DNA from: a virus
Length of the DNA stretch: 64,000 bases
Virus record (IMG/VR): IMGVR_UViG_3300025073_000043
Span: 1 to 64,000 of that record
Reading direction: 5' to 3' (one strand)
Within the stretch, counting starts at the first letter, position 1, and every line of letters starts with the position of its first letter. The notes under the pieces were generated by a model. That model worked only from the letters and a program-made list of their open reading frames with translations, was not told the origin of the DNA and did no database searches. Shown here one piece after another: positions 1-64,000 of the stretch. Both the position numbers and the translations under genes were made by a program.

Positions 1-131
1 CGGTGCCTGCTGCGGTGCCTGCGGGAATGCCGGTGCCTGCGGGAATGCCGGTGCCTGCTGCGGTGCCTGCGGGAATGCCGGAGCCTGCTGCGGTGCCTGC
101 GGGAATGCCGGAGCCTGCTGCGGTGCTGCAG
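1..131. repeat. Tandem ~30-bp repeat encoding a Pro/Gln-rich tail
   Basis: Units of about 30 bp (GGTGCCTGCTGCGGTGCCTG plus GGGAATGCC, with some units shortened) repeat from the window edge to about 131. On the minus strand they encode APAFPQ and APQQ blocks at the C-terminus of the putative single-strand-binding protein. The array continues past the window start, so its full copy number is unknown. Confidence 0.85.
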
Positions 132-849
132 CGGCGCCTTCCCGCGGCTTCGACAGCAAGAACGTCTTGGCCTTCGCCGCCAAGACCAACATCCGACTGG
201 CGTCGTCATTGTTCCAGCGCAGGAATGCGTCGAGGTCTGCCATCTGCTTCACGATCTGGTCCACCCACGCCTGATCTTTCGGGTGCGCCTGCGGCAGAAA
301 CGTTGACACATACTCCACATCCTGCGGCCGTTTCCCCTTGATCTTTTTCGTCACGGAGACGAGCACCCCCCGCATCGGGTTCGTAATATCCCCGACATGG
401 GGGGACATCATCTGCAGCGTCATCCAGTTCCGGAAAGACTGCGGGAACTGAACCAGCGTGACCGTATCGTCACCCCTGGGTCCGTTCCACGGCAGCGTGC
501 ACTGCGTGTACCACTTCGCGCGAGCCACAGACTGCCCGAGATCGAGATCAGGCCGGACGGCCTGAATCTCGTTGAGGTCCGAACAGCCCTGGCACACCAA
601 CCCGGCCTCCGGGTATGTCAACTGCGGGCAGCGGCACGGCTCCCGCTCAGCGCCGTAGAAATGCGTGTAAACCATCTTGCCCGTCGCGCCCGCAGCGTTG
701 TACGCCCACAGCAGCCGAAAGACCTGCTCCCCCTCGACCCAGTCGTACCGCGGCAGACCGTCAGAATTGAACGCTGCCGCCCTCTCCTTCGCCGCCTGCG
801 CTTCCTGCGCTACTGCATTCATGTTCGGTGCGAAATACTGCTGTACCAT
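1..849 (-). CDS. Putative gp32-like single-stranded DNA-binding protein (C-terminus beyond window)
   Basis: This gene reads 283 codons from ATG at 849 and runs off the window, so its stop is not seen. An AGGGGGA ribosome-binding site lies about 7 bases upstream. A segment near residue 55 reads EGEQVFRLLW, like the opening strand of phage single-strand-binding OB folds. It is followed by a likely zinc ribbon (CRCPQ then CQGC, about residues 80-100). A later GDITNPMRGVLVSVTKK segment is also typical of gp32-like proteins. The tail is low complexity, built from Ala-Pro-Gln-Gln / Ala-Pro-Ala-Phe-Pro-Gln units. It sits downstream of polymerase and helicase genes, which fits a replisome role. The family call rests on motif pattern only; another zinc-ribbon replication protein is possible. 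Confidence 0.5.
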   Translation of the reverse strand, partial: MVQQYFAPNMNAVAQEAQAAKERAAAFNSDGLPRYDWVEGEQVFRLLWAYNAAGATGKMVYTHFYGAEREPCRCPQLTYPEAGLVCQGCSDLNEIQAVRPDLDLGQSVARAKWYTQCTLPWNGPRGDDTVTLVQFPQSFRNWMTLQMMSPHVGDITNPMRGVLVSVTKKIKGKRPQDVEYVSTFLPQAHPKDQAWVDQIVKQMADLDAFLRWNNDDASRMLVLAAKAKTFLLSKPREGAAAAPQQAPAFPQAPQQAPAFPQAPQQAPAFPQAPAFPQAPQQAP

Positions 850-861
850 GCTGGTATCCCC

Positions 862-1746
862 CTATGCCTGTGTCAGTTGTGTGACATACGCTCTATGCAC
901 GGCTGCAGCACGGAAGAATGTGCTCTCCCGCCCGGAGCGCCAAACTTCCAACTGCTGCGTCGGTTCTACTTTCTTGGGATTCGCATACTCAGGATACGCA
1001 CTGAGTTCATGCATGAACCAAGAACGGAGGTTATCTGTGTCAAACGTCTTGACAGTCACTTCGGCCGCAGCGCCGGGGAACCCAGACTCGATGTACACCT
1101 TCAGAAGCCCGGCATACACGCGCAGCCATCGAGTTCGGCTCACGACGCGGACAGTCCGTCTTGTCCGCCACCAAATAGCCCCCGCTTCGTCGGGCGAATG
1201 CCGCACCTCAGCGTGCCCGACGTTCGGCACTAGCGCCCGCGGGTCACACCACGCGTACCCGACACTATTCACCGAACAACGCGCCCCGACAAACGACTGG
1301 TGAGAGCCGGAGTCTTTCAGCATGTGATCGATAATCCCGATCGTGTGGCACACAAACCGGATCTCAGCATTCGCCGGGTCAGGGCCGCAACGTTCGACCA
1401 GCCACCGCAGATGCCCCAAGCGCTCTGTCAACAACTGAAGACCCCAAGCCGGCAATTCCTGCACGACCAAGTCCCCGCTATCCGACGGCGGGAAATGGAA
1501 GGGTACCCATACGCTCGCTGTCTTATGCTCGGGAGCCTCCCAGTACGCGTAATCCTGCGTCGGGGCCAACGACACATACCTGCACGGCAGCGCAGCCCGT
1601 GTAAGGCATACGACCGGCGGTACCAGGCCCGGCAGATAATCATCGACCGCCTGCGAAGCCCAAGCGATCTCCGCAATCAACGGCTCAGGAATGCCCGCCT
1701 TACGACAGACCCAAATCGTCCCGAGGTAGTGATCAGGGAACTGCAT
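862..1746 (-). CDS. Hypothetical protein (294 aa) in replication module
   Basis: The 294-residue protein has no motif I recognise. It is rich in Trp, Arg and His and contains scattered Cys. There is no signal peptide or membrane segment. Its ATG overlaps the TGA of the upstream gene by one base (TGATG), so translation is probably coupled. It lies between the possible recombination mediator and the putative single-strand-binding protein, which suggests but does not prove a role in replication or recombination. Confidence 0.7.
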   Translation of the reverse strand: MQFPDHYLGTIWVCRKAGIPEPLIAEIAWASQAVDDYLPGLVPPVVCLTRAALPCRYVSLAPTQDYAYWEAPEHKTASVWVPFHFPPSDSGDLVVQELPAWGLQLLTERLGHLRWLVERCGPDPANAEIRFVCHTIGIIDHMLKDSGSHQSFVGARCSVNSVGYAWCDPRALVPNVGHAEVRHSPDEAGAIWWRTRRTVRVVSRTRWLRVYAGLLKVYIESGFPGAAAEVTVKTFDTDNLRSWFMHELSAYPEYANPKKVEPTQQLEVWRSGRESTFFRAAAVHRAYVTQLTQA

Positions 1747-2222
1747 CAGACCCCGCCCTCTCGCCGTCTATTGCGACTGATCTCGATCAGGAAATCCTTA
1801 CGATCAGTCAACAGATTCCGGACAGACCACGCTGCGTTCTTCACCGCCTCCAACTGGATCATCTGCCACTCCCAAGAGTCGGCATCGGCACGATCAGCAG
1901 CAGCGGACTTCACCTCGTCATTTGAAATCCGCGACCCGGCGGAGCTATACTCCTTCCGCATCGCCCGAGCATACTGCCGCTCCGACTTCTTGGCGCTGTA
2001 CTCAATCTGGCGCAGTTTCGTTCCGGCTTCGTTCAGGACGGCACACACGCCCGCGAATGCCTCGCCGTGGTGCACGAACTCAAACGAGTCCATCTGCGTA
2101 GAATAGCCGCAGCACAGGACGGCGTACAAATGGTCGAACAATTGTGGGTGGGGATGAACACCCACCTGCACCGCCCCGTCGAGCAACTGGTTGATCAGGA
2201 TTTCCTGCGCCGTCTGCGACAT
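1746..2222 (-). CDS. Hypothetical helical protein, possible UvsY-like recombination mediator
   Basis: The start is ATG at 2222, with GGGGG four bases upstream; a GTG at 2225 is also possible but too close to that site. The 158-residue protein is mostly helical. A basic helix (KKSERQYARAMRKEY) leads to a conserved-looking stretch with S-N-D-E-V-K-S-A-A-A-D, and then to an amphipathic helix ending NLLTDRKDFLIEISR. This order resembles T4 UvsY, the mediator that loads UvsX on single-stranded DNA, and the gene sits between the polymerase and the SSB-like gene. The similarity is a pattern judgement only. A promoter-like site lies just upstream, at the polymerase stop codon. Confidence 0.55.
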   Translation of the reverse strand: MSQTAQEILINQLLDGAVQVGVHPHPQLFDHLYAVLCCGYSTQMDSFEFVHHGEAFAGVCAVLNEAGTKLRQIEYSAKKSERQYARAMRKEYSSAGSRISNDEVKSAAADRADADSWEWQMIQLEAVKNAAWSVRNLLTDRKDFLIEISRNRRREGGV

Positions 2223-2242
2223 CACGCCCCCCTACAACCGCA

Positions 2243-2251
2243 CATATACCA
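2243..2251 (-). promoter_or_regulatory. Extended -10 promoter-like site TGGTATATG
   Basis: On the minus strand the sequence TGTAGTGGTATATGTG lies directly at the polymerase stop codon and about 20 bases before the next ATG. It contains the extended -10 form TG-n-TATAnn. There is no convincing -35. It matches sites at 6267, 13095, 15904 and 16813. Confidence 0.45.
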
Positions 2252-5035
2252 CTACATCGAAGTAAACTGCACCTGCGCACAGAGAGAGCCATCAGGAAGC
2301 GCCGCTGTCTGCACCTGTCGGAATGTCTCCCACGCTGACACTACAGCGCATACGGCATCCACCTTTTCGGCCGGACCAGTCAACGTCATGGTAAGGTTCG
2401 GGAAATCGAACTCAGCCGGAACCAACTTGCCCCAACTGACACCGACCTCCGGGTCCGCCTTCAACGGGCACACAATCCACGGCCAACGAATCGGAGGCAT
2501 TATCTGCATCTCGCGGATTGCCAGCTTCGCGGCGTACAGCAGTTCATCGGGCGCGACGGACGATAGAACCGAGTCATGGATGAAGCCGAACAAGTACGAT
2601 TTGAGTTCTGCCGTTTGCATTTCCCGCCACATGTGGATGATCGCATCAGCGGTAATATCGGACGCCGTACCCTGCACGGGAGAATTGACCGCGATCCGCG
2701 CCGCTTTAGCGGCCTCTTTCTTGTTATCGCTGTACACCGTCGGCACAGGCCGTCGTCGGCCGGTGGACAAGTTATAGACGTACCCGTGTTTACGAAGAAA
2801 CGCAGTCATCAGATCGATGTACGTGCGGATGCCGGGGAACTCGGTGAAGATCGAGTCTATCAACGATTGCGCCTCCGATTCCGTGATCTGAAGCACAATA
2901 GCGATAGCGTAAGCCGACCGCCCGTAAATCAGGCCGAATACCACGGTTTTCGTGATCCGCCGTTGTTCCTTCGTGACAATTTCAGGCGCGACGTGAAAGA
3001 GCCTAGCCGCTGTCATCCGGTGAATATCAGCACCAGACGCGAATGAGGCCAACAAGTATTGATCGCCCGAAAGACAGGCCAACACCCGCAACTCACACTG
3101 GCTCTGGTCCACACTCAAGATCAGACCGAGGGGAGCGTCAGGCACAAAAGCGTCCTTCACACCGTACTTCGCTGGAAGCGTGTGCAACGACGGTTCACTC
3201 GCTGCCGTCCGACCTGATGCAGTACACCCGATCCAATACGTCGTGTGCACACACCCGTCTGACCCGATATGTCCGGGAAGCGGCTTCAAGTACATCTTGT
3301 AGATCTGGTTCTCATGGGCGTACTCGCCGTACCGCCCTAGAAACTCCACAGCCGCCTGCCAGATGTCCTGGTTTGGTGAACCGTCTCGCGTACGCGCGAT
3401 GCAGTACAACAGGGCGTGCTCGCGGTACTTGGCTGCAGCGGAGTAGCTGGTCTCTTCGCCGCCGTCCTTTGTCTGCCGCGTCTTGATCGCATCCTCGTGT
3501 GGCGGAATCTGCAACACCTCGTAGAGCAGGAAGCGCAAGTCTCCCGACGCAGCGGGGCGAAACTTGGCCGGCCGTTTCTTCGTCACCAACCCGCGCTGCT
3601 CCAAGTGCGCAGCGAACATAGCAGCAAGCGGCGTGCTGTTGAACCAAATCTCGAAATCGTCCAGAGCGCGGCGAAAAGTCAGCAATGAGGCGTCCAACAC
3701 AGTGCGGTCTACCCGCACGCCGCGAAGCTCCATGTCCGACATCGGCAGGATTTGATCCAGCACCAACGCGCGGTAACCCGGCAACGTGCCTTGCTCCACC
3801 AACCGCCGCTCCATGACACCAGTCAATTGCCACGTCTTGTCAGCATCCCCGCACGCATAGTCCACTAACGTCTGCACGGGCACCTGCTCCAACTGAGCGT
3901 ACCCTTTCAGTTTACGGAGTGCCGCTTTCATCTCGTGCTTATGTGCAAACTGGCGTAGATGGATTGCAGCCAAACTCTCCAAGTCATGCGGCGTCGTATC
4001 CCCGTCCAACCAGTACGACGACAACAGCGTATCGTGTTGAATGTGCCGCACCTCAATCCCAGCGAGACACAAGATCTTCAGATCGAACTTCAGATTCTGG
4101 TTTGACACAGGAACATCAGTTAACAGCTTGTTCATCAATGATCGGACAGTGTCCCGCCATGCCGGAGAACAGCCTGGAATAGCGGCATGATCCCAAGGGA
4201 CGAACACGGCCTTACCCGGCCCCCACGACAGCCCGAACCCGACCATCCGGTCTTCGAGCCCCAGACCAAGACCCTCGATGTCGATCACCACGTACCCTAC
4301 GGTACCGAACAAAAACTGTTCGCGCAGAGTATCGACCAACTCCGACAATACCTCCGTTCCCCGGTAACCTGGTTCGATCATCGTGTAGTGCATCTCAGCG
4401 GCGCCCCCATCCGCCAACTCTCGGGCACGGATTAGATCAGCCAGAGCGATTGATGCGTACTGCTGTTTTTTCTTCTCGTCTTGCCCGTACAGCGTTGCTG
4501 CCGGGTGATACGTTGCCAGTACGGGTACTGCCGGTACTTGCGGACCGACCTGCATCAAATACGCGTTACCCGGCTCCAACGACAGTACGTGCTGCCAGTC
4601 CAGTGTGAAGTTCCGCTCCCTCGCTGTATGAACAGCCTTCAGCCCCGTGAAGTAATGGATCGCTGTCTCGCCCACGGCGACAATGACTTTCGGCTTAATC
4701 CGCACTAGGTCTTCCCACAGTTGCTCGTGGCACCGCAGGATGGCATCTTGCGGCGGCTTAGCAATGTGCTTGATCTGTTGGCCTGGCCGCTGCACATAGC
4801 CGGGAAAACACCGGATGACATTAGTAATCCAAGCGCGCTGGTGCAAGCCAGCCTGCTGCAACCACGCATCTAACCGCTCTCCAGCTTTCCCGACGAACAC
4901 ACGGCCGACCCTGTTCTCCGACGGACCAGGCGCCTCACCGACGATCAACACATCAGCAGCGTCCGGTCCACGGGCAGAGCAAGCCCGCGCTGTCTGAGCC
5001 AACGGACACCCGTAACACCTGCAACGATCAGACAT
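2252..5035 (-). CDS. Uracil-DNA glycosylase / family A DNA polymerase fusion
   Basis: The 927-residue protein joins two enzymes. Residues 1-205 form a family-4-type uracil-DNA glycosylase: GEAPG at 33-37, a FVGKAG loop at 47-52, Cys 7, 10, 76 and 102 placed for an iron-sulfur cluster, and YHPAATL near 176. Residues 245-410 carry the 3'-5' exonuclease motifs (D252xE254, N312-D318, Y393-D397). The polymerase palm and fingers follow, with motif A VDQSQCELR (D643) and the O-helix residues R692, K696, F700 and Y704. Motif C reads His-Asp-Ser (820-822) where Pol I has His-Asp-Glu. This is the replicative polymerase. Its start has a GGAGAA site and overlaps the upstream gene by 8 bases. A UDG-like domain fused to Pol I is known from SPO1-type phages. 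Confidence 0.95.
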   Translation of the reverse strand: MSDRCRCYGCPLAQTARACSARGPDAADVLIVGEAPGPSENRVGRVFVGKAGERLDAWLQQAGLHQRAWITNVIRCFPGYVQRPGQQIKHIAKPPQDAILRCHEQLWEDLVRIKPKVIVAVGETAIHYFTGLKAVHTARERNFTLDWQHVLSLEPGNAYLMQVGPQVPAVPVLATYHPAATLYGQDEKKKQQYASIALADLIRARELADGGAAEMHYTMIEPGYRGTEVLSELVDTLREQFLFGTVGYVVIDIEGLGLGLEDRMVGFGLSWGPGKAVFVPWDHAAIPGCSPAWRDTVRSLMNKLLTDVPVSNQNLKFDLKILCLAGIEVRHIQHDTLLSSYWLDGDTTPHDLESLAAIHLRQFAHKHEMKAALRKLKGYAQLEQVPVQTLVDYACGDADKTWQLTGVMERRLVEQGTLPGYRALVLDQILPMSDMELRGVRVDRTVLDASLLTFRRALDDFEIWFNSTPLAAMFAAHLEQRGLVTKKRPAKFRPAASGDLRFLLYEVLQIPPHEDAIKTRQTKDGGEETSYSAAAKYREHALLYCIARTRDGSPNQDIWQAAVEFLGRYGEYAHENQIYKMYLKPLPGHIGSDGCVHTTYWIGCTASGRTAASEPSLHTLPAKYGVKDAFVPDAPLGLILSVDQSQCELRVLACLSGDQYLLASFASGADIHRMTAARLFHVAPEIVTKEQRRITKTVVFGLIYGRSAYAIAIVLQITESEAQSLIDSIFTEFPGIRTYIDLMTAFLRKHGYVYNLSTGRRRPVPTVYSDNKKEAAKAARIAVNSPVQGTASDITADAIIHMWREMQTAELKSYLFGFIHDSVLSSVAPDELLYAAKLAIREMQIMPPIRWPWIVCPLKADPEVGVSWGKLVPAEFDFPNLTMTLTGPAEKVDAVCAVVSAWETFRQVQTAALPDGSLCAQVQFTSM

Positions 5036-5666
5036 CAGTTCTCCACGTCAGCCCGACCAGCTTTCCATTCACGATTTCCACCGTAGCGGGGCGCTCGCAC
5101 AGAATCACCGTGCCGGGCATGATCCACATGGCGAAGCACGCACCCGCTATCTCCTGGTGCAGCCGGAGCTTTTCCGCAGCCTCCGGCGCGTACTCCACCA
5201 GCCGCGCCCCGTACCCGTAGAATGCCAGCCATCCCGAGTCCCAGAGCGAGGCCCAGAGCGAGTCACTGAGCGAGGCCCAGAGCGAGGCCCAGAGCGAGTC
5301 ACTGAGCGAGTCACTGAGCGAGGCCCAGAGCGAGGCCCTGAGCGAGGCCCTGAGCGAGGCCCAGAGCGAGTCACTGAGCGAGGCCCAGAGCGAGTCACTG
5401 AGCGAGGCCCAGAGCGAGTCACTGAGCGAGGCCCTGAGCGAGTCACTGAGCGAGGCCCTGAGCGAGGCGCATTCCGCCGCCCCCGCCTGCGGCGTCAGCA
5501 CCCACACCACGCCATCAACTTTGACCCCCGCGATCCTGGTCAGCTTGCGGACGGTGGCCTCCGCCCGAGGCCGGTCCGCGGGCTCCGTGCTCGTCGCCGC
5601 GCGAAATGCCGCGGCGCGGTACTCGATCAGTGCCTGCTCCTGTTCCGCTGTCAGTTTGTTTATCAT
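5028..5666 (-). CDS. Tetrapeptide-repeat protein, DUF6745-like
   Basis: The 212-residue protein has a helical N-terminus (1-45), a short beta stretch, then 20 tandem tetrapeptides of the form [A/D]-S-L-[W/R/S] at residues 67-146. The last unit is degenerate (DSGW). The C-terminal 65 residues include GWLAFYGYG and a strand ending VILCERPATVEI. This plan resembles DUF6745-type bacterial proteins with DSV/ASV repeats before a C-terminal CERP segment; function is unknown there too. The repeats could form a small solenoid. The start has a GGGGGGT site, and the end overlaps the polymerase start, so the two are probably cotranslated. Confidence 0.8.
   Translation of the reverse strand: MINKLTAEQEQALIEYRAAAFRAATSTEPADRPRAEATVRKLTRIAGVKVDGVVWVLTPQAGAAECASLRASLSDSLRASLSDSLWASLSDSLWASLSDSLWASLRASLRASLWASLSDSLSDSLWASLWASLSDSLWASLWDSGWLAFYGYGARLVEYAPEAAEKLRLHQEIAGACFAMWIMPGTVILCERPATVEIVNGKLVGLTWRTDV
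5229..5468. repeat. 20-unit 12-bp tandem repeat inside a gene
   Basis: Twelve-base units alternate between GAGGCCCAGAGC, GAGGCCCTGAGC and GAGTCACTGAGC on the plus strand, without interruption and always in frame. On the minus strand each unit encodes one tetrapeptide. Near-identity of units at DNA level suggests recent expansion by slippage or unequal recombination, so copy number may vary between isolates. Confidence 0.95.
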
Positions 5667-5681
5667 CGTACCCCCCGAGTA

Positions 5682-6248
5682 TCACTCCACCACTTCACCG
5701 ATCTGTCCCTCCACATGCGGACAGACGGCAGCAGCCAGGTCCAGCCGGACGTTACCTCCGCTATTCTTCAGGGCCAGAAGTGCCCCACGGCCGTCCGCCA
5801 ACAAGACGATCGCCCCGTCGTCAAGAATGAGCATGTAGTCTACCGCTACTTTACCAACATAACCCAGTGCCACGAACTGCACGTCACCCGCCGGCGTCAG
5901 CGCCCACACCACACCGGGTTTCAGCGTGATGCTGCGAAGATCCGTAGCAGGAAACACAGACACCCGCGTGGACAACGGCGCACGCAGAACTACCAGAGCG
6001 CTGTTGCTGGATATTCTGCCCGGAGGCGTCAAAGACACCAAGTGCGACGGAGTATAAAAAACCGAACATGCCAGTATGCGCCCATCAGTAGTCATTACGT
6101 TTTGATGCACCGGCACATACCACGTGAACCCGGCCGTACCGTCTTTCCGCCCGAGCACTACAGCGAATTTATCACAGTCGGCACACGAAACAACTGTACC
6201 GGGCACGCCCGGCTGAACACCCTGTGCGTCAACGGACCAAGTCTTCAT
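5682..6248 (-). CDS. Hypothetical protein (188 aa)
   Basis: The protein is beta-rich, with several short hydrophobic strands (for example VVWALTPAGDVQFVAL, IVLLADGRGALLAL). It contains a CADC pair near residue 22 but no complete zinc motif. There is no membrane segment. The start ATG has a strong AGGAGGGC site and lies about 20 bases below a promoter-like sequence. It overlaps the sigma-like gene by 20 bases. Function is not recognised. Confidence 0.75.
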   Translation of the reverse strand: MKTWSVDAQGVQPGVPGTVVSCADCDKFAVVLGRKDGTAGFTWYVPVHQNVMTTDGRILACSVFYTPSHLVSLTPPGRISSNSALVVLRAPLSTRVSVFPATDLRSITLKPGVVWALTPAGDVQFVALGYVGKVAVDYMLILDDGAIVLLADGRGALLALKNSGGNVRLDLAAAVCPHVEGQIGEVVE

Positions 6249-6816
6249 CGCCGCCCTCCTGCACTACATATACCAAAGCGGCGGCAATCTGCCGAAACGC
6301 GATATTCACCCTGTACTGCGACACACGCAGCCGACGAGCCACCAGTGCAGCCGACAGCAATGACGTTCTATGCGCACCAGCGGCACGCTCCTCGTCTGTC
6401 ACCTCGGGCCGCAAAAGATGAACGTCCAGCACAGCCAGAGCCAGAGGGTGAGGCTGCAGCCTGCGACGCAGAGCGCGAAACACACGCGCTACCCGCCACC
6501 GCCGTTCGGCGGCGTCCCATTCTTCATCCGGCCCCATGCCAGATGCCGGGGGACCGCCGCCCTCGTCTGCCGCAAGCGGCGTGTCTACCCGCGGGTCACG
6601 GGCAGGCCACAACCGGTACCGCAGTACCCGCGTCATCCGCCTGTCTGCCACCGTAGTCTTCAGCCGAGACAAACCGTCACCATCAAGACCGGGGCAACGC
6701 TGCAACACCTCCGACACCGCCAGCGCAGCTTCCTGCTCCAGATCAGCCGGTTCCAGATCGTGCACGGAAGGAAAACGTGCAAGCCTACTCCGCGCCATTG
6801 CCGAATACGAATACAT
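6229..6816 (-). CDS. Sigma-factor-like transcription regulator
   Basis: I choose ATG at 6816 because AGGGGGGG sits directly upstream and this start avoids overlapping the preceding gene. The 195-residue protein has a region-2-like segment at about 24-70, where DLEQEAALAVSEVLQ is followed by an Arg-rich helix. Near the C-terminus, LVARRLRVSQYRVN fits the helix-turn-helix of sigma region 4. An acidic linker with Gly and Pro joins them, as in short ECF-type sigma factors. It may direct host RNA polymerase to phage promoters. The identity is inferred from pattern; a plain helix-turn-helix regulator is possible. Confidence 0.55.
   Translation of the reverse strand: MYSYSAMARSRLARFPSVHDLEPADLEQEAALAVSEVLQRCPGLDGDGLSRLKTTVADRRMTRVLRYRLWPARDPRVDTPLAADEGGGPPASGMGPDEEWDAAERRWRVARVFRALRRRLQPHPLALAVLDVHLLRPEVTDEERAAGAHRTSLLSAALVARRLRVSQYRVNIAFRQIAAALVYVVQEGGDEDLVR
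6267..6275 (-). promoter_or_regulatory. Extended -10 promoter-like site TGGTATATG
   Basis: The minus-strand sequence CTTTGGTATATGTAGTG lies inside the 3' end of the sigma-like gene, about 20 bases before the start of the 188-residue gene. It belongs to the same motif set as the sites at 2243, 13095, 15904 and 16813. Confidence 0.4.
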
Positions 6817-6830
6817 GCCGCCCCCCCTGA

Positions 6831-7214
6831 TCAGAGTTCGATCCCCGCTCGATTGCACACGCGCCGCGCTGCTTCCTCAAACCCGAACCACGCCAGCAGG
6901 TTCTGATTCTGCTGGTCCAACGCCAGCGGGTCTTCCGAGTCCCACTTCTCAGCGAACAACGCTGCTGGACACGACTCTCCGGCGCAAGACAGCAGTTCGG
7001 CCAGCATTCGGTTGATCTCCGCCTTGTGCGTCCCGTAAAACAGCACGGTGTCCTCGTAATAAACCAGAGTGTCCACGATCCCCGACACACAGCCGTCCCG
7101 CGCCAAATCGGCAGCAACCGACTGTACGTCGCCGTCCCGTTCCTCCGCCTCTTTCCGCAGCCACTGAACAACGACATCTTCCAACTTCGTTTCTGCCGTC
7201 AATTCGTTCGACAT
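6831..7214 (-). CDS. Small hypothetical protein, DUF7222-like
   Basis: The 127-residue acidic protein contains GCVSGIVDTLVYYEDTVLF near residue 42 and ends with LLAWFGFEEAARRV. These two signatures recall a small phage protein family I know as DUF7222, which has no assigned function. The ATG follows a GGAGGAAG site. The gene is spaced 14 bases from the sigma-like gene and is probably in the same operon. The family name is from memory and should be treated as tentative. Confidence 0.65.
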   Translation of the reverse strand: MSNELTAETKLEDVVVQWLRKEAEERDGDVQSVAADLARDGCVSGIVDTLVYYEDTVLFYGTHKAEINRMLAELLSCAGESCPAALFAEKWDSEDPLALDQQNQNLLAWFGFEEAARRVCNRAGIEL

Positions 7215-7236
7215 CGTCTTCCTCCGATTTCCTGAA

Positions 7237-7446
7237 TTATCCGACCTCGACGACGAGTACCTTAACGATCCGCACTACGCGGTTGGCATCATCCCAGGCC
7301 GCCCCACCAGCTTTCCGGTACTTCCGAATCTGCAGGTTGCAACCCGCCCTGTCCACGTCAAGGGCAGAAACGTCCAGCCAAGTGTGACCATCATCCTCAC
7401 ACTTCCTGATAGGGACATACGCCGTGATTGAATGAATGAGCGGCAT
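7237..7446 (-). CDS. Small hypothetical protein (69 aa)
   Basis: The start is ATG at 7446, just after the stop of the zinc-ribbon gene, with GGTGAGAAG upstream. A longer reading would run into that gene. The protein is mostly beta with basic patches (CNLQIRKYRKAGG) and two Cys. No domain is recognised. Confidence 0.6.
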   Translation of the reverse strand: MPLIHSITAYVPIRKCEDDGHTWLDVSALDVDRAGCNLQIRKYRKAGGAAWDDANRVVRIVKVLVVEVG

Positions 7447-7451
7447 TCTTC

Positions 7452-7742
7452 TCACCCCACCTGCGTCAAAAGACGCGTTTTCGGGTTGAACCAGCCGTGG
7501 CGACGACCGACACCGGCGGCCCCCAGGGTCACAAAATCGAAGTAGCACTGTTCGGTCGGATTCGGATCAGGGTCGAAGAACGGACGGACGATCTCGAACG
7601 ACTCTCCAAGATAAATGGCGTGAACCGTGTACAGCGCACCACAGCGCGTACACTTGACTACGCTCCTCGTCTTCGTACCGTTACCGGGATCAGTCGCCAG
7701 CTTACATGCACAGGCAGGGCATCCATCCGTCTTCATCGGCAT
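7452..7742 (-). CDS. Zinc-ribbon protein (96 aa)
   Basis: CPAC at residues 8-11 and CTRC at 31-34 form a four-cysteine zinc ribbon spanning the N-terminal third. The rest is aromatic and unrecognised. It is preceded by a GGAGGCG site, and a promoter-like sequence lies about 25-50 bases upstream, so it may open a short operon that includes the next two genes. A nucleic-acid-binding role is a reasonable guess only. Confidence 0.7.
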   Translation of the reverse strand: MPMKTDGCPACACKLATDPGNGTKTRSVVKCTRCGALYTVHAIYLGESFEIVRPFFDPDPNPTEQCYFDFVTLGAAGVGRRHGWFNPKTRLLTQVG

Positions 7743-7764
7743 CGCCTCCGGTTATCACCCAGCC

Positions 7765-7794
7765 CGATTACCATGCAATCAGCGTGCCAGTCAA
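7765..7794 (-). promoter_or_regulatory. Candidate sigma-70-type promoter
   Basis: On the minus strand TTGACT (7789-7794) is followed after 18 bases by TAATCG (7765-7770), with TG one base before the -10 (TGGTAATCG). It lies in the 119-base gap upstream of the zinc-ribbon gene. This gap is the longest in the replication half apart from the one before the UvsW-like gene. Confidence 0.4.
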
Positions 7795-7861
7795 GCCCTA
7801 TTTTTCGTAACCAGCGAGAACCAAAGCAAACTGATTACCCGTAACAGAAGTGAGACAGCAC

Positions 7862-8023
7862 CTATTGTGTAGCACGGTGAAACATGCGCCTCAGAATGAG
7901 CGTCGCAGAAAACAACACCTGCTCGACCGGAACCGGGGGAGTTTCAGTACTGGCACACGCGACTGCAAAACTCTGAGCATCCAATTCCGCACCAACAAAC
8001 AAGACCCCCGACAACATCGTCAT
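7862..8023 (-). CDS. Small hypothetical protein coupled to the methyltransferase (53 aa)
   Basis: ATG at 8023 overlaps the methyltransferase TGA as ATGA, which argues for translational coupling. There is no separate strong ribosome-binding site. The protein has a hydrophobic N-terminal half (MLSGVLFVGAEL) and a basic C-terminus. No family is recognised. A longer reading from TTG at 8152 exists but would overlap the conserved end of the methyltransferase. Confidence 0.5.
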   Translation of the reverse strand: MTMLSGVLFVGAELDAQSFAVACASTETPPVPVEQVLFSATLILRRMFHRATQ

Positions 8024-9624
8024 GGCCGGCACGCCATGAACGCACGAATGAACTCCGCAGCGAGCGGCGGCACTATTGCGTTTCCGTACGCGCGCAGTTG
8101 CCCCGTGCGACCGGGCCTGACGGGAGCGATCGGGCTGACCGAGCTTATGCAAAATCGGCCTCCACTACATATACCGCACCCCGCTTTCTCTTCGTCAGAA
8201 ATGGATTCCCATGCTTTTTGAATCTCTGATAGTGTCGTGGGCACATCCCCGCCTTGACTGAGGTAACGCTGCAAAAACGACAAGGCGGCTTCGGTTTTGC
8301 CGTCTCCCGTCGCAAGCGCCCATGCTCTTTCATGTGACACACAAAACACACGGGCGTCAGGTTGTCCGGGGCATTGTTCATTGGGTTGCCGTCCGCGGGA
8401 TGTACGTTCAAATTGCGCGCAGTCCCGCAGTCCCGGCAATTCTTCCCGACGTGCTTTGCTGCCTGTCTCCGGTATGCCTTCGGCGACTCTACCTTGATCC
8501 TCCCCATCTGCCACGACGCCATGCATCTCCTGTCGCAGAACAGCCGCTGGTTGAATACCGAAAGATCCTCCAACCTCAGCCCGAACACCTTCCGCATCAT
8601 ACGCACAGCGCATTGCTTGCAATATTTCTCTGGAGTTTCCTTCTGTTTGCGCCCCATACATCACCCCCGTTTCCCTCTGGCAGGTGCCAATTGAGTCCAT
8701 TGTATGGGCAACCCCATCAGATAGCAGACGAATTCTGGGGCGAGTCGGGCGAGACTTTCCGTCCCGGCAGGAAAGCCATTCGATGTCGGACCAGGGGCCT
8801 GCGCCGCCTGCCGGGGCAACTGGTCGAGTCGTTCCCGCCCCGTCCCGTCCGGGTTGATCCCCGTCGTCGCCATACCCGGTGTGTCCTTCCAGTCTCTGCT
8901 GCTTGGCGTTGTCCAGCCGACCAGTTGCACCTGGTCCTCCAGGTTCCGCACATCTCCCGGCTGTACCCGATTCCCGCCCGCGTCGCCCCGTGCCCGCGGC
9001 GTCTGCCAGCCGACAAACTTCACAGCGTGCTCCAGGCTCGCCGTGTGTTTCTTCCCGTCCTGCGTGCGCCCCGTGGCATCCATCTTGTCCACATCCATCG
9101 TTCGTCCGCCGCTTGGCGTGTTGGGAGTCGGCCACCCAGTACAGCCGCTGCCGGATGTGCGGTGCGCCGACGCTACAAGCTGGAAGTACCGTCGCCCCGC
9201 AGGTGTAACCTTCTCCTTCCAGGTCGTCGAATACAAGATCGAGCCAACCCCCTCCAATTGCTGCTCCAACCTGCTCGCCAAACACAGTGTCAGGCTTGCA
9301 CTCGCGGATGAGACGGTAGAAGTCTGGCCAGAGATGTCGGTCATCACACACTCCTCTCCGATTGCCTGCAACAGAAAACGGCTGACAAGGAGCCGAGCCG
9401 GTCCACACGGGGCGTCCCTCGGGCCAACCAGCGAGATGCAGGGCCAGCGGCCAACCAGCGATCCCGGCAAAGAAGTGGCATTGCGTATACCCGTGCAAAT
9501 CTGCGGGGGAAACCGTCTGTATCGGCCTGTCGTCGATGTCGCCCAACGGTATGTGCCCCGCCACCATGAGGTTCCACAGCCACGCGACGCAGTACGGATC
9601 AATCTCGTTGTAGTACGCGACCAC
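8020..9624 (-). CDS. C5-cytosine DNA methyltransferase (interrupted by a nested HNH gene)
   Basis: The 534-codon frame holds the C5-methyltransferase motifs in order: FFAGIAGW (motif I, 51-58), the catalytic PCQPFS (79-84), GEQV (motif VI, 116-119), RQRLYWVA (motif VIII, 158-165), and GNAIVPPLAAEF (motif X) within 21 residues of the end. The enzyme would methylate cytosine in phage DNA, perhaps to evade host restriction. The middle is odd. Between CRDGKSRPT (about 300) and motif X, roughly 170 codons overlap the HNH gene in another frame and look unlike the family. In addition, the target-recognition region at 9200-8661 is also open in a second frame with methyltransferase-like content. Whether the protein is made as one chain, from a spliced message, or is dead is open. 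Confidence 0.8.
   Translation of the reverse strand: MVAYYNEIDPYCVAWLWNLMVAGHIPLGDIDDRPIQTVSPADLHGYTQCHFFAGIAGWPLALHLAGWPEGRPVWTGSAPCQPFSVAGNRRGVCDDRHLWPDFYRLIRECKPDTVFGEQVGAAIGGGWLDLVFDDLEGEGYTCGATVLPACSVGAPHIRQRLYWVADSQHAKRRTNDGCGQDGCHGAHAGREETHGEPGARCEVCRLADAAGTGRRGRESGTAGRCAEPGGPGATGRLDNAKQQRLEGHTGYGDDGDQPGRDGAGTTRPVAPAGGAGPWSDIEWLSCRDGKSRPTRPRIRLLSDGVAHTMDSIGTCQRETGVMYGAQTEGNSREILQAMRCAYDAEGVRAEVGGSFGIQPAAVLRQEMHGVVADGEDQGRVAEGIPETGSKARREELPGLRDCAQFERTSRGRQPNEQCPGQPDARVFCVSHERAWALATGDGKTEAALSFLQRYLSQGGDVPTTLSEIQKAWESISDEEKAGCGICSGGRFCISSVSPIAPVRPGRTGQLRAYGNAIVPPLAAEFIRAFMACRP
8145..8657 (-). CDS. HNH endonuclease nested in the methyltransferase gene
   Basis: The 170-residue protein carries several zinc-binding pairs (C13/C16, C41/C45, C74/C77, C104/C107, C126/C129). 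Its HNH core runs NLNVHPADGNP (H86), NNAPDNL and CFVCH (H108). Its C-terminal segment has the CPRHYQRFKKHGNP pattern common in phage homing endonucleases. It should cut DNA at a specific site and promote its own spread. It lies wholly inside the methyltransferase gene in a different frame, between the target-recognition region and motif X. Its ATG at 8657 follows GGGGGTGAT. It could be intron-encoded or a simple in-frame insertion. Confidence 0.85.
   Translation of the reverse strand: MGRKQKETPEKYCKQCAVRMMRKVFGLRLEDLSVFNQRLFCDRRCMASWQMGRIKVESPKAYRRQAAKHVGKNCRDCGTARNLNVHPADGNPMNNAPDNLTPVCFVCHMKEHGRLRRETAKPKPPCRFCSVTSVKAGMCPRHYQRFKKHGNPFLTKRKRGAVYVVEADFA
8168..8176 (-). promoter_or_regulatory. 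Promoter-like motif CGGTATATG at the end of the HNH gene
   Basis: The minus-strand sequence GGTATATGTAGTG plus GGAGG closely matches the site at 6267 together with its ribosome-binding region. Here it falls inside coding sequence shortly before the conserved methyltransferase end. It may be a remnant brought in with the HNH gene, or chance. Confidence 0.25.
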
Positions 9625-9627
9625 ACT

Positions 9628-10038
9628 TCACCGATCGACCGAGTACAATAGCACAGCACAATCGACACATATGCCGGGAGCAAACGTCACCATACCGGAA
9701 ACAACAACGTCCGGTATGACCGGACCGACGGACGCTACCGCAACATCTGAATCAACACCGGCTATCGCGCGTCTGAAACGGATCACACACCCCCACAACC
9801 CGCCACCGATATGCGTCAGCCGCTCCCTGCAAACCGGGAACGGAGCCGGAAACCCCCCAGCGAGCACCAGCGCCTCCTCGGCAACACGCGCATCATTCGC
9901 GGCGCCGAGGCTGTCCGCCAGTATCTGAGTTGCCGTAGCGACAGATAGACGGGGAGACAAGCGCACGCCCTGCAAGAGGAGAGAAAGCGCAATATCCAAT
10001 TCCGGGAACACAGGCCCGCGCCGAGACCAATCGCTCAT
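9628..10038 (-). CDS. Hypothetical protein (136 aa)
   Basis: The protein begins with a short helix-rich part and ends in a hydrophobic beta-like part (VASVGPVIPDVVVSGMVTF). There is no clear signal peptide. Its ATG overlaps the TGA of the upstream gene (ATGA). It ends four bases before the methyltransferase start. Function is unknown. Confidence 0.65.
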   Translation of the reverse strand: MSDWSRRGPVFPELDIALSLLLQGVRLSPRLSVATATQILADSLGAANDARVAEEALVLAGGFPAPFPVCRERLTHIGGGLWGCVIRFRRAIAGVDSDVAVASVGPVIPDVVVSGMVTFAPGICVDCAVLLYSVDR

Positions 10039-10460
10039 ACCCGCACCTTCGAGTAGACGATCACCTGCTCGTAGTCGAACACACCGATCTCACGCGGGCG
10101 TACCCGTCCGTCCAGATGCCGCACCTGAAACACGATCTCAGGCGCCGCTGTATCGGGCAACCGCTTGATCACCCGGCAAAGTCCACCAGGCCACGACCCC
10201 ATCGGTACGGTTTCTACCAGCACACCAATCAGTCGGTGCCTGTAATGGCAGTCGGCGGATCGCGCATCCCAGACCTCGCCGCCAGGAAACCGGAGCTTAT
10301 GCCTGACACAGAAACGGATGGCGTTACGCTGCGTACTACGCCTATAATAGAAGTTCGGTATCTGTGTTGCGCTGTCTATCTTCCAAGAAAGACAGTACGT
10401 CCCCGCTTCAAGCAGAACACAATGAAACCCGGATGCCGTCTTAGATGTGCGCACTGCCAC
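10035..10460 (-). CDS. Hypothetical protein (141 aa)
   Basis: The start is GTG at 10460, with AGGGGGG four bases upstream. The protein is basic and rich in Arg, His and Tyr, with scattered Cys (C14, C23, C52, C71 by eye) that do not make a clear zinc site. It is coupled to the downstream gene by ATGA. Function is unknown. Confidence 0.65.
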   Translation of the reverse strand: MAVRTSKTASGFHCVLLEAGTYCLSWKIDSATQIPNFYYRRSTQRNAIRFCVRHKLRFPGGEVWDARSADCHYRHRLIGVLVETVPMGSWPGGLCRVIKRLPDTAAPEIVFQVRHLDGRVRPREIGVFDYEQVIVYSKVRV

Positions 10461-10468
10461 TTGCCCCC

Positions 10469-10741
10469 CTACATGCCTAAGCCGCGATAGAAAGCATCGC
10501 GCTCCGGCTTTGCTGCAATAGCAGCGGCCTCTGTTTCAAACACATCATCAACCGAGAATGTTGTCGTCTCGCCGGAAAACGGAGAACGCCGTACCAGGGG
10601 GAACCAGACCTTGCAGACCAGCGTCGCGTCAGGTGACACCGACGACGGCCACGGCGCTACGACCAGCATCGCGGGCACAATCACCCCGGCAAACAGCGTA
10701 GTATCGGATACATACACGAAAACTGTAGCACCATCGTTCAT
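10469..10741 (-). CDS. Hypothetical protein (90 aa)
   Basis: ATG at 10741 forms an ATGA overlap with the upstream stop, so this start is preferred over a longer frame. The protein is beta-rich with a hydrophobic N-terminal half (VFVYVSDTTLFAGVIVPAML) and an acidic helix at the end. Function is unknown. Confidence 0.6.
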   Translation of the reverse strand: MNDGATVFVYVSDTTLFAGVIVPAMLVVAPWPSSVSPDATLVCKVWFPLVRRSPFSGETTTFSVDDVFETEAAAIAAKPERDAFYRGLGM

Positions 10742-11091
10742 CTGATCCTCCGCGACATCCGGTACAACACGCTGTTCGACGTCATTACCGGAGTCAATAG
10801 ACCGCGACACTTCTTCGGCCGGTGCACCGGCTCCGGCACAGGATCAGGCACCGACAATACCACGTTAAACCCGACAAACGATTCACTATCGCTGGCGTAT
10901 GCGCGGTCAACAGAAACCAAGGCGCTGCCCGCCCACTTGGCAACAACGAAATCACCAACAAGAGCGAACAGTAAACTGTCGTCACCCCGCGCACAGGCGC
11001 GACGAAACGGCAGCGGCAGACCACTCGCATGCGCGTTCCACGTCAGACGTGAAACGAAGACCTGCTGCTCGTGTCTGCCCTGCACATTCAT
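10738..11091 (-). CDS. Hypothetical protein (117 aa)
   Basis: The protein shows strands such as LLFALVGDFVVAKW and a basic C-terminus rich in Arg. Its ATG overlaps the primase TGA (ATGA), so it is translated with the primase. No domain is recognised. Confidence 0.6.
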   Translation of the reverse strand: MNVQGRHEQQVFVSRLTWNAHASGLPLPFRRACARGDDSLLFALVGDFVVAKWAGSALVSVDRAYASDSESFVGFNVVLSVPDPVPEPVHRPKKCRGLLTPVMTSNSVLYRMSRRIR

Positions 11092-12119
11092 TGTAACGAC
11101 CTCAGTTGCGCCTGTACCTGATCAAGCGTGAACGCCCGCTTAGTAACCGGTTGACACCGCCGAGAAATCAGTCCGATCGACTGCACCATGAAACTCATGT
11201 GCACCAACGGATCATACGGCCGACGAGCGCAGAACAAGTGCGCCAGTTGGTACGGAGGCACAGACGCCGGATCATCATCGTGACCCGGAAACTCCAACAC
11301 CGACGTTTCAACGCCGCTGGAACGGAGCATCGCGGCAATAGCGTATGCCTTACCAACGGCATCGCCATCCAGAGCAACGCAGACCTCACGGAACCCAGCG
11401 GCAGCGATCAGAGCCAATTGCCGATCAGTCACGTGCTTCCCGTAACCAGCGATTATTCGGTCCCCCAGCGCCTGGGACGCTATGACCGCAGAGATTGGTC
11501 CCTCAACCAACACCGCAATATCCCGCCGCAACACACGCCGCAGTTGGTAGACCTGGTCCCGCCTGGACACGGGTGCGTTCCGATACTTGTTCCGGTGCCC
11601 GACGAAAGTCCGCCCGACCCAATACAGCGGAATACCGTGTTCATCCTCATCAACGAAGACTACGCGTCCACGGAGGTCGTATGCCTCATTTCGCGCACCC
11701 TCGAATATCCTGTACCGCCGAATTGACCAGTCGGAGATCCCACGGTCACGCAGATAGTTGTACCCGGCGGTCGTAAGCGGTTGCAGCGGCGGAACGGGCA
11801 GCACCTTGGCTTCTTCCGCCTTCTCTTCTTCCTCTTCCAGCAGGCTGACCATGTCGTCCAAGCACCGGCACTCAGGGTGCGTGTACAGATACGCCAGCCC
11901 GAGCCGACGATACAGCCCTTCAATCGACCCCCCCTCTTCGCACCGATGACAGAACCAGCGGCCCTTCTTCGGATTGAGGTAGAGTGGCATTTTATGCGTA
12001 TGACTGTTCAGTACAGAGTTACAGAACGGACAAGCGAACCGGACCTCGCTGCCCGACGCCGAGTGAATCGGATCGCCAAGCACACGAACAAGAACCGGAT
12101 CAGTCCCGACCACTGGCAC
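11088..12119 (-). CDS. DNA primase (zinc ribbon plus TOPRIM)
   Basis: The 343-residue protein has a DnaG-type zinc ribbon (CPFC 30-33, CHRC 57-60), an acidic linker, and a TOPRIM domain with VLVEGPISAV (E206) and ALDGDAVGKA (D251, D253) at the metal site. It should make RNA primers for lagging-strand synthesis with the DnaB-like helicase encoded at 13108-14466. The start is GTG at 12119, overlapping the upstream stop as TAGTG. It is shorter than bacterial DnaG because it lacks the helicase-binding C-terminal domain. Confidence 0.9.
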   Translation of the reverse strand: MPVVGTDPVLVRVLGDPIHSASGSEVRFACPFCNSVLNSHTHKMPLYLNPKKGRWFCHRCEEGGSIEGLYRRLGLAYLYTHPECRCLDDMVSLLEEEEEKAEEAKVLPVPPLQPLTTAGYNYLRDRGISDWSIRRYRIFEGARNEAYDLRGRVVFVDEDEHGIPLYWVGRTFVGHRNKYRNAPVSRRDQVYQLRRVLRRDIAVLVEGPISAVIASQALGDRIIAGYGKHVTDRQLALIAAAGFREVCVALDGDAVGKAYAIAAMLRSSGVETSVLEFPGHDDDPASVPPYQLAHLFCARRPYDPLVHMSFMVQSIGLISRRCQPVTKRAFTLDQVQAQLRSLQ

Positions 12120-12406
12120 TATCTCCCGGCAGGTTTTTCAGCAGCCCCCTTGAGGCCGTCAGCGATGTAGCCGGACGCAAAATCGGGCACAGGCATCACC
12201 AGTGCTGTACCGACCACTTCCAGCCGTGCCACGTCATACCAACGGCTGTCTTCCACCTTCCCCGACTTCTCTGCCTGCGGTGCCACAACGGCCTGAATAC
12301 AGCCGTACAGGTCGAACGACACACAGGTAACAACGCCCTTGAACCCCGTCACCTTGTCTTGAACCCGCCGCCCCAACAGCCGCCGGACATGCTCCTCAAT
12401 TTTCAT
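12119..12406 (-). CDS. Small conserved phage protein (95 aa)
   Basis: ATG at 12406 has GGGGG nine bases upstream. The core KVTGFKGVVTCVSFDLYGC, followed later by SRWYDVARLEVVG, reads like a compact beta barrel. I recall very similar small proteins in many phages, all without known function. It overlaps the upstream gene by 11 bases and is coupled to the primase. Confidence 0.7.
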   Translation of the reverse strand: MKIEEHVRRLLGRRVQDKVTGFKGVVTCVSFDLYGCIQAVVAPQAEKSGKVEDSRWYDVARLEVVGTALVMPVPDFASGYIADGLKGAAEKPAGR

Positions 12407-12662
12407 CTGAGACCCCCATTGTATAGTTAATCGCAGCATCCACGACTCTCTTGCACTGGTACTTGGAACGAATGTTCGCGCGAAAGAATCGCCAGACTGA
12501 AGAGGCCGAGCGCCAGCCCTCGACCACAGCGGCGCGAATCGTCAGCGGCCCCACATCCAGTACGACGTCGATGTCAGCGTTGGCCGGAAGGTCCGACAAC
12601 GCCGCCTCACACACCATCCCGCTGTAGCAGACCACATCATACATCACCTCTGACTTCTCCAT
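12396..12662 (-). CDS. Hypothetical protein (88 aa)
   Basis: ATG at 12662 is preceded by a strong AGGGAGGTAAGG site. The protein has a beta-rich N-terminal half (DIDVVLDVGPLTIRAAVV) and a basic helix near the end (WRFFRANIRSKYQCKR). Function is unknown. Confidence 0.6.
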   Translation of the reverse strand: MEKSEVMYDVVCYSGMVCEAALSDLPANADIDVVLDVGPLTIRAAVVEGWRSASSVWRFFRANIRSKYQCKRVVDAAINYTMGVSDEN

Positions 12663-12666
12663 GACC

Positions 12667-13077
12667 TTACCTCCCTGGGATCTTGATCTTGCCGCCGGCA
12701 AGCCGCACGAAGTTTTCCGCAGCTACGCGGACTGCCAGCGACAGGCTCCCGTACAGGTACAGGCTGTCGTTCAAGTACTCCTTCGGAACACGGGCATCGA
12801 CCACAACAGCAACCGCGTCATCGGGGTCAGTCCCCGTCCAGACCAGGATCTCGACGTCCGTCATTCGGAGCTTGGAAGCGATATGCTCTAGGTTCTCGGC
12901 CCACATGTTCCCACAACGGACATCACCGTCAGCGAAAGTGAAATAGTTGCCCCACGCAATCGGGCGCTCCCCCGAAACACCGACGGTGGAAACTTCACCG
13001 GCGACAGGGCGTACGCGCTTCCGTTCGACAAAACACGGGGGAACCGTGATTCCCGCCGCCTTCAAGATCTCATCCAT
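12667..13077 (-). CDS. Hypothetical protein (136 aa)
   Basis: ATG at 13077 lies behind GGGGGTG and a near-consensus extended -10 element, so this start is better than an upstream GTG. The protein mixes strands and helices; its C-terminus is basic (AGGKIKIPGR). No domain is recognised. It follows the DnaB-like helicase gene. Confidence 0.65.
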   Translation of the reverse strand: MDEILKAAGITVPPCFVERKRVRPVAGEVSTVGVSGERPIAWGNYFTFADGDVRCGNMWAENLEHIASKLRMTDVEILVWTGTDPDDAVAVVVDARVPKEYLNDSLYLYGSLSLAVRVAAENFVRLAGGKIKIPGR

Positions 13078-13094
13078 AGCACACCCCCACACAC

Positions 13095-13103
13095 ATTATA
13101 CCA
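13095..13103 (-). promoter_or_regulatory. Extended -10 promoter TGGTATAAT
   Basis: The minus-strand sequence CCGTGGTATAATGTGTG contains a perfect TATAAT with the TG extension, in the 30-base gap between the helicase stop and the next gene. No good -35 is visible, as expected for extended -10 promoters. It is the clearest member of the motif set. Confidence 0.6.
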
Positions 13104-13107
13104 CGGA

Positions 13108-14466
13108 CTACGACACCGAGGCAGGGAGCGCCTGTACCGGCAACACTCCCGCAGGCGGAACAATGTACTCAGTCATGTACATGCGGAAGTAATCAACATA
13201 CATCGGGATCAGTTTGAACTTCCGTCCGCGGCGCACCTTATCAACCCACAAGCGCCCCATGCACTTGTCGTACTCCTCGCGCGTCTGATTGATCGATACG
13301 ACCCCATCAGCGATCTGGACTTTCTTGATCGACTCACCGATGCGGTCCATGCGCAACTCTTCATCGCCCTTTGAAGGACGCCAGCGCTGAACCTGCGACC
13401 CCGTCCACACCAGGCAATCAAAGTCTCGGGCAAGCTGCTGCAACTGAGAATAGACGCTCTTCCCCGCCTGATAGGAATTCTCGTTGTTCATCTCCGCCAA
13501 CTCGTCGGCGTAGTCCACCACGACCAGCGCCGGCGCTACGCCATCAACGGCCCGCAGTTTAGCCAAGTGCGCCCGCAGCGTTTCGACTGTGGGCCGACCC
13601 GACGGGTAGTATTTAACCCGCAAGTAGAAGGGATTGAGGCCCCACGCTCCGTCGGCGAAGAATGCCCCGAGCGGGCCGTTCGGCTTCACGATCTCAAACG
13701 TCGGAATCCCCGTGAAACGGGAACCGAAGCGGAGCAACACATCCGACTCCTCTAAATCTCCGATCGTGTAGTACACCACCGGAAACCCCTGCTTTATCGC
13801 CGCCGCTGCCATGTTCAGCATCCAGACGGACTTCCCCCCGCCAGACAGTCCAAGAACGACCCACACCTCACCGCGGCAAGGTCCACCAAACGCGCAATGG
13901 TCAAGCGACGGAATGGCGGTCGTTCTTGGCCGACGGCGCTGGTTCTCCGACCGGATGATCTGCGCCAGCGCCGGAAGCTGCTGATGCACGTTTGTCCCGA
14001 TTCGCGTCACATCAAACCCGGCGAGTGTCGCCTCAGTCATTATCTTGCGGCAGTCCTCCTCGTCGCCGTTATTCCGCAAGATATCGATGCACTTGTAGAT
14101 CCCGTCCTTCATCGCCTGCCGTCGGCCGAACTTCACGACAGCTTCCTTCACATACTCCGAATCGCGGACCTCGGACTGATACATCGCCCGAATGGACTGC
14201 ATCAGTGCTTCCGTCTGCTCCGGGGCGTAGGCAGCGATCTGTGCGTACTGACGTACCTCTGTCAGCAACGTGGTCTGGTCCGGCATACTCCGCCGCTCGT
14301 CGTAATACTTCAGGAGCAGCATCGCAGCTACGGACAGGTCCGTCGTCTCGAAATATCCGGGTGAAAGTACGTCCCGAAATGACGGCACGAACATCGGGTC
14401 ACGGAGCATCACCGTGACGATGCGCGCCTGAAAGCCTATGTCAAAAGTATAGCGGGGAGTTTCCAC
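13108..14466 (-). CDS. Replicative DNA helicase, DnaB-like
   Basis: The 452-residue protein has an N-terminal helical domain (1-160) and a RecA-fold domain with Walker A GLSGGGKS (206-213) and Walker B ALVVVDYADE (313-322). A WTGSQVQ segment follows at the expected sensor position. It should form a hexamer that unwinds the fork ahead of the polymerase and works with the primase. Its start lies within the 3' end of the upstream helicase gene (31-base overlap). Confidence 0.9.
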   Translation of the reverse strand: METPRYTFDIGFQARIVTVMLRDPMFVPSFRDVLSPGYFETTDLSVAAMLLLKYYDERRSMPDQTTLLTEVRQYAQIAAYAPEQTEALMQSIRAMYQSEVRDSEYVKEAVVKFGRRQAMKDGIYKCIDILRNNGDEEDCRKIMTEATLAGFDVTRIGTNVHQQLPALAQIIRSENQRRRPRTTAIPSLDHCAFGGPCRGEVWVVLGLSGGGKSVWMLNMAAAAIKQGFPVVYYTIGDLEESDVLLRFGSRFTGIPTFEIVKPNGPLGAFFADGAWGLNPFYLRVKYYPSGRPTVETLRAHLAKLRAVDGVAPALVVVDYADELAEMNNENSYQAGKSVYSQLQQLARDFDCLVWTGSQVQRWRPSKGDEELRMDRIGESIKKVQIADGVVSINQTREEYDKCMGRLWVDKVRRGRKFKLIPMYVDYFRMYMTEYIVPPAGVLPVQALPASVS

Positions 14467-15884
14467 GGATCAGGTTCCTTTATCCAGTCCATCACGGAAC
14501 AAACGCGGATACGTTCCCGCCGATAAAGCTTCAAACGCCGCCGCGAATGGCGCTCGGTCGTCGGGTGCATCGCATCCCAGAAATCGAAGACGAGCAACGT
14601 ATCTCCGACACCACGACTTCGCATCCCGCGGCCCATACGCTGATAGACCCGCCGCGGTTTCTTCCCCCCGCCGCACAGCATCACACCACCGAAATCGGGA
14701 ATATCAACTCCCTCGTCCAGAGCGGGCGACGCGATTACCACCACCTGATCACGCGACTGCACGTACTCACGCAACCGCTGCAAGTCCCACTCCTCCGGCT
14801 TCTCGCCGGGCTTGGTATAGACCTCGCGGTTCCCCGTCACAAAGATCGTGCCAGGGACATACCGCGAGATCAACTCCAGCAAAGGCAGCCCGTGAGCCTC
14901 CACATGCCCGACGAAGATCAGCAACTTGATCCCGCGGTCAACACACGTCCGGGCGATGTCGGCGGCAATGCCGTTGCGGACCCGGTTGCGCGTAATACAC
15001 GCTGAGTAAAGCCCGTCCCACGACCGATCTTCGGGAATCGGCTCAGACGACGACAGGACACCCGACATGATCACGAACGGCGTCGGCAAAATGCCGCGCT
15101 CGACCAGCACATGCAGCGGCACGTAAAGCAGTGGCATCCCAATCAGGCCGATCAAAGCGAGATCGCGGGGAGCATACTCGTCAAGGTCTTCAAACAGCGT
15201 AGCAGACAGACCGAACCTGTAGGAAGCACCACACCTCTCCAACACCGCCACGTAACTCGACGCTGGAGAATGGTGAACCTCGTCGGCGATTACAACATCG
15301 CATGACTGCAGCAACGACAGTATACTGTCGTCCTGATGCCGCAGCCCGTTGTTCAGCGTCTGAATCGTAGCGCACGTGACCGCATGCCCGAACTCCCTTG
15401 TGTCCCCCATCACCAGCCCGACATCGTCAATCCCGTACTTCCTGTACCTAGCAGCAGCCTGCTCCGTAATGAACAGTGACCCGGAGCAGAACAAAATCTG
15501 TTTACCGTACCCGAGCAGGATCTTCGACGCAGCGACAGCAGACTCCGTCTTGCCGGAGCCAGTAGGCAGTTCAATCAGCCCACGCCCGCCAGACAGCAGC
15601 TTCTGCACAGCGAGACGCTGATAGTCTCGCAGTTCAACGCCGGGGAGCAAGCCGGTCAACCAGGCGTCAGAAACCTCAATCGGAACCGCCGTCGATTCTT
15701 CTACGACCACGACATCGGGCATCAGCTTGCGCACAAGTGGGACCAGCCCAGAATACATCTCACCGTCGGGCGATATGAACGCAAAGTCGGGTTCGTTTTC
15801 CAGCTTCAGCTTCACCGCCAGGTCTTGAATCTCCCAGTAGTCGGCATCGACAATTGTCTTGACCGGACCAACTTGGAGCTTCAC
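14436..15884 (-). CDS. SF2 DNA helicase, UvsW-like
   Basis: I choose GTG at 15884, giving 482 residues. It has GGGGGTGGGC upstream, and a promoter-like site overlaps the alternative ATG codons at 15902 and 15899. Helicase motifs are clear: LPTGSGKT (motif I, about 106-113), ADEVHH (motif II), SAT (motif III) and QRMGRGMRSRG (motif VI). The N-terminal 80 residues resemble the DNA-binding domain of T4 UvsW, which remodels branched DNA and clears R-loops. It probably works in recombination-dependent replication. Confidence 0.85.
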   Translation of the reverse strand: MKLQVGPVKTIVDADYWEIQDLAVKLKLENEPDFAFISPDGEMYSGLVPLVRKLMPDVVVVEESTAVPIEVSDAWLTGLLPGVELRDYQRLAVQKLLSGGRGLIELPTGSGKTESAVAASKILLGYGKQILFCSGSLFITEQAAARYRKYGIDDVGLVMGDTREFGHAVTCATIQTLNNGLRHQDDSILSLLQSCDVVIADEVHHSPASSYVAVLERCGASYRFGLSATLFEDLDEYAPRDLALIGLIGMPLLYVPLHVLVERGILPTPFVIMSGVLSSSEPIPEDRSWDGLYSACITRNRVRNGIAADIARTCVDRGIKLLIFVGHVEAHGLPLLELISRYVPGTIFVTGNREVYTKPGEKPEEWDLQRLREYVQSRDQVVVIASPALDEGVDIPDFGGVMLCGGGKKPRRVYQRMGRGMRSRGVGDTLLVFDFWDAMHPTTERHSRRRLKLYRRERIRVCSVMDWIKEPDPWKLPAILLT

Positions 15885-15903
15885 CGCCCACCCCCACATC
15901 ATG

Positions 15904-15912
15904 CCTATACCA
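15904..15912 (-). promoter_or_regulatory. Extended -10 promoter-like site TGGTATAGG
   Basis: The minus-strand sequence TTTCGTGGTATAGGCATG lies about 20 bases before the GTG start of the UvsW-like helicase. The site shares its flanks (CGTGGTATA, then GTGGGGGTG) with the one at 13095. An 18-bp palindrome is centred about 60 bases upstream. Confidence 0.45.
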
Positions 15913-15962
15913 CGAAACACAACTCCGCTTCGCCGTGACAGCTTAGCGGTGCAAACGCAACG

Positions 15963-15980
15963 GTATGTCCGCGGACATAC
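15963..15980. promoter_or_regulatory. Perfect 18-bp palindrome, candidate operator
   Basis: GTATGTCCGCGGACATAC is a perfect palindrome in the 100-base gap between the P-loop gene and the UvsW-like helicase gene. It has no loop and no T-run, so it does not look like a terminator. Its place just upstream of a promoter-like site suggests a binding site for a dimeric regulator. Confidence 0.45.
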
Positions 15981-15985
15981 GTGTA

Positions 15986-16282
15986 TCACCGCTTCGGGAT
16001 TGTAGTAGAAACGTGAACAACCCGGTCTGCCGCCCGGAGGATCGAAGCCGGGACCGGAGCGCCCGCAGACAGCCGCCACTCGACGAACAAAGTCTGCTGC
16101 CGGGAATACCGTTCGATCGCCTCGCAGGCATACCGTTCGTAGTCGCCCTGCTCCGCAGCGCCCTCGTCGTCAGGCGAAATCACGAAAACCAGGGAAGCGG
16201 GCGACAAATGCATCCGCCGCTGCATCCCGTCGATGAACGCGCTCTTGCCGGCACCCGCCTCTCCTACCACGAGCCAAATCAT
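15986..16282 (-). CDS. Small P-loop NTPase (98 aa)
   Basis: ATG at 16282 follows GGGGGGG. The Walker A motif GEAGAGKS stands at residues 7-14, directly after the first strand, which supports this start. A second hydrophobic strand (LVFVIS) and a DD pair follow, but Walker B is not clear. The protein is too short for a full AAA module. It lies in the helicase cluster; its substrate is unknown. Confidence 0.7.
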   Translation of the reverse strand: MIWLVVGEAGAGKSAFIDGMQRRMHLSPASLVFVISPDDEGAAEQGDYERYACEAIERYSRQQTLFVEWRLSAGAPVPASILRAADRVVHVSTTIPKR

Positions 16283-16298
16283 TTCGCCCCCCCGAGCA

Positions 16299-16787
16299 TC
16301 ATGGCCGTCGCCAGTCGAAGATCTCCCACGCCACACCATACGGCTGCTCAATCAGCGGTATGAGTACGACAGACACCGTCTGCTGCACCTTGTTTTCCCG
16401 CGGACACGCAAACCCGAACTCGCCGCGCTGCATGCCCGGCCACACCAAACGAAGCTGTTCCCTATCTGCATCCGTCATCATCGCCCGGAGCAGATCGCCA
16501 TACATGCGGTCTGCCCGCACAAGCCCCGACATGTAATCAGCGTAACTGGAGAGGGAAAACACGAGGATGTCTGTCTGCAGCACATGGAAGTTGCCGATCA
16601 ACCGTCTACGGTAGCAAGGCCCGAGTTCCCGACGAGCAAGCGACGAAAACCGCCCGCGGACCAGCAAGCAGTCCGCGGGCCAGTGGTCGAACAAGGCAAC
16701 CAACCCCGCCAGCCGGGAAGACGCGACGGCGACTTCGCTACGCTGCGTGACCCAAGCAAGCAACTGGTCGCGTAGCGTAGCGTTCAC
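16299..16787 (-). CDS. Hypothetical protein (162 aa)
   Basis: GTG at 16787 has GGGGGT eight bases upstream and lies below a promoter-like site. A GTG at 16847 would give 182 residues but has a poor ribosome-binding site. The protein is rich in Leu and Arg with alternating helices and strands. No motif is recognised. Confidence 0.6.
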   Translation of the reverse strand: MNATLRDQLLAWVTQRSEVAVASSRLAGLVALFDHWPADCLLVRGRFSSLARRELGPCYRRRLIGNFHVLQTDILVFSLSSYADYMSGLVRADRMYGDLLRAMMTDADREQLRLVWPGMQRGEFGFACPRENKVQQTVSVVLIPLIEQPYGVAWEIFDWRRP

Positions 16788-16812
16788 GTACAGACACCCC
16801 CGTCTGCTAGTA

Positions 16813-16843
16813 TCTATACCACAAACCGGCGTTACACCGTCAA
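16813..16843 (-). promoter_or_regulatory. Candidate promoter TTGACG / TGGTATAGA
   Basis: On the minus strand TTGACG (16838-16843) and TATAGA (16813-16818) are 19 bases apart, and TG stands one base before the -10. It lies at the stop of the 72-residue gene and about 25 bases before the preferred GTG start of the next gene. Confidence 0.5.
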
Positions 16844-17058
16844 CCACCCGCCTGTATGTGCCGCCCCGCTTGAAGTAGCAAATCAGCGAGAACAGGCAGA
16901 TCTGCGGGCTTCAAGTTGGCCCCACGCCTGAACGAGCCATTGACTCGCCGGTAGATGACGACGTCCACGAAAGCCCGACCGCCGGCATCCGCGTTCCGAT
17001 AGACGGCAACCAGGACCGAACCGTACTGAAACCTCGCCGTCTGACTGACTGCCAGCAT
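16840..17058 (-). CDS. Small conserved phage protein (72 aa)
   Basis: The protein reads as a short beta sheet (YGSVLVAVYRN, AFVDVVIYRR) followed by NGSFRRGANLKPADLPVLADLL. I recall many phages carrying small proteins with this sheet-then-DLP-helix order near their DNA genes, all without known function. Its ATG shares one base with the stop of the minor head gene. Confidence 0.6.
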   Translation of the reverse strand: MLAVSQTARFQYGSVLVAVYRNADAGGRAFVDVVIYRRVNGSFRRGANLKPADLPVLADLLLQAGRHIQAGG

Positions 17059-18152
17059 CAGCGGTTGAACGGAGACGGGGGCGTCCGACCGGGAAACAAC
17101 GGTTTACGCTGCGCACGCGGCTTCTTGGGCAGCAGTCGCTTTCCAATCTGACGCAAGCCCTTCTTAGCGGCGCGGCGAGCGATACCGACCCACGACCTGT
17201 CGCTGTACTGAATACCAAGCAGGTCCGCCATCAACCGCACCAGCGCAGCACCGCCGGTCTTGCGCTCTATTTCTTCGTACTTGGCAGCAGACACGCGCTC
17301 TTGTTTCAGGTAACAATGACAATGCTCCCGACAGATCGTGTGCCCCGCCCGCGGGTACGTCGGGAGTGTTGCCTTTGTGTAGGGGCTGTGCTCTTGTATC
17401 TTGATACAATCGGGGCATGACTCAATGAATGTCCGCACCCAGTGGTAAATCATGTGCTCGACAGCCGCCTCTGGATCTTCCTCCGGTTCTTCCTCGGGTA
17501 CCTCCTCCGGCTCCGGCTCTTCCTTCGGCTCTTCCGGGGGTAACTGCGGACCCTTGACCGGCGGCGCTTCCGGCTTCGGCGCTTCCTTCGGTTCTTCCTT
17601 GGACACCTTCGGTTCTTCCGGTGGAGGTAACTGCGGACCCTTGACCGGCGGCTCGACTTCCTTCTCCGGCTTACCGAACGTGCGGCGTACAACATCGGTC
17701 GTCCGGCGCGCGACGTCCTTCACCCAGGACGCCGCCTTACTACCTGCCCGCTTCAGCGCCGAGCCTACACGCTCAATCGTCTTGCGGAACTCATAAAGCG
17801 TCCGCGAGTACCGGATCGCCTCTTCCAGCCATTCCCGATCCCGCGGCTCTGACAGGTCCAAAGCAACCGCAGTCCGGATAGCATCTTCAAGAAAATCAGC
17901 GTCGATGGCTTCATCCAACGGCGCGCCATGCGTCAACCCACGGAGATACGCAGCACCAAGCGTATCGGCCGTTCTTTCAGCGAACAAAGCGGAGTCAGTT
18001 TCTTCATCCAGCCGAGCCAACGCCCCGACGTGCGCTTCGATTCGAGCAGACAGTACCGCTTCATCGAGAGATGGACCCGCGACGGAAGAGAAATCCTCAA
18101 TCCGCTCCAACAGGTAATACAGACCCGGAAACCGCTGCCTGAACTCAGCCAT
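17058..18152 (-). CDS. Minor head / capsid morphogenesis protein, Mu gpF / SPP1 gp7-like
   Basis: The 364-residue protein has a helical N-terminal half, a long Pro/Glu/Lys linker with two copies of a PPVKGPQLPP block (about 167-235), and a C-terminal domain. That domain holds CPDC, then LPTYPRAGHTICREHCHC, the cysteine/histidine signature of the Mu F-type head morphogenesis family. Such proteins assemble with the portal inside the procapsid. It directly follows and overlaps the portal gene by 8 bases. Confidence 0.75.
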   Translation of the reverse strand: MAEFRQRFPGLYYLLERIEDFSSVAGPSLDEAVLSARIEAHVGALARLDEETDSALFAERTADTLGAAYLRGLTHGAPLDEAIDADFLEDAIRTAVALDLSEPRDREWLEEAIRYSRTLYEFRKTIERVGSALKRAGSKAASWVKDVARRTTDVVRRTFGKPEKEVEPPVKGPQLPPPEEPKVSKEEPKEAPKPEAPPVKGPQLPPEEPKEEPEPEEVPEEEPEEDPEAAVEHMIYHWVRTFIESCPDCIKIQEHSPYTKATLPTYPRAGHTICREHCHCYLKQERVSAAKYEEIERKTGGAALVRLMADLLGIQYSDRSWVGIARRAAKKGLRQIGKRLLPKKPRAQRKPLFPGRTPPSPFNR

Positions 18153-19959
18153 TCAGATCGGATTTCACAGGTACGGCGCCGATTACCGCCCCCTTCGGGG
18201 GTAAGCGGTCCAAATGGTCCGAGATCTCGACCGTTGATCGACGCAGGCTCTTGCCGCCTCCCTTGAACGACCGCATGAGGCCGTTAAGCAGGTTATCCCG
18301 CACGTCATCCCCCTCAACCAACGGAATCTCGTTACGAAGCGAACGGCGCTGTACCGAAGCTACCTGCGGCTCCGGCAGCGGCGGGGCCTCGGGTTCCGGC
18401 TGCGGTAAAGTCGGCGGCTCACCCTCCAACGGTGACGTGGCACCGGGAGGCGGACCAAGCGGGACACCGGCACCCAAACCAGGCGGCATGCCTCCGACCG
18501 CACCACCAACAGTGCCCGGCTGAATAGGAGCGCAGTACCGGTCGATGTCACTATCGGAGAACGACAGAAGCGAGCGCAGAATGTAGGCACGCCACTCTTC
18601 CATGTCGAAACCGAGATTCACGCCGAACGCCGTCATCCGATCGCCGACATCCAACACGGTCTGCAACACCTCCAGCCGCTGCAAGAGTTCCAGCGGCGAC
18701 GGCGGTACCATACATATCTTGAAACTCCTGGCAGACGTCGGCAGCCCCAACAACGCCAAGTGGATCTGCGCCAGCCGCATCAACCCGGTAATGACAGCCC
18801 GCTGCAACCGAATAGCCAAGCGGGCAAACCGGATGGAACGGAACCCCAGCGCCCGGTTACCGTCGGCCTCTTCCCCGTACCCATACCACGACTTCTTCGC
18901 GTTCGCTGAAGCAAACAGTCGGTCCAGCGTCATATCCACGTCATACGCCGCCCAAATGTCGGGCTTACCCGGCACTACCTCGATCGCCGTCTGCGAGTCC
19001 TTCCAGGTCGGCCAGATCAAGTCGTCAGTCAATCCCAGCGGGTTGTACAACACATCGTATTCACCCGTAGCCGGGTTGCGGTACGACTGCCGCTTCATCT
19101 GGTTCTTCCATCGGTTCAGCTTGTTGAAAATCTCCTGCTCCGCTGAACCCGAACCAACGTCCACCTTGATATTGCGCCGGTCGAGGCTGTTCGTCATACG
19201 GTACGCCATCACAGTGTCCAGCGCGCATTTGAACTGCTTTGCCGGGACTCTGGTAGTCGCTAGGATGCTCTTCCCGTGAACCGCCCGCTCAATGATCGCT
19301 GTGCTCCCGGTCCCGGTGAAATACGTCAGATTCGTACCCAACAGTCGGTAGTGAATGAAGTCCCACGGCTTGTACGCATCCTTCAAGTCATCCTGCGACC
19401 AAGCCTTGCCGCGTTGTGTCCGGTCGTAGTAGTAGCCGAGCAACGTCCCGTTATCGGATTCTGAGCGCTCCACATAGCCGGGGTCCACTGCCTCAACGGC
19501 ATCGACCCCTTTACCCGCTGTTGCGTGCACCTTGTGGTAGAAATCACCCAGTTTCGCCACATCCCGCAGTATGGCGTACACCATCTCTTCCGCTTCAACC
19601 CGGAGCAACATGTCTTCCACACAAGACACGACGCCCTCGTTCGCTGACTCTACCCAGACAGCCCGGCCCCGCTCCATGTCCACCTGCGATGCCTCCTCGG
19701 CGTAAGAGTCGAGGATCGCCGACACTTCGGGGTAAGTGTCAAGCTCCTGGTACAGATCGTACTGAGCAACACGCTGCTGCGGTGTGTTGCCGTACACGGC
19801 GCGCATGTACCTGTCGGCGCCAGTTGAAAGCTGCATGTCCGGCAGAACGATCGGCTCCTGCGCAGACGGCCTGACCGTCGTTGCCGTAAGCCGCGCCGAC
19901 CGAGGAAGAAACGCCCTAGCAAGCGCCAGACGCCACGCTGGAATCTTGGACTCGTTCAT
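18145..19959 (-). CDS. Portal protein, T4 gp20-like
   Basis: The 604-residue protein has the features of T4-type portals: an N-terminal QRVAQYDLYQELDTYPEV stretch leading to EVSAILDSYAEEA, a central VPGKPD...MTLDRLF region, and a Pro/Gly-rich C-terminus. It forms the dodecameric vertex through which DNA is packaged and ejected and to which the neck binds. It sits downstream of the fibre gene with an ATGA overlap, far from the capsid gene, which is unusual. Confidence 0.85.
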   Translation of the reverse strand: MNESKIPAWRLALARAFLPRSARLTATTVRPSAQEPIVLPDMQLSTGADRYMRAVYGNTPQQRVAQYDLYQELDTYPEVSAILDSYAEEASQVDMERGRAVWVESANEGVVSCVEDMLLRVEAEEMVYAILRDVAKLGDFYHKVHATAGKGVDAVEAVDPGYVERSESDNGTLLGYYYDRTQRGKAWSQDDLKDAYKPWDFIHYRLLGTNLTYFTGTGSTAIIERAVHGKSILATTRVPAKQFKCALDTVMAYRMTNSLDRRNIKVDVGSGSAEQEIFNKLNRWKNQMKRQSYRNPATGEYDVLYNPLGLTDDLIWPTWKDSQTAIEVVPGKPDIWAAYDVDMTLDRLFASANAKKSWYGYGEEADGNRALGFRSIRFARLAIRLQRAVITGLMRLAQIHLALLGLPTSARSFKICMVPPSPLELLQRLEVLQTVLDVGDRMTAFGVNLGFDMEEWRAYILRSLLSFSDSDIDRYCAPIQPGTVGGAVGGMPPGLGAGVPLGPPPGATSPLEGEPPTLPQPEPEAPPLPEPQVASVQRRSLRNEIPLVEGDDVRDNLLNGLMRSFKGGGKSLRRSTVEISDHLDRLPPKGAVIGAVPVKSDLNG

Positions 19960-22900
19960 GCCCGCACCGTATGCAGCCGGTTGACCGCCCGCACATCCAG
20001 CCGACGGTTCGATAGATCAAAGGCCACGCCCCCGGTAAGACCGAGAGCACGCAGCCCGAATGAATGCACACCAGGAGCGAGGTCGAGAAACACCGGCGGA
20101 AACACCAGCCACTGCGGCGCAGTAGCACCGTGCAGGTTGTGCTGCAACGCGCTGACAGCATGCCGGTGCCCGTCCACGGTCAGTTCCAGCGTCAGTTCTC
20201 CATCTGCCGCCGGAGCCGTGAGTGCTGCCCTTACTGCCGCCACCACCTCGTATGTTCCCGCCTCCGGCACAACGACGGACGTCCACGTATCGAGCACACG
20301 CGTCAGCGTAGTGGCGGTAAGCGCCTGTGCCGCTGTCGAAAACGTTCTGCCGCCGCCTACGGCCGCATGCCCCTGCACCGAACCGTCAGATATAGGGCAC
20401 CACGTCGTGCCACACCCGGTTACGTCGTTACGATGAACGAGTCTATCCGCCAACGGGCGGAATGTGGCACCGGGAGCACGAACATCAATCGCGCTGATTA
20501 CCGTCGCCACTCCCGCACCGGTCTGCACGATCTTGATCGTGTGCCACCCCCAGTTAGAGCGCGCGATAACCGTCTCGAACGCAAACGCGCTTGCCTGCCC
20601 GTCGATGTACGTGTCACACGTCCCCTTCGTTCCGCGGACGACAAAGTCGGTCCCGAAAAACGAGAACGTAACCGTACCCGTAGCGTCCGTCATCTGCAGC
20701 GCATGCCCGCCAGGAAGTACTGAAGAACTGATCATCGAGATGTTCGTGCCCGTCGCTCTGAAGTCGCGATACGGGTAATGCCGGTCCCACCCGCGACCGG
20801 GGTCAAGCGCCGTCGCAGCCAGATGCAGCAACTGCTCACCGGGCCGGTCCATAACACCGGCGATAACCTCGTCGGGCACGGCCGATTGAGCGTCGATCGA
20901 TCTGACTGTAATGCCGGAAAGCATGAACACAGCATTGGCGCCGGCGGCGGCAACACTCGGCGAGATCTGAATGACATGGTATCCCATCGGCAAATGCTCA
21001 CACACGCGCCAAGCACCAGCACCGGTTTCGGCGACCGAGTGTGACCCGATCGAATGCCCATCAATGTACACAGTAAACTCGAACGTTGCGCTGAACGGAA
21101 TTGATGTCTCGTAAGGGACGTGCAGATCGAGCCCCGTACCATACCAACCGAACCGCAGCAACGGGAACGAGAGCACAGGATCATCGTACACCAGCACAAC
21201 CAATTTCCCGGCAGCGTCCTCGGTCACAGCCGCCTGCCACCCGACGAAACATGTAGACCCGTCACCTGCCACGTAGAACATGTTGCTTTTGACATTGTTG
21301 GGCACGTTATCGACATCGTAAAACACGCCCCCATCCGCTGCCCCCATTGACAGCGCCGTTACCGGGTAGAACGTCTTGCGCTCGGGCGCCGATGGAACAT
21401 CCCACAGCGACATCCAGGTCGAGCCGTAGAACCGGACAACAGCACCGGCAGAAAGAAATCCGATGTTCTCGTCCGTCGTGATGGTATTCGCAGCGGGGTC
21501 GATAGCGATGATGTAGCGCAGAACACGTGAACCCCCGCTCTCCACCGTGATCATGTCCCCGAACTTGAAGCCCGCAATAACAGGATCGGGATTGACATTA
21601 CTGATCGTCGGCGAAGCGACTGCCGTGTCTCCCGTCGCTTGTGTCTTATCCGGAACATCGTAATGATATGCTGTCACCGTGCCCTGCTTGTTGACCGTCC
21701 ATACCGACGTGCCGCCCTTCCATGTCACCGCAGGTAACGCCGCTGAATGCTTGGTGGCTGCGCTCCGCGTGACCTGTTTCCCGTCGATAAACACGTCGCC
21801 TTGTCCGACCAGCAGCCCCGAGCTTTGGTAGTCTTGCACGACCACATCGAAGCCGTACAACAGCACGGTCTCCGATGTATTCGTCCGCAAGATCCGCATC
21901 GTATGCACGCCTGTCGCCAACCACGCCGGATCTTCATCGCCCACAGATGCCGCCGGGCTCATTACAGCCCGAGTGAACAGGCGGCACCGGAGCGCAGAGT
22001 GCGGCTCGACAGCGACATCTGTCGTCAAGTTCGTCTTCACCAACCGCCCGTCGATCCAGACCTGCCCGGTAACTGTACCGGCAGTAGTTCCTCGAATCAG
22101 AGGGACAGCACCGTTCCCGTAGAACGTAAACTCGGCCCAACACGAAGCCCCGCTGAGCAACTGAACCGTACCATCTGCCGCCGACCAGTCCACACGACCG
22201 CCGTAGCGAATGCGCTGATCGCGGGCATCCAACCAGATCTGATCACCGCCACGCACATTCGGCGAGGCGTACAAATCCTGCGGCCCGTATTCGTTCACTC
22301 GATACGGCTCACTCAGCAGCACACGACTGATTCCTGTCTGGCAGAACACGTCGGCCAACGGCAGACTACGCGGGTTATTGTCGATGGTGAGCTTGCCGTG
22401 CGACGAACTGCTCGGTGCCGACGTGTCCAGCGTAACATTGTAGTCGAACGTAAGCATGTCACCAGCGGTCTTGCCGAGGATACGATGCGCTGTTCCGGCC
22501 GTGTCCCAGAACAGGTACTGTGTCGTGACACCGTCCGCTATCGGGAGATTGACGGCAACCCCGAAAGCCGCCTCCGACCACCGCAGCGTAAACGTCAACG
22601 CCGCGAGACCACCAACGGCGAACACCCGGTCTACCTGAACCTGCGTATCACCCGGTACGGCGATCACACGGTACACGCCGTTGTCACCGGGCGTACCTGC
22701 ATCATTGACGATCAGTGTCGCCCCAACACGGACCACGCCTGTGAAACCGCCGGCGCCCGACGTAAAGATATCTGTCGGCCCGACACCGGTTGCACCATCG
22801 TTCCGCGTGATCGGCGTCGGCCGCGTGTGTGTGAATGCCGTCAACCCCGTGTTGCTGAAGTGCAGCGGACCAGAAACGACAGCGCCGTGCCACTGTGACA

Positions 22901-25900
22901 GGACGGGCACCGTCGTCACGTTCGCACGGCGCTGCAAGTAGACCCGGTTCAACGCGTCATCGACGCCCATGACACGATGCCGGACACCAGCAGCGTCGAT
23001 GAACGAACTGTCGGCCATAACACCGCTGAGATCCACAGCGCCGACAAACTGAACGGTACCGATTACATCGCCGCCGGCGCCGGGCATACCGGCCCAGTTG
23101 AAGCCGACCATCGTCTCGTTACGAAACTGCGCCTGCTCCGTCTCGACCACGGCCACAGGATCAGCGGCGTAGTCACCGAGAGCGTCTACCGAGTACGCCT
23201 TAGCGCTATCGGCCAGTTTCTCGTAGGTCACACTGCCGTCGGGGGGCGGTGTCTGCCCCAGCTTGACCGTCTGCCCTGTCTCAAGCACGGTCCCGTCACA
23301 CAAGTAGACAGATGTCCCAAACCGCAGCGCCACGATCACTGTGTTATTCCCGTCAGCCAGCGGCGCGGTCTTGTGCACCACTGACGGCGCGACATCCACG
23401 GCACCCGCGCTTGTACGCTGCAACGTTACAACCATCCTATCGCCATCGGTCCCGAGCGTCTGGGGGGAGGAAGCAAGGGAGATATCATTCCAGCCTGCGG
23501 CCGCAAAAGGCAGGTCGAACCGGAGCGGGGCAGTCCAGGAAAGAGCACCCGTCGTAGCATTCCACGAAATATTTGCTGTCGAAACCAAGCGCAAGTTTCG
23601 GTCCTGGTTCGTCCGGCTGTCGTGCTCGTGCGCCAGCAGTACAGCGCCCGTAGTGCTGTTCGTCAGCGTACCTGTTACCCGGTACGAAGACACGATGACC
23701 TGTGAGCATCCAGCGACCAGCGTGAGCGTCTTACAATCGACACGAGATACCGTCAGTCCGACGACAGCCGCTTCAACCGAGAGCAGGCAATCGTCAAGCT
23801 CAGCATGCCCGACATAGACACGACTTCCAGTCACACTGACACTCGGCGTTACAGCAGCGGGATCAAACCCGAGGATCTGAAGCCGATTGACCGACATTCC
23901 GGTCCCGCCGAGACTGATAACGCCGGCAACGGTCGTGTCAAACACGATCCGATCAAACACGGAAAGCGAATCATTGCGCCCGATCGTCTGGCTGGCATTG
24001 CTGCGGATCTGGATGTCATATCTGTTATTGGCGCCGAACCCGAAGTCGCTGTCGAACCCGGCAAAAACGTCCCAATTGGCGACACTGTCGAGCACGGTAA
24101 ACCCGAGGTCGCACTTCCGGTTCTGCTTCACGTACACCCGGTTTGCCTGAACGAAATCAAGGCTTACGTCTTCACCGTGCCGCACCTCTACATAGTTGGC
24201 GACGGATGCATCACGAACGCGGACAGTCTTCTTCAGCACCCGCACACTGCCGGTATTGTTCGCCACCACGTATGTGTTCGGCAGGATCACGGACATCGAC
24301 CAGTTACCCAGCACCGCGTACAGCCACCCCCTGAACATCGTTGCTGTTGCGGGATCGTACAGATCGACCGGGTCGTACTTCTTGAGCCTTGAGTAGGGCA
24401 GGCCGTTACCGATCTGCAACGCAGCGGCGATGTCGATCTGGTAAAGCGTGTGCCCCGCCGGCAGATCAGGGGGTGCGGGAAGTGCAGCGGCAACCCAGGA
24501 CGCAGCGGCGTGATCGCCGACGAATGAACGGCCGCTGCACACCAGGTTGTACGTCCCGTACAGGCTCACAGGGCCGCGGAGTTCTACACCCGACGGAAGG
24601 ACCAAGTCCTCGCGCAACACAAAGTGCCCATTGGCTTCAACCGTGATCGGCGCCGTCGTACTGTCGTTGGTGAACACGTCTCGGATTGACAAGTACTCCG
24701 CATCAACGTAATCCATCGCTTCGTCAAGCGCCAAAGCGCCGGAGAACGTACCGCGGACGGCGCCGCGGCGGTCGAGCACCTTCACTGTCGGTTCGTGATC
24801 AGCATCCAGCTTGTGCCGCGTATGACAAACAATCGCGGCGTCGGTCACGTGCAGATGCCCGAGATCCACCACATCGCGGATATCGCGGTACTTCATGTCC
24901 AGGGACTGCAACGCTGTAATCACCGCACCGTCTGTCGGCACGACGGGAACGGTCGCAGCCAGTACTGCCGCCCCTGTGACGCTGACGATCTGGTACGGCT
25001 GCAACGGAAGCCGCCCGTCGTCCATCTGCGCCAACACGACACGGTCGAACCTGTGATTACCAGCAGCACACAGCGCCGCCGAAATGAGGTTCGTCTGGTC
25101 TGCCTCAACCCTGATGTAGACGCCATCGCCGGTGACTGCAACACCGTGCTGCACAGACACATCGGTAACCGCAGTACCATTTGCGAGCGACAGGCCCTCC
25201 AGTACGCCGCCCGCATCAGCGGCGACTGTCCTGGTGGGGGCGGCGAGCGCCCCGAGGTAATCGGGCTTGCGTACCAGGCACTGCGAGAATGTCACAGCGC
25301 CGGCCGGGACTTCGACGTAAGCGATGACGGTGTCTTTCACCGTCAGCGGCGGCAACCGGTACACCGTAAACGTCAACGCCGTCTGCCCGCCGGCCTTCCA
25401 TGTGGTGTTGACGAGCAGCGTCGTATCATTCACCACCTCTTCGACGGTGTACTCCCCGTTATCGCCGGGGGTACCCGTGTCATTGATGCGCAGAATATCG
25501 CCCCGCGCCACATTGACGAGGAACCCGCCCGCCAGAGACGTAAGCGTCCGCGTACCGACTGCCGATGTAGCGCCGTCTGCGGCCCCGGCCCACATCGTCG
25601 CCGCTAACCGAAAATACGAAGCGCTCGGCGGCGGCACGGTAAGAGCGTAGGTGTAACTGGCAAAGAGCACGTCGATCCGGTACGTCCCACCGCCAACAGG
25701 CAAGTTGAACAGATTGTCCTGACAGGCATTCTCGCCGATCCATGCATGATCCGGGGGAAGGAAAACACCGAGTGCCTTGTACGCCACGAAGTTCAATGCA
25801 GCCAGTGAACCGACAGGCCAGTCACGGTTCACCGTGATCTGCGTGTCCAGAGGAACGCCCGTCACGATATAGGCGCCGTTGTCTCCGTTCGATTGGTAGT

Positions 25901-26183
25901 CTTCGATGACGAGGATGTCGCCGACTGCAACAGCGGCACTGAACCCGCCGGCGACAGACGTAAGCGTGCGCGCCGCAGGCAGACCTGTTGCACCATCGGT
26001 GCCCGGCTTATTGGCTCTAGCGAGATCGGGATCGTGCTGAAACGCGCACCACATGCCTCCGGTAGAACCGGGCACGACGTTGAAGCCGCGCTGTACGCCG
26101 AGACGGAAAAGCCCCTTACGCGCTTCGTTCAGAAACAGCGTCTGGTCATCTGCCTCGAAGTCGAAGTATCTCACCTGCGCCAT
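19956..26183 (-). CDS. Giant tail-fibre / adhesin protein (2,075 aa)
   Basis: The N-terminus (1-60) probably binds the baseplate. Three copies of an ~75-residue beta module lie at about 62-136, 202-276 and 1127-1202; the same module occurs in the sheath and other structural proteins. Residues about 480-860 look like a parallel beta-helix, as in fibre or depolymerase shafts. Three later blocks (about 1338-1450, 1674-1764, 1822-1904) share a jelly-roll-like pattern (FxFxG...YIDG...GWHTIKI) typical of carbohydrate-binding domains. A fourth beta domain ends the chain. It should recognise a cell-surface glycan. The ATG has an AGGGGTG site. Confidence 0.75.
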   Translation of the reverse strand: MAQVRYFDFEADDQTLFLNEARKGLFRLGVQRGFNVVPGSTGGMWCAFQHDPDLARANKPGTDGATGLPAARTLTSVAGGFSAAVAVGDILVIEDYQSNGDNGAYIVTGVPLDTQITVNRDWPVGSLAALNFVAYKALGVFLPPDHAWIGENACQDNLFNLPVGGGTYRIDVLFASYTYALTVPPPSASYFRLAATMWAGAADGATSAVGTRTLTSLAGGFLVNVARGDILRINDTGTPGDNGEYTVEEVVNDTTLLVNTTWKAGGQTALTFTVYRLPPLTVKDTVIAYVEVPAGAVTFSQCLVRKPDYLGALAAPTRTVAADAGGVLEGLSLANGTAVTDVSVQHGVAVTGDGVYIRVEADQTNLISAALCAAGNHRFDRVVLAQMDDGRLPLQPYQIVSVTGAAVLAATVPVVPTDGAVITALQSLDMKYRDIRDVVDLGHLHVTDAAIVCHTRHKLDADHEPTVKVLDRRGAVRGTFSGALALDEAMDYVDAEYLSIRDVFTNDSTTAPITVEANGHFVLREDLVLPSGVELRGPVSLYGTYNLVCSGRSFVGDHAAASWVAAALPAPPDLPAGHTLYQIDIAAALQIGNGLPYSRLKKYDPVDLYDPATATMFRGWLYAVLGNWSMSVILPNTYVVANNTGSVRVLKKTVRVRDASVANYVEVRHGEDVSLDFVQANRVYVKQNRKCDLGFTVLDSVANWDVFAGFDSDFGFGANNRYDIQIRSNASQTIGRNDSLSVFDRIVFDTTVAGVISLGGTGMSVNRLQILGFDPAAVTPSVSVTGSRVYVGHAELDDCLLSVEAAVVGLTVSRVDCKTLTLVAGCSQVIVSSYRVTGTLTNSTTGAVLLAHEHDSRTNQDRNLRLVSTANISWNATTGALSWTAPLRFDLPFAAAGWNDISLASSPQTLGTDGDRMVVTLQRTSAGAVDVAPSVVHKTAPLADGNNTVIVALRFGTSVYLCDGTVLETGQTVKLGQTPPPDGSVTYEKLADSAKAYSVDALGDYAADPVAVVETEQAQFRNETMVGFNWAGMPGAGGDVIGTVQFVGAVDLSGVMADSSFIDAAGVRHRVMGVDDALNRVYLQRRANVTTVPVLSQWHGAVVSGPLHFSNTGLTAFTHTRPTPITRNDGATGVGPTDIFTSGAGGFTGVVRVGATLIVNDAGTPGDNGVYRVIAVPGDTQVQVDRVFAVGGLAALTFTLRWSEAAFGVAVNLPIADGVTTQYLFWDTAGTAHRILGKTAGDMLTFDYNVTLDTSAPSSSSHGKLTIDNNPRSLPLADVFCQTGISRVLLSEPYRVNEYGPQDLYASPNVRGGDQIWLDARDQRIRYGGRVDWSAADGTVQLLSGASCWAEFTFYGNGAVPLIRGTTAGTVTGQVWIDGRLVKTNLTTDVAVEPHSALRCRLFTRAVMSPAASVGDEDPAWLATGVHTMRILRTNTSETVLLYGFDVVVQDYQSSGLLVGQGDVFIDGKQVTRSAATKHSAALPAVTWKGGTSVWTVNKQGTVTAYHYDVPDKTQATGDTAVASPTISNVNPDPVIAGFKFGDMITVESGGSRVLRYIIAIDPAANTITTDENIGFLSAGAVVRFYGSTWMSLWDVPSAPERKTFYPVTALSMGAADGGVFYDVDNVPNNVKSNMFYVAGDGSTCFVGWQAAVTEDAAGKLVVLVYDDPVLSFPLLRFGWYGTGLDLHVPYETSIPFSATFEFTVYIDGHSIGSHSVAETGAGAWRVCEHLPMGYHVIQISPSVAAAGANAVFMLSGITVRSIDAQSAVPDEVIAGVMDRPGEQLLHLAATALDPGRGWDRHYPYRDFRATGTNISMISSSVLPGGHALQMTDATGTVTFSFFGTDFVVRGTKGTCDTYIDGQASAFAFETVIARSNWGWHTIKIVQTGAGVATVISAIDVRAPGATFRPLADRLVHRNDVTGCGTTWCPISDGSVQGHAAVGGGRTFSTAAQALTATTLTRVLDTWTSVVVPEAGTYEVVAAVRAALTAPAADGELTLELTVDGHRHAVSALQHNLHGATAPQWLVFPPVFLDLAPGVHSFGLRALGLTGGVAFDLSNRRLDVRAVNRLHTVRA

Positions 26184-26287
26184 ATCACACCCCTAAACGG
26201 CACTCACCGTAGTCCATCGGCGCGCCATTGTCCACGAAAAAAGACCGTAGAAAAAATCGGACGAAAAATGACAGAAAATCCGAGCGA

Positions 26288-26312
26288 TTTCTAGTCTGTA
26301 TAAGACTAGAAA
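26288..26312. repeat. Perfect 10-bp hairpin
   Basis: TTTCTAGTCT and AGACTAGAAA pair across a five-base loop (GTATA). No T-run follows directly on either strand, so it may be an operator or RNA processing signal rather than a terminator. Confidence 0.7.
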
Positions 26313-26454
26313 TACCTGCGCGAGCGTGCACCCGTCCGCGTTTTATGGGGTTAGAATACCTGAAAGAATGTATGGTAGAATACTTACAGTCTGTCCTTTT
26401 AGTCCTTCGGACACAGTCTTTATAGACAGATACTGTCTGTATACCTGTAGGATT

Positions 26455-26495
26455 ACCGCGGTTTAACCGCGTCTTATCCGTGGTTAAACCGCGGT
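26455..26495. repeat. 14-bp inverted repeat made of nested palindromes
   Basis: ACCGCGGTTTAACC (26455-26468) and GGTTAAACCGCGGT (26482-26495) are exact inverted copies 13 bases apart. The left half is itself within a palindrome, CGCGGTT-T-AACCGCG (26457-26471). Two such half-sites suit a pair of protein dimers. Confidence 0.75.
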
Positions 26496-26567
26496 GAGAA
26501 AGCCTCTCTTTCTTAATTCTTTCCCTACCCTTCCCTTGATACCATCCCCCCGTTTTCGACATTATCA

Positions 26568-29150
26568 TCATACAATTTTGATGTTACTTGCTGCGAAGCG
26601 GAAAACCTCACGGTACACGTATCCAGCCATCGGATCAGCCGTCGGAACGGACGGAATTATTCTGTAGCTGATCCCAACATTGCCCGACACGGGCCATGTG
26701 GTCGTGACATCAATCGTGTGTGCATCAACGACTTGGAGCACGGCGTAGTCCCCGAGATCCGTGCTGTCCATCAGACGGAGCATGTCGCCTACTCGAATGC
26801 CCGCTGTGGTGAAGTTTCCTGCTGCAGACGTGAATCTGAATGTGCCGGGGACCGGGATGTTCGTCACTCCGTCCGTCTGCGAGAGCAGCAGGTTGTCGTT
26901 GTCGTACAGGTCGAGGTTCAGGTTGATCGAGCATGCGATCGGGTGACTGGAGTCGAAGGGCATTCCAGAGTCAAGATGAATGCCGGAATCCCAGTGGTAC
27001 CTCGGGTGAGTTACAGTGTACTTGGTTCTGAATCCGTAGTAGTGACACAACGCTACCAGCGCCGAGATGATCCCGATACGCGGGTTAATCCACGGCAGCA
27101 AACCCAGGTATACACGCTGCTTGTCGAGCGGGTACTGCTCAGTTGATCTCGGGTTCTGGATTTCTGCCAGAGAAGCAATGTCCAAGAGGGGAATGAGTGC
27201 CTCGACAACAGCGGGTGTGCAGGTCTTCACGTCTGCCGGCAGTAGATAGTCCCGGCTGTCTCCCGCCCTGTCTACTGTCGCTCCAATCAGGCGCAGCAGT
27301 CGAGCCAGGTGTCCCATTTCCGTCGTCGGCCAGCCCCGGCGTACTGTTTCGTTCGTGGACGGGAGAATCAGGTCGGGGCCGCTGATCGACCGGTCCGTGT
27401 CTTCAGTCAGTGATCGCTCTGCGACGAAGCGGGCCGTAGGCAGTTGCGACCTGTACTGGAATCCCGTTGTCCTGTCCCCGCCTGCCCGGCAATAACTGTC
27501 GCCTGCCCGGCGCCAGAGGTCGTAATTCGTGTATGCTGTGCGGGCAGCACTGGAAATTCGTAGTTGGTCGATGTACTGCTGCCAATGCAGCGCCCCCATG
27601 GCACTACACCCCCACAGACAGCTACTCATCGCCGGGATAGCGACAACACCCGCCTGTGCGACTCCAGCAACACCGTCCAGGTATACCCGGTGCAAGCCTG
27701 TACCCGTGTTCCACTCGTAGTACACATGGTGCCAGGCCGTATCGGCTATGACGGCCGCCGATGTACACGTTACCGTTGCGCCACCTTGGGTGCGTCGCCC
27801 TTGCACCGTTCCGTTCGTGATCCAAACCTGGATGCGGTTCAATCCGCCACCGTCAGTAGCGCCGACGATGTACCTTCCTACCAATGCCGCCAGGTCTGTT
27901 GTTCGTATCCACATGTCCATCGAACCGACGGCGGTATTGATGTCGGCGGCTACGGTGTTGCAGTTGACGTATCCTGTCGCTCCGCACAATACGCCATTAC
28001 CGAACTTTCCACCGGCGTTCAATGCCGCCGGAGCAACCAGCGTACCTGTGTTGGCGTGTCCCGAGGAATCGGGGATAACGCTTGCCGGCGCCGTCTCGCA
28101 GTGGAGCAATGTCAACACGCTGCTGTCGGAATCAACAGCTTCCGTCAGGTTGATGTCTGCGACCGGCTCGGTGTACTTGTGCAGCGTGCTGGTATTCTCA
28201 GGGTCGTAGATGAAGAGTCGGAGCGTGCCGCCGCCTTCGTCAATCTCACAGAACCTGGTGGGTACGGTACGTGTAGGCGAGTACGCCTCCAGGTCTCCGC
28301 CGATAGGATCGAACCGCATGATGCGGCGGTTGTCGGCTGTGTGCCACGCCAGCCCGTCTGCTGACAGCGACAGGCCGTTGAATGCGTCGTGGTAGTAACT
28401 CTGTATCGCCGCCGGCAGCGTTGTTGACCCGGTCAGTGCTCCTGTTGTCGGGTTGATCGTTCGGACGACTGTTGCTGTGTCCAGCAAATTGATGCCGGTC
28501 ATAATACCGGCAGCCCAGACGATGAAGCCGGCCGAGATGTGCTGCTTGTACATCCCGGTGTAATCGACCGAGTACACAAGCCCTGTGGCGGCATACCCTC
28601 GGACACCTGAATCGGTAGAGATGAAGACAACGATCTGCCCGCTGGCTGCCGGGTATTCGTGGACGTCAAGGCTGCAGCGTGTTCCTTCCGGGGGCGTGAA
28701 CGCAATCTCGCTCTCGACGTAGCCGCGGGTTGTGTCGAACACCAGAGCAGAGTACCCGGACGCGGACCGGCCGACCAGCCACACTCGACCGGCGGCCGTA
28801 TGGGCGTGTACACCAAGCGCGACATCATGCAGACGTTTGACGCTGTGCTGCGTGCCGGAGAGCACGCTGGACGCCGGGCCTTCGTACAAAGCGAATGCTG
28901 AGTAGTAGTACACCGTATCCGCTGAGACGACGATGTCTGCCTGTTGCGCTGGGACGGGAGGCGTGTAGTCGGCAACCAGGGTACCGTCAGTCTCTGAAGA
29001 CGGGTGACGAAGTGTATGCTTGCGGACCCGCAGCGTCTTCAGCGCTACCGTTTCTGCTGCGTTGACGACCGAAACGACCAGCGTCTGCGGCGTATCCAGT
29101 GCCGTTGTCGCATCAAAGGACGACAGGAACTCAGGATTGGGGTGCGGCAT
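26568..29150 (-). CDS. Baseplate protein: P2 gpI-like core with propeller-like and LamG-like domains
   Basis: The 860-residue protein has several parts. Residues 1-110 look like a fibronectin-type fold. About 110-360 hold beta-propeller-like repeats. About 370-560 form a LamG/concanavalin-like domain (VGSMDMWIRT, WHHVYYEWNTGTGLHRVYLDGV). About 600-740 match the P2 I type of baseplate protein (EIQNPRSTEQYPLDKQRVYLG, then IISALVALCHYYGF). Residues 760-834 are a copy of the shared beta module. It follows the J-like gene, as I follows J in P2. The lectin-like domain suggests it also binds a surface sugar. Confidence 0.7.
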   Translation of the reverse strand: MPHPNPEFLSSFDATTALDTPQTLVVSVVNAAETVALKTLRVRKHTLRHPSSETDGTLVADYTPPVPAQQADIVVSADTVYYYSAFALYEGPASSVLSGTQHSVKRLHDVALGVHAHTAAGRVWLVGRSASGYSALVFDTTRGYVESEIAFTPPEGTRCSLDVHEYPAASGQIVVFISTDSGVRGYAATGLVYSVDYTGMYKQHISAGFIVWAAGIMTGINLLDTATVVRTINPTTGALTGSTTLPAAIQSYYHDAFNGLSLSADGLAWHTADNRRIMRFDPIGGDLEAYSPTRTVPTRFCEIDEGGGTLRLFIYDPENTSTLHKYTEPVADINLTEAVDSDSSVLTLLHCETAPASVIPDSSGHANTGTLVAPAALNAGGKFGNGVLCGATGYVNCNTVAADINTAVGSMDMWIRTTDLAALVGRYIVGATDGGGLNRIQVWITNGTVQGRRTQGGATVTCTSAAVIADTAWHHVYYEWNTGTGLHRVYLDGVAGVAQAGVVAIPAMSSCLWGCSAMGALHWQQYIDQLRISSAARTAYTNYDLWRRAGDSYCRAGGDRTTGFQYRSQLPTARFVAERSLTEDTDRSISGPDLILPSTNETVRRGWPTTEMGHLARLLRLIGATVDRAGDSRDYLLPADVKTCTPAVVEALIPLLDIASLAEIQNPRSTEQYPLDKQRVYLGLLPWINPRIGIISALVALCHYYGFRTKYTVTHPRYHWDSGIHLDSGMPFDSSHPIACSINLNLDLYDNDNLLLSQTDGVTNIPVPGTFRFTSAAGNFTTAGIRVGDMLRLMDSTDLGDYAVLQVVDAHTIDVTTTWPVSGNVGISYRIIPSVPTADPMAGYVYREVFRFAASNIKIV

Positions 29151-29238
29151 CTATCTGTCCTCGGGGGGGAGGTAGGGTATCATTCGATCCGACCCATTCG
29201 TGGCGGGAAGGGTCGTTTCCGTTCGTTGCAGGGGTGAG

Positions 29239-30930
29239 TTATACATCCTCTTCAGCATACACTACGTCGATCTCGAAGTCCGAGTCCTGCCGGTAGTACA
29301 TGTACTCGTCGGGCTGGAGTGTGATGTTGCCGAGGTAGCGGGAGGTGTAAATCGTGTAGGTGTCGCCCAGGGTGAATGTGTCGCCCGGCTCACCAACGAT
29401 GAACGAGAGCCCGCCTGACGCGTAGACTGCGCCGATTGTACCGATATCGGGAAGGAGCACGCCGTTCTGGGTCACGAAGTATGTGGTAGCGTCAAACATG
29501 ATAACGTTCCAGGTGTCTGACGAGGTAAGCGTTGAAGCAAGCGTGAAAGAGTGGACTTCGGGTGCTGCAGGGTTTGACTGCACGACCCGTGGTTCTCTGG
29601 TGAATTTGCTGATATCCACGTAGTCGGTAGTCTGTCCGTTGCTCAGGTTTTCGATCAGAGCGGAGAAGTCGGACACCTTGTACCCGCGGCCGATCTCGGC
29701 GAGAGTGTAACCTAGTGCCGTCGCCAGTTCAGCACGGACCTGCTTGGATATTGTGCTGCGAGACATACGGTGTGCCTGCTGTTGAACGACAACACGGCAG
29801 GAAGCGACAAGCGGTACTTGTACCAGCGGGTATGCCTCGATTACCAGGCCCTCGACACACAGGTTCTGGAGATAGCTTTGCAGGTTGGTAAGCAAAGCAG
29901 GAGAAGCGGTGCCTCCGCCGTCCGGCATGACGTAGACTCTGAGCACGGACCCGCCTGGACGTGTAACGCGTACCCTGTAGACACCAGAGAAGTCGTTTGC
30001 CAGTCCTTCGGCATCTTCAGCGCGGCGGATGTAGTTGCCCGAGGCCCAGAGGCGCGGCGCCGTTCGTTTCACCGTGGCGACGTCCGGCCCGTTGGACCCG
30101 CCGGTTGCGGCTGTTGTCTGCTGCGCCGACAGCGTCTGTCCCAGCACTCCTGTAAGGACGGAGAAGCCGTTGGTTGCCAGCGTGAAGTTGCCCGTTGTTC
30201 CGGAGCAGACGATCCAGTCGGCCGTAATGGCATCGCCGATCAACGGGCACTTGCCGAACGTACCGTCTCCGAATGTGATCCACAGGTAGCCGTCCACGTC
30301 GTAGACCGCTTGGTAGCACAGGGTCGTATCGTCGGCGTCGTACAGCGAATCAACTCGGGGAACAGTAACGGCGTTCGCGTAGACGGTTAGGTATTCCCGC
30401 GGGATGTAGCGGGTCGAGACCTTGTACGCTTGGTACGCTCCACCGAGTGCGGCGGCGACGGCCTGCCCCGTGAACCGCTGCCCCTGAATGACGGCAGCAT
30501 CGACATAGGACGATCCGACCGGGATGGATAAGGACGATGTCGTGAGACCGAATAGCGCGGGGGATGCGAATGTCTTCAACACGGTGTACTGCGGAATGGG
30601 GATTGGTGCACCGACGACGGCCCCTGTTTGGTTGGTTAGGCGCACGGTACACCCCGATGCCGCGGGGCCGGGGGATTTGTAGTCGAGGATCGAGAAGACC
30701 TTGAACGCCTGTGTCAACCGGTCTACATCGGTAGCGTTCGACTGACGGAATCTGAAGTCCAGCGCGAAGTGCTCGGTGCGCAACAGCGAGGCGATCAGGT
30801 TGAAGAGTTTACGCCCGTCTCCCACGGTATCGACGTTCGTGATCGACGGAAGATAGGACGGGATGTAGGTTTCCAGCAGGGTGCGCAGGTCTTCGGCGCT
30901 TTGTACGCCGTCTTTCAGCAGGTCTACCAT
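29239..30930 (-). CDS. Baseplate wedge protein, P2/Mu gpJ-like (T4 gp6 type)
   Basis: The 563-residue protein carries features of the baseplate J family: an N-terminal helical part, a central domain with YLWITFGDGTFGKCP, then ATVKRTAPRLWASGNYIRRAEDAEG, a region typical of gpJ/gp6. The C-terminal 120 residues are beta-rich and look like an added domain. J proteins dimerise to form the wedges that control sheath contraction. Its start overlaps the gp25-like gene by 7 bases. Confidence 0.85.
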   Translation of the reverse strand: MVDLLKDGVQSAEDLRTLLETYIPSYLPSITNVDTVGDGRKLFNLIASLLRTEHFALDFRFRQSNATDVDRLTQAFKVFSILDYKSPGPAASGCTVRLTNQTGAVVGAPIPIPQYTVLKTFASPALFGLTTSSLSIPVGSSYVDAAVIQGQRFTGQAVAAALGGAYQAYKVSTRYIPREYLTVYANAVTVPRVDSLYDADDTTLCYQAVYDVDGYLWITFGDGTFGKCPLIGDAITADWIVCSGTTGNFTLATNGFSVLTGVLGQTLSAQQTTAATGGSNGPDVATVKRTAPRLWASGNYIRRAEDAEGLANDFSGVYRVRVTRPGGSVLRVYVMPDGGGTASPALLTNLQSYLQNLCVEGLVIEAYPLVQVPLVASCRVVVQQQAHRMSRSTISKQVRAELATALGYTLAEIGRGYKVSDFSALIENLSNGQTTDYVDISKFTREPRVVQSNPAAPEVHSFTLASTLTSSDTWNVIMFDATTYFVTQNGVLLPDIGTIGAVYASGGLSFIVGEPGDTFTLGDTYTIYTSRYLGNITLQPDEYMYYRQDSDFEIDVVYAEEDV

Positions 30931-31313
30931 GTTGGACTCCTGAACGTCTCCGTTACTGCTTCTCCCGTCCGTCTGATCCGGTAGAAGACGCGGATCTCGG
31001 TATCACCGGCGGCTGTGAGCGCGCCTTCACATCTCAGGTACTGCACGTATGTATTGAGGACGGCGAATACTGCGGGTAGCTGTTCAGAGCAGGCCGATAG
31101 CACCTCGTCCTTGGTGTACTCGAACAACATCTCGTCCAGACCGGCCCACTCCAGGTACGAACCGAACCACGCTTGTCCACCCTCCTGCACTAACCGGCGG
31201 ACATACTGCTTCAGCAGTGTTTCGTCGGATGCGTAGGCAGGTGAACCATCGGGAGATAACGACAGGGGGGAGGCGAGTCCGGTGAGTGCACCGAGTGTTG
31301 TGGGGCCGGCCAT
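30924..31313 (-). CDS. Baseplate protein, gpW/gp25-like candidate
   Basis: The 129-residue protein sits where gpW/gp25 stands, just before J. It shows the order of that family: a helical YVRRLVQEGGQAWFGSYLEW segment, then FEYTKDEVLSACSEQLPAVF, then a final strand pair (IRVFYRIRRTGE). gp25-type proteins link the wedge to the sheath. The call depends on both position and pattern. Confidence 0.55.
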   Translation of the reverse strand: MAGPTTLGALTGLASPLSLSPDGSPAYASDETLLKQYVRRLVQEGGQAWFGSYLEWAGLDEMLFEYTKDEVLSACSEQLPAVFAVLNTYVQYLRCEGALTAAGDTEIRVFYRIRRTGEAVTETFRSPTW

Positions 31314-31314
31314 G

Positions 31315-31803
31315 TTACGCCTGCTTCTCCAAGAGCGCCGCGACCTCGTCTATCACCCACCACTGAGAGGGGGACAGGGCGTCAAACCGCTTCCGCTGTT
31401 TCGCCATCGACGAAGACCAGGATTCGCCGGCTTCCGCCGTTTTCTCTCCTGAGTACACTTTCCATGCCGCGTGCCAGTCGCACACCATTTCGATGATGTC
31501 GAACAACGACATCTCTTGTGGCTGGTCCCAATGTTCGGGATGATGCGGGTTTCCGTCGTAATGCCGGTCGATGGTCCCGCGTTCCTGATTGAGCGCCGCT
31601 TTGTATGCGTCCGATCCGTAGGCGTGATCCCGAGCGGCCTTATTGATCCGCACGAAGCCGTCAAACTCGGCAGGTGAGAGCTTTGAGATGTCGTGCATCT
31701 TGGCTCGGCGTCGCAGTACGTCGCAGACAAGATCTATCCCGTCCTGCACCAGCGTGATATGCGCCGTGATGGTACGAAGGGTAGTGGTGGCTTCGTCAGA
31801 CAT
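31315..31803 (-). CDS. DUF5662-like putative metal-binding protein
   Basis: ATG at 31803 has TGAGGTC upstream; longer frames run into the neighbour. The 162-residue protein contains KMHDISKLSPAEF, YGSDAY, NPHHPEHW and SLFDIIEMVCDWHAA, the full signature I associate with DUF5662. These His/Asp residues suggest an HD-like metal site and possibly a nucleotide or phosphate hydrolase. Embedded among baseplate genes, it looks like an extra gene unrelated to assembly. Confidence 0.75.
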   Translation of the reverse strand: MSDEATTTLRTITAHITLVQDGIDLVCDVLRRRAKMHDISKLSPAEFDGFVRINKAARDHAYGSDAYKAALNQERGTIDRHYDGNPHHPEHWDQPQEMSLFDIIEMVCDWHAAWKVYSGEKTAEAGESWSSSMAKQRKRFDALSPSQWWVIDEVAALLEKQA

Positions 31804-31811
31804 TACAGACC

Positions 31812-32804
31812 TCACGATGATGTCTTTTTGGCGTTCGACCACAAGCGGCTGAACGCGTAGACGTTGGGGCCGGCGGCAGCGGAAGCAAAGCCGGTAATGA
31901 ACATGTCGTCGGTGAAATCGCCGGGCCTCGGGATCTGGTTCAACTGCTGGCGGATGACGTCCACGCCGGCGCCGGTGTCCAGATACAGGAAATACCCGCC
32001 CAACGCCATCACCTGCTTCAGGTTCTTTATGTAATTGGCGATGTTCTCCAGAGCGTGTACCAGTGCCTGCGCCTTGGCAAGCAACATCAGTCCCGCCTCT
32101 TTCAGCGTGTCTTCCAGATAGGAGTTCTGTACCAGGTATTCTGCGATCCGGTCGAACTCTCGATCCAACACGGCGGCCATGTCAGGGAACACGTCACGTA
32201 ACGCCGCGCCTTTCCAGTCCGGCGGACGGGAATGGGTGACGGCTGGATTGAGTCCGCCTTTGGCAAAGAACGCCATCCGGTCGTACAGTTTCCGCAGGTC
32301 GTCTGTGCGGATCAGATCCATCGCAGCGTGAACCAGGTTCATTATTTCAACGAACGTCGGCGCCGCCGCCATGTAGACACATACGGCAATCGGACCGGTC
32401 GTGATCGGACGGCGCGTATCCCCGAGGTCTGTCAACGTCCCGGCGATTCGCGACATGAAGTGTGAGTATGTGTGGGGAAACCCCTCTTCGTACAGCCGGT
32501 GTCCTGTTCGCAGGTGATACAGGTAGTCGTCGAGAGCGTAGTCCCACAGCGGCAACAGGTACAGCCCCGTCATCAGGTATTCGTTCTTGATCTGCTGAAT
32601 CAGCGCCGCAATCGCCGACATGTAGTTGATGCCGCTTTCAGCCAGGATCACGTTTTGTATTGCGGCCAGCCCGTTTGCTGCGGCTTCAAGCCCGGTGATA
32701 ATCGGGGACATCGTTTCATCCAGCGCGGTATACGCCGTGTCCATATCGGCGCCGGCCGCTGTCAGCACGTCGGCAAGTGTACATTTGTTCCAGATTACGG
32801 TCAT
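31812..32804 (-). CDS. Putative baseplate-associated protein (330 aa)
   Basis: ATG at 32804 overlaps the upstream stop (ATGA) and has a GCGGTGAT site. The protein is almost all helical, with long Leu/Ala-rich helices and no membrane segment strong enough to call. It lies between the spike-side genes and the wedge genes, so a structural baseplate role is likely. No family is recognised. Confidence 0.6.
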   Translation of the reverse strand: MTVIWNKCTLADVLTAAGADMDTAYTALDETMSPIITGLEAAANGLAAIQNVILAESGINYMSAIAALIQQIKNEYLMTGLYLLPLWDYALDDYLYHLRTGHRLYEEGFPHTYSHFMSRIAGTLTDLGDTRRPITTGPIAVCVYMAAAPTFVEIMNLVHAAMDLIRTDDLRKLYDRMAFFAKGGLNPAVTHSRPPDWKGAALRDVFPDMAAVLDREFDRIAEYLVQNSYLEDTLKEAGLMLLAKAQALVHALENIANYIKNLKQVMALGGYFLYLDTGAGVDVIRQQLNQIPRPGDFTDDMFITGFASAAAGPNVYAFSRLWSNAKKTSS

Positions 32805-33388
32805 ATCACCGCCATGAGTGCTGCTGTTCCAGCCAACGAAGACTGTGCAACCCAGACAGCGATCGCCTCGGACAGCGCGGCAGCCCACGCATTGAGCGTT
32901 GCCTGCACCGCAATTGTGGGCGGGATCAATGGCATCGGCAAGGCGTCTTTACAGCGCGTGTACAGCGTATCACCGGCGTAAGCGGCGGGATTGACAGCAA
33001 GCAGAGATAGCATTCCAGAGGGTACACCGCCCGGCGCCGGTACCGTGCCGGCGAGACCGAAAATGATCTCCTCAAACGTCGTGTACAACCCCACCCCGAC
33101 GCCGTCTACCAGTGCCTTGACGCCGGGTGTGTAGGTTGGAAACGGCGGGATGAACACCGAGGACAGCGAACCGAACATGTTCGTTCCGGTAGCGGTACCA
33201 AGTGTGACGATGCATCCGGTTATCGGGCCGGGCGGACCGACCGGAACGCCGGGAATCGTGATTGATGACTCCAGCATAGACCAGGTGGACGTGATCGCCG
33301 AAGCGAGCGAAGAGACAAGTGCCTGCGCTCCGACAGTAGGGTAGGGCGTCGCTGCTTGTAGCCGGGCGGTGATGTCGGGAGGGATCAT
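32801..33388 (-). CDS. Putative baseplate protein (195 aa)
   Basis: ATG at 33388 overlaps the stop of the spike gene (ATGA). The protein is rich in Gly, Pro, Ala and Thr, with a GPPGPITG stretch and moderately hydrophobic segments. No Cys-rich or catalytic motif is seen. Position directly after the spike suggests a tail-tip or hub accessory. Confidence 0.6.
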   Translation of the reverse strand: MIPPDITARLQAATPYPTVGAQALVSSLASAITSTWSMLESSITIPGVPVGPPGPITGCIVTLGTATGTNMFGSLSSVFIPPFPTYTPGVKALVDGVGVGLYTTFEEIIFGLAGTVPAPGGVPSGMLSLLAVNPAAYAGDTLYTRCKDALPMPLIPPTIAVQATLNAWAAALSEAIAVWVAQSSLAGTAALMAVI

Positions 33389-34815
33389 GCCAGCGTATTC
33401 GGGTTGGTTCCGTGCACGGCTCCCGTGAACAGGCAGAACGGGAGGTTGTTGCACGGGACGGTACCGCTATTGAGAATGACCTGTCCAGTCGTCGTGATCT
33501 GGACGCTGCCGGCCGGTGTCTGAAGCGTAATGTTGCCGAGCACGTCTACTTCTACTTTCGACAATAGATTGGCGAGCGTGACGGCACCGGCCATTGTCTT
33601 CAGCAACGCGTTACCTGAGAGTAATTGGACGTACCATGCATCCGCTACAGTACCGTCGAGCGACAGGTTGCCGACTACCATCCTGTAGGCACCAGCGACA
33701 ACGGTCGATGCTGCAGCGCCGATCGCCTGAATCAGTGAACCACCGACGTTCATCGTGCGCGTCGCCAGTACCGTTTCCTTCAACGACCCCTGGTATTCCT
33801 GTGTCTCCGCACGTTTGTGCGTCCCCGTGATCTTGCCGTCCACATCCAGGGCGAAGTCACCGGCCACGCTGAGCGTCACATTACCACCGCGTGACATCGT
33901 CAGCGCTGAGCCTGACTGGCTCTGTACCTTGATTGAATCATCCCGCCAGGCAGCCAGTTCTACCGTGTTGCCGACAACGTCTTGGATGGTGATCGCGTCG
34001 TCGCCCTGCTTGGACGACATCGTGATCGTCTGCTGCCGGTGCCCGTTGCGGCACTGCGACGTAAGCGTGACGCTTTCGTTCCCCTCGCGGCCGTCGAGCA
34101 CGACCTCCTGCCCCGAGATGTCTTTCAGACGGATGAACGCCCGACCCTCGACCAGCTTGTCATGCCCGACCTGGTCACCCTTGACTGTGTCACGCACGCC
34201 GCGTTGCTGAGCGTTGTTCTTGTTCGCTTCGACCGTCACCGGGCACGACATCTCGATCATCTGCCCCGCACGATCGATGATCCTCAAGAACTCGGCGCCG
34301 TCCTTGTCTTCAACGACGATCGTGTGCCCCTTGTACGACTTCTTCCAGACCTTCCGCGTCGGGTGTTTGTCATCCGCTGCTTTGCCGTCAAACACGTCCT
34401 TGGGTACCGTGCTGCCCTTGGGCGCTTTCCAGGTCTGCTCCGCCGCCGGTGTGCCGCTGCGGGTCAGCATCTCGATTTCTTCACCCGCAGCGCCGTGCAT
34501 GCTTCCCAGGACGATAGGGTACCGCATGTCTCCGTCCCGGCACTCGATCCAGACGTCCTGACCAACGATGTACTCGTGTGACGGTCCATGGTCGTACCCG
34601 GCCCCTCCCGGCAAGACGACCTGACACCATGGAAGTGCGGCGGGGGACGTGTCATTCGGACCACCGTGCAGCACCCATATCCGGATTTGCACGCGGCCAA
34701 GCCGCGCCGGGTCATCGACGCTCTCAATCCGCCCTTCCTGTGGTCCGTACAGCCGTCCCGACTGCCGACGGGCGGCGTTGCGAAGCACCCGATCAATCTG
34801 CAGATCGCCCCGCAT
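33385..34815 (-). CDS. Baseplate spike protein, gpV/gp5-like
   Basis: The 476-residue protein begins with an OB-fold of the gpV/gp5 type (GRIESVDDPARLGRVQIRIWV ending near residue 50, then LPWCQVVLPG and YIVGQDVWIE). The second half is a long run of short strands with Gly and Thr, fitting the triple-stranded beta-helix that forms the membrane-piercing spike. No lysozyme domain is inserted, unlike T4 gp5. Confidence 0.85.
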   Translation of the reverse strand: MRGDLQIDRVLRNAARRQSGRLYGPQEGRIESVDDPARLGRVQIRIWVLHGGPNDTSPAALPWCQVVLPGGAGYDHGPSHEYIVGQDVWIECRDGDMRYPIVLGSMHGAAGEEIEMLTRSGTPAAEQTWKAPKGSTVPKDVFDGKAADDKHPTRKVWKKSYKGHTIVVEDKDGAEFLRIIDRAGQMIEMSCPVTVEANKNNAQQRGVRDTVKGDQVGHDKLVEGRAFIRLKDISGQEVVLDGREGNESVTLTSQCRNGHRQQTITMSSKQGDDAITIQDVVGNTVELAAWRDDSIKVQSQSGSALTMSRGGNVTLSVAGDFALDVDGKITGTHKRAETQEYQGSLKETVLATRTMNVGGSLIQAIGAAASTVVAGAYRMVVGNLSLDGTVADAWYVQLLSGNALLKTMAGAVTLANLLSKVEVDVLGNITLQTPAGSVQITTTGQVILNSGTVPCNNLPFCLFTGAVHGTNPNTLA

Positions 34816-36099
34816 CTACTGCCCCTCGATGTCGATGGCGCGCTGGTAGTCTACAGAGATACCGTAGTCGCTGGAGAGTGTGTGCGCCGCCTGCATGACG
34901 CGGTACAGGCCCGAAGACCAGTGGATGTTGCCGGACGGCAGTATAACCTGGACATTGTGCACGTCACCGGCACGGATCGCCAATGTCTCGGGATCGCCGA
35001 TGAACTCGGCCGTCGCGTTGCCCGTTGCCTCGTAAATCTTCAGCCAGGAATAATGCGCTTCCAACTCAGCGACAGCGTCGTTGTTAGTCGGTCCCGATAT
35101 CATCCAGCGTGTGTGCTTCTCGATCCATGCTAAGCGGTCTTCGACACTCTCGATGGTCTTCAAGAACGCCAATGAACCGATGTACCCATCCTTTTCTAAC
35201 TGCGACAAGATCGCCGACGGGAGTATAGCGCCCGCCCCTCGTTGCCCCCAAGAACCCTTCACTACCGGGTCCACCACCCACTTGCGGTAGGTCTTGGTGT
35301 CAGGGTTGAACGTGATCGACACGGCCCCGTTCTGCGCCAGGTCGGCAAGCGTTTCGGCGGAGAAGCCGGGACGGAAGGACTTCAGCGACGGGTCTTGTCC
35401 CGTGAATACGCGGATTGTTCGGGTCGGCGGCAACGTTTCCCGCGGTCCGAAGTAGACCTCCTTGTCGGACACCGAGATCGACAGAATGTACGGACCGTTG
35501 CCCAACTCCGATACTGCCAGCGGGCACATGTACTCGCGGACGAACGCATGCCACTGCGTGAACACTGGAATCACCCACGCGTCACCGCCCGTTGATAGCG
35601 CAGCCGGAATGGGCATTGTCGGAACTACCGTGGCTCTCTCACACAGCGGATCTCGTTTCGCCAGTTCGGCGACAATGTCAGACAGCCGCGTGTCAAGCGG
35701 GAACGAGACGCCCTGTGTGTCTAGCCGCGGTGTAAACACGGTGCAGGCGCCGACCAGGTGGATTTTCAGGCCGGCGGGTACGAACTCCGGTAGATACTTC
35801 GTGAGGAAGCCTCGCCGCCAGCCTTTCGGCGGGTTCCACGCGTCCTGATCGGGATACCCGAACCGAAACTGAATCGAGTCCTGATTCCCGTCGGACTTCA
35901 ACAGGAGCAGGCGGAACAGCAGCAGTTCCAGCTTCTCGAATTCCGGGTCGATCAGGTCAATCTCGAACGAGTCGGACCCATCGCCCGTCGAGTTGTAGCG
36001 AAACATCTGAAGGTACTTCGGCGGTACCGACAATATCGGCGTGTCACCGATCTTCAGTTGGACCCAGGGAATGCGAGCGGTATTGTCGTGCGTCGTCAT
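34816..36099 (-). CDS. Baseplate hub protein, gpD/gp27-like candidate
   Basis: ATG at 36099 overlaps the upstream stop (ATGA). The 427-residue protein starts with a strand-rich domain (WVQLKIGDTPILSVPPKYLQ, then DSFEIDLIDPEFEKLE), typical of hub proteins that wrap around the tube end. It lies immediately upstream of the spike gene, as the hub does in P2 and Mu. The family link is by position and general form. Confidence 0.6.
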   Translation of the reverse strand: MTTHDNTARIPWVQLKIGDTPILSVPPKYLQMFRYNSTGDGSDSFEIDLIDPEFEKLELLLFRLLLLKSDGNQDSIQFRFGYPDQDAWNPPKGWRRGFLTKYLPEFVPAGLKIHLVGACTVFTPRLDTQGVSFPLDTRLSDIVAELAKRDPLCERATVVPTMPIPAALSTGGDAWVIPVFTQWHAFVREYMCPLAVSELGNGPYILSISVSDKEVYFGPRETLPPTRTIRVFTGQDPSLKSFRPGFSAETLADLAQNGAVSITFNPDTKTYRKWVVDPVVKGSWGQRGAGAILPSAILSQLEKDGYIGSLAFLKTIESVEDRLAWIEKHTRWMISGPTNNDAVAELEAHYSWLKIYEATGNATAEFIGDPETLAIRAGDVHNVQVILPSGNIHWSSGLYRVMQAAHTLSSDYGISVDYQRAIDIEGQ

Positions 36100-36404
36100 G
36101 CGATCGCGTTGAGCGCGTTGAGTACTCGGACCTTGGACGGAACCAAAACAACCGTATCCGCTGCGGATTCGGCGATCATGTCTTCCATCCCGTTGACCAT
36201 CGGAATAACCCACTCCAGGAGCGGAGTGCCGTAGAAAAATGCGGAGATCAAGTCGGGTCGGTGCGCATACCCGTCGGTGATCTTCCACAGTGTATCGGTT
36301 GGATCGGCGGTCAGCAGAACCGCAACGGGCCAGTACGTGTAGCCTCCGGTAGCGGCGTCATAGTATTTCTCGCGGTGTTGTTCGAGTGACAGGGTTGATG
36401 ACAT
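36096..36404 (-). CDS. Small baseplate protein, T4 gp53-like candidate
   Basis: ATG at 36404 shares one base with the upstream stop (TGATG). The 102-residue protein contains WKITDGYAHRPDLISAFFYG and LLEWVIPMVNGMEDMI. This pattern (a LysM-like stretch then YG...L.WVI...N) matches small wedge proteins of the gp53 type found in many myoviruses. Assignment is tentative. Confidence 0.5.
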   Translation of the reverse strand: MSSTLSLEQHREKYYDAATGGYTYWPVAVLLTADPTDTLWKITDGYAHRPDLISAFFYGTPLLEWVIPMVNGMEDMIAESAADTVVLVPSKVRVLNALNAIA

Positions 36405-36922
36405 CAGCCTATCCACCTGATACCGGCAAGGCGCGGACCAACAACGCGCATCGTGATTGTCGCTTTGGCGTGGAATGGAGAACCCGTAACCAGGTCATAC
36501 CCGCCGGTCTCGGCGATCTGGACGTCCACCAGGTAGCCGGTCCATGACCGTTTCGGCGTACCGGCGTCGAGGGGCGGGCCTTCGATCGCCATCGGCAACA
36601 TCGAGATCGTGACTTTGTGCGGCGGTGTCGCTATTCCGCCGTCTGCCGTGGTTTGGTAGTCCGGGTAACACAGTGACTGCAACCAGGCAATGTCTTCAAT
36701 CACGTTCTGCGGCGTTCTGGTATCCCCCACTTCAAGCGACGAACAGATCATCGTTTGGAAAGAAACAGTCTGCCCCTCGGTGTGCGAGTATCCGATGTGC
36801 GGATCGGATGTACCGCGGACTGCCTCCTCGGGATATGTCGCACGGGCGCCGTATGCGGGCTGCTCTTGCATGAGTACGGTAATCGACGCTGCGGTCACCG
36901 TATCGAGAACAGTTAATTTCAT
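36404..36922 (-). CDS. Putative tail/baseplate connector protein (172 aa)
   Basis: The protein is beta-rich with a Thr/Ser-rich start (LTVLDTVTAASITVLMQ) and a final strand AKATITMRVVG. It directly follows the tape-measure gene with an ATGA overlap, the slot for proteins that connect the tube to the baseplate. No domain is recognised. Confidence 0.55.
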   Translation of the reverse strand: MKLTVLDTVTAASITVLMQEQPAYGARATYPEEAVRGTSDPHIGYSHTEGQTVSFQTMICSSLEVGDTRTPQNVIEDIAWLQSLCYPDYQTTADGGIATPPHKVTISMLPMAIEGPPLDAGTPKRSWTGYLVDVQIAETGGYDLVTGSPFHAKATITMRVVGPRLAGIRWIG

Positions 36923-39777
36923 TCAAGCGCACCCACATACAGGGGAGTTATCCCACCCACGCCGGCGGTTTCAAGCGGTCCGGTGGGATTGGCGGGTTCG
37001 CGCCCTTTACCGGGGGGACGCGTTCTGCCGCGGCCGGCAACCAGTTCTTGCCGGATTGATTCCAGCGCAAGCAGCAGCCTCCGGTCGTCGATGGCGACAA
37101 CACCGTTGATGGAAGTGGCAAGGCTGGTTGCGCCCAGGGCGCTCGCTGTAGCGAGGATGCCAGAGGCATAGCCCGAAGGATCGGTACGTGACTTTTCGCT
37201 TCCTCCTCCCCACCGGAACCGGCCTAGCGCGGCCCCGAGGTCTTGGCTTGTCCGGTCCAAATGCCCACGGAGAATAGCGCCACCCGCCATGATGTTCTTT
37301 TCTGGGTCCAGCCGGTTCCAGTCGGATGCCCATCCGAGTTGCTTCGCTGTGGTAGTAGCTTCCTCGGGACTGATCTGGAGCAGGCCCCAGTGCTTACCAT
37401 TTTTGGCGTTCGGGTTGAACCCGGACTCACGGGCGATCCACGCCTTGAATACCTCCGGTTGGATGTTGAACTGTTTGCTGGCAGCGGCGATGAATGGGTC
37501 GAACTCGGGGTGCGCTTTGGCGAAACCGGACTGATCTTTTCCCGCAGCACCAGCCAGTTGTGTACCGACCGTCCACAGGGCAGACAGTCCCGTGCCGAGC
37601 GAACTGGTCTTAAAGCCCTCGGCGATCTCATGCGTCATGTCGCTAAACGTGCGGGGAATGGTGTCGGTCGCTTTCTTCGTTTCATCGAGCATCGACTGCA
37701 GAATCGACTTCCACTTGAAGCCGATCTTTTCCAAGAATCCACCGGGCGAAGCTCCTGCCATCTCGACTTTCGCGTCTAACGCAGTACGCGTGATTTTAGC
37801 AAATGCGGCATCCGCATCTTTCGTCATCGACAACATTGTGGCCTGCCACTTAGCGCCTATCTTATCGGTTAAAGCAGCGGTGTTCCCTTCTGCACTGGTG
37901 AACAATCCCCCCATCCAGTCCAGAACAGCGTCCATGGCGTCCATGTCTTGTGCCAATGGGTTCCCGATCCCCATCACGTTACCCATGACTGGGTTGTCTT
38001 TGACCGCCTCTTGCCGGTCTAAGCCGGGTCCGCCGAAAGCCTTCCTCCAAGCATGCCGTATTTCATTCGGGGACTCGGTCGCCCACCACTCCAGTGCTTG
38101 TATGAACTCGTCTATCATAGCAGTGTGCATCCCCTCGAAAAACCGGAGAAACTTCTCGCCGCCGCGTCCGGATACCCAGTCGGTGAACTGCGTCCAACCC
38201 GACTGCAGCCCTTTCCAGACAAGCGCGCCGATGGCGGTGGATATGTCGAGCCCCGTCTTTAACAGAGCGAGCCAGTCAACTGCTTTCAGTTTCTCGATAC
38301 CCCACCGGAATGCTGTTGCAATCCACTCGCTCAGCGGTTCGGCAATCATCTTGAACCGTGTCTCCCAGTCAGCGTCCCAGAAATCTTGGCCCCAAACAAC
38401 TGCCTGTTCGATCGCCGTGATAACATCGTCGATGAACTGAGTAAACATCCCGGCGTTATCATTCAGCCACACGCCGAATGCGCTCATCAACGGGAGTAAA
38501 TGCCGTTCTATAACAGGAATCAGCTTTTCACCCATGGAGATCCAGATCAACTTTATCTGCTTCTCCAGAGAGGCGAATGCCTGTGTGATAGCGTCCACGG
38601 TCTTACGCGCCGCCCTGCCGTGATCGTCCATCCCCTTGCCGCCGTGCTTCAGCGACTCACGAACGAACGCCTCGGTTTCTGCCACACCCTTGCGCCCGTA
38701 CTTCGCCAGTTCAGCGGCGTCAATCCCAAGGGACTCCGACAGTCGGCTGTACTGCATCTGCCCGCGGGCAGAACTGTAGCTCTCAAACCCGCGGACAGCT
38801 TGTCCGATCAAAGACGGAAGTTTCTCCGGGTGCGACTGAATCAGGTCTCGAATATCACGTGCCGTCATACCAACCGCCTGCCCCAACTGTGTGACAGCCA
38901 CCCCTCCCTCGCCGATCTTCATCATCTTTGCCAGCGCCGGATACACACGGGAGAATGTGATCCCGAAGTTGCTGAGGTGCCCTTCGACCGCCTTGAACTG
39001 TATGCCGTAGTTCATTAGGCTATTGTCTGTCTTACCCGACAACATCAACAGGCTGTCCAACGACTCGTTGAACCCGAGCAATTCTTCATGCGAGATTGCC
39101 GTCTTGTCGCCGACGTACTTCATCGCGCTGCCGAATCGCTGCAGCCGCTCGTACCCGAGTTGGTAGACCTCGGCGAGTTGGAAGTGGAACTTACCGACTG
39201 CTGCGGTGGACGTCCCGGTTGCGCGGGCGAAGATCATCGTCTGATCCGTCCACAGCCGCATGTTCTTCGCGGCGTCTGTGTTCCGCTTGGCAAGGATACC
39301 GTACTCCAGCCCGAGGCGTGCGACAGCCAACGCCTCTTCCCTGGTGTACCCGAGGTTCGCCCACCACTTATCGGTGAGCCCGGCAACAACCCCTAACTGC
39401 TTGCCCGTCATGTTGAGCGCCTGGTTCAGCAGGAGCAGTCCTTTGTGGTGCTCCACCGCCGCCTTCACCATCGACACGCCGAACGCTACCGCCGCTACGG
39501 CCGCGGCAACCAGCAACCCGCCGACGGACTTCAGCAGGCCCGCCAAGTTCTTGAACGACTCAATGACTTTGTCGAGGATACCCTTGAAGACGCCTGTCTT
39601 CTTCGTCGCGTCCTCGGTGTCCTTGAACCAGCCGGTCCACATGTCGTGGCCGAGCTTTTTCAACTTGCTGACGCCGTCCATGAACTTGTTCTGGAGTACG
39701 TGCAAAGACTGCAAGGGCCGGGAGACCTTGTCCTCCAATGTCAGCAGCCACTGCAACGGTACTATCTCAGGCTCCAC
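36919..39777 (-). CDS. Tape-measure protein with C-terminal lytic transglycosylase domain
   Basis: The 952-residue protein is largely helical and has a hydrophobic Ala/Gly/Val stretch near residue 95-115, typical of tape measures. Near the C-terminus (about 765-900) is a soluble lytic transglycosylase domain: WIARESGFNPNA with the catalytic Glu near 783, WGLLQISP, and NIMAGGAILRGHL. It sets tail length and cuts peptidoglycan during DNA entry. Its start overlaps the end of the chaperone extension frame by 11 bases. Confidence 0.9.
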   Translation of the reverse strand: MEPEIVPLQWLLTLEDKVSRPLQSLHVLQNKFMDGVSKLKKLGHDMWTGWFKDTEDATKKTGVFKGILDKVIESFKNLAGLLKSVGGLLVAAAVAAVAFGVSMVKAAVEHHKGLLLLNQALNMTGKQLGVVAGLTDKWWANLGYTREEALAVARLGLEYGILAKRNTDAAKNMRLWTDQTMIFARATGTSTAAVGKFHFQLAEVYQLGYERLQRFGSAMKYVGDKTAISHEELLGFNESLDSLLMLSGKTDNSLMNYGIQFKAVEGHLSNFGITFSRVYPALAKMMKIGEGGVAVTQLGQAVGMTARDIRDLIQSHPEKLPSLIGQAVRGFESYSSARGQMQYSRLSESLGIDAAELAKYGRKGVAETEAFVRESLKHGGKGMDDHGRAARKTVDAITQAFASLEKQIKLIWISMGEKLIPVIERHLLPLMSAFGVWLNDNAGMFTQFIDDVITAIEQAVVWGQDFWDADWETRFKMIAEPLSEWIATAFRWGIEKLKAVDWLALLKTGLDISTAIGALVWKGLQSGWTQFTDWVSGRGGEKFLRFFEGMHTAMIDEFIQALEWWATESPNEIRHAWRKAFGGPGLDRQEAVKDNPVMGNVMGIGNPLAQDMDAMDAVLDWMGGLFTSAEGNTAALTDKIGAKWQATMLSMTKDADAAFAKITRTALDAKVEMAGASPGGFLEKIGFKWKSILQSMLDETKKATDTIPRTFSDMTHEIAEGFKTSSLGTGLSALWTVGTQLAGAAGKDQSGFAKAHPEFDPFIAAASKQFNIQPEVFKAWIARESGFNPNAKNGKHWGLLQISPEEATTTAKQLGWASDWNRLDPEKNIMAGGAILRGHLDRTSQDLGAALGRFRWGGGSEKSRTDPSGYASGILATASALGATSLATSINGVVAIDDRRLLLALESIRQELVAGRGRTRPPGKGREPANPTGPLETAGVGGITPLYVGALE

Positions 39778-40117
39778 GCCGCATCCTCTTCCGCTTGGCC
39801 TGCCGCTCCGCGTCCTTGGCTTCCGCTGCTGCTTTTTCCGTTGCAGCGCTGGTCTTCTTGGCTTCCGCTGCTACTTTCTGTTCTGCTTGGAACTCTTTCA
39901 TCGCTTCCCGGTAGAGAAGGGTTGAACTCGGTTCGCCCGCGGGCGTGTCGCCCTTGGCTTCCGCCCGTTTGAGGAGCACACCGATGATGTGCTTGCGCTC
40001 CCATGGCGGCATCTGCATGACGTCACCCCACGGGATCTGGCCCTGTCGCTGGAGGTACAGGATTTCAACCAGCAACTCCTCCGGCGGCGGAATCTGTCCC
40101 TTGATCAGGTCGTCGAA
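39767..40117 (-). CDS. Tail-assembly chaperone extension read by +1 frameshift
   Basis: This frame has no good start codon of its own. It begins with FFDDLIKGQIPPPEELLVEIL, a pattern I associate with the second part of tail-assembly chaperones, and ends with an Ala/Lys/Glu-rich coiled coil and a basic tail. The upstream frame has TTC-TTT-CTT-CGA at 40113-40124. Slipping forward by one base after TTT gives TTC-GAC and enters this frame. Position just before the tape measure is where lambda G-T-type frameshifts occur. About 116 residues would be added. Confidence 0.6.
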   Translation of the reverse strand, partial: FDDLIKGQIPPPEELLVEILYLQRQGQIPWGDVMQMPPWERKHIIGVLLKRAEAKGDTPAGEPSSTLLYREAMKEFQAEQKVAAEAKKTSAATEKAAAEAKDAERQAKRKRMRRGA

Positions 40118-40919
40118 GAAAGAAGTCGCGGCTGACCGGCAACGGCATCGGGCCGTTGGGGTAGCCGCACACCTGACACTCGAATTCCTGCTCCAGTTGC
40201 ACTCCGACGCGAATAGACTCGACGGCGCCACGGTATGCCAACAGATCCTGTCCGCGAAGCGCCTGGACGTAGTGCAGTTTGTCGCTGAACGTCGGCTCCG
40301 CTTCGTTGATCGTCTTCAGCCGCAGCGCCAACCTGTACTCATACTCGGGGTCGCCGATGATCTCCGGCTTCAGTTTCCGCCGCATCTGTTCGGCGTATTT
40401 GGCGATCTTCAGTTCGTCGTGCCCCGTCAACAGGCGCCACGTGAGTACGTCGCCCGCCTTGACCGGAGCGTTCGAGTGCTCTCCGGGAATTGTAACCGTG
40501 AGTTTGTCTGCGTCTTCCGGTGTGAGCAGAAGAACGGGAAACCCGATCGGCTCGCTGCCGTCATCGGGCACAGCATCCGGGTCCGGCGGTTTCATCGAGA
40601 CTGTGTTGTTCGACTTCTCGCCGCACTCCGTACACTTGAACGAGAACCTGTACGCCGGCCCCCAGGACAAGATGCGCAGTACCCACATGAACCAGAACCG
40701 CTCGGGGATCGTGAACCCGAGGGGGTCGAACCCCTTGGGGAGATTCGTGCAGCATCCCTGGATCAGCCTGTTGGTCTTGACGTCCTGCCTGAGACTTTCG
40801 GCAGAGAAGAACTTCTCTTCGGTGGTGCCCATCGGCACCAGGTTGACAGTACCGTCGGGGAATGCATCAGGATACAGAATCCCGCACGGCAGTTTTTCAG
40901 TGGTTCCATAGCCGGCCAT
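40065..40919 (-). CDS. Tail-assembly chaperone (gp26-like, lambda gpG role)
   Basis: The 284-residue protein carries two cysteine pairs (FKCTECG in the middle, FECQVCGYPNG near the end) that may bind zinc. It ends at 40065, overlapping the extension frame. It sits between the tube and tape-measure genes. Proteins in this slot coat the tape measure while the tube polymerises and often occur in a short form plus a frameshifted long form. Similar proteins in T4-like phages are annotated as gp26 relatives. Confidence 0.65.
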   Translation of the reverse strand: MAGYGTTEKLPCGILYPDAFPDGTVNLVPMGTTEEKFFSAESLRQDVKTNRLIQGCCTNLPKGFDPLGFTIPERFWFMWVLRILSWGPAYRFSFKCTECGEKSNNTVSMKPPDPDAVPDDGSEPIGFPVLLLTPEDADKLTVTIPGEHSNAPVKAGDVLTWRLLTGHDELKIAKYAEQMRRKLKPEIIGDPEYEYRLALRLKTINEAEPTFSDKLHYVQALRGQDLLAYRGAVESIRVGVQLEQEFECQVCGYPNGPMPLPVSRDFFLRRPDQGTDSAAGGVAG

Positions 40920-40967
40920 TCTTGACTCCTCGTCTCAAAGAGACTGTTGACGTGAAACTATCGACCG

Positions 40968-40986
40968 GAGCGGGAGATCCCCGCTC
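40968..40986 (-). promoter_or_regulatory. RNA hairpin after the tube gene
   Basis: GAGCGGG and CCCGCTC pair around a five-base loop, seven bases after the tube stop codon. A second small stem (GTCTC-ttt-GAGAC) lies just before the chaperone start. There is no T-run, so this is more likely an mRNA-stability or processing element than a terminator; it may help keep tube expression above chaperone expression. Confidence 0.4.
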
Positions 40987-40992
40987 AAATGA

Positions 40993-41505
40993 CTAGGTGA
41001 GATCCCACAGCGCCTTGTCCACGCACAGCGAGATATCCATGTCCAGCGGGTTCTGCGAGTCCATGGTGAGCGCCGTCGGCGGTTCGCCGGTAGGCCAGAT
41101 ACCCTGCAGCCCGCAGACACGTTCGTTTGAACTTCCGTCGGGGGCAAACAGCAGGATTTCTCCGACTTTCTTGTAATCGGAACACAGCCCCTTCTTTCCG
41201 GTGTACGGGTCGTATACCTTCCAGTACCACTTCAGGAGGCATTTGCGGACATCCTTGTCCACCATATCACGACATTTCAGCGGCATATCTTCCAGCGTTA
41301 CACCGCCGGAGACCTTCCTGAAAGAGTTCCCCCAGTTGATCACGACGCCTTCCGTCTTGTGTCCCGGAATCGTAATGTTGCGGAGAGCGAGCATGACGAA
41401 GTCGAAGTCGGGGGACAGGCCCGTGATGCTCAGGTAGAAGTTGTTCTCGCGCTGCGGCTCGTACCCGTTGCCGGATGCCAGGTGATCTGCGTCTACTTTC
41501 GCCAT
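40993..41505 (-). CDS. Tail tube protein, T4 gp19-like
   Basis: The 170-residue protein follows the sheath gene and has the size and beta-rich form of tube proteins: an N-terminal NNFYLSITGLSPDFDFVMLA strand pair, then ITIPGHKTEGVVINWG, and a later LLKWYWKVYDP segment. These are typical of the gp19 family. Six-subunit rings of it form the inner tube through which DNA passes. Confidence 0.85.
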   Translation of the reverse strand: MAKVDADHLASGNGYEPQRENNFYLSITGLSPDFDFVMLALRNITIPGHKTEGVVINWGNSFRKVSGGVTLEDMPLKCRDMVDKDVRKCLLKWYWKVYDPYTGKKGLCSDYKKVGEILLFAPDGSSNERVCGLQGIWPTGEPPTALTMDSQNPLDMDISLCVDKALWDLT

Positions 41506-41537
41506 GTGATTCTCCTATTGACGTGTTGCGGGTTGGC

Positions 41538-43901
41538 TTACAGCTTGAAGTTGCCGACGTATTCCTCGAACGTGACTCCGGCCGGTGTGACGATCCATTT
41601 GATGTAGATACGCTCTGCCGTCTCGGGGAATTCGACCCAGCAGTAACCCTGCGCTGAGTTGGCCTGCGGGAGCACGGCCGGATCGTTGGTGATGGCGTTG
41701 CACTTCGACTCGAAGTTCTTGATCCCGCCGCCGGACTTGACGTACCCGCACGCCTTATCTATGACGGATTTGATGTTGCCCCACAGGGTCGAGTCTGAAG
41801 TGTCAAACTCCAGTTCGGAAATGTACGAAGCGCCGGTGACTTCCAGCAGGGTCAGCGTCATGCGGTTGTTGATGCGATTCAGGCGGGAAGTGGACCGGAG
41901 ACCCGTGTGCTGCCCCTTCAGCATGATCCCCTTGCCCGCGACAGAGACGAGGGGGTTGACGCACTGGTTCTCAGCCTGCATCATGTCGCGCTGGTCGAAT
42001 TCGATGGAGTAGGCCACACCGAGTGCGTGAGGAACGATGCCGCGCTTCGGGCCGGCGGGCGCTTTCCAGGGTCCGCCCTGTTCGGCGGCGCGGCACATGC
42101 AATAGACTATGATACCGGACGGCGGGCAGTTGACGTTCTTGTCGTTGTACTCGTCATACACGCTGACCTCGGGCCAGGCCATGCAGGAACCGGACGCGCT
42201 GATCGGCGATGTACGGATGTTGGTGCCGTTCGACCAGCGCAAGATATCCGTCGGGTTGGTGACGGTAGCGATGGGCGGTCCGTCGAGGACGACTTGACAG
42301 TCCTTGCGGACCTCGCGGATGGCCTCCATCTCGTTCTGCACCGCCTGCTCGTCTTCACCACCGGCAGCCAGCACGTCGATCAGCACCTGTTCGCTGTTCT
42401 TGAACAGGCGCAGTGCCGCTATCTTGTCGGATGTCGCGATTGTTGCATCTCCGTCGTACCCTCCGTTGAACACGTAACCGGAAGCGAACAGCGGCTCTGC
42501 CAGGTCAGCACGTGCCGTGGTCTGAATCGGCTCAGTCGTTGCAGCGACAACAGCGCCGGACGGCAACGAGAAGTAGATGCTGCCCGCCGCGTCGGTCGCG
42601 AAGGCGGTGCGGTTCGTGTTGGCCCACGACTCCAACAGCACGCCGGACTCGTACAGATCCACGGTCCAGTTCGCCGGCGCCCCGTTAAAGACCTTGACTT
42701 CAGCAGTGAAGTTGTTACCGCGCGTGCCTTTGTAATAGCCCTGAAGCCGGACGGACGCGGGCAGGATGTAGAAGTCAAGATTCGCCAGTGTAGCAGCGAA
42801 AGCCCGATTCACCGTCAACTGTGTGTCGCTGTCAGTGGAGGTGACAACGTACACGCCGTTGTCTGTGGTCGGCGATCCCTCGTTCACGATCAGGATATCA
42901 CCGGCGACAACGCCCCACTTGCTGAAGTAGGAGAACGCCGACGTGAAGGTCTTCAGACCGATCGCGGCTGATCCGTCACCGCTTGCCGGAACGGCTCCGC
43001 CGGGACCGCCGCTGGTCGCGTCGGGATTGATGATCGTCCGCGGCTTGTAGATGTAAAAGTCCAAGTTGCTTTTGTTGCCGACAGGCAGGTCGCGGTCCAA
43101 GACAACTTGTTCTGCCGACGCGACAGAATCGACCAGGTACACGCCGTCGTCTTCGGTGCTGCCGGGCGCGGCTTCGTAGATGTGGACAATGTCGCCTGCT
43201 GCCACACCGGATGTCGTGAAGTTTTCGCCATTGACTGCAACGGACGTCAGTGTACGTGCCGACACGGTTCCGGTCGCGCCGTTCGTCTTGGCGTTGCACC
43301 GGGTCGTGTGTACCTCGAAGTTGATGATGGCGCCGGAGGCCGACAGATCAGCGGGCCAGTCCCGGTTGACGGTCAGTACACCAGCAGCTACGGCCGTGAT
43401 GATGTATGTCCCATTGCACGTATTCGCCGGGGCATCTTCGTTGATGTACAGGAAGTGCCCAACCTTCACTCCGCTGGCGATGAACCCCGGAACAGCAGCG
43501 GATGTCAGCGTGCGGACTCCGACGGCCGACAGCAGTCCGTCCGTCCCCGTTTTGAATGCCGGTGACCGCCCCCCGCGGAGAGTGCCCAGCGCCTTCACGG
43601 CCGGGTCAAGCGCCGCGTCGCACCGTACCAACTGCCCGAACCGCCCTTTGCGGAAGTACTCGCGGACAGTGTACCAGCCGTACTGGATCGAGCCCGCTGC
43701 CCAGGTCGCCTTCGGTTTGCCGAATGTCGCCAGGAAGCTGTCATGCGACGTACACAGCGTCGGAGCCGTGAGCGTGTCGGACATTGCCGGCCCCCACGTC
43801 GCGGCGAGAATGGCGCCGAGGCGCAGGTTGACGTTCAGGTTGACGGAGTACGAACGGTCGTCTTCCTGATTGTATGTGCCGGATGCGTTGTATGTCGTCA
43901 T
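41538..43901 (-). CDS. Tail sheath protein with three inserted beta modules
   Basis: The 787-residue protein is a contractile sheath subunit. The N-terminal part (1-115) and the C-terminal half (about 380-787) are the sheath core, including an AALRLFKNSEQVLIDVLAAGG segment and a C-terminal TAERIYIKWIVTPAGVTFEE strand. Between them, residues 118-200, 205-287 and 305-381 are three copies of the ~80-residue module also found in the fibre, the gpI-like protein and a neck protein. Inserted modules of this kind usually project from the tail surface. The length is well above the usual 450-660. Confidence 0.85.
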   Translation of the reverse strand: MTTYNASGTYNQEDDRSYSVNLNVNLRLGAILAATWGPAMSDTLTAPTLCTSHDSFLATFGKPKATWAAGSIQYGWYTVREYFRKGRFGQLVRCDAALDPAVKALGTLRGGRSPAFKTGTDGLLSAVGVRTLTSAAVPGFIASGVKVGHFLYINEDAPANTCNGTYIITAVAAGVLTVNRDWPADLSASGAIINFEVHTTRCNAKTNGATGTVSARTLTSVAVNGENFTTSGVAAGDIVHIYEAAPGSTEDDGVYLVDSVASAEQVVLDRDLPVGNKSNLDFYIYKPRTIINPDATSGGPGGAVPASGDGSAAIGLKTFTSAFSYFSKWGVVAGDILIVNEGSPTTDNGVYVVTSTDSDTQLTVNRAFAATLANLDFYILPASVRLQGYYKGTRGNNFTAEVKVFNGAPANWTVDLYESGVLLESWANTNRTAFATDAAGSIYFSLPSGAVVAATTEPIQTTARADLAEPLFASGYVFNGGYDGDATIATSDKIAALRLFKNSEQVLIDVLAAGGEDEQAVQNEMEAIREVRKDCQVVLDGPPIATVTNPTDILRWSNGTNIRTSPISASGSCMAWPEVSVYDEYNDKNVNCPPSGIIVYCMCRAAEQGGPWKAPAGPKRGIVPHALGVAYSIEFDQRDMMQAENQCVNPLVSVAGKGIMLKGQHTGLRSTSRLNRINNRMTLTLLEVTGASYISELEFDTSDSTLWGNIKSVIDKACGYVKSGGGIKNFESKCNAITNDPAVLPQANSAQGYCWVEFPETAERIYIKWIVTPAGVTFEEYVGNFKL

Positions 43902-43916
43902 TGATTCCTCCGCGTC

Positions 43917-44231
43917 TTAGTCGTTGAGAGTCTTGATCTCGTCGTCTTCGTCGGGCCTGTCTTCGACTGGCATCGGCAACGGAGGCGGCAGTTCTACCTT
44001 CACTTCCACTGTGATTGCTGCGGGCTGCGGTTCTTCGATCGGCAGAATCCGCAGCTTACCGCTGCGAACAAGGGACTGCAGCGCCGGTTCTTCGATGGCG
44101 TAGTCCCCCTCGGCGAACAAGTCGCCGCCGGGTCCGATCACGCTGGTACACGCGTGCCGTTTTGCCGGTCCCAGGAAGACCCGCACGGTCAGCGCCTGTT
44201 CGGTCAGATTCTGAATCCTGTACTTCGCCAT
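43917..44231 (-). CDS. Small hypothetical structural protein (104 aa)
   Basis: ATG at 44231 has a GGAGG site. The protein has a beta-rich N-terminal part (YRIQNLTEQALTVRVFLGP, then FAEGDYAIEE) and a strongly acidic Pro-rich C-terminus. Many phages have a similar small beta protein beside the sheath gene. Function is not known. Confidence 0.6.
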   Translation of the reverse strand: MAKYRIQNLTEQALTVRVFLGPAKRHACTSVIGPGGDLFAEGDYAIEEPALQSLVRSGKLRILPIEEPQPAAITVEVKVELPPPLPMPVEDRPDEDDEIKTLND

Positions 44232-44232
44232 C

Positions 44233-45168
44233 TCATGCCTCCGTAAAGAACCCGGCCTCGACCGGCGTATCTGCGTCAGGCGCCGTCGTGAACGTAACGG
44301 CAACCGCTCCAGTTGTGTAATTCACAGTACCGGTAATCCCGGTTCCCGAGATCACGCCTGCACCGTCGTCGAACCCCGTTACCGTTAATCCGCCGACCGT
44401 ACCCGTCACCAGCACCGAGTATGTCTGCAAATGCATCCCGAACGTATCGCTGAAGTTCTTGTTCGCTCCATCGCCGGTACCGAGCGGGTGTCTACGTGGG
44501 CTGTAGATACGTTCGATCTCGTTCTGTGTGCCCCAATCGAAGAATTTGATGATGATGTTGCGGGCGACTTGTTTCTCGACCAGCGTGTTGTCGAAGATCC
44601 ACCCCTCCAGATAGTACGGAAGTGTGAAGCGCACCAACCGCTCACCGAAGCGCTCAGCCGACTCTAGGTTCGTCGTGTTGACCACGGCGTTCCCAAAGAG
44701 CAGCGTTGCCTTCTTCCAACCCCACGGATCACCGGCGTGGACAGAAAGCCACGCGTATCCGCGACCGGTCAAAAACACGAGCTTCTGAATGAGTAGGTGT
44801 GCCTCGCGCGCCGTCTCGGTCCAGATGTCGGCGGTATAGGGTATCCGGGCAAGCATCGGCATTCTGGCGGTCCGCCGCAGGAGCTTTGTTTGCTGCTGCG
44901 CCTTGGAGTAGCCCAGATTGCGGATCACGGCTGTTGATTGCCGGTCGCCGGGAAACTCAATGTTCTCGCCAGCGTACAAGGAGACCAGCGGCAGGTTGGG
45001 ACGCGACTGTCCAGACTGCAATACCGTTTTCGCTTCGATCATGGCGCGGTCTACTGGTGACGTGATCACGTTGACGGTGTGTTCTAGTACGCCGCTGCAC
45101 AGACCAACGAAAGTCTGCCGCATCGCGAGGTCATACGCCTCGAATATATCTACTGGCCTGGCGCTCAC
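44233..45168 (-). CDS. Putative tail-completion/terminator protein with added beta module
   Basis: The 311-residue protein has a core of about 225 residues with mixed helices and strands. Residues 230-311 form a GTGDGANKNF...DDGAGVISGTG...VNYTTG module, also present in the major capsid protein. It lies directly before the sheath genes, the usual slot of tail-terminator or sheath-completion proteins. Without the module the size fits such proteins. The role is inferred from position. Confidence 0.5.
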   Translation of the reverse strand: MSARPVDIFEAYDLAMRQTFVGLCSGVLEHTVNVITSPVDRAMIEAKTVLQSGQSRPNLPLVSLYAGENIEFPGDRQSTAVIRNLGYSKAQQQTKLLRRTARMPMLARIPYTADIWTETAREAHLLIQKLVFLTGRGYAWLSVHAGDPWGWKKATLLFGNAVVNTTNLESAERFGERLVRFTLPYYLEGWIFDNTLVEKQVARNIIIKFFDWGTQNEIERIYSPRRHPLGTGDGANKNFSDTFGMHLQTYSVLVTGTVGGLTVTGFDDGAGVISGTGITGTVNYTTGAVAVTFTTAPDADTPVEAGFFTEA

Positions 45169-45563
45169 CTATCCCCCGTATCAGGCGCGCGCCCGCCTTC
45201 CATGACAGTAAGCAGCGTGCGGTTCAACTTGTTGAACGCCGCTGTCATTTCACCGACGCGGGCCTCTAATTCAGAAAACCGCTCCATCGCGTTTGTGTTG
45301 GACTGCTTGACAAGCGCAATGTCCTGCTGTGCTGTCGAGAATGAACCGAGGTACGCCTTTTGCTGGAGCAGGCAGTGATTCTGAATCAGCAAGGCGGCGT
45401 CATCTTTCTTGACGACCTTACGTTCGAGATCCACTACCATCTCGTATGCCGTTGTAGTCCGTTTTACCAAGTACAGAAACAGCGGGATTCCGATACCAGC
45501 GATAATCGCTGTGATGACACTCAGGATTGGAAAGACTGCGCCTACAGCACTAGTTTCTTCCAC
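45165..45563 (-). CDS. Membrane-anchored coiled-coil protein (132 aa)
   Basis: Residues about 10-33 (VFPILSVITAIIAGIGIPLF and onward) form one clear membrane helix, followed by a charged coiled coil to residue 120. This is a type seen in holins, spanins and phage anti-superinfection proteins. It overlaps its downstream neighbour by ATGA. A membrane protein here, inside the neck and tail operon, is unexpected. Confidence 0.6.
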   Translation of the reverse strand: MEETSAVGAVFPILSVITAIIAGIGIPLFLYLVKRTTTAYEMVVDLERKVVKKDDAALLIQNHCLLQQKAYLGSFSTAQQDIALVKQSNTNAMERFSELEARVGEMTAAFNKLNRTLLTVMEGGRAPDTGDR

Positions 45564-45595
45564 AGTAGACCTCGGCGGTACGGGACGGAACCATA

Positions 45596-46363
45596 CTACT
45601 GCTTCGGGGGTTCTGCCGGCGGCGGCGTCCCGCCATCAGGCGGGGACACCGCGTCTTCGGGTGGGAAGATGTCTTCATCGTCTTCATCTTCCTCATCCGG
45701 CTCTTCTTCGGACTCCGGGTCGAAGTAGAGATCCAGTTCATCCTCGGGGAGTGTGAGTTTCGCCGTCAGGAAATCGGGCGTCTTCTTCCCTCCGCCCTCT
45801 GCCGGCTTGTCGCCGTCGGGCTTCGGCGGGTCCACCGGCGGCACGGGCGGGTCGGGCGGGTCGGTGTCGGCCCCCTCTTCCTTCTTGCCGGGCTCAGCCG
45901 GCTTCTTCTCACCGTCAGGCGCCGTATCGTCTTCGCTCCGCGGTAGGATCTTCTCGACCGAACGGAGCGCCAGCGTCAACTGCTCGTCCTCCTCCGACTT
46001 CTCGACGATTTCGATCTTGACCCTGGTTCCGGCAGGGATCGTCTCTACCGGCTGAAGCAGGACGTAAGAGAAGCCCTCCTGCACCGCTTCGGTAATTGCT
46101 TTCACGTTGACCAGCATCTTGACCGCTATGTCGATGCGGAGTTGGTTCAGGTGCGGGAAGTTCACCGCCAGGAACTCGGCGACGTCCTTCGCGTTCGGCT
46201 TCAGTCTGCCCGCAGCGATCTCTGCTTTCGCCGTATCGACCAGCGGGCCGACACGCAGGTCTTCCAGCATTGAGACGAACGCCTCGACAACAGCGCCGGG
46301 CTGTGCCCCGCGCATCACATGCTCAGTCCAGTGCCGAACCGTTGCCCGTGTCTTCTTGCTCAT
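45596..46363 (-). CDS. Hypothetical protein with long acidic Pro-rich tail (255 aa)
   Basis: Residues 1-135 are helical and folded; the remaining 120 are low complexity, rich in Pro, Asp and Glu (DPPDPPVPPVDPPKP and repeated EEDE blocks). Such acidic tails occur in DNA-mimic and scaffolding proteins. It overlaps the upstream gene by 4 bases. No domain is recognised. Confidence 0.6.
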   Translation of the reverse strand: MSKKTRATVRHWTEHVMRGAQPGAVVEAFVSMLEDLRVGPLVDTAKAEIAAGRLKPNAKDVAEFLAVNFPHLNQLRIDIAVKMLVNVKAITEAVQEGFSYVLLQPVETIPAGTRVKIEIVEKSEEDEQLTLALRSVEKILPRSEDDTAPDGEKKPAEPGKKEEGADTDPPDPPVPPVDPPKPDGDKPAEGGGKKTPDFLTAKLTLPEDELDLYFDPESEEEPDEEDEDDEDIFPPEDAVSPPDGGTPPPAEPPKQ

Positions 46364-46929
46364 GTTCTCTCCTTACGGCCGGCGTCGATTGAGCGCGCCA
46401 GCGCAGTCATCTGATCGAAATCCCGCCAGTTGATATGGTCCCACGCCTCACTTTCGACCTGCGACAGCAACTGCCGCAGCTTGTCCTGAAGGTGAGTCTT
46501 TGCCGTGTCTACTGTCATCGTGCCGACACCGCCGACACGAACCGGCGGATCATCGCCGATGTCGTCTTTCAGCCCGAGATCCGCACCGGGCGCTTCGTTC
46601 AACGCCGCCCGGAGCGAGGAAACTTCAACCGCCTCGGACTGTGCGTGCGGAGCGAGAGCGCCCTTGGCGTGCGCTGCACGGCGGAAAGTAGTATAGGCAT
46701 GAACACGCGCGGCTTGGTCGATGTCGGCGTATTCTGTCGGAGCGCCGAAGTACGCCTGTACGGCACTCTCTGCCGCTTCTTTCGCCGTCCGATACTCGTC
46801 GGAGTTGACGCCGTTCTGCCGCTTCACCCACAACAAACGGCGAAACGCCGTGAGTGCCGAACGAATCTGTTCGTCCGACACGTCTTCATGCAGTATGCGG
46901 AGAAAGCTCTGTTTTGCCGTGTCTGTCAT
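46360..46929 (-). CDS. Hypothetical neck-region protein (189 aa)
   Basis: ATG at 46929 overlaps the upstream stop (ATGA); longer frames are less likely. The protein is helical throughout, with charged helices and a Gly-rich linker (VRVGGVGTM). It may be a neck or completion component by position only. Confidence 0.55.
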   Translation of the reverse strand: MTDTAKQSFLRILHEDVSDEQIRSALTAFRRLLWVKRQNGVNSDEYRTAKEAAESAVQAYFGAPTEYADIDQAARVHAYTTFRRAAHAKGALAPHAQSEAVEVSSLRAALNEAPGADLGLKDDIGDDPPVRVGGVGTMTVDTAKTHLQDKLRQLLSQVESEAWDHINWRDFDQMTALARSIDAGRKERT

Positions 46930-47309
46930 ATCTGTGCCATCGCCTTCTTGATCTGGTGGATGACGCCGCGCCACGCCTGATGCGGTCGGATACCAAGTGA
47001 GACGGACCCGTACTCGTAAAGCCGCAAGCGACGCCACATCTCAGGGTCTATTCTCACAGCATACGCTCCGGGGGTTTCGATGATGGTCACGCTGTCAACA
47101 ACGGCAGAATAGGTGATCTTGTACTCGGCAGGGACAGTGACATCGGTTCCAACGGCCGACAGTTGCGACTCAATGCGCTTCAGCACCTCGGCGCGGACTG
47201 CATACGCCCTTGCTGCCATCTTGCTCTGCTGCGCCTGCACGACTTCAGGCCGGCGACGAAGGATAACGTCGGTGATCTTCTTTCCCTTGGTTCCGCTATC
47301 GAATGTCAC
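46926..47309 (-). CDS. Putative head-tail joining protein (127 aa)
   Basis: The start is GTG at 47309, overlapping the upstream TGA (GTGA) with GGGGGAG nearby. The protein has a basic N-terminus, one long helix, then a beta sheet (YKITYSAVVDSVTIIE) and a final helix. This form resembles HK97 gp10-type tail completion proteins, but the match is weak. Confidence 0.5.
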   Translation of the reverse strand: MTFDSGTKGKKITDVILRRRPEVVQAQQSKMAARAYAVRAEVLKRIESQLSAVGTDVTVPAEYKITYSAVVDSVTIIETPGAYAVRIDPEMWRRLRLYEYGSVSLGIRPHQAWRGVIHQIKKAMAQI

Positions 47310-47659
47310 GGTGTGAAGATCTCCCCCGTGGCTTTGTTCACATACAGCGTCTTGAAGCACCAGATCCGGTCTAGCTGCAGACTCACGGCAACGTCATCCA
47401 GCGGTAACTCCGCCAATCGAGACCGTACCTGGACTTCTGTGGCGTCCAAGTCCTTGCCGCTTTCGGTGATTACGAATTTCTCGTCGTCAGTCAACTGGAT
47501 ACGGAATATGTCCTGCGGTTGCATCCGACTTGCGGCGTGTGCTGCCGCTGATCTGTGCACACGGTCTGCTACCGCCTCGATGTCGGCAACCATCTCGCTC
47601 TGCAACTCGATGCGCCGGCGGATCACTTCACTCGGCGTCAGTGGTTCGTATACCCGCAC
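47306..47659 (-). CDS. Hypothetical neck-region protein (117 aa)
   Basis: The start is GTG at 47659, joined to the upstream stop as TAGTG. A long helix at the N-terminus (PSEVIRRRIELQSEMVADIE) is followed by a beta-rich C-terminal half. No motif is recognised; it is part of the head-tail connector cluster by position. Confidence 0.55.
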   Translation of the reverse strand: MRVYEPLTPSEVIRRRIELQSEMVADIEAVADRVHRSAAAHAASRMQPQDIFRIQLTDDEKFVITESGKDLDATEVQVRSRLAELPLDDVAVSLQLDRIWCFKTLYVNKATGEIFTP

Positions 47660-48411
47660 TACGCCCCCTGCACAGGTGTGACTTTCTGCTGATTCGGCGG
47701 CAGGTCTCCGCCGGTTGGAGCGGCGTCTGCGAGCAGCGCCTTACGAATGGAGTTTGCTACATCCTGCGGCGTCGCCAATCCGTCGAACTTCAGGCTCCGG
47801 TTTACCGACCCCAGAATCGGGTGACGGTAGTCCAGGTTGACATGCCCGACTGAGTTGCGGCGCTCTGCATCGTGCCCGTCGCTTACACCGATACTGAATG
47901 GAGCAGTGCAGCAGCAATACCCGTCGTTATTCGATGCGACAGCAACGGGATCGAGCCGCACGCTGAGAGAGACATCGGCCGGCTGCCCGGCGATTGACGC
48001 CGTAAGCGTGAGATGGCGGGATACGTCGCCGCTTGCCGGCCAGCACGGCGTCGGTTCCTCTTTCCCTGCGTGCTCCAAGGGTCCGATCTTGCCGAGTCCA
48101 TCCAGTCCGGCAATCACGGCGTCAAGGAATGCCCGAGTCTGTCCGTACAACACCGCCGCCAAGCAACCGGGCACTTGGCGGTAATCCTGTGTCTTCACGA
48201 CTTCGGGCTTGTGGATCGGGTACGCATCACCGACCCATTCGACCAGTGTGCGTCGCCCATCCGACGGACGGATTTCATGCAGGTTCTTCGGCTGCTGGCC
48301 CTCGTCGAGTGTACGGTGACCGGGAGAGCGCTGTACCAGCGAAAGCGCAGGATCGTCGGACGCAGACGAAAGCTGTGTCAGTTCACGAAATCTGTCAGAA
48401 GCATCCGTCAT
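47659..48411 (-). CDS. Hypothetical neck-region protein (250 aa)
   Basis: The protein has a polar N-terminus and a middle beta domain (HLTLTASIAGQPADVSLSVRL) followed by a CCC run. The C-terminus is a helix then a Pro/Gln tail. It overlaps its upstream neighbour by ATGA. No family is recognised. Confidence 0.55.
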   Translation of the reverse strand: MTDASDRFRELTQLSSASDDPALSLVQRSPGHRTLDEGQQPKNLHEIRPSDGRRTLVEWVGDAYPIHKPEVVKTQDYRQVPGCLAAVLYGQTRAFLDAVIAGLDGLGKIGPLEHAGKEEPTPCWPASGDVSRHLTLTASIAGQPADVSLSVRLDPVAVASNNDGYCCCTAPFSIGVSDGHDAERRNSVGHVNLDYRHPILGSVNRSLKFDGLATPQDVANSIRKALLADAAPTGGDLPPNQQKVTPVQGA

Positions 48412-49094
48412 GTCGAAATCCTCCGCTTGTGCGTGACTTCACTTGAACCGAGCCACCGCACATGAACGCCACTACCTGTGAAGAGATCGTCGGGTCTGAT
48501 GTCGGTGATCTCCTGTTCCCGCCCTTCGTCGTCCACGAACCTGTCGCCGACTTTGGGTGTGATGGAGTTATCCTCCAGCGTCTTTGCTGCGAATACCAGG
48601 ATACCGTTTCGCGGACGGTCGTAACCGTATTTTGTGCAGACAACGGGGGACGGGTCCATGATCAACAGGAACGGGATCGCCGCTGTCGCGGTCCATGCAA
48701 CCGAACCCGAAGCCGGATCACCGTACACGTCGTGGTAAATGACCTCGTAGGGCAACCCCGTCTTACCGCCGTAAGGCCAGTCACTGTCTACTTTTAGCGT
48801 AGTGACATTGACGATCTGCACCACCTTGTAATCGCCGTTGTCGAAATCATCTGTAACCCCGGCAATCCGGAGCAGAGAGTTCACCAGTACGGTTGTCGAG
48901 AAATCCTTTGTTGTGTCGGTGAACAGCCGGTTAGTCACGACGGCACTGGTAGCGCCGACGGTTCCGCTGATAGCGGCGATCTGCGATTGCCGATACAAGA
49001 CGCGGTTCGGCCGGTAAAGCTCACCGTATTCTCCGGCGCGTGCCTTCAGGTACGCTGCATCTTGCGCTGACTGGAATAGGTTCGACTGTGTCAT
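48408..49094 (-). CDS. Head-tail connector candidate carrying the shared beta module (228 aa)
   Basis: Residues 47-120 are one copy of the ~75-residue module found in the fibre, sheath and gpI-like proteins (GATSAVVTNRLFT, then DNGDYKVVQIVN, then SDWPYG). The rest (121-228) is beta-rich with VGDRFVDDEGREQEI, as in small connector or stopper proteins. It may be a neck protein that displays the module at the head-tail joint. Confidence 0.6.
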   Translation of the reverse strand: MTQSNLFQSAQDAAYLKARAGEYGELYRPNRVLYRQSQIAAISGTVGATSAVVTNRLFTDTTKDFSTTVLVNSLLRIAGVTDDFDNGDYKVVQIVNVTTLKVDSDWPYGGKTGLPYEVIYHDVYGDPASGSVAWTATAAIPFLLIMDPSPVVCTKYGYDRPRNGILVFAAKTLEDNSITPKVGDRFVDDEGREQEITDIRPDDLFTGSGVHVRWLGSSEVTHKRRIST

Positions 49095-49183
49095 GCGGCG
49101 GGGTTCTCGGCGCGCTTCGGGCTCTTGAACTTTGAGTCCCGAGTTTCAGTCAACTCTAGGAACCGGGAGAGCGCAGCATCCAT
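49091..49183 (-). CDS. Micro-ORF upstream of the connector gene (30 aa)
   Basis: ATG at 49183 has an AAGGGAGTG site. The 30-residue peptide starts with one amphipathic helix (MDAALSRFLELTETR) and ends basic. Its TGA overlaps the next ATG (ATGA), so translation is coupled. It may be a leader that sets expression of the connector, or a tiny structural peptide. Confidence 0.45.
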   Translation of the reverse strand: MDAALSRFLELTETRDSKFKSPKRAENPAA

Positions 49184-49205
49184 CAGTTCACTCCCTTCGT
49201 GCTTG

Positions 49206-50636
49206 TCATGCCCCCGCCCGCGGCGTAGCGCCGGCTTTCTTCAGTGCCAGCCTGAGTGCCTGTGCCGCCCGCTTCCGGTTGGTCTCCGTGCTGATAGCGT
49301 CGGTCGCCGGCCGGTCAAGCAGCCACAAGGCAAACTCCATTGTCTTGCGGTCACTGACCGCGTCGGTCGTCGCGGGGTCGGTTGCTTCGTGCAGCCGAGT
49401 GAGCAGGCGGCTTTTCGGTCCCGTAGTCTTCGCTTCACCGATAGAACTCACGGTAGACTCGTCCCCCCCTGTTTCCGCTATGCGATCGGTACCGATCCGT
49501 GCTGCTTTCTGGTAGTGAAGCTCGTCAGGATCGCCGTCGTCGTCCAGGCCGACTTCGTCATCGCCTACGAATACGGTCTGCTTGCTGAACTTGTCCTGGA
49601 GTTCAGGATCTTCGACGTAACCCTTCAGGTACGTGTACTCGCTCACGTTGAACCCGTCGAAGCCGCGCTCGACCACGGTTCCGTACTCGCTGTCCTTGCC
49701 GCCCGGACCGTACCACGTTGCCGTATCTCTGACAAACTCGTCAGGCTGCCGGAACGTGTCCTGCTTCGCTGCTTCGGCAAGGAACTGCCGATAGAGCGGG
49801 AGCAGGCCCTTGACCGATTCCGACATCATGTCGTCCACGGCGGCGTCGGTGAACGATTCGTTCGTCCGCTTCCTGGACTCTGAAATCTTCATCGACTTGA
49901 TCGCCTCGGGGACGGCCCCCTTCAAACCGAAATCGGACGGGTTGATCCCGCCGACCTGCACTTCCCGCAGGAATGTGTCCGCCATCTGCTTTGCCGCAGC
50001 TTGCCGCGTCGGCTTGGGGAACTGAGCGGACCACGAGTGCCCCGGTGTTCCGTGGATGCTGGCGTACTTCTTGGCCCCGGCGTCTGCCAGGTAGAGCCAC
50101 AAAAGCGGCGCCTTCGTGTGGTCATACTCACCCTTCACGATCTTGCGGAGCAGGTTCTGGTGTATCGGTGTCGTCCGCTGCCGGTACAGGTCGCCGTCGT
50201 TGTCGATGAAGAGAACGAGTTCATTCGCGCTGACCGTGTCCTGACCGGAACCCGGAGCATCCCGATCGAAGCGACCCTCGTTCTTCTGCCCCAGCCCCGC
50301 GGCGCGTTCCAGTCGGGTCGCCAGCCGCTGAGCGGACGACTCAGAATTCTTCCGCAGGTTCGCTATTGCTGCGATCAGCGTGTCCCGGTTTACCGCATGC
50401 CCGCCGTACAGGAACGATCCTGCGGCGTAGATCGGATCACTGGCACTGGAGTGCCAGTCCATCATCGCCAGCCCGAGCCGTTTCGCTTCAGCCGGTTCGA
50501 TGGTGATCAGCGGTTCGTCGCCAGTGTCTTCATTGACTACGCCGGGACCGGCAGCGGGCTTACTCGTGCTCGGCCTCGACCCGGTCAGGATGGACTTGAA
50601 CGCGTTGCCTGCGTCAATCTGTTCGTGCACTTTCAT
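49206..50636 (-). CDS. Hypothetical protein in head-neck region (476 aa)
   Basis: The protein has a polar start, a helical middle containing MMDWHSSASDPIYAAGSF, then DELHYQKAARIGT and a basic helical end (NRKRAAQALRLALKK). It has no membrane segment or catalytic motif I can name. By position it could be an internal head or neck protein. The L-x-E leader of the genes at 55.5-63.1 kb is absent. Confidence 0.6.
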   Translation of the reverse strand: MKVHEQIDAGNAFKSILTGSRPSTSKPAAGPGVVNEDTGDEPLITIEPAEAKRLGLAMMDWHSSASDPIYAAGSFLYGGHAVNRDTLIAAIANLRKNSESSAQRLATRLERAAGLGQKNEGRFDRDAPGSGQDTVSANELVLFIDNDGDLYRQRTTPIHQNLLRKIVKGEYDHTKAPLLWLYLADAGAKKYASIHGTPGHSWSAQFPKPTRQAAAKQMADTFLREVQVGGINPSDFGLKGAVPEAIKSMKISESRKRTNESFTDAAVDDMMSESVKGLLPLYRQFLAEAAKQDTFRQPDEFVRDTATWYGPGGKDSEYGTVVERGFDGFNVSEYTYLKGYVEDPELQDKFSKQTVFVGDDEVGLDDDGDPDELHYQKAARIGTDRIAETGGDESTVSSIGEAKTTGPKSRLLTRLHEATDPATTDAVSDRKTMEFALWLLDRPATDAISTETNRKRAAQALRLALKKAGATPRAGA

Positions 50637-50929
50637 CTCTTGCCTCCAACTCTCACAACATACTCAATAAGGTAGTCCAGTCCTTCAAGCACTTCGGGTC
50701 TGGTGTAGAATCGTACATCTTCCTGAAGATGCCCACGTGCAGCGAGTAGGGCCGCCGCAACATCGCTGGTTGATGCAAGCGGTCGGCGGAACAACGACTT
50801 CGACGCCAGCACCCCCTCGGCAATATCCGCATCGAATGTATCAGTGAGCGCTTCGTGTAGTACCTGTTCCGGTCGGCCCCCGTCAACCACCGCCTGTACC
50901 AGGTCTCGAACGAGGTCTTCATCCATCAT
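50633..50929 (-). CDS. Hypothetical small helical protein (98 aa)
   Basis: ATG at 50929 overlaps the upstream TGA (ATGA). The protein is helical and acidic at the start (MMDEDLVRDLVQAVV) and basic at the end. Function is unknown; it is part of the neck operon. Confidence 0.55.
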   Translation of the reverse strand: MMDEDLVRDLVQAVVDGGRPEQVLHEALTDTFDADIAEGVLASKSLFRRPLASTSDVAAALLAARGHLQEDVRFYTRPEVLEGLDYLIEYVVRVGGKR

Positions 50930-51630
50930 GCCCTCAGCGGCACGCCGATCTCGCCGATCCTGTTACGCAGTTCCTGCTCCAACAGCGGCAACTCGTCCTT
51001 TGCTTCCTGAAGCAGGGCGGGACCGTCCATTTGAAACTCGTGCTCGGCCCCGCGGACGACGGCGTACTTCGACCGCTGTCGCCCGAGCGGCATCTTCGCC
51101 GTCGCCAGCGTGTACCGCAGAAACCAGTCCTCGTCATCAGGCAGTATATCCGTCACAGCCCGATCTTCCAGATACGTGTAGACGCCGGTCGTACTCTCAG
51201 TAACGTTGGATGCGATCCACAGCGTGTGTGTGTCACGCTCCCAATCCCACTCCAGATTTGCCGACAGTACCTGTGCCGCTAGAGCCAAGTGCGCTCGGTC
51301 CGTAATGAACTCGTCGAGTCTGAGCGGCTGTCGAACCATCTGATACGGGTTGAAGATGTCAACCGACGCAAGAACCGGACGCGCACGCGGCTTCAGTTGG
51401 AAGTCTACCAGACCTTTACCGTATGTCGTCAACACGTATTTCTGTACTCCGGCTGTCACGGCGATCTGTGCTTCCTTACGAAACGGGCGATACCGATTGT
51501 ACAGCCGCAATGCTTGATTCTGGCACTCAGTGATCATGTTCGGTGTGAGTTCGACCACGACACCGGACGTGGTGTCCTGGCCGAGCATCCGCTTGACGTA
51601 ATCACTTACGATAGTTGCTGAGAGTGCCAT
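50926..51630 (-). CDS. Neck/connector protein, T4 gp13-like candidate (234 aa)
   Basis: The protein starts with helices (IVSDYVKRMLGQD, then ITECQNQALRLYNRYRP). A strand region follows (EAQIAVTAGVQKYVLT), then WDWERDTHTLWIASN and a long C-terminal helix. This order is common in neck proteins that bind the portal, and it is the first gene after the capsid gene. Assignment is by pattern and place. Confidence 0.5.
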   Translation of the reverse strand: MALSATIVSDYVKRMLGQDTTSGVVVELTPNMITECQNQALRLYNRYRPFRKEAQIAVTAGVQKYVLTTYGKGLVDFQLKPRARPVLASVDIFNPYQMVRQPLRLDEFITDRAHLALAAQVLSANLEWDWERDTHTLWIASNVTESTTGVYTYLEDRAVTDILPDDEDWFLRYTLATAKMPLGRQRSKYAVVRGAEHEFQMDGPALLQEAKDELPLLEQELRNRIGEIGVPLRA

Positions 51631-51649
51631 GTATTAGTGAGTGCTGCGA

Positions 51650-51696
51650 CTTGGGCCGGGAGACCCGGCGTCAGGGGGGAGGCCCCCCAGCCCAAG
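51650..51696 (-). promoter_or_regulatory. Predicted three-way-junction RNA after the capsid gene
   Basis: CTTGGG and CCCAAG (51650-51655, 51691-51696) form an outer stem. Inside are two perfect hairpins: CCGGG-aga-CCCGG (51656-51668) and GGGGGG-agg-CCCCCC (51674-51688). The element fills most of the 84-base gap after the capsid stop. There is no T-run, so it is not a standard terminator. It may stabilise the capsid mRNA or limit read-through to the neck genes. Confidence 0.55.
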
Positions 51697-51714
51697 CGCG
51701 GGGACTGACGAACG

Positions 51715-53130
51715 TTACACCGGGAGCGAAGTACAGGTGCCAGTGCAGTAGAACCCGCCGTCCACGACCTTCTTGCCATACCTGCTCCAGATGCCGAAGC
51801 GGGTGAGGAAGTCGGTCAGGGTGACGGGCGGCACGTGCTCGAACATCTGGTACGGGGAGAAGATGTACCCGGTATCCCACATTTCCTCGCCCTTGTGCCC
51901 CATGCAGTACGTCGCGCGGGCCATGTACGAGTTGATGTAGACTTCCCAGGTTCCGTTCAGCGTTCCGATGTGCTGGATGCCGCGGCCGGAGATCTTCTTG
52001 CCGTTGCCCTTGAAACCAGGCAAGGTCTCGATGACGTTGCAGACACCGACGCCGGCGACAATCCAGTCACCGCGTGCACGCTGCGTGGTCTCGTAAATCT
52101 TGTTGCTAGCACCGACCAGCGTGTCCACGATCGACAGCTTGTGCTCGGTGTACGACACTCCGGCGGGGGGGGTGGCACTCCACGCCACCTGCTGGTTGGT
52201 AGCAATCCTGATGCAGTCGTTGATGACCTTCTGGTCGATCTCGAACTTGGCCTGGCTCACCTGCGCTGACATCAGTTCGACATCGGCCGACTTGCCGTGC
52301 ACAACCCTGAAGTCCATCGCCGATTCAAGCGACAACTTGCTGATCAGCTTGTCAGTGACTGCGGTCACCGGCGAACCGGTGATCACGAAGTCAAGCTCGG
52401 CCTGAAGGCTATTGCCTTCGTTGTCATAGTCGTATGTCACGACGACGGCAGCGCCCGCGGTGGGAGCGGCAGTCCAGGTGATCGAGTACGCCCCGGTCGA
52501 GTAGTTGATCGTGCCCGTGCCGGAACCGGAGAGCACACCAGCGCCGTTGTCGGTCACGATCTGCGTATCGCCGTCGGAGAACAGCATGGTACCGGAGTGA
52601 ACCGGAACCCATGACAGCGTACCGGCGAATACCTGCGTGGCACCGTCACCGGTACCGATCGACTCGCCTTCGATGGTCTTCGACCCGAAGTTCGTGCTCG
52701 GGTTGGTCAGGATGTCCTGCCCCGCCTTCGCTGCGCCCTTCGTGACGCCGTACAGGAACTTCATAAAGAAGACCATCGACGTCGGGCCGTTCATCGCCTG
52801 GATGGAGACCAGGTCGTGAGCGATCAGGTTCGGGAACACCGCAGCGATGACCGGGTAGGACCAGCGGTCGAACGAGCCGACGTAGGAGAGACGGGTCGTC
52901 TCTTCCAGACTCCGGTAGTACACGTTCTGGTTGTGGAGGAGGAGGGCGGTCTGCTGCCGCTTCTTCTCGTCTTTGATCCCCTCCAGCAACTCGCCCATCG
53001 TCCACTTCATCGTGTTGCCGTCGGGCATCTTGCCCTCGTACAGGCAACGGTCCTTGCGGCTGACCAGCGACTCGCAGAGATTCTGGTTCTCCGTTACGCC
53101 GCGTTTGTACTCTTCGGAAAGGATGATCAT
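51715..53130 (-). CDS. Major capsid protein, T4 gp23-like, with inserted beta module
   Basis: The 471-residue protein has the gp23 fold landmarks: SYPVIAAVFPNLIAHDLVSIQ (about 91-111) and NGPTSMVFFMKFLYG. Residues 159-236 hold an insertion (GTGDGATQVF...DNGAGVLSGSG...INYSTG) also found in the putative tail-completion protein, placed where T4 capsid proteins have their surface insertion domain. LCE at residues 18-20 is a possible protease processing site near the N-terminus. The gene follows the protease gene by 28 bases. Confidence 0.9.
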   Translation of the reverse strand: MIILSEEYKRGVTENQNLCESLVSRKDRCLYEGKMPDGNTMKWTMGELLEGIKDEKKRQQTALLLHNQNVYYRSLEETTRLSYVGSFDRWSYPVIAAVFPNLIAHDLVSIQAMNGPTSMVFFMKFLYGVTKGAAKAGQDILTNPSTNFGSKTIEGESIGTGDGATQVFAGTLSWVPVHSGTMLFSDGDTQIVTDNGAGVLSGSGTGTINYSTGAYSITWTAAPTAGAAVVVTYDYDNEGNSLQAELDFVITGSPVTAVTDKLISKLSLESAMDFRVVHGKSADVELMSAQVSQAKFEIDQKVINDCIRIATNQQVAWSATPPAGVSYTEHKLSIVDTLVGASNKIYETTQRARGDWIVAGVGVCNVIETLPGFKGNGKKISGRGIQHIGTLNGTWEVYINSYMARATYCMGHKGEEMWDTGYIFSPYQMFEHVPPVTLTDFLTRFGIWSRYGKKVVDGGFYCTGTCTSLPV

Positions 53131-53158
53131 CGTATACTCCTTGGGTTTGAAGTCGTTG

Positions 53159-55516
53159 TCACCGCTGGACCTTGCTCCGGAAGATCGACATGATGTCTGC
53201 TGTTGCGGACACAGGCGAATTCAGGACGGGAAGTCCAGTATCCACACCCCGGTTCTGTCCGGGGAGAGGTTCACGTGAAGTAGAGTCGGCGGCTTCGTTC
53301 ACATTCCGCCTGTTCCGCTTGATCTGCTGCATCGCCCGCTGCTTGGCTCCGCCGACACGGCGCGTCCGCTTGGCTTCGTCCTTCGACGACTCGTCGTCGG
53401 TTCCCCAGAAGCCGTAATCACTGCCGTCGCCCTCGGAGGCGCCGAAGTAGTGACCGGCGGGGGCGTGCTCGTCCAGGGCATCGAAGAGTTCAGCGAGGAT
53501 GTCGGACGCAAGGTCCGACTGCCACCAGTCATCGTCTGCGCCCAGGTCGGACAGCGGTGTCTTCGCTGCATCCTTGATTTCCTGCTGGACCTGTTTCGCT
53601 TTGTCGGCGTCGAGATCCTCCAGTTCGTCCAGGAAGCGGGGAAGCAGATCCTGAAGCCGCATGGTGCCCCAGGAGATCGAACCGGGCGTCCCTGTCTTCT
53701 TTCCCGTGTCAGCAGCGGGAGGCGTGCTGGATTCCGGCGGCGGTGTCTCTTCGGCCTCGTTGATCTTCGCCTTCACGGCGGAACGTGCCGCTTCGTTGGT
53801 TGTGACGGACGCGAGCAAGCTGTCCAGGTCCGACTGCGGTACCGTCTTGGCCTGCGCACCGCCGAGCCAGCGGTTGATGTGCCGCGTAGTCGTGCTCGAC
53901 CATGCCTTGTCGGTACGGAAGTTTTCGCCGCCCTTTGAATACGCTACGGGCGTCCTGTACGAGAACAGGATACGCGTGCCTCCGACGACGACCTCGTTCA
54001 CATTCGGTCCGATCGGCGTCAGGCCCACACCCTCAGCGATCTGCTGCGGTTTGCGGTCTTCCTTCAACATGGAGTACGCCGGCGGTTTGCCCTTGGCATA
54101 AGCAGCACGAGCGATCAGCTTTCCGGTGCCATCCTTGTACTCCAGGACCGCCGTGTCGGGGTCAGTCGTATTCGGCTCGCCCTTCAGTCCTGCGACAGCA
54201 CGAGAGAATTCCTCCTGTGTCGTCGCTTTCAGCGCGGGTACCTGTTCGTGAATCGGCTTCGCTGCGGAAACGGCAGCACCGCCCGTCTCACTCAGCGTCT
54301 TCCACACGCGGCGGACGTCCGACTTCGTCTTGCACTCACCGAGCAGGCGGCGCGCCATCGGGGCGAACGCGGGCTTCGTGTGCCGCAGCACAGCACCGGC
54401 AACACGCGCCGTTTCTCTCTGGTTGAGCGTGTCAAGCAGCGCTTCGAGAATGCGGCCCTCGGCCTTGGCGCGAGATTCGTACAGTTTGTACCGCTGAAGC
54501 ATCTGAAGAGAACTGCCCAGCAGCCGTTCTGCCGATTCAAGCCGCTTCGCCAGCATGACATTATCCTGTGCCGATTCTGCAACAGGGCGAATTGCTGTTC
54601 CAGTTGCATTGCAATGCGGGCACGTCAACGGCCCGCCTTCAGGCAGCGATCTGCCGTCGCGCACGAACTCTTTGTGACACGATTCACACTTGTACTTCTT
54701 CGACGCCGCCTGTGACATCACAAAAGCGATGTCCTTTTTCATGCTGTCCGTGGCTTCGGTAAGTGCGGTGATCGCTGTCATTACTCGTTCGATTTCTGCG
54801 TGCGGCATAGCGGCCCCTTCCCCATTGGCTCTCTGCGAGAGCTTGGCGAGAGCATGTTCTACCAATACGGAGTCTCGGATCTCCGCCCCTAACGACGCAC
54901 ATTTTTCAATCACCTTAGTGTCAGTGGCCTCGTTTATCAGTTTCAGCAGCGGTTCGCGCACACGCGTTCGTTCCTCGGCCTCTTTCGCTTCGGAGAGCAC
55001 ACGTGGGTACGCTCCGGGGGTGGACGGCTCCAAAACGAAGTCCCAGGTAGACAGCGCGTAGTCTGCTTCGTTCACGACTTCAAGCCCGTTCTCGACAATA
55101 GTCGATCCTTTACCTCGGGATGACGTTCCGAGACCGGCCTTCGCGCGGTGCAGCGTAGCGGCAACGTGCCCGTGCGGTGTGTCGAGAATGTCATACTGGC
55201 AGTACACCGACCCGTCAGGTTCCAGCCGCGCTTCGGTAACGATATGCGACACGTCTTCGGGTTTCGACGCGTCTTCATCTTTCGGGTGTCCCAACTTCCC
55301 GAACATCCGACGTTCGGCGATCTTTGTCTTAATCGCGGGATCGTTCAGCGTTTTCTCCCACAGGGACCGCTTGTACACCCTGTTGTTCTCGTTCTTCGTA
55401 TCGGACGTCTGCGAGCGCCCACCGACGCGCATGATGATGCCGGGCGGCAGTGATCTGCGGTCTTCGGTCATCACCGTGTAGCTCGGATAGTAAGTATCGA
55501 CGATAGGCTGTAGCAT
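53159..55516 (-). CDS. Prohead protease fused to zinc ribbon and scaffold-like regions (785 aa)
   Basis: Residues 1-175 form a T4 gp21-type (S80) protease: KLGHPKDED with H77, VSHIVTEARLEPDG, DILDTPHGHVAA and TSSRGKGSTI with the nucleophile Ser 132 or 133. A coiled region follows (180-270), then a zinc ribbon (C277, C280, C299, C302), a long helical region (320-420), a beta domain with ILFSYRTPVAY and STTTRHINRWL (about 505-545), and an acidic scaffold-like end with a basic tail. It probably self-cleaves and then trims capsid and internal proteins. T4 encodes protease and scaffold as separate genes. Confidence 0.85.
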   Translation of the reverse strand: MLQPIVDTYYPSYTVMTEDRRSLPPGIIMRVGGRSQTSDTKNENNRVYKRSLWEKTLNDPAIKTKIAERRMFGKLGHPKDEDASKPEDVSHIVTEARLEPDGSVYCQYDILDTPHGHVAATLHRAKAGLGTSSRGKGSTIVENGLEVVNEADYALSTWDFVLEPSTPGAYPRVLSEAKEAEERTRVREPLLKLINEATDTKVIEKCASLGAEIRDSVLVEHALAKLSQRANGEGAAMPHAEIERVMTAITALTEATDSMKKDIAFVMSQAASKKYKCESCHKEFVRDGRSLPEGGPLTCPHCNATGTAIRPVAESAQDNVMLAKRLESAERLLGSSLQMLQRYKLYESRAKAEGRILEALLDTLNQRETARVAGAVLRHTKPAFAPMARRLLGECKTKSDVRRVWKTLSETGGAAVSAAKPIHEQVPALKATTQEEFSRAVAGLKGEPNTTDPDTAVLEYKDGTGKLIARAAYAKGKPPAYSMLKEDRKPQQIAEGVGLTPIGPNVNEVVVGGTRILFSYRTPVAYSKGGENFRTDKAWSSTTTRHINRWLGGAQAKTVPQSDLDSLLASVTTNEAARSAVKAKINEAEETPPPESSTPPAADTGKKTGTPGSISWGTMRLQDLLPRFLDELEDLDADKAKQVQQEIKDAAKTPLSDLGADDDWWQSDLASDILAELFDALDEHAPAGHYFGASEGDGSDYGFWGTDDESSKDEAKRTRRVGGAKQRAMQQIKRNRRNVNEAADSTSREPLPGQNRGVDTGLPVLNSPVSATADIMSIFRSKVQR

Positions 55517-55525
55517 ATCTGCCTC

Positions 55526-56929
55526 CTAGTTTTCCGGTAGGTCCAACTGTGTAGCCAGCAACGCCGCGTATTCACGGGTCCACCAGCCGACATTTGCAAT
55601 TTCAAACAGGGTTGTACGCGTCCCCCGCAGTACGCTGTGGATCTGATTGTCTGCGGTAACCATGGCCCGCGCTTTCTGCACGAACTGCGTGAACCATGAT
55701 GTCAGGCTTTTCGTTGTAATTGCTTTGACCTCCGGCGAAACAACGAGATCGGCGACTGCGCGTAAGAAACTTTCCAGCAGATTCCGCGACGATGTGCTGC
55801 CCCCGCCCTTCAAGACGTCTGACGGGATGTAGCCTTGGATCACGTCCACTGTCAGGCCGAGCGTTGTTTGCACTTCTTTCGTTGTCGTATTACCGACAAT
55901 AGACCGGAGCACGACGGCGAAAACCCGGCCGATGCCCGGCTGTAATGCGCGCTGCACTGTAGCGCGGAACAGGCCGGATAATAGGCTCTTGCGGAATGCT
56001 GGATCAAACTCACCCCCCAACTGCTGACGGAGCACCGACACAAAATGCAGGATACCCTCCATCGGACCGGGATGCGCCATACTCTGCATCCACGGAGCGA
56101 ATACCTGCATGAGGAGATGCCGTACCGTTGCTTCCATTTCCGCTATCCCAGCCGATGCCAGCTTTGCGGCCAGATCAGACGCATCGGTGTAGCCGGGAGT
56201 ACCGAACAGGCGTAACCGCTTCAACCACGCGTGTGTCTGCGGTGTAACGTAGGCGGCAGCGCCGGATTCGTATTCCTTGTTATCGAGCACTTCCAACACA
56301 TGCAACGGGCGCATCGAGAAGAACACCGCTTGCGTCGGTTCGTTACCGTGTATGACTGCCAGCCCCGGATCAAGAACACCGTCGAACCCAAGAATTGAGC
56401 GAAAAACAGAGTTCCACTTGTTCGGGTTGTTGGCTACCAGCAAGCGGGTCACGTTCCAGAGTTTACCGGCAGGTGTACCCACTCGGGCACAGCGTTCCCA
56501 AGCGGGAAAATCGGAATCCATTCGCTCTTGCGCCTCAGCCGCTGACGCCGTAGATCCGTCTGCTTTGTACCGCGCTAATGTAGGCTTCATCGCGGCGTAC
56601 TGTGCTGGTGTCAGGGACTCCAGGTTCAAGAAGTTTGTATCCGGCTTCACCTGTAACACGTACACCAGTGGGCGGGATTGACCGTAGGGCACGCGCATCT
56701 GACCGTGTTGAATGGCGTAGTCGATGGGATACGCGTAGATGCCGTTCGGCGTGTTGAATGTAGATTTCGGGTTGATGCCGATCTTCGGAGCACCACCAAC
56801 AGGATCACGGAACGACACGAACACGTCAGCACGCCCTCTGTACTTCGCTAGCCGATCAGAAACAGGCTCACGCGGCAGATCAACAGCACGCCGTTCGACC
56901 AGTGACTGGAATGTAGACAGCGCAGTCAT
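55526..56929 (-). CDS. Putative head-packaged effector, ART-like, paralogue 1 (467 aa)
   Basis: The leader MTALSTFQSLVE ends in L-V-E at 10-12, a fit to prohead protease sites. Residues 35-71 (DVFVSFRD, then IGINPKSTFNTPNGIYAYP) and 156-215 (GKLWNVTRLLVANNPNKWN, then IHGNEPTQAVFFS) form a domain shared with the next gene. The order of strand, TP-x-GIYAYP and EPTQAVFF resembles ADP-ribosyltransferase folds found in phage polyvalent proteins. The C-terminal 250 residues are helical. The ART link is an inference. Confidence 0.6.
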   Translation of the reverse strand: MTALSTFQSLVERRAVDLPREPVSDRLAKYRGRADVFVSFRDPVGGAPKIGINPKSTFNTPNGIYAYPIDYAIQHGQMRVPYGQSRPLVYVLQVKPDTNFLNLESLTPAQYAAMKPTLARYKADGSTASAAEAQERMDSDFPAWERCARVGTPAGKLWNVTRLLVANNPNKWNSVFRSILGFDGVLDPGLAVIHGNEPTQAVFFSMRPLHVLEVLDNKEYESGAAAYVTPQTHAWLKRLRLFGTPGYTDASDLAAKLASAGIAEMEATVRHLLMQVFAPWMQSMAHPGPMEGILHFVSVLRQQLGGEFDPAFRKSLLSGLFRATVQRALQPGIGRVFAVVLRSIVGNTTTKEVQTTLGLTVDVIQGYIPSDVLKGGGSTSSRNLLESFLRAVADLVVSPEVKAITTKSLTSWFTQFVQKARAMVTADNQIHSVLRGTRTTLFEIANVGWWTREYAALLATQLDLPEN

Positions 56930-58800
56930 GCTGCCGCCTGGTTCAGTTCCTGCTGCCGGTCATGCGCTACGTCTACCAATCGATCGAACAGCGGCCCCAC
57001 GAGGCGGGCACGGGACGCCAACGACACGACCGCCTCCAAGTCAGTGGCCGATGTAAGCCGTCGCGTAGCAGCGAAGATCGGAGGGAGTGCGTCGCTCAGG
57101 ACGCCCGCGTAGTACCGCATCGGCGAAACCAACGGAAGTGGCGACAGTAGCAATTGCAGCGCTGCAACGGGCGGCAAACCACGCGACACTGCTGAAATTG
57201 CTGCCGGAGCATCTGGCACACGGAACCCAGCGCCAATCATGCGAACCAGAAGCGCGACGGCGCGGTATTGCTTCGCTGTCTCGGATGATTCAAGCGCGGT
57301 GATCGCTTCAGCCTCGGCGCGCTGAATCAGTGTAGCGAACCCGGATTGCATTGATGCGACAAGATCGTCCGCAACCGACCGATCCGATGCATCAGCCGGG
57401 ATTGAAGTAGAACGGCCCTGCTGCAACCAAGTGGCAATAACAGACAGCACCCGGTCCTCGATGTCCTGGTCCAGATCCTTTTCTAGTAGACCAAGCGCCC
57501 GGTACAACTGACGGGCAGTAGTGATATAGCGTAATCGTGGGAACACGGTACCGCCGGGGTGTAACAACAAAGAGGGAGCGTCAAGCGCCGCTGCTTGACG
57601 GAGTCGATCGAACAGAGCGCTGGACGCCTTCCACACTGTCACAGCGTCAGCAAGAGCAGAAGGGAGGGACTGACTAGCCAGCGCCCCGGCGATAATACGA
57701 GACGCGAGTGAACCAGCTTGCGCGTCCGACAGTACCCGCGACCATGCCAGCACACCTAGTTCGACAAGAGAGACGAACTCGGTGTGGGTAGCGTAACGCC
57801 ACAGCACAGCGGCGAGTTCAGGATTATGGTTCCCTTCAAGCACAAGGCGACGTGCAATATTCAACCTCTCTGCCGTAACTGCCGCACCCCCGGATTTCGG
57901 GTCTATACCGATCCAGTCCAGCGCCGATCTAGCGGCAGTCCCGGTCATTTCCGGCAGTTCCTGTATCAGCGCTTCAATATTCAAGTACGTCTTACGCCGG
58001 AGGACGTTCGGTTCAAGCGTGACGACGTCAAATGCTTTGACGGAGAAGAATACGGCCTGCGTCGGCTCACTCGGATGGATGATACCAGCACCAAGGTCCA
58101 CGACGCCTTCAACCCCGAGCAAAGTGCGAAAGATCCAGTTCCATTTGTTCGGGTTCCGCTTCGCCGCCATGCGGGTGATATTCCAGAGTCGTCCGCCGTA
58201 GCTCTTCTGCCGAGCTTGATTCGACCACTGATTGACGGCTGACTCCGGCGATAGGCTGCGATCGTCGGAGCTATCGTCGTCTTCACCTGCTAATTCGTCT
58301 GCTGCGAAATTCTGCTGCACGTAATCAAGCAGTACGGCACGGTACCTGTCGAAGTCGGTAGACGCTAGGGCCTGGATATCCGGGATAAAAGAAACACCGT
58401 GCTTCCGCCGCAGCACGGCAACGACCGGCCTGTCACTACCGTATGGTGTGTTAAGCCGCACTTGTCCGCCATATTCATCCCACACTTCGCGCAGCGGATA
58501 GGTATAGACGCCGTTGGGTGTGCCGAAAGTTGACTTCGGGTTGATACCGATACGGGTAGCCAGCGGCAGACTCGACTTCCGTTTCTGCATGAGGTCGGCC
58601 TGTGCTTTGATCAATTCGCGTTTAGTCGGTATGAATCCGGGACGCATTACAGGCGGCGGAACAGGCGTCAGATCGCGGAACGAGACGAAGATGTCCGGGT
58701 CGTCCTTGTACTGTCGAAGTGCATCGTAAATCGTAGCGCGGGGACCGCTGTCGATTGAACGGCGTTCAGCCAGGGAACGGAACGTATTCCGCTCGTTCAT
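56926..58800 (-). CDS. Putative head-packaged effector, ART-like, paralogue 2 (624 aa)
   Basis: The leader MNERNTFRSLAE ends in L-A-E at 10-12. The same N-terminal domain as in paralogue 1 appears at about 36-103 and 202-262 (INPKSTFGTPNGVYTYP, WNITRMAAKRNPNKWN, IIHPSEPTQAVFFS). A 35-residue insertion with basic character and an acidic loop (EDDDSSDDR) distinguish it. The C-terminal 350 residues are helical and unlike paralogue 1. The two genes overlap by ATGA and probably arose by duplication with tail replacement. Confidence 0.6.
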   Translation of the reverse strand: MNERNTFRSLAERRSIDSGPRATIYDALRQYKDDPDIFVSFRDLTPVPPPVMRPGFIPTKRELIKAQADLMQKRKSSLPLATRIGINPKSTFGTPNGVYTYPLREVWDEYGGQVRLNTPYGSDRPVVAVLRRKHGVSFIPDIQALASTDFDRYRAVLLDYVQQNFAADELAGEDDDSSDDRSLSPESAVNQWSNQARQKSYGGRLWNITRMAAKRNPNKWNWIFRTLLGVEGVVDLGAGIIHPSEPTQAVFFSVKAFDVVTLEPNVLRRKTYLNIEALIQELPEMTGTAARSALDWIGIDPKSGGAAVTAERLNIARRLVLEGNHNPELAAVLWRYATHTEFVSLVELGVLAWSRVLSDAQAGSLASRIIAGALASQSLPSALADAVTVWKASSALFDRLRQAAALDAPSLLLHPGGTVFPRLRYITTARQLYRALGLLEKDLDQDIEDRVLSVIATWLQQGRSTSIPADASDRSVADDLVASMQSGFATLIQRAEAEAITALESSETAKQYRAVALLVRMIGAGFRVPDAPAAISAVSRGLPPVAALQLLLSPLPLVSPMRYYAGVLSDALPPIFAATRRLTSATDLEAVVSLASRARLVGPLFDRLVDVAHDRQQELNQAAA

Positions 58801-59594
58801 TTCTGCGATTTCCGCAACAAGTCCATCATCGACGGCTCTTGCTCTTTTCCGTTGCGCTGTTTATCCAATACGTCCGTCACACCCTGTGCCGGGTCGTCCG
58901 CCCCCCCATGTTGCGCGTTCCAACGGGCGAGCCTGCGGTAGAACGCCTTACCCGCGGCCGACTTCGTCCACTTCTCTACACCGGACCTGTACTGCTCCCG
59001 CTTCAGCCTGTGCGCTTTCTTAGCAGCGGCGGACAGTGTCGGATCAGGTAATCCCTTTCGATCGCGGTCGCGTTGTACCAGCCCAACACTTTCAGCGACG
59101 GGGTCTAGGTCGATCTCCGGACCTTGGATGCCCTGCGATATTTCGACGATGTACATCCGCATCGCCCTGCTGGCAACACCAGGGTTCGTGGGGCCTGCGA
59201 TGGAGAGTACCAGTCCGGGGCCAGTATACTCGGGTAGTCTGTCGGGGGCCTGTGCCAACCACATCTTCGCCCCCTGCGCCACCTGCACGTAAGCCAGTCC
59301 GTCCTTGTGCTTCACCTGCAACGTGCACTCTCCCTCAGCCGGCAGTACACCGGTCAGGACACCAGAGAGAAAAACCTTGTACAGGTTTCGCACACCGGTG
59401 ATCTTCGGCAGCTTCCTTTCGGACGCGCCTTCACACAACATGCGGTTGATGTCACAGTGCTCCACGATGTTCTGCCGCTTTACCCGTTGCCGATGCCCGA
59501 GCGGGCAGACGATGTCGTACTCTGACCCGTCTTGCTTCCAGTTGATCCTGCGAGCAGCAGTACCGCAGGTCGAGCATGTCAGTGGGCCGGTCAT
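58797..59594 (-). CDS. Zinc-ribbon protein of the head-effector block (265 aa)
   Basis: CSTC at residues 7-10 and a CPLGH segment near 30 form an N-terminal zinc ribbon. A beta domain follows (YKVFLSGVLTGVLPAEGECTLQV), then a basic helical C-terminus (KKAHRLKREQYRSG, YRRLARWNAQHGG). It lacks the L-x-E leader. It overlaps both neighbours by 4 bases. It may bind DNA inside the head, but no function is recognised. Confidence 0.6.
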   Translation of the reverse strand: MTGPLTCSTCGTAARRINWKQDGSEYDIVCPLGHRQRVKRQNIVEHCDINRMLCEGASERKLPKITGVRNLYKVFLSGVLTGVLPAEGECTLQVKHKDGLAYVQVAQGAKMWLAQAPDRLPEYTGPGLVLSIAGPTNPGVASRAMRMYIVEISQGIQGPEIDLDPVAESVGLVQRDRDRKGLPDPTLSAAAKKAHRLKREQYRSGVEKWTKSAAGKAFYRRLARWNAQHGGADDPAQGVTDVLDKQRNGKEQEPSMMDLLRKSQK

Positions 59595-60304
59595 GCTTGC
59601 GGCGCCACAGGGGCTATGACAGGGGCGTTTACCGCCGGCGGCAGAGCAGTAGGAGCGCCGGCGGAATCAGACGGGACCGGCTTACGCTGCTCTGCGTTAC
59701 TGAGTTCAGCTTCTACTTCGCTCCAAGCGCGCTCATAGTCGGAAGGCATCACCGCCCCCCCCCTACCAAGTCGATACTCCGTTGCACGGCGGAACATGTC
59801 ACCGATTTCACTCACATCCAAACCGTATTGCCTTTTCGCCGCTGCAATCCGCGTTTTGAACTTCGCCCGCTGAATTCTGTCATTGATCCAGAGCAAACCC
59901 GCCCCGAGTCCGACACCGGTACCCAACGCAACGAGCGGTGCCGCCGTCAGCCCGGTAGCGAGTGCAACAGCACCGGCAGCACCCAAGCCCCCGGCGACAC
60001 CTGCTGCGGTTACCTCATTGAGACCAGCTACCAGCGCGTCAGCGTCTGCTCCCTGCAACACGCGTTCAATCAGTCCCTGCGCCGTCCGCTGGTACCGCGT
60101 TTCCGCCGACTCTTCTTTCTTCAGCCCAAGCCGCTGCTGGACGATACCAGTCACGTAACTCCATGCCTGGTCGTCGAACTCGCTCTCTTTCTTGCCGAAC
60201 TTCTCGGCAGCAGCCATCTTGGCTTCCTTCCAGTACTGTTCGACGTTCTTGACCGGCTGCCCGGACTTGCGTGCGAGCGCGTACGACATTCCTGTAGGCA
60301 TCAT
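59591..60304 (-). CDS. Hydrophobic Gly/Ala-rich protein, possible virion membrane effector (237 aa)
   Basis: ATG at 60304 or 60301 has AGGAGG upstream. Residues 20-60 read EQYWKEAKMAAAEKFGKK and WSYVTGIVQQRLG, a phrase I recall in phage virion proteins. Residues 100-140 are a Gly/Ala-rich hydrophobic segment long enough to cross a membrane twice. The C-terminus is Pro/Ala-rich. It might aid DNA or protein entry, but this is a guess. Confidence 0.6.
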   Translation of the reverse strand: MMPTGMSYALARKSGQPVKNVEQYWKEAKMAAAEKFGKKESEFDDQAWSYVTGIVQQRLGLKKEESAETRYQRTAQGLIERVLQGADADALVAGLNEVTAAGVAGGLGAAGAVALATGLTAAPLVALGTGVGLGAGLLWINDRIQRAKFKTRIAAAKRQYGLDVSEIGDMFRRATEYRLGRGGAVMPSDYERAWSEVEAELSNAEQRKPVPSDSAGAPTALPPAVNAPVIAPVAPQA

Positions 60305-60474
60305 CCACCTCCTGATTTTTTCACGATCCGGTCAACGAACGACTGTCCGCTGAAATACACCGACACAATCCCGCCGAGCGTGTAGAGCGCAGCATCGGAA
60401 GCGTCAAACATCGACATCCCGGCAACAGCGGTGATCGCTACAACAGCGACGAGGAATTTGCGGAGTCCGATCAT
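60301..60474 (-). CDS. Small two-helix membrane protein, holin-like (57 aa)
   Basis: ATG at 60474 overlaps the upstream TGA and its own TGA overlaps the next ATG (ATGA on both sides). The 57-residue protein has a basic N-terminus (MIGLRK), a first membrane helix (about 7-20), a short acidic loop (FDASDA), a second helix (about 29-42) and a basic end (DRIVKKSGGG). This is the topology of small class II holins. It could be a holin or a pore partner for the adjacent proteins. Confidence 0.6.
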   Translation of the reverse strand: MIGLRKFLVAVVAITAVAGMSMFDASDAALYTLGGIVSVYFSGQSFVDRIVKKSGGG

Positions 60475-61190
60475 ACCGTACCTCGATCCGCGGGCTTCCA
60501 GTCTACCCGCTGCGCTATCTCGAAGAAATTGGACCCATCGCGCTTGAACTGCGGCGCCTTTGACCAGTCAACCAACCACACTTCAGTTGGGCGCACCGTA
60601 CCCTCGTTAGCAACGTGCATACCGAGGTCCAACAGTTCACGCTTCTGTGTCTGCGACATCTTGCGAAGCATCTGTTTACCCGCCACTGCAAAATACGAGT
60701 ACTCCCCGTCCTCTGCTTTCTCCCATGCGCGCGGTGAAACCACCTTCCGGCCCCAGTTGTAGACCCAGTCAGGTACTTGGGTCTGATCCATCTTATACCC
60801 GAACTGCGCTTTCATTTCAGGCGTAACCGTCCGGGTGTGGATCAGTTCGCCGACTTGGTCTTCGTCAGGCTGGATGTCAGTGAGTTCGGTACCGGGCACC
60901 ACGAACACGTAACCTCGCCCGGTGTAAGCAGTGTTCGGCACACCGGCATAGTTACCGCCTAACGCGTATATCAGAGCGTACCCGATATCGGGCGTCAAGT
61001 ACGTCCGACCGACAACAGGGTCCAGTCGGCCGCGCCCCTGTACCGCTGCTCCGGGACGAATCTCTCCCGCCTGCATGATGGCAGCGCCCCGCTCCTTCGT
61101 CGTACCGTGGTAATAGGAACGAGAGAGTTCAGACGTCGTCGCAGCAGCAAACTCTACCAACGACCGGAAGCGGGTAAGCGCCGTATCCAT
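60471..61190 (-). CDS. ADP-ribosyltransferase-like effector (239 aa)
   Basis: ATG at 61190 joins the upstream stop as TGATG. The leader has FRSLVE (L-V-E at 11-13). The ART fold signs are clear: SYYHGTTKERGAAIMQAGEIRPG at about 25-47 with YHG (27-29), TYLTPDIGYALIYA (63-76), and DQVGELIH with Glu 115. They match the H-Y-E type of ADP-ribosyltransferase. It would modify a host protein early after entry if it is carried in the head, as T4 Alt does. A long C-terminal helical part follows. The target is unknown. Confidence 0.7.
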   Translation of the reverse strand: MDTALTRFRSLVEFAAATTSELSRSYYHGTTKERGAAIMQAGEIRPGAAVQGRGRLDPVVGRTYLTPDIGYALIYALGGNYAGVPNTAYTGRGYVFVVPGTELTDIQPDEDQVGELIHTRTVTPEMKAQFGYKMDQTQVPDWVYNWGRKVVSPRAWEKAEDGEYSYFAVAGKQMLRKMSQTQKRELLDLGMHVANEGTVRPTEVWLVDWSKAPQFKRDGSNFFEIAQRVDWKPADRGTV

Positions 61191-62668
61191 CAGTACAACC
61201 GCCCCAAGCCCCGGTACTTTACGCCGCCGGGCTGCCGGTTCCCGACCTGTTTCCGGTACTGCGCGTAGTTGGCTTCGACCCAAGACATGACCTTCTTCAG
61301 ATCCCCCCGGACAAACTCCTTGTTCGTCCCCGGCTGTGCGACGTAGAACTCCAGCCCGTCGTTAGACTGAAGGTACACAAGATCGCGGGCTGTCTCGCCC
61401 CACACGATCACTTGGTTTTCTTCATCCCCCCAGTGATGAACTTGTGCTCCGGAAGCGCGGAACATGATCGCTTCCTTCCCATACTGCGCTTTGCCGCTAC
61501 GAACCCGCCCGAATCGAAGCGCATCGCCCGGCGTAAACGCGAAATTGTATCCCCCGTGCTTTAGTTCCCGGTCCGAAAAGTACGTCGTCAGTCCGAGCCG
61601 AGCAAGGTCGCCCATTCCACGCGTAAATCCCTCACCGGCGATATTGCCTGCCGCGTCTGAGAAATGAACGAGCCACTGATTCTTGACGATCTGCTCGAAA
61701 GACATGTGCGCCCAGGTAGGGACATTTGCAGGGTCAGAGCCGGACAAGAGGCGAGAAGCGAAATCCTCCAGGTTCACGCCTGGCCAGTCATCGGGAGTGA
61801 ACGGGAGCATCCTTTCAGCGTACTGCTCCATCTCACTGCCGTCACCGATCCCCTTCTCCGCCAGGGCGTCCGGGTTCACTCCCTCAATGTAGTCGAACGC
61901 TTCATATGGGAACCGCTCCATCAGTTCTGTCATCTTCTCTTTGTCCGACATCGTGAGGTACTTGCGGAGATACACGATATCGTTCGCCACAAACTCGTCG
62001 AGTGTCTGTCCGGCCAAACGGCGGAACTCGGTTTGTTCGTCAGCCTCAATCTTCTGGTGGTCGAAGTAGTCGTCACCTGTTCCCGGCTTATGCTCCTTTG
62101 ACCAGACGTCCCAGTGCTTGTCGCAGAACCGAACGAATGCAGCGCCCTCGGCCCACTTCGCCTTGTGTGTTGCCGGTGCCGTGCACCCGCGCTTCATACA
62201 CTTCCCGCCCGCGGTGTCAAATTCCTGTTTTGGTTTCGGCGCTTCACTCACGGTGGGCGTCCCGTAGGCCCGCGTCCGTTCTCGCGGTTCCTCGATGTGT
62301 CGCAGTACCAGAGCGACCACGGCATCCGCGAGCTTGCCTGTCGCCAGCGAGTGTACTGTCACGGTGTCTACTGTCGATGTCTTCCGCCCCGATGTTACGA
62401 AATCCAGTTCCGCCGAGTCCTGATACGGGTACAGCATCACAACGGTTCCGTGCTTGTCCGTTTCGGCCGGGCGCACAATGCGGATCTCTGCAACAGCAGG
62501 TACGCCCGCCTGGTAGATCTGTAACCGCGGTCGGATCTCGAAACGCAACCACACCGGAGCACGAGCATTGAGCTGCTGTTGCAGGTCATCGAAATACGCC
62601 CGTTCCTCGTTCCCCAACTGGACAGCCTCGGCGAGACCCGTGAACCGAGTAACGGCTTCGTCTGTCAT
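61190..62668 (-). CDS. Putative head-packaged effector with zinc finger and ART-like domain (492 aa)
   Basis: The leader ends in TRFTGLAE (L-A-E at 12-14). Residues 35-125 form a beta-rich domain. A compact zinc finger lies at 157-185 (CMKRGC, then CDKHW). Residues about 325-425 show an ART-like order: NQWLVHFSDAAGNIAGEGFTRGM, GYNFAFTPGDALRF and EENQVIVWG with a Glu pair at 416-417. The C-terminal 70 residues are helical and basic. The ART call is moderate; the zinc finger may choose the target. Confidence 0.6.
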   Translation of the reverse strand: MTDEAVTRFTGLAEAVQLGNEERAYFDDLQQQLNARAPVWLRFEIRPRLQIYQAGVPAVAEIRIVRPAETDKHGTVVMLYPYQDSAELDFVTSGRKTSTVDTVTVHSLATGKLADAVVALVLRHIEEPRERTRAYGTPTVSEAPKPKQEFDTAGGKCMKRGCTAPATHKAKWAEGAAFVRFCDKHWDVWSKEHKPGTGDDYFDHQKIEADEQTEFRRLAGQTLDEFVANDIVYLRKYLTMSDKEKMTELMERFPYEAFDYIEGVNPDALAEKGIGDGSEMEQYAERMLPFTPDDWPGVNLEDFASRLLSGSDPANVPTWAHMSFEQIVKNQWLVHFSDAAGNIAGEGFTRGMGDLARLGLTTYFSDRELKHGGYNFAFTPGDALRFGRVRSGKAQYGKEAIMFRASGAQVHHWGDEENQVIVWGETARDLVYLQSNDGLEFYVAQPGTNKEFVRGDLKKVMSWVEANYAQYRKQVGNRQPGGVKYRGLGRLY

Positions 62669-63072
62669 GCAACTACCTTGATCCTTGCCGCCGGAATGGT
62701 ATCACGGACAACAGGATGCACGTACTCACCACCCACACCAACCGTCGTGAGTCCGGCGACGTCCAGTTCCAGTACATCGCCGTTCGGTGCGTAATCACGT
62801 TTGTACTCCAGCGCCGCTGACAGCGTGGCGTGACAGTGAATCTCCCTGCCATCGGTACCCAGCAGAATGTTCCACGCCCGGTCAGAGTAGTATTCAGCAT
62901 ACCGCTCTTCCCACGCCGCTTTCGCGTCTTCGCTGGTAATCTCTCCGGATTGCACCCGGTCCAGCAGCGGACGCAGATCCTTACCGTCCCACGGCCCCGC
63001 CGTCACGTGATACACTGTTGTTGCCTCCTCCATCTCTACAAGTCGCATGAATATGCGGGTAGCAGAGTCCAT
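62665..63072 (-). CDS. Small putative ART-like effector (135 aa)
   Basis: ATG at 63072 has GAGGTAGGTG upstream. The leader has FMRLVE (L-V-E at 11-13). Then come TTVYHVTAG with YH at 21-22, REIHCHATLSAALEYKRDY (76-94), and VGGEYVHP with Glu 116, ending in a strand AARIKVVA. This is the minimal order of an H-Y-E-type ADP-ribosyltransferase. At 135 residues it would be very small for the fold, and the match is weaker than in the 239-residue protein. Confidence 0.55.
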   Translation of the reverse strand: MDSATRIFMRLVEMEEATTVYHVTAGPWDGKDLRPLLDRVQSGEITSEDAKAAWEERYAEYYSDRAWNILLGTDGREIHCHATLSAALEYKRDYAPNGDVLELDVAGLTTVGVGGEYVHPVVRDTIPAARIKVVA

Positions 63073-63076
63073 GCAC

Positions 63077-64000
63077 CTACCTCGGTTTAGCGGGAGCGCC
63101 GATCGAAAAGTAGTAGGGAGATTCCTGATCCCAGTACTGACTCTCGACTTCGTATTCCTTCCCACCGATCACGATTACTGCCCGAAGCGAGCCGCCCCGC
63201 TGTTCAAGCCCGAGGCGTGACGCTTCTGCCGACGGGATGAAGTACGTCAGACCGTCATGGTGCGTCGCGTTGGTCTGCCCTTTGTCGGTAATGAACAGTG
63301 CAGCTTTCGGCGGAGTTGCCGGCAGACCGCCCGCCGCCTTCCGGATCGCTTCCGTCAACGCGTCTTTCGGCGACATACCGGACGCCATGAGTCTGCGGAC
63401 TGTGCTGTCTACGCCAGCCTGCTCGGTAATGGGAGCGGGCTGCTCCACCAGACGGACAGTACACTTCGTCGGAGACCTGCGCGTCCATTCACGCACAGCC
63501 GCCTGCTCCGTGAACGCTCTTGTGTACAGTGTTGTTTCGGTGCCTTCAGAGATCGAGTAACCCGTCGTCTGGTACTGCTTCGACTCAGCAGCCGGCAGCG
63601 GTTCCGACGGCTGTTCCGCTGTTGTTGCGGGTACCTGTACAGGGTCAGCAGCAGCATCCCGTTCGCCGACAACAAGCCAGTCCCCCCGCGCCGAAGTGAA
63701 ATGGAAATACGCCCTGTAACCGTCAGTGCCCGCCTGCACACCTGTGACAGCCCCCTGTGCCAGTACGTCCCGCAAGTTGGTGGTATTAATGTGCTGGCTT
63801 ATCCCAGTACAGTCGCCGACTTCAGCGAGGAAGTTACCCTTGTATGCGGTGGAGTGGATGGACAATCCACCGTTCGACCAAACGGTGACAGTATCGCCGC
63901 CATACCGCGCCCACACGGGAATCTGAGCGTTCGCTTCGGCAGGCCACAGCTTCCAGGTCTCCCACGCCGGCATTGACACGCCGACCTTTGTCGCTGCCGC
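63077..64000 (-). CDS. Partial hypothetical protein, start beyond window
   Basis: The frame stays open to the window edge (63977 offers a GTG and 63971 an ATG, but neither has a clear ribosome-binding site), so the true start probably lies outside. The visible 307 residues have a beta-rich first part (WKLWPAEANAQIPVWARYGG), a Pro/Ala linker, and a region with SGMSPKDALTEAIRKAAGG and a last beta domain (LRAVIVIGGKEYEVES). No family is recognised. It may belong to the same effector block. Confidence 0.6.
   Translation of the reverse strand, partial: AAATKVGVSMPAWETWKLWPAEANAQIPVWARYGGDTVTVWSNGGLSIHSTAYKGNFLAEVGDCTGISQHINTTNLRDVLAQGAVTGVQAGTDGYRAYFHFTSARGDWLVVGERDAAADPVQVPATTAEQPSEPLPAAESKQYQTTGYSISEGTETTLYTRAFTEQAAVREWTRRSPTKCTVRLVEQPAPITEQAGVDSTVRRLMASGMSPKDALTEAIRKAAGGLPATPPKAALFITDKGQTNATHHDGLTYFIPSAEASRLGLEQRGGSLRAVIVIGGKEYEVESQYWDQESPYYFSIGAPAKPR

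Follow-up and report, generated by a model that had tools for sequence, protein, structure and literature searches.

A beta-rich module common to the capsid protein and a putative gp15-type tail terminator of one virus

Introduction

The described systems that come closest to the locus considered here are a domain of phage capsids on the one hand and tail terminators on the other. PMC12810830 describes the I-domain of the phage P1 capsid protein as beta-rich, protruding outward and touching the next capsomer. The N- and C-terminal parts of the P1 terminator form a sheet that is inserted in the top sheath ring (PMC10304247), and the terminator of phage Milano has a C-terminal arm that is buried in the corresponding ring (PMC10491603). 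Mosaicism among phage structural proteins, of Ig-like and of other domains, has been described as well (PMC10684548).

Here we analyse the IMG/VR virus record IMGVR_UViG_3300025073_000043, which comprises 79,193 bases; its first 64,000, the whole stretch under analysis, are called the window, and coordinates refer to it unless stated otherwise. Two of its structural proteins, the gp23-type major capsid protein and a 311-residue protein that is predicted to be a gp15-type tail terminator, bear the same module. The module itself is known as a capsid domain; its second place, on a terminator, is unexpected.

Results

Two copies of one module

The two segments are homologous, being copies of one beta-rich module of about 80 residues (Table 1), just as the sequence-only reading of this DNA had proposed. 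Within the 311-residue protein the segment was located at 44245-44481, just inside the limits listed for module copy 2. BLASTP aligned capsid residues 158-229 with residues 229-303 of the tail protein at 44% identity (E = 3e-11), the length common to the two proteins being about 78 residues, and a profile (A10) built from 21 module copies recovered both and revealed a third elsewhere in this record (E = 2e-8). Could the resemblance have arisen by chance, or by convergence of glycine-rich beta sequence? Its shortness and its high content of G, T, D and S would favour this, but none of 5000 shuffles came near the observed local alignment score of 135 (shuffled mean 37, maximum 75, z ~14); moreover, the order of motifs and of beta strands agrees along the entire module in both copies, and the module profile retrieved no unrelated PDB chain at E < 0.5. 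This explanation is thus highly improbable and close to refuted. The strand order comes from two AlphaFold models, in which the module is well predicted and the same run of strands recurs in both proteins. An assembly error is unlikely too, because capsid and 311-residue proteins identical to the letter were found in two further metagenome contigs.

Table 1. Coordinates of the capsid, terminator and sheath features in the 64,000-nucleotide window
Feature	Position	Strand	Evidence
Tail sheath, 787 aa	41538..43901	-	PHROG tail sheath 2.3e-44; repeat profile
Putative tail terminator / sheath stabiliser, gp15 type, 311 aa	44233..45168	-	Alignment rows vs Pfam T4-gp15_tss; Foldseek
Module copy 2, C-terminal add-on of the terminator	44236..44484	-	Profile match 2.0e-22; pLDDT 88-97; absent from 35 homologues
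Terminator core, aa 1-225	44494..45168	-	Common to homologues of 199-285 aa; alignment with SP-15 and LIS04, profile search
Major capsid protein, gp23 type, 471 aa	51715..53130	-	Pfam Gp23 8.1e-50; PHROG major head protein 2.6e-44
Module copy 1, capsid I-domain	52423..52656	-	Profile match 5.4e-30; pLDDT ~92

The third copy lies past the window, at positions 70922-71209 of the record (minus strand), within a 228-residue ORF (L137) that has no Pfam or PHROG match and to which no function was assigned. In genome G003, small module proteins resembling L137 stand side by side, with two module copies in adjoining proteins.

The capsid copy is an I-domain

The capsid protein carries its copy in the I-domain slot of gp23-type proteins, where the module is an already established domain. 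In a Foldseek search, the top matches of the capsid protein were the P1 and T4 capsid proteins, and in its model the module is flanked by strands 117-127 and 246-256, between two long P-domain/E-loop strands. The capsid profile is collinear with P1 through core and module, and also collinear with T4, and the sole significant PDB match of the module profile was to residues 226-294 of P1 gp23 (E 1.6e-4), a stretch that, judged from the alignment, probably corresponds to the P1 I-domain (the text of PMC12810830, as available, gives no residue range).

Capsid relatives were ranked on core score with the module taken out, and the best 17 were considered. The module stands at the same place in 15 of them (E < 1e-5) and, with a capsid-trained profile, was detected also in L009, making it 16 of 17; in the remaining one, L056, it was not found. 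Some capsids less closely related, those of QdP_Psa3, phiXF1 and IME392, have it too. Farther out, T4-like and cyanophage-like capsids gave no sequence match to the module and have an I-domain region in the same slot. In this branch of gp23-type capsids, use of the module is old and clade-wide. The capsid copy had initially been taken for a mobile insertion, a view that must be given up, because the segment fills the I-domain slot and nearly all near relatives, as well as P1, have it.

The terminator copy is an add-on

The identity of the 311-residue protein is carried by family and fold evidence, because its core matches that of SP-15 only weakly by sequence (E ~1e-3 in a small set). Pfam T4-gp15_tss (PF16724) was matched by 14 of the 22 rows of the terminator family alignment (best 2.4e-11), the window protein itself giving no PF16724 match. 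In the PDB, Foldseek placed T4 gp15 (4huh/4hud) first for the terminator model (E 3.8e-6), ahead of the terminators of P1, T5 and others. The model also matched the solved P1 capsid protein (E 2.7e-3) and, among predicted viral structures, gp15 proteins, one protein of a tail sheath and, over 88 columns at an rmsd of 2.0, one capsid protein; since capsid module rows were included in the alignment behind the model, its fold is not fully independent. From the family models on homologues and the fold search we infer a terminator of the T4 gp15 type, which bears out the tail-completion role suggested earlier for this protein.

Its module is a genuine add-on, that is, a lineage-specific C-terminal addition. 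The SP-15 and LIS04 homologues, of 199 residues, stop where the module starts, and among the 36 homologous ORFs returned by a family search with the terminator core, the window virus's own included, a profile search found the module in none of the other 35. The expectation that relatives would lack both segments thus held for the terminator but failed for the capsid protein. Single-sequence tblastn queries with the terminator or its module gave no match in 50,697 phage records, nor did pattern scans of genome contigs. An alignment of capsids from six phages proved too diverse for scans of this kind, and two terminator alignments, in which MAFFT had drawn core C-termini onto the module, were dropped.

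A gp15-type terminator with a different C-terminal extension, of some 220 residues and with no Pfam match, is encoded in L090 (4149-5558), which suggests that the C-terminus of terminators is a general attachment point.

Gain and loss of the module

In other viruses the module is found within tail sheaths, once in that of L028 and several times in that of L041, and in up to five copies in a siphophage tail protein. A possible second match in the tape-measure region of GXN1 was not recovered with a stronger profile and was dropped. Because terminator and two sheaths bear the module whereas their homologues are without it, it must have been gained or lost in tail proteins. The earlier proposal of active domain shuffling among structural genes is supported to that extent, for tail proteins only and not for the capsid; the word 'active' cannot be upheld, since the module tree is mostly unresolved and tells neither in which direction nor how recently the module moved.

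One rival view is that the terminator copy was duplicated recently from the capsid module of the same virus, and the two copies do share a genome, at 42-45% identity. However, the capsid module of phiXF1 (47%) and the sheath module of L028 are equally close to the terminator copy, and in the module tree the window capsid module groups with the capsid modules of its relatives (90/87). A tree constrained to join both window copies is worse by 12.7 log units (AU p = 0.08), which disfavours such a duplication without rejecting it; on balance we regard it as improbable.

Is the module exchanged between capsids as well? A single clade of capsid modules was not rejected (p = 0.148). Between the window capsid and those of QdP_Psa3 and phiXF1, cores are 24-25% and modules 47-48% identical, whereas QdP_Psa3 and phiXF1 are 61% identical in the core and 45% in the module, and across capsid proteins core and module identity correlate weakly (rho 0.22, Mantel p 0.08). 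This hints at module swapping among capsids, but conserved signature residues may instead impose a floor on module identity, and for that reason swapping is not claimed as shown. The broader notion that the I-domain of capsids belongs to a general kind of surface knob, which tailed phages exchange among capsid, sheath, sheath terminator and baseplate proteins and even swap between capsids, is tentative, and we would give it slightly short of even weight.

The other repeated module and neighbouring genes

Unlike the sheaths of L028 and L041, the window tail sheath is without the capsid-type module and carries three copies of another repeated module, from which the one studied here is distinct, as had been stated (profile-profile probability 0.7%). 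Besides these copies in the sheath (41541-43916), the other module occurs three times in a 2078-residue open frame (19959-26192), once near the C-terminus of an 860-residue open frame (26571-29150) and once in a head-tail region protein (48411-49145), all on the minus strand.

Further genes on this strand deserve mention. The prohead protease (53159-55516) is unusually long, at 785 residues, with an N-terminal protease, a possible zinc ribbon and additional domains. Upstream of it, two adjoining proteins (55526-56929 and 56926-58800) look paralogous and have the motifs DxFVSFRD and GINPKSTFxTPNGxYxYP in common. The tape measure is probably the 952-residue protein at 36919-39777, which matches a PHROG lytic tail protein and has a transglycosylase-like domain towards the C-terminal end.

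Discussion

What might one module do on both head and tail? We consider it probable that a single surface module is used twice in this virus, as an old capsid I-domain and as a lineage-specific addition to the terminator, where it would form a ring of knobs bracing sheath or collar; its exposure, copy number and bracing role are drawn by analogy with other phages. On the head, the I-domain would stick outward and staple neighbouring capsomers, as in P1. On the tail, the module would follow the arm with which the terminators of P1 and Milano reach into the uppermost ring of the sheath, and from this placement six copies may be expected to ring the top of the sheath at the neck. These six knobs could then brace or dock the sheath or collar where the tail meets the neck.

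The main rival to bracing is adhesion, the module serving on head and tail as a domain for binding host or environmental sugars. It draws on the recurrence of the module in tail proteins of further phages and on a weak alignment of the module with the C-terminal half of TIGR02217 (residues 87-177 of 210), the Rcc01695 distal-tail family, which covers the same region of module-bearing proteins as DUF2460. An oligosaccharide-binding fold has been described for an insertion domain of Rcc01695, the distal tail protein of RcGTA (PMC7296036), and that this domain and the module are the same is a lead rather than a result. The only module found here above the DUF2460 cut-off is the single one in a 347-residue protein of the huge phage LR756511 (34.1 against 30.4 bits), whereas in this virus the matches, confined to the module region, fall below the curated cut-offs of both families (15.5 against 30.4 bits for DUF2460 and 12.5 against 136.65 bits for TIGR02217). 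Moreover, no conserved binding site was found in the module, and the P1 I-domain is reported to contact capsomers. Adhesion is therefore rather unlikely, and bracing the reading that we prefer.

The module looks like a reusable surface part, because related viruses bear it on the tail sheath and on other particle proteins. A domain of solved phage capsids is thereby linked to a terminator add-on, to inserts in sheaths and to part of a distal-tail family. If this is true, assemblies of the phage particle that are otherwise unrelated have a surface part in common.

How does the locus compare with known systems? Phage Ig-like domains likewise place one beta domain on several virion proteins (PMC10684548), but neither window protein matched a Pfam Ig-like family at E up to 1 (the L028 sheath copy gave one sub-threshold match, to Big_8), and the module is a capsid I-domain. 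With the Rcc01695 families, the likeness lies in their C-terminal half, and the difference in the sub-threshold scores of this virus. T4 gp15 (PDB 4hud, 4huh) has what is predicted to be the same core fold and the same gene position, directly before the sheath; the 35 homologues of this type are without a C-terminal module, whereas the window terminator has one. Finally, the I-domain of P1 gp23 (PDB 9ukm, 9vl4) occupies the same place in the same capsid fold; in PMC12810830 it figures as a capsid domain only, whereas here a second copy ends a tail terminator.
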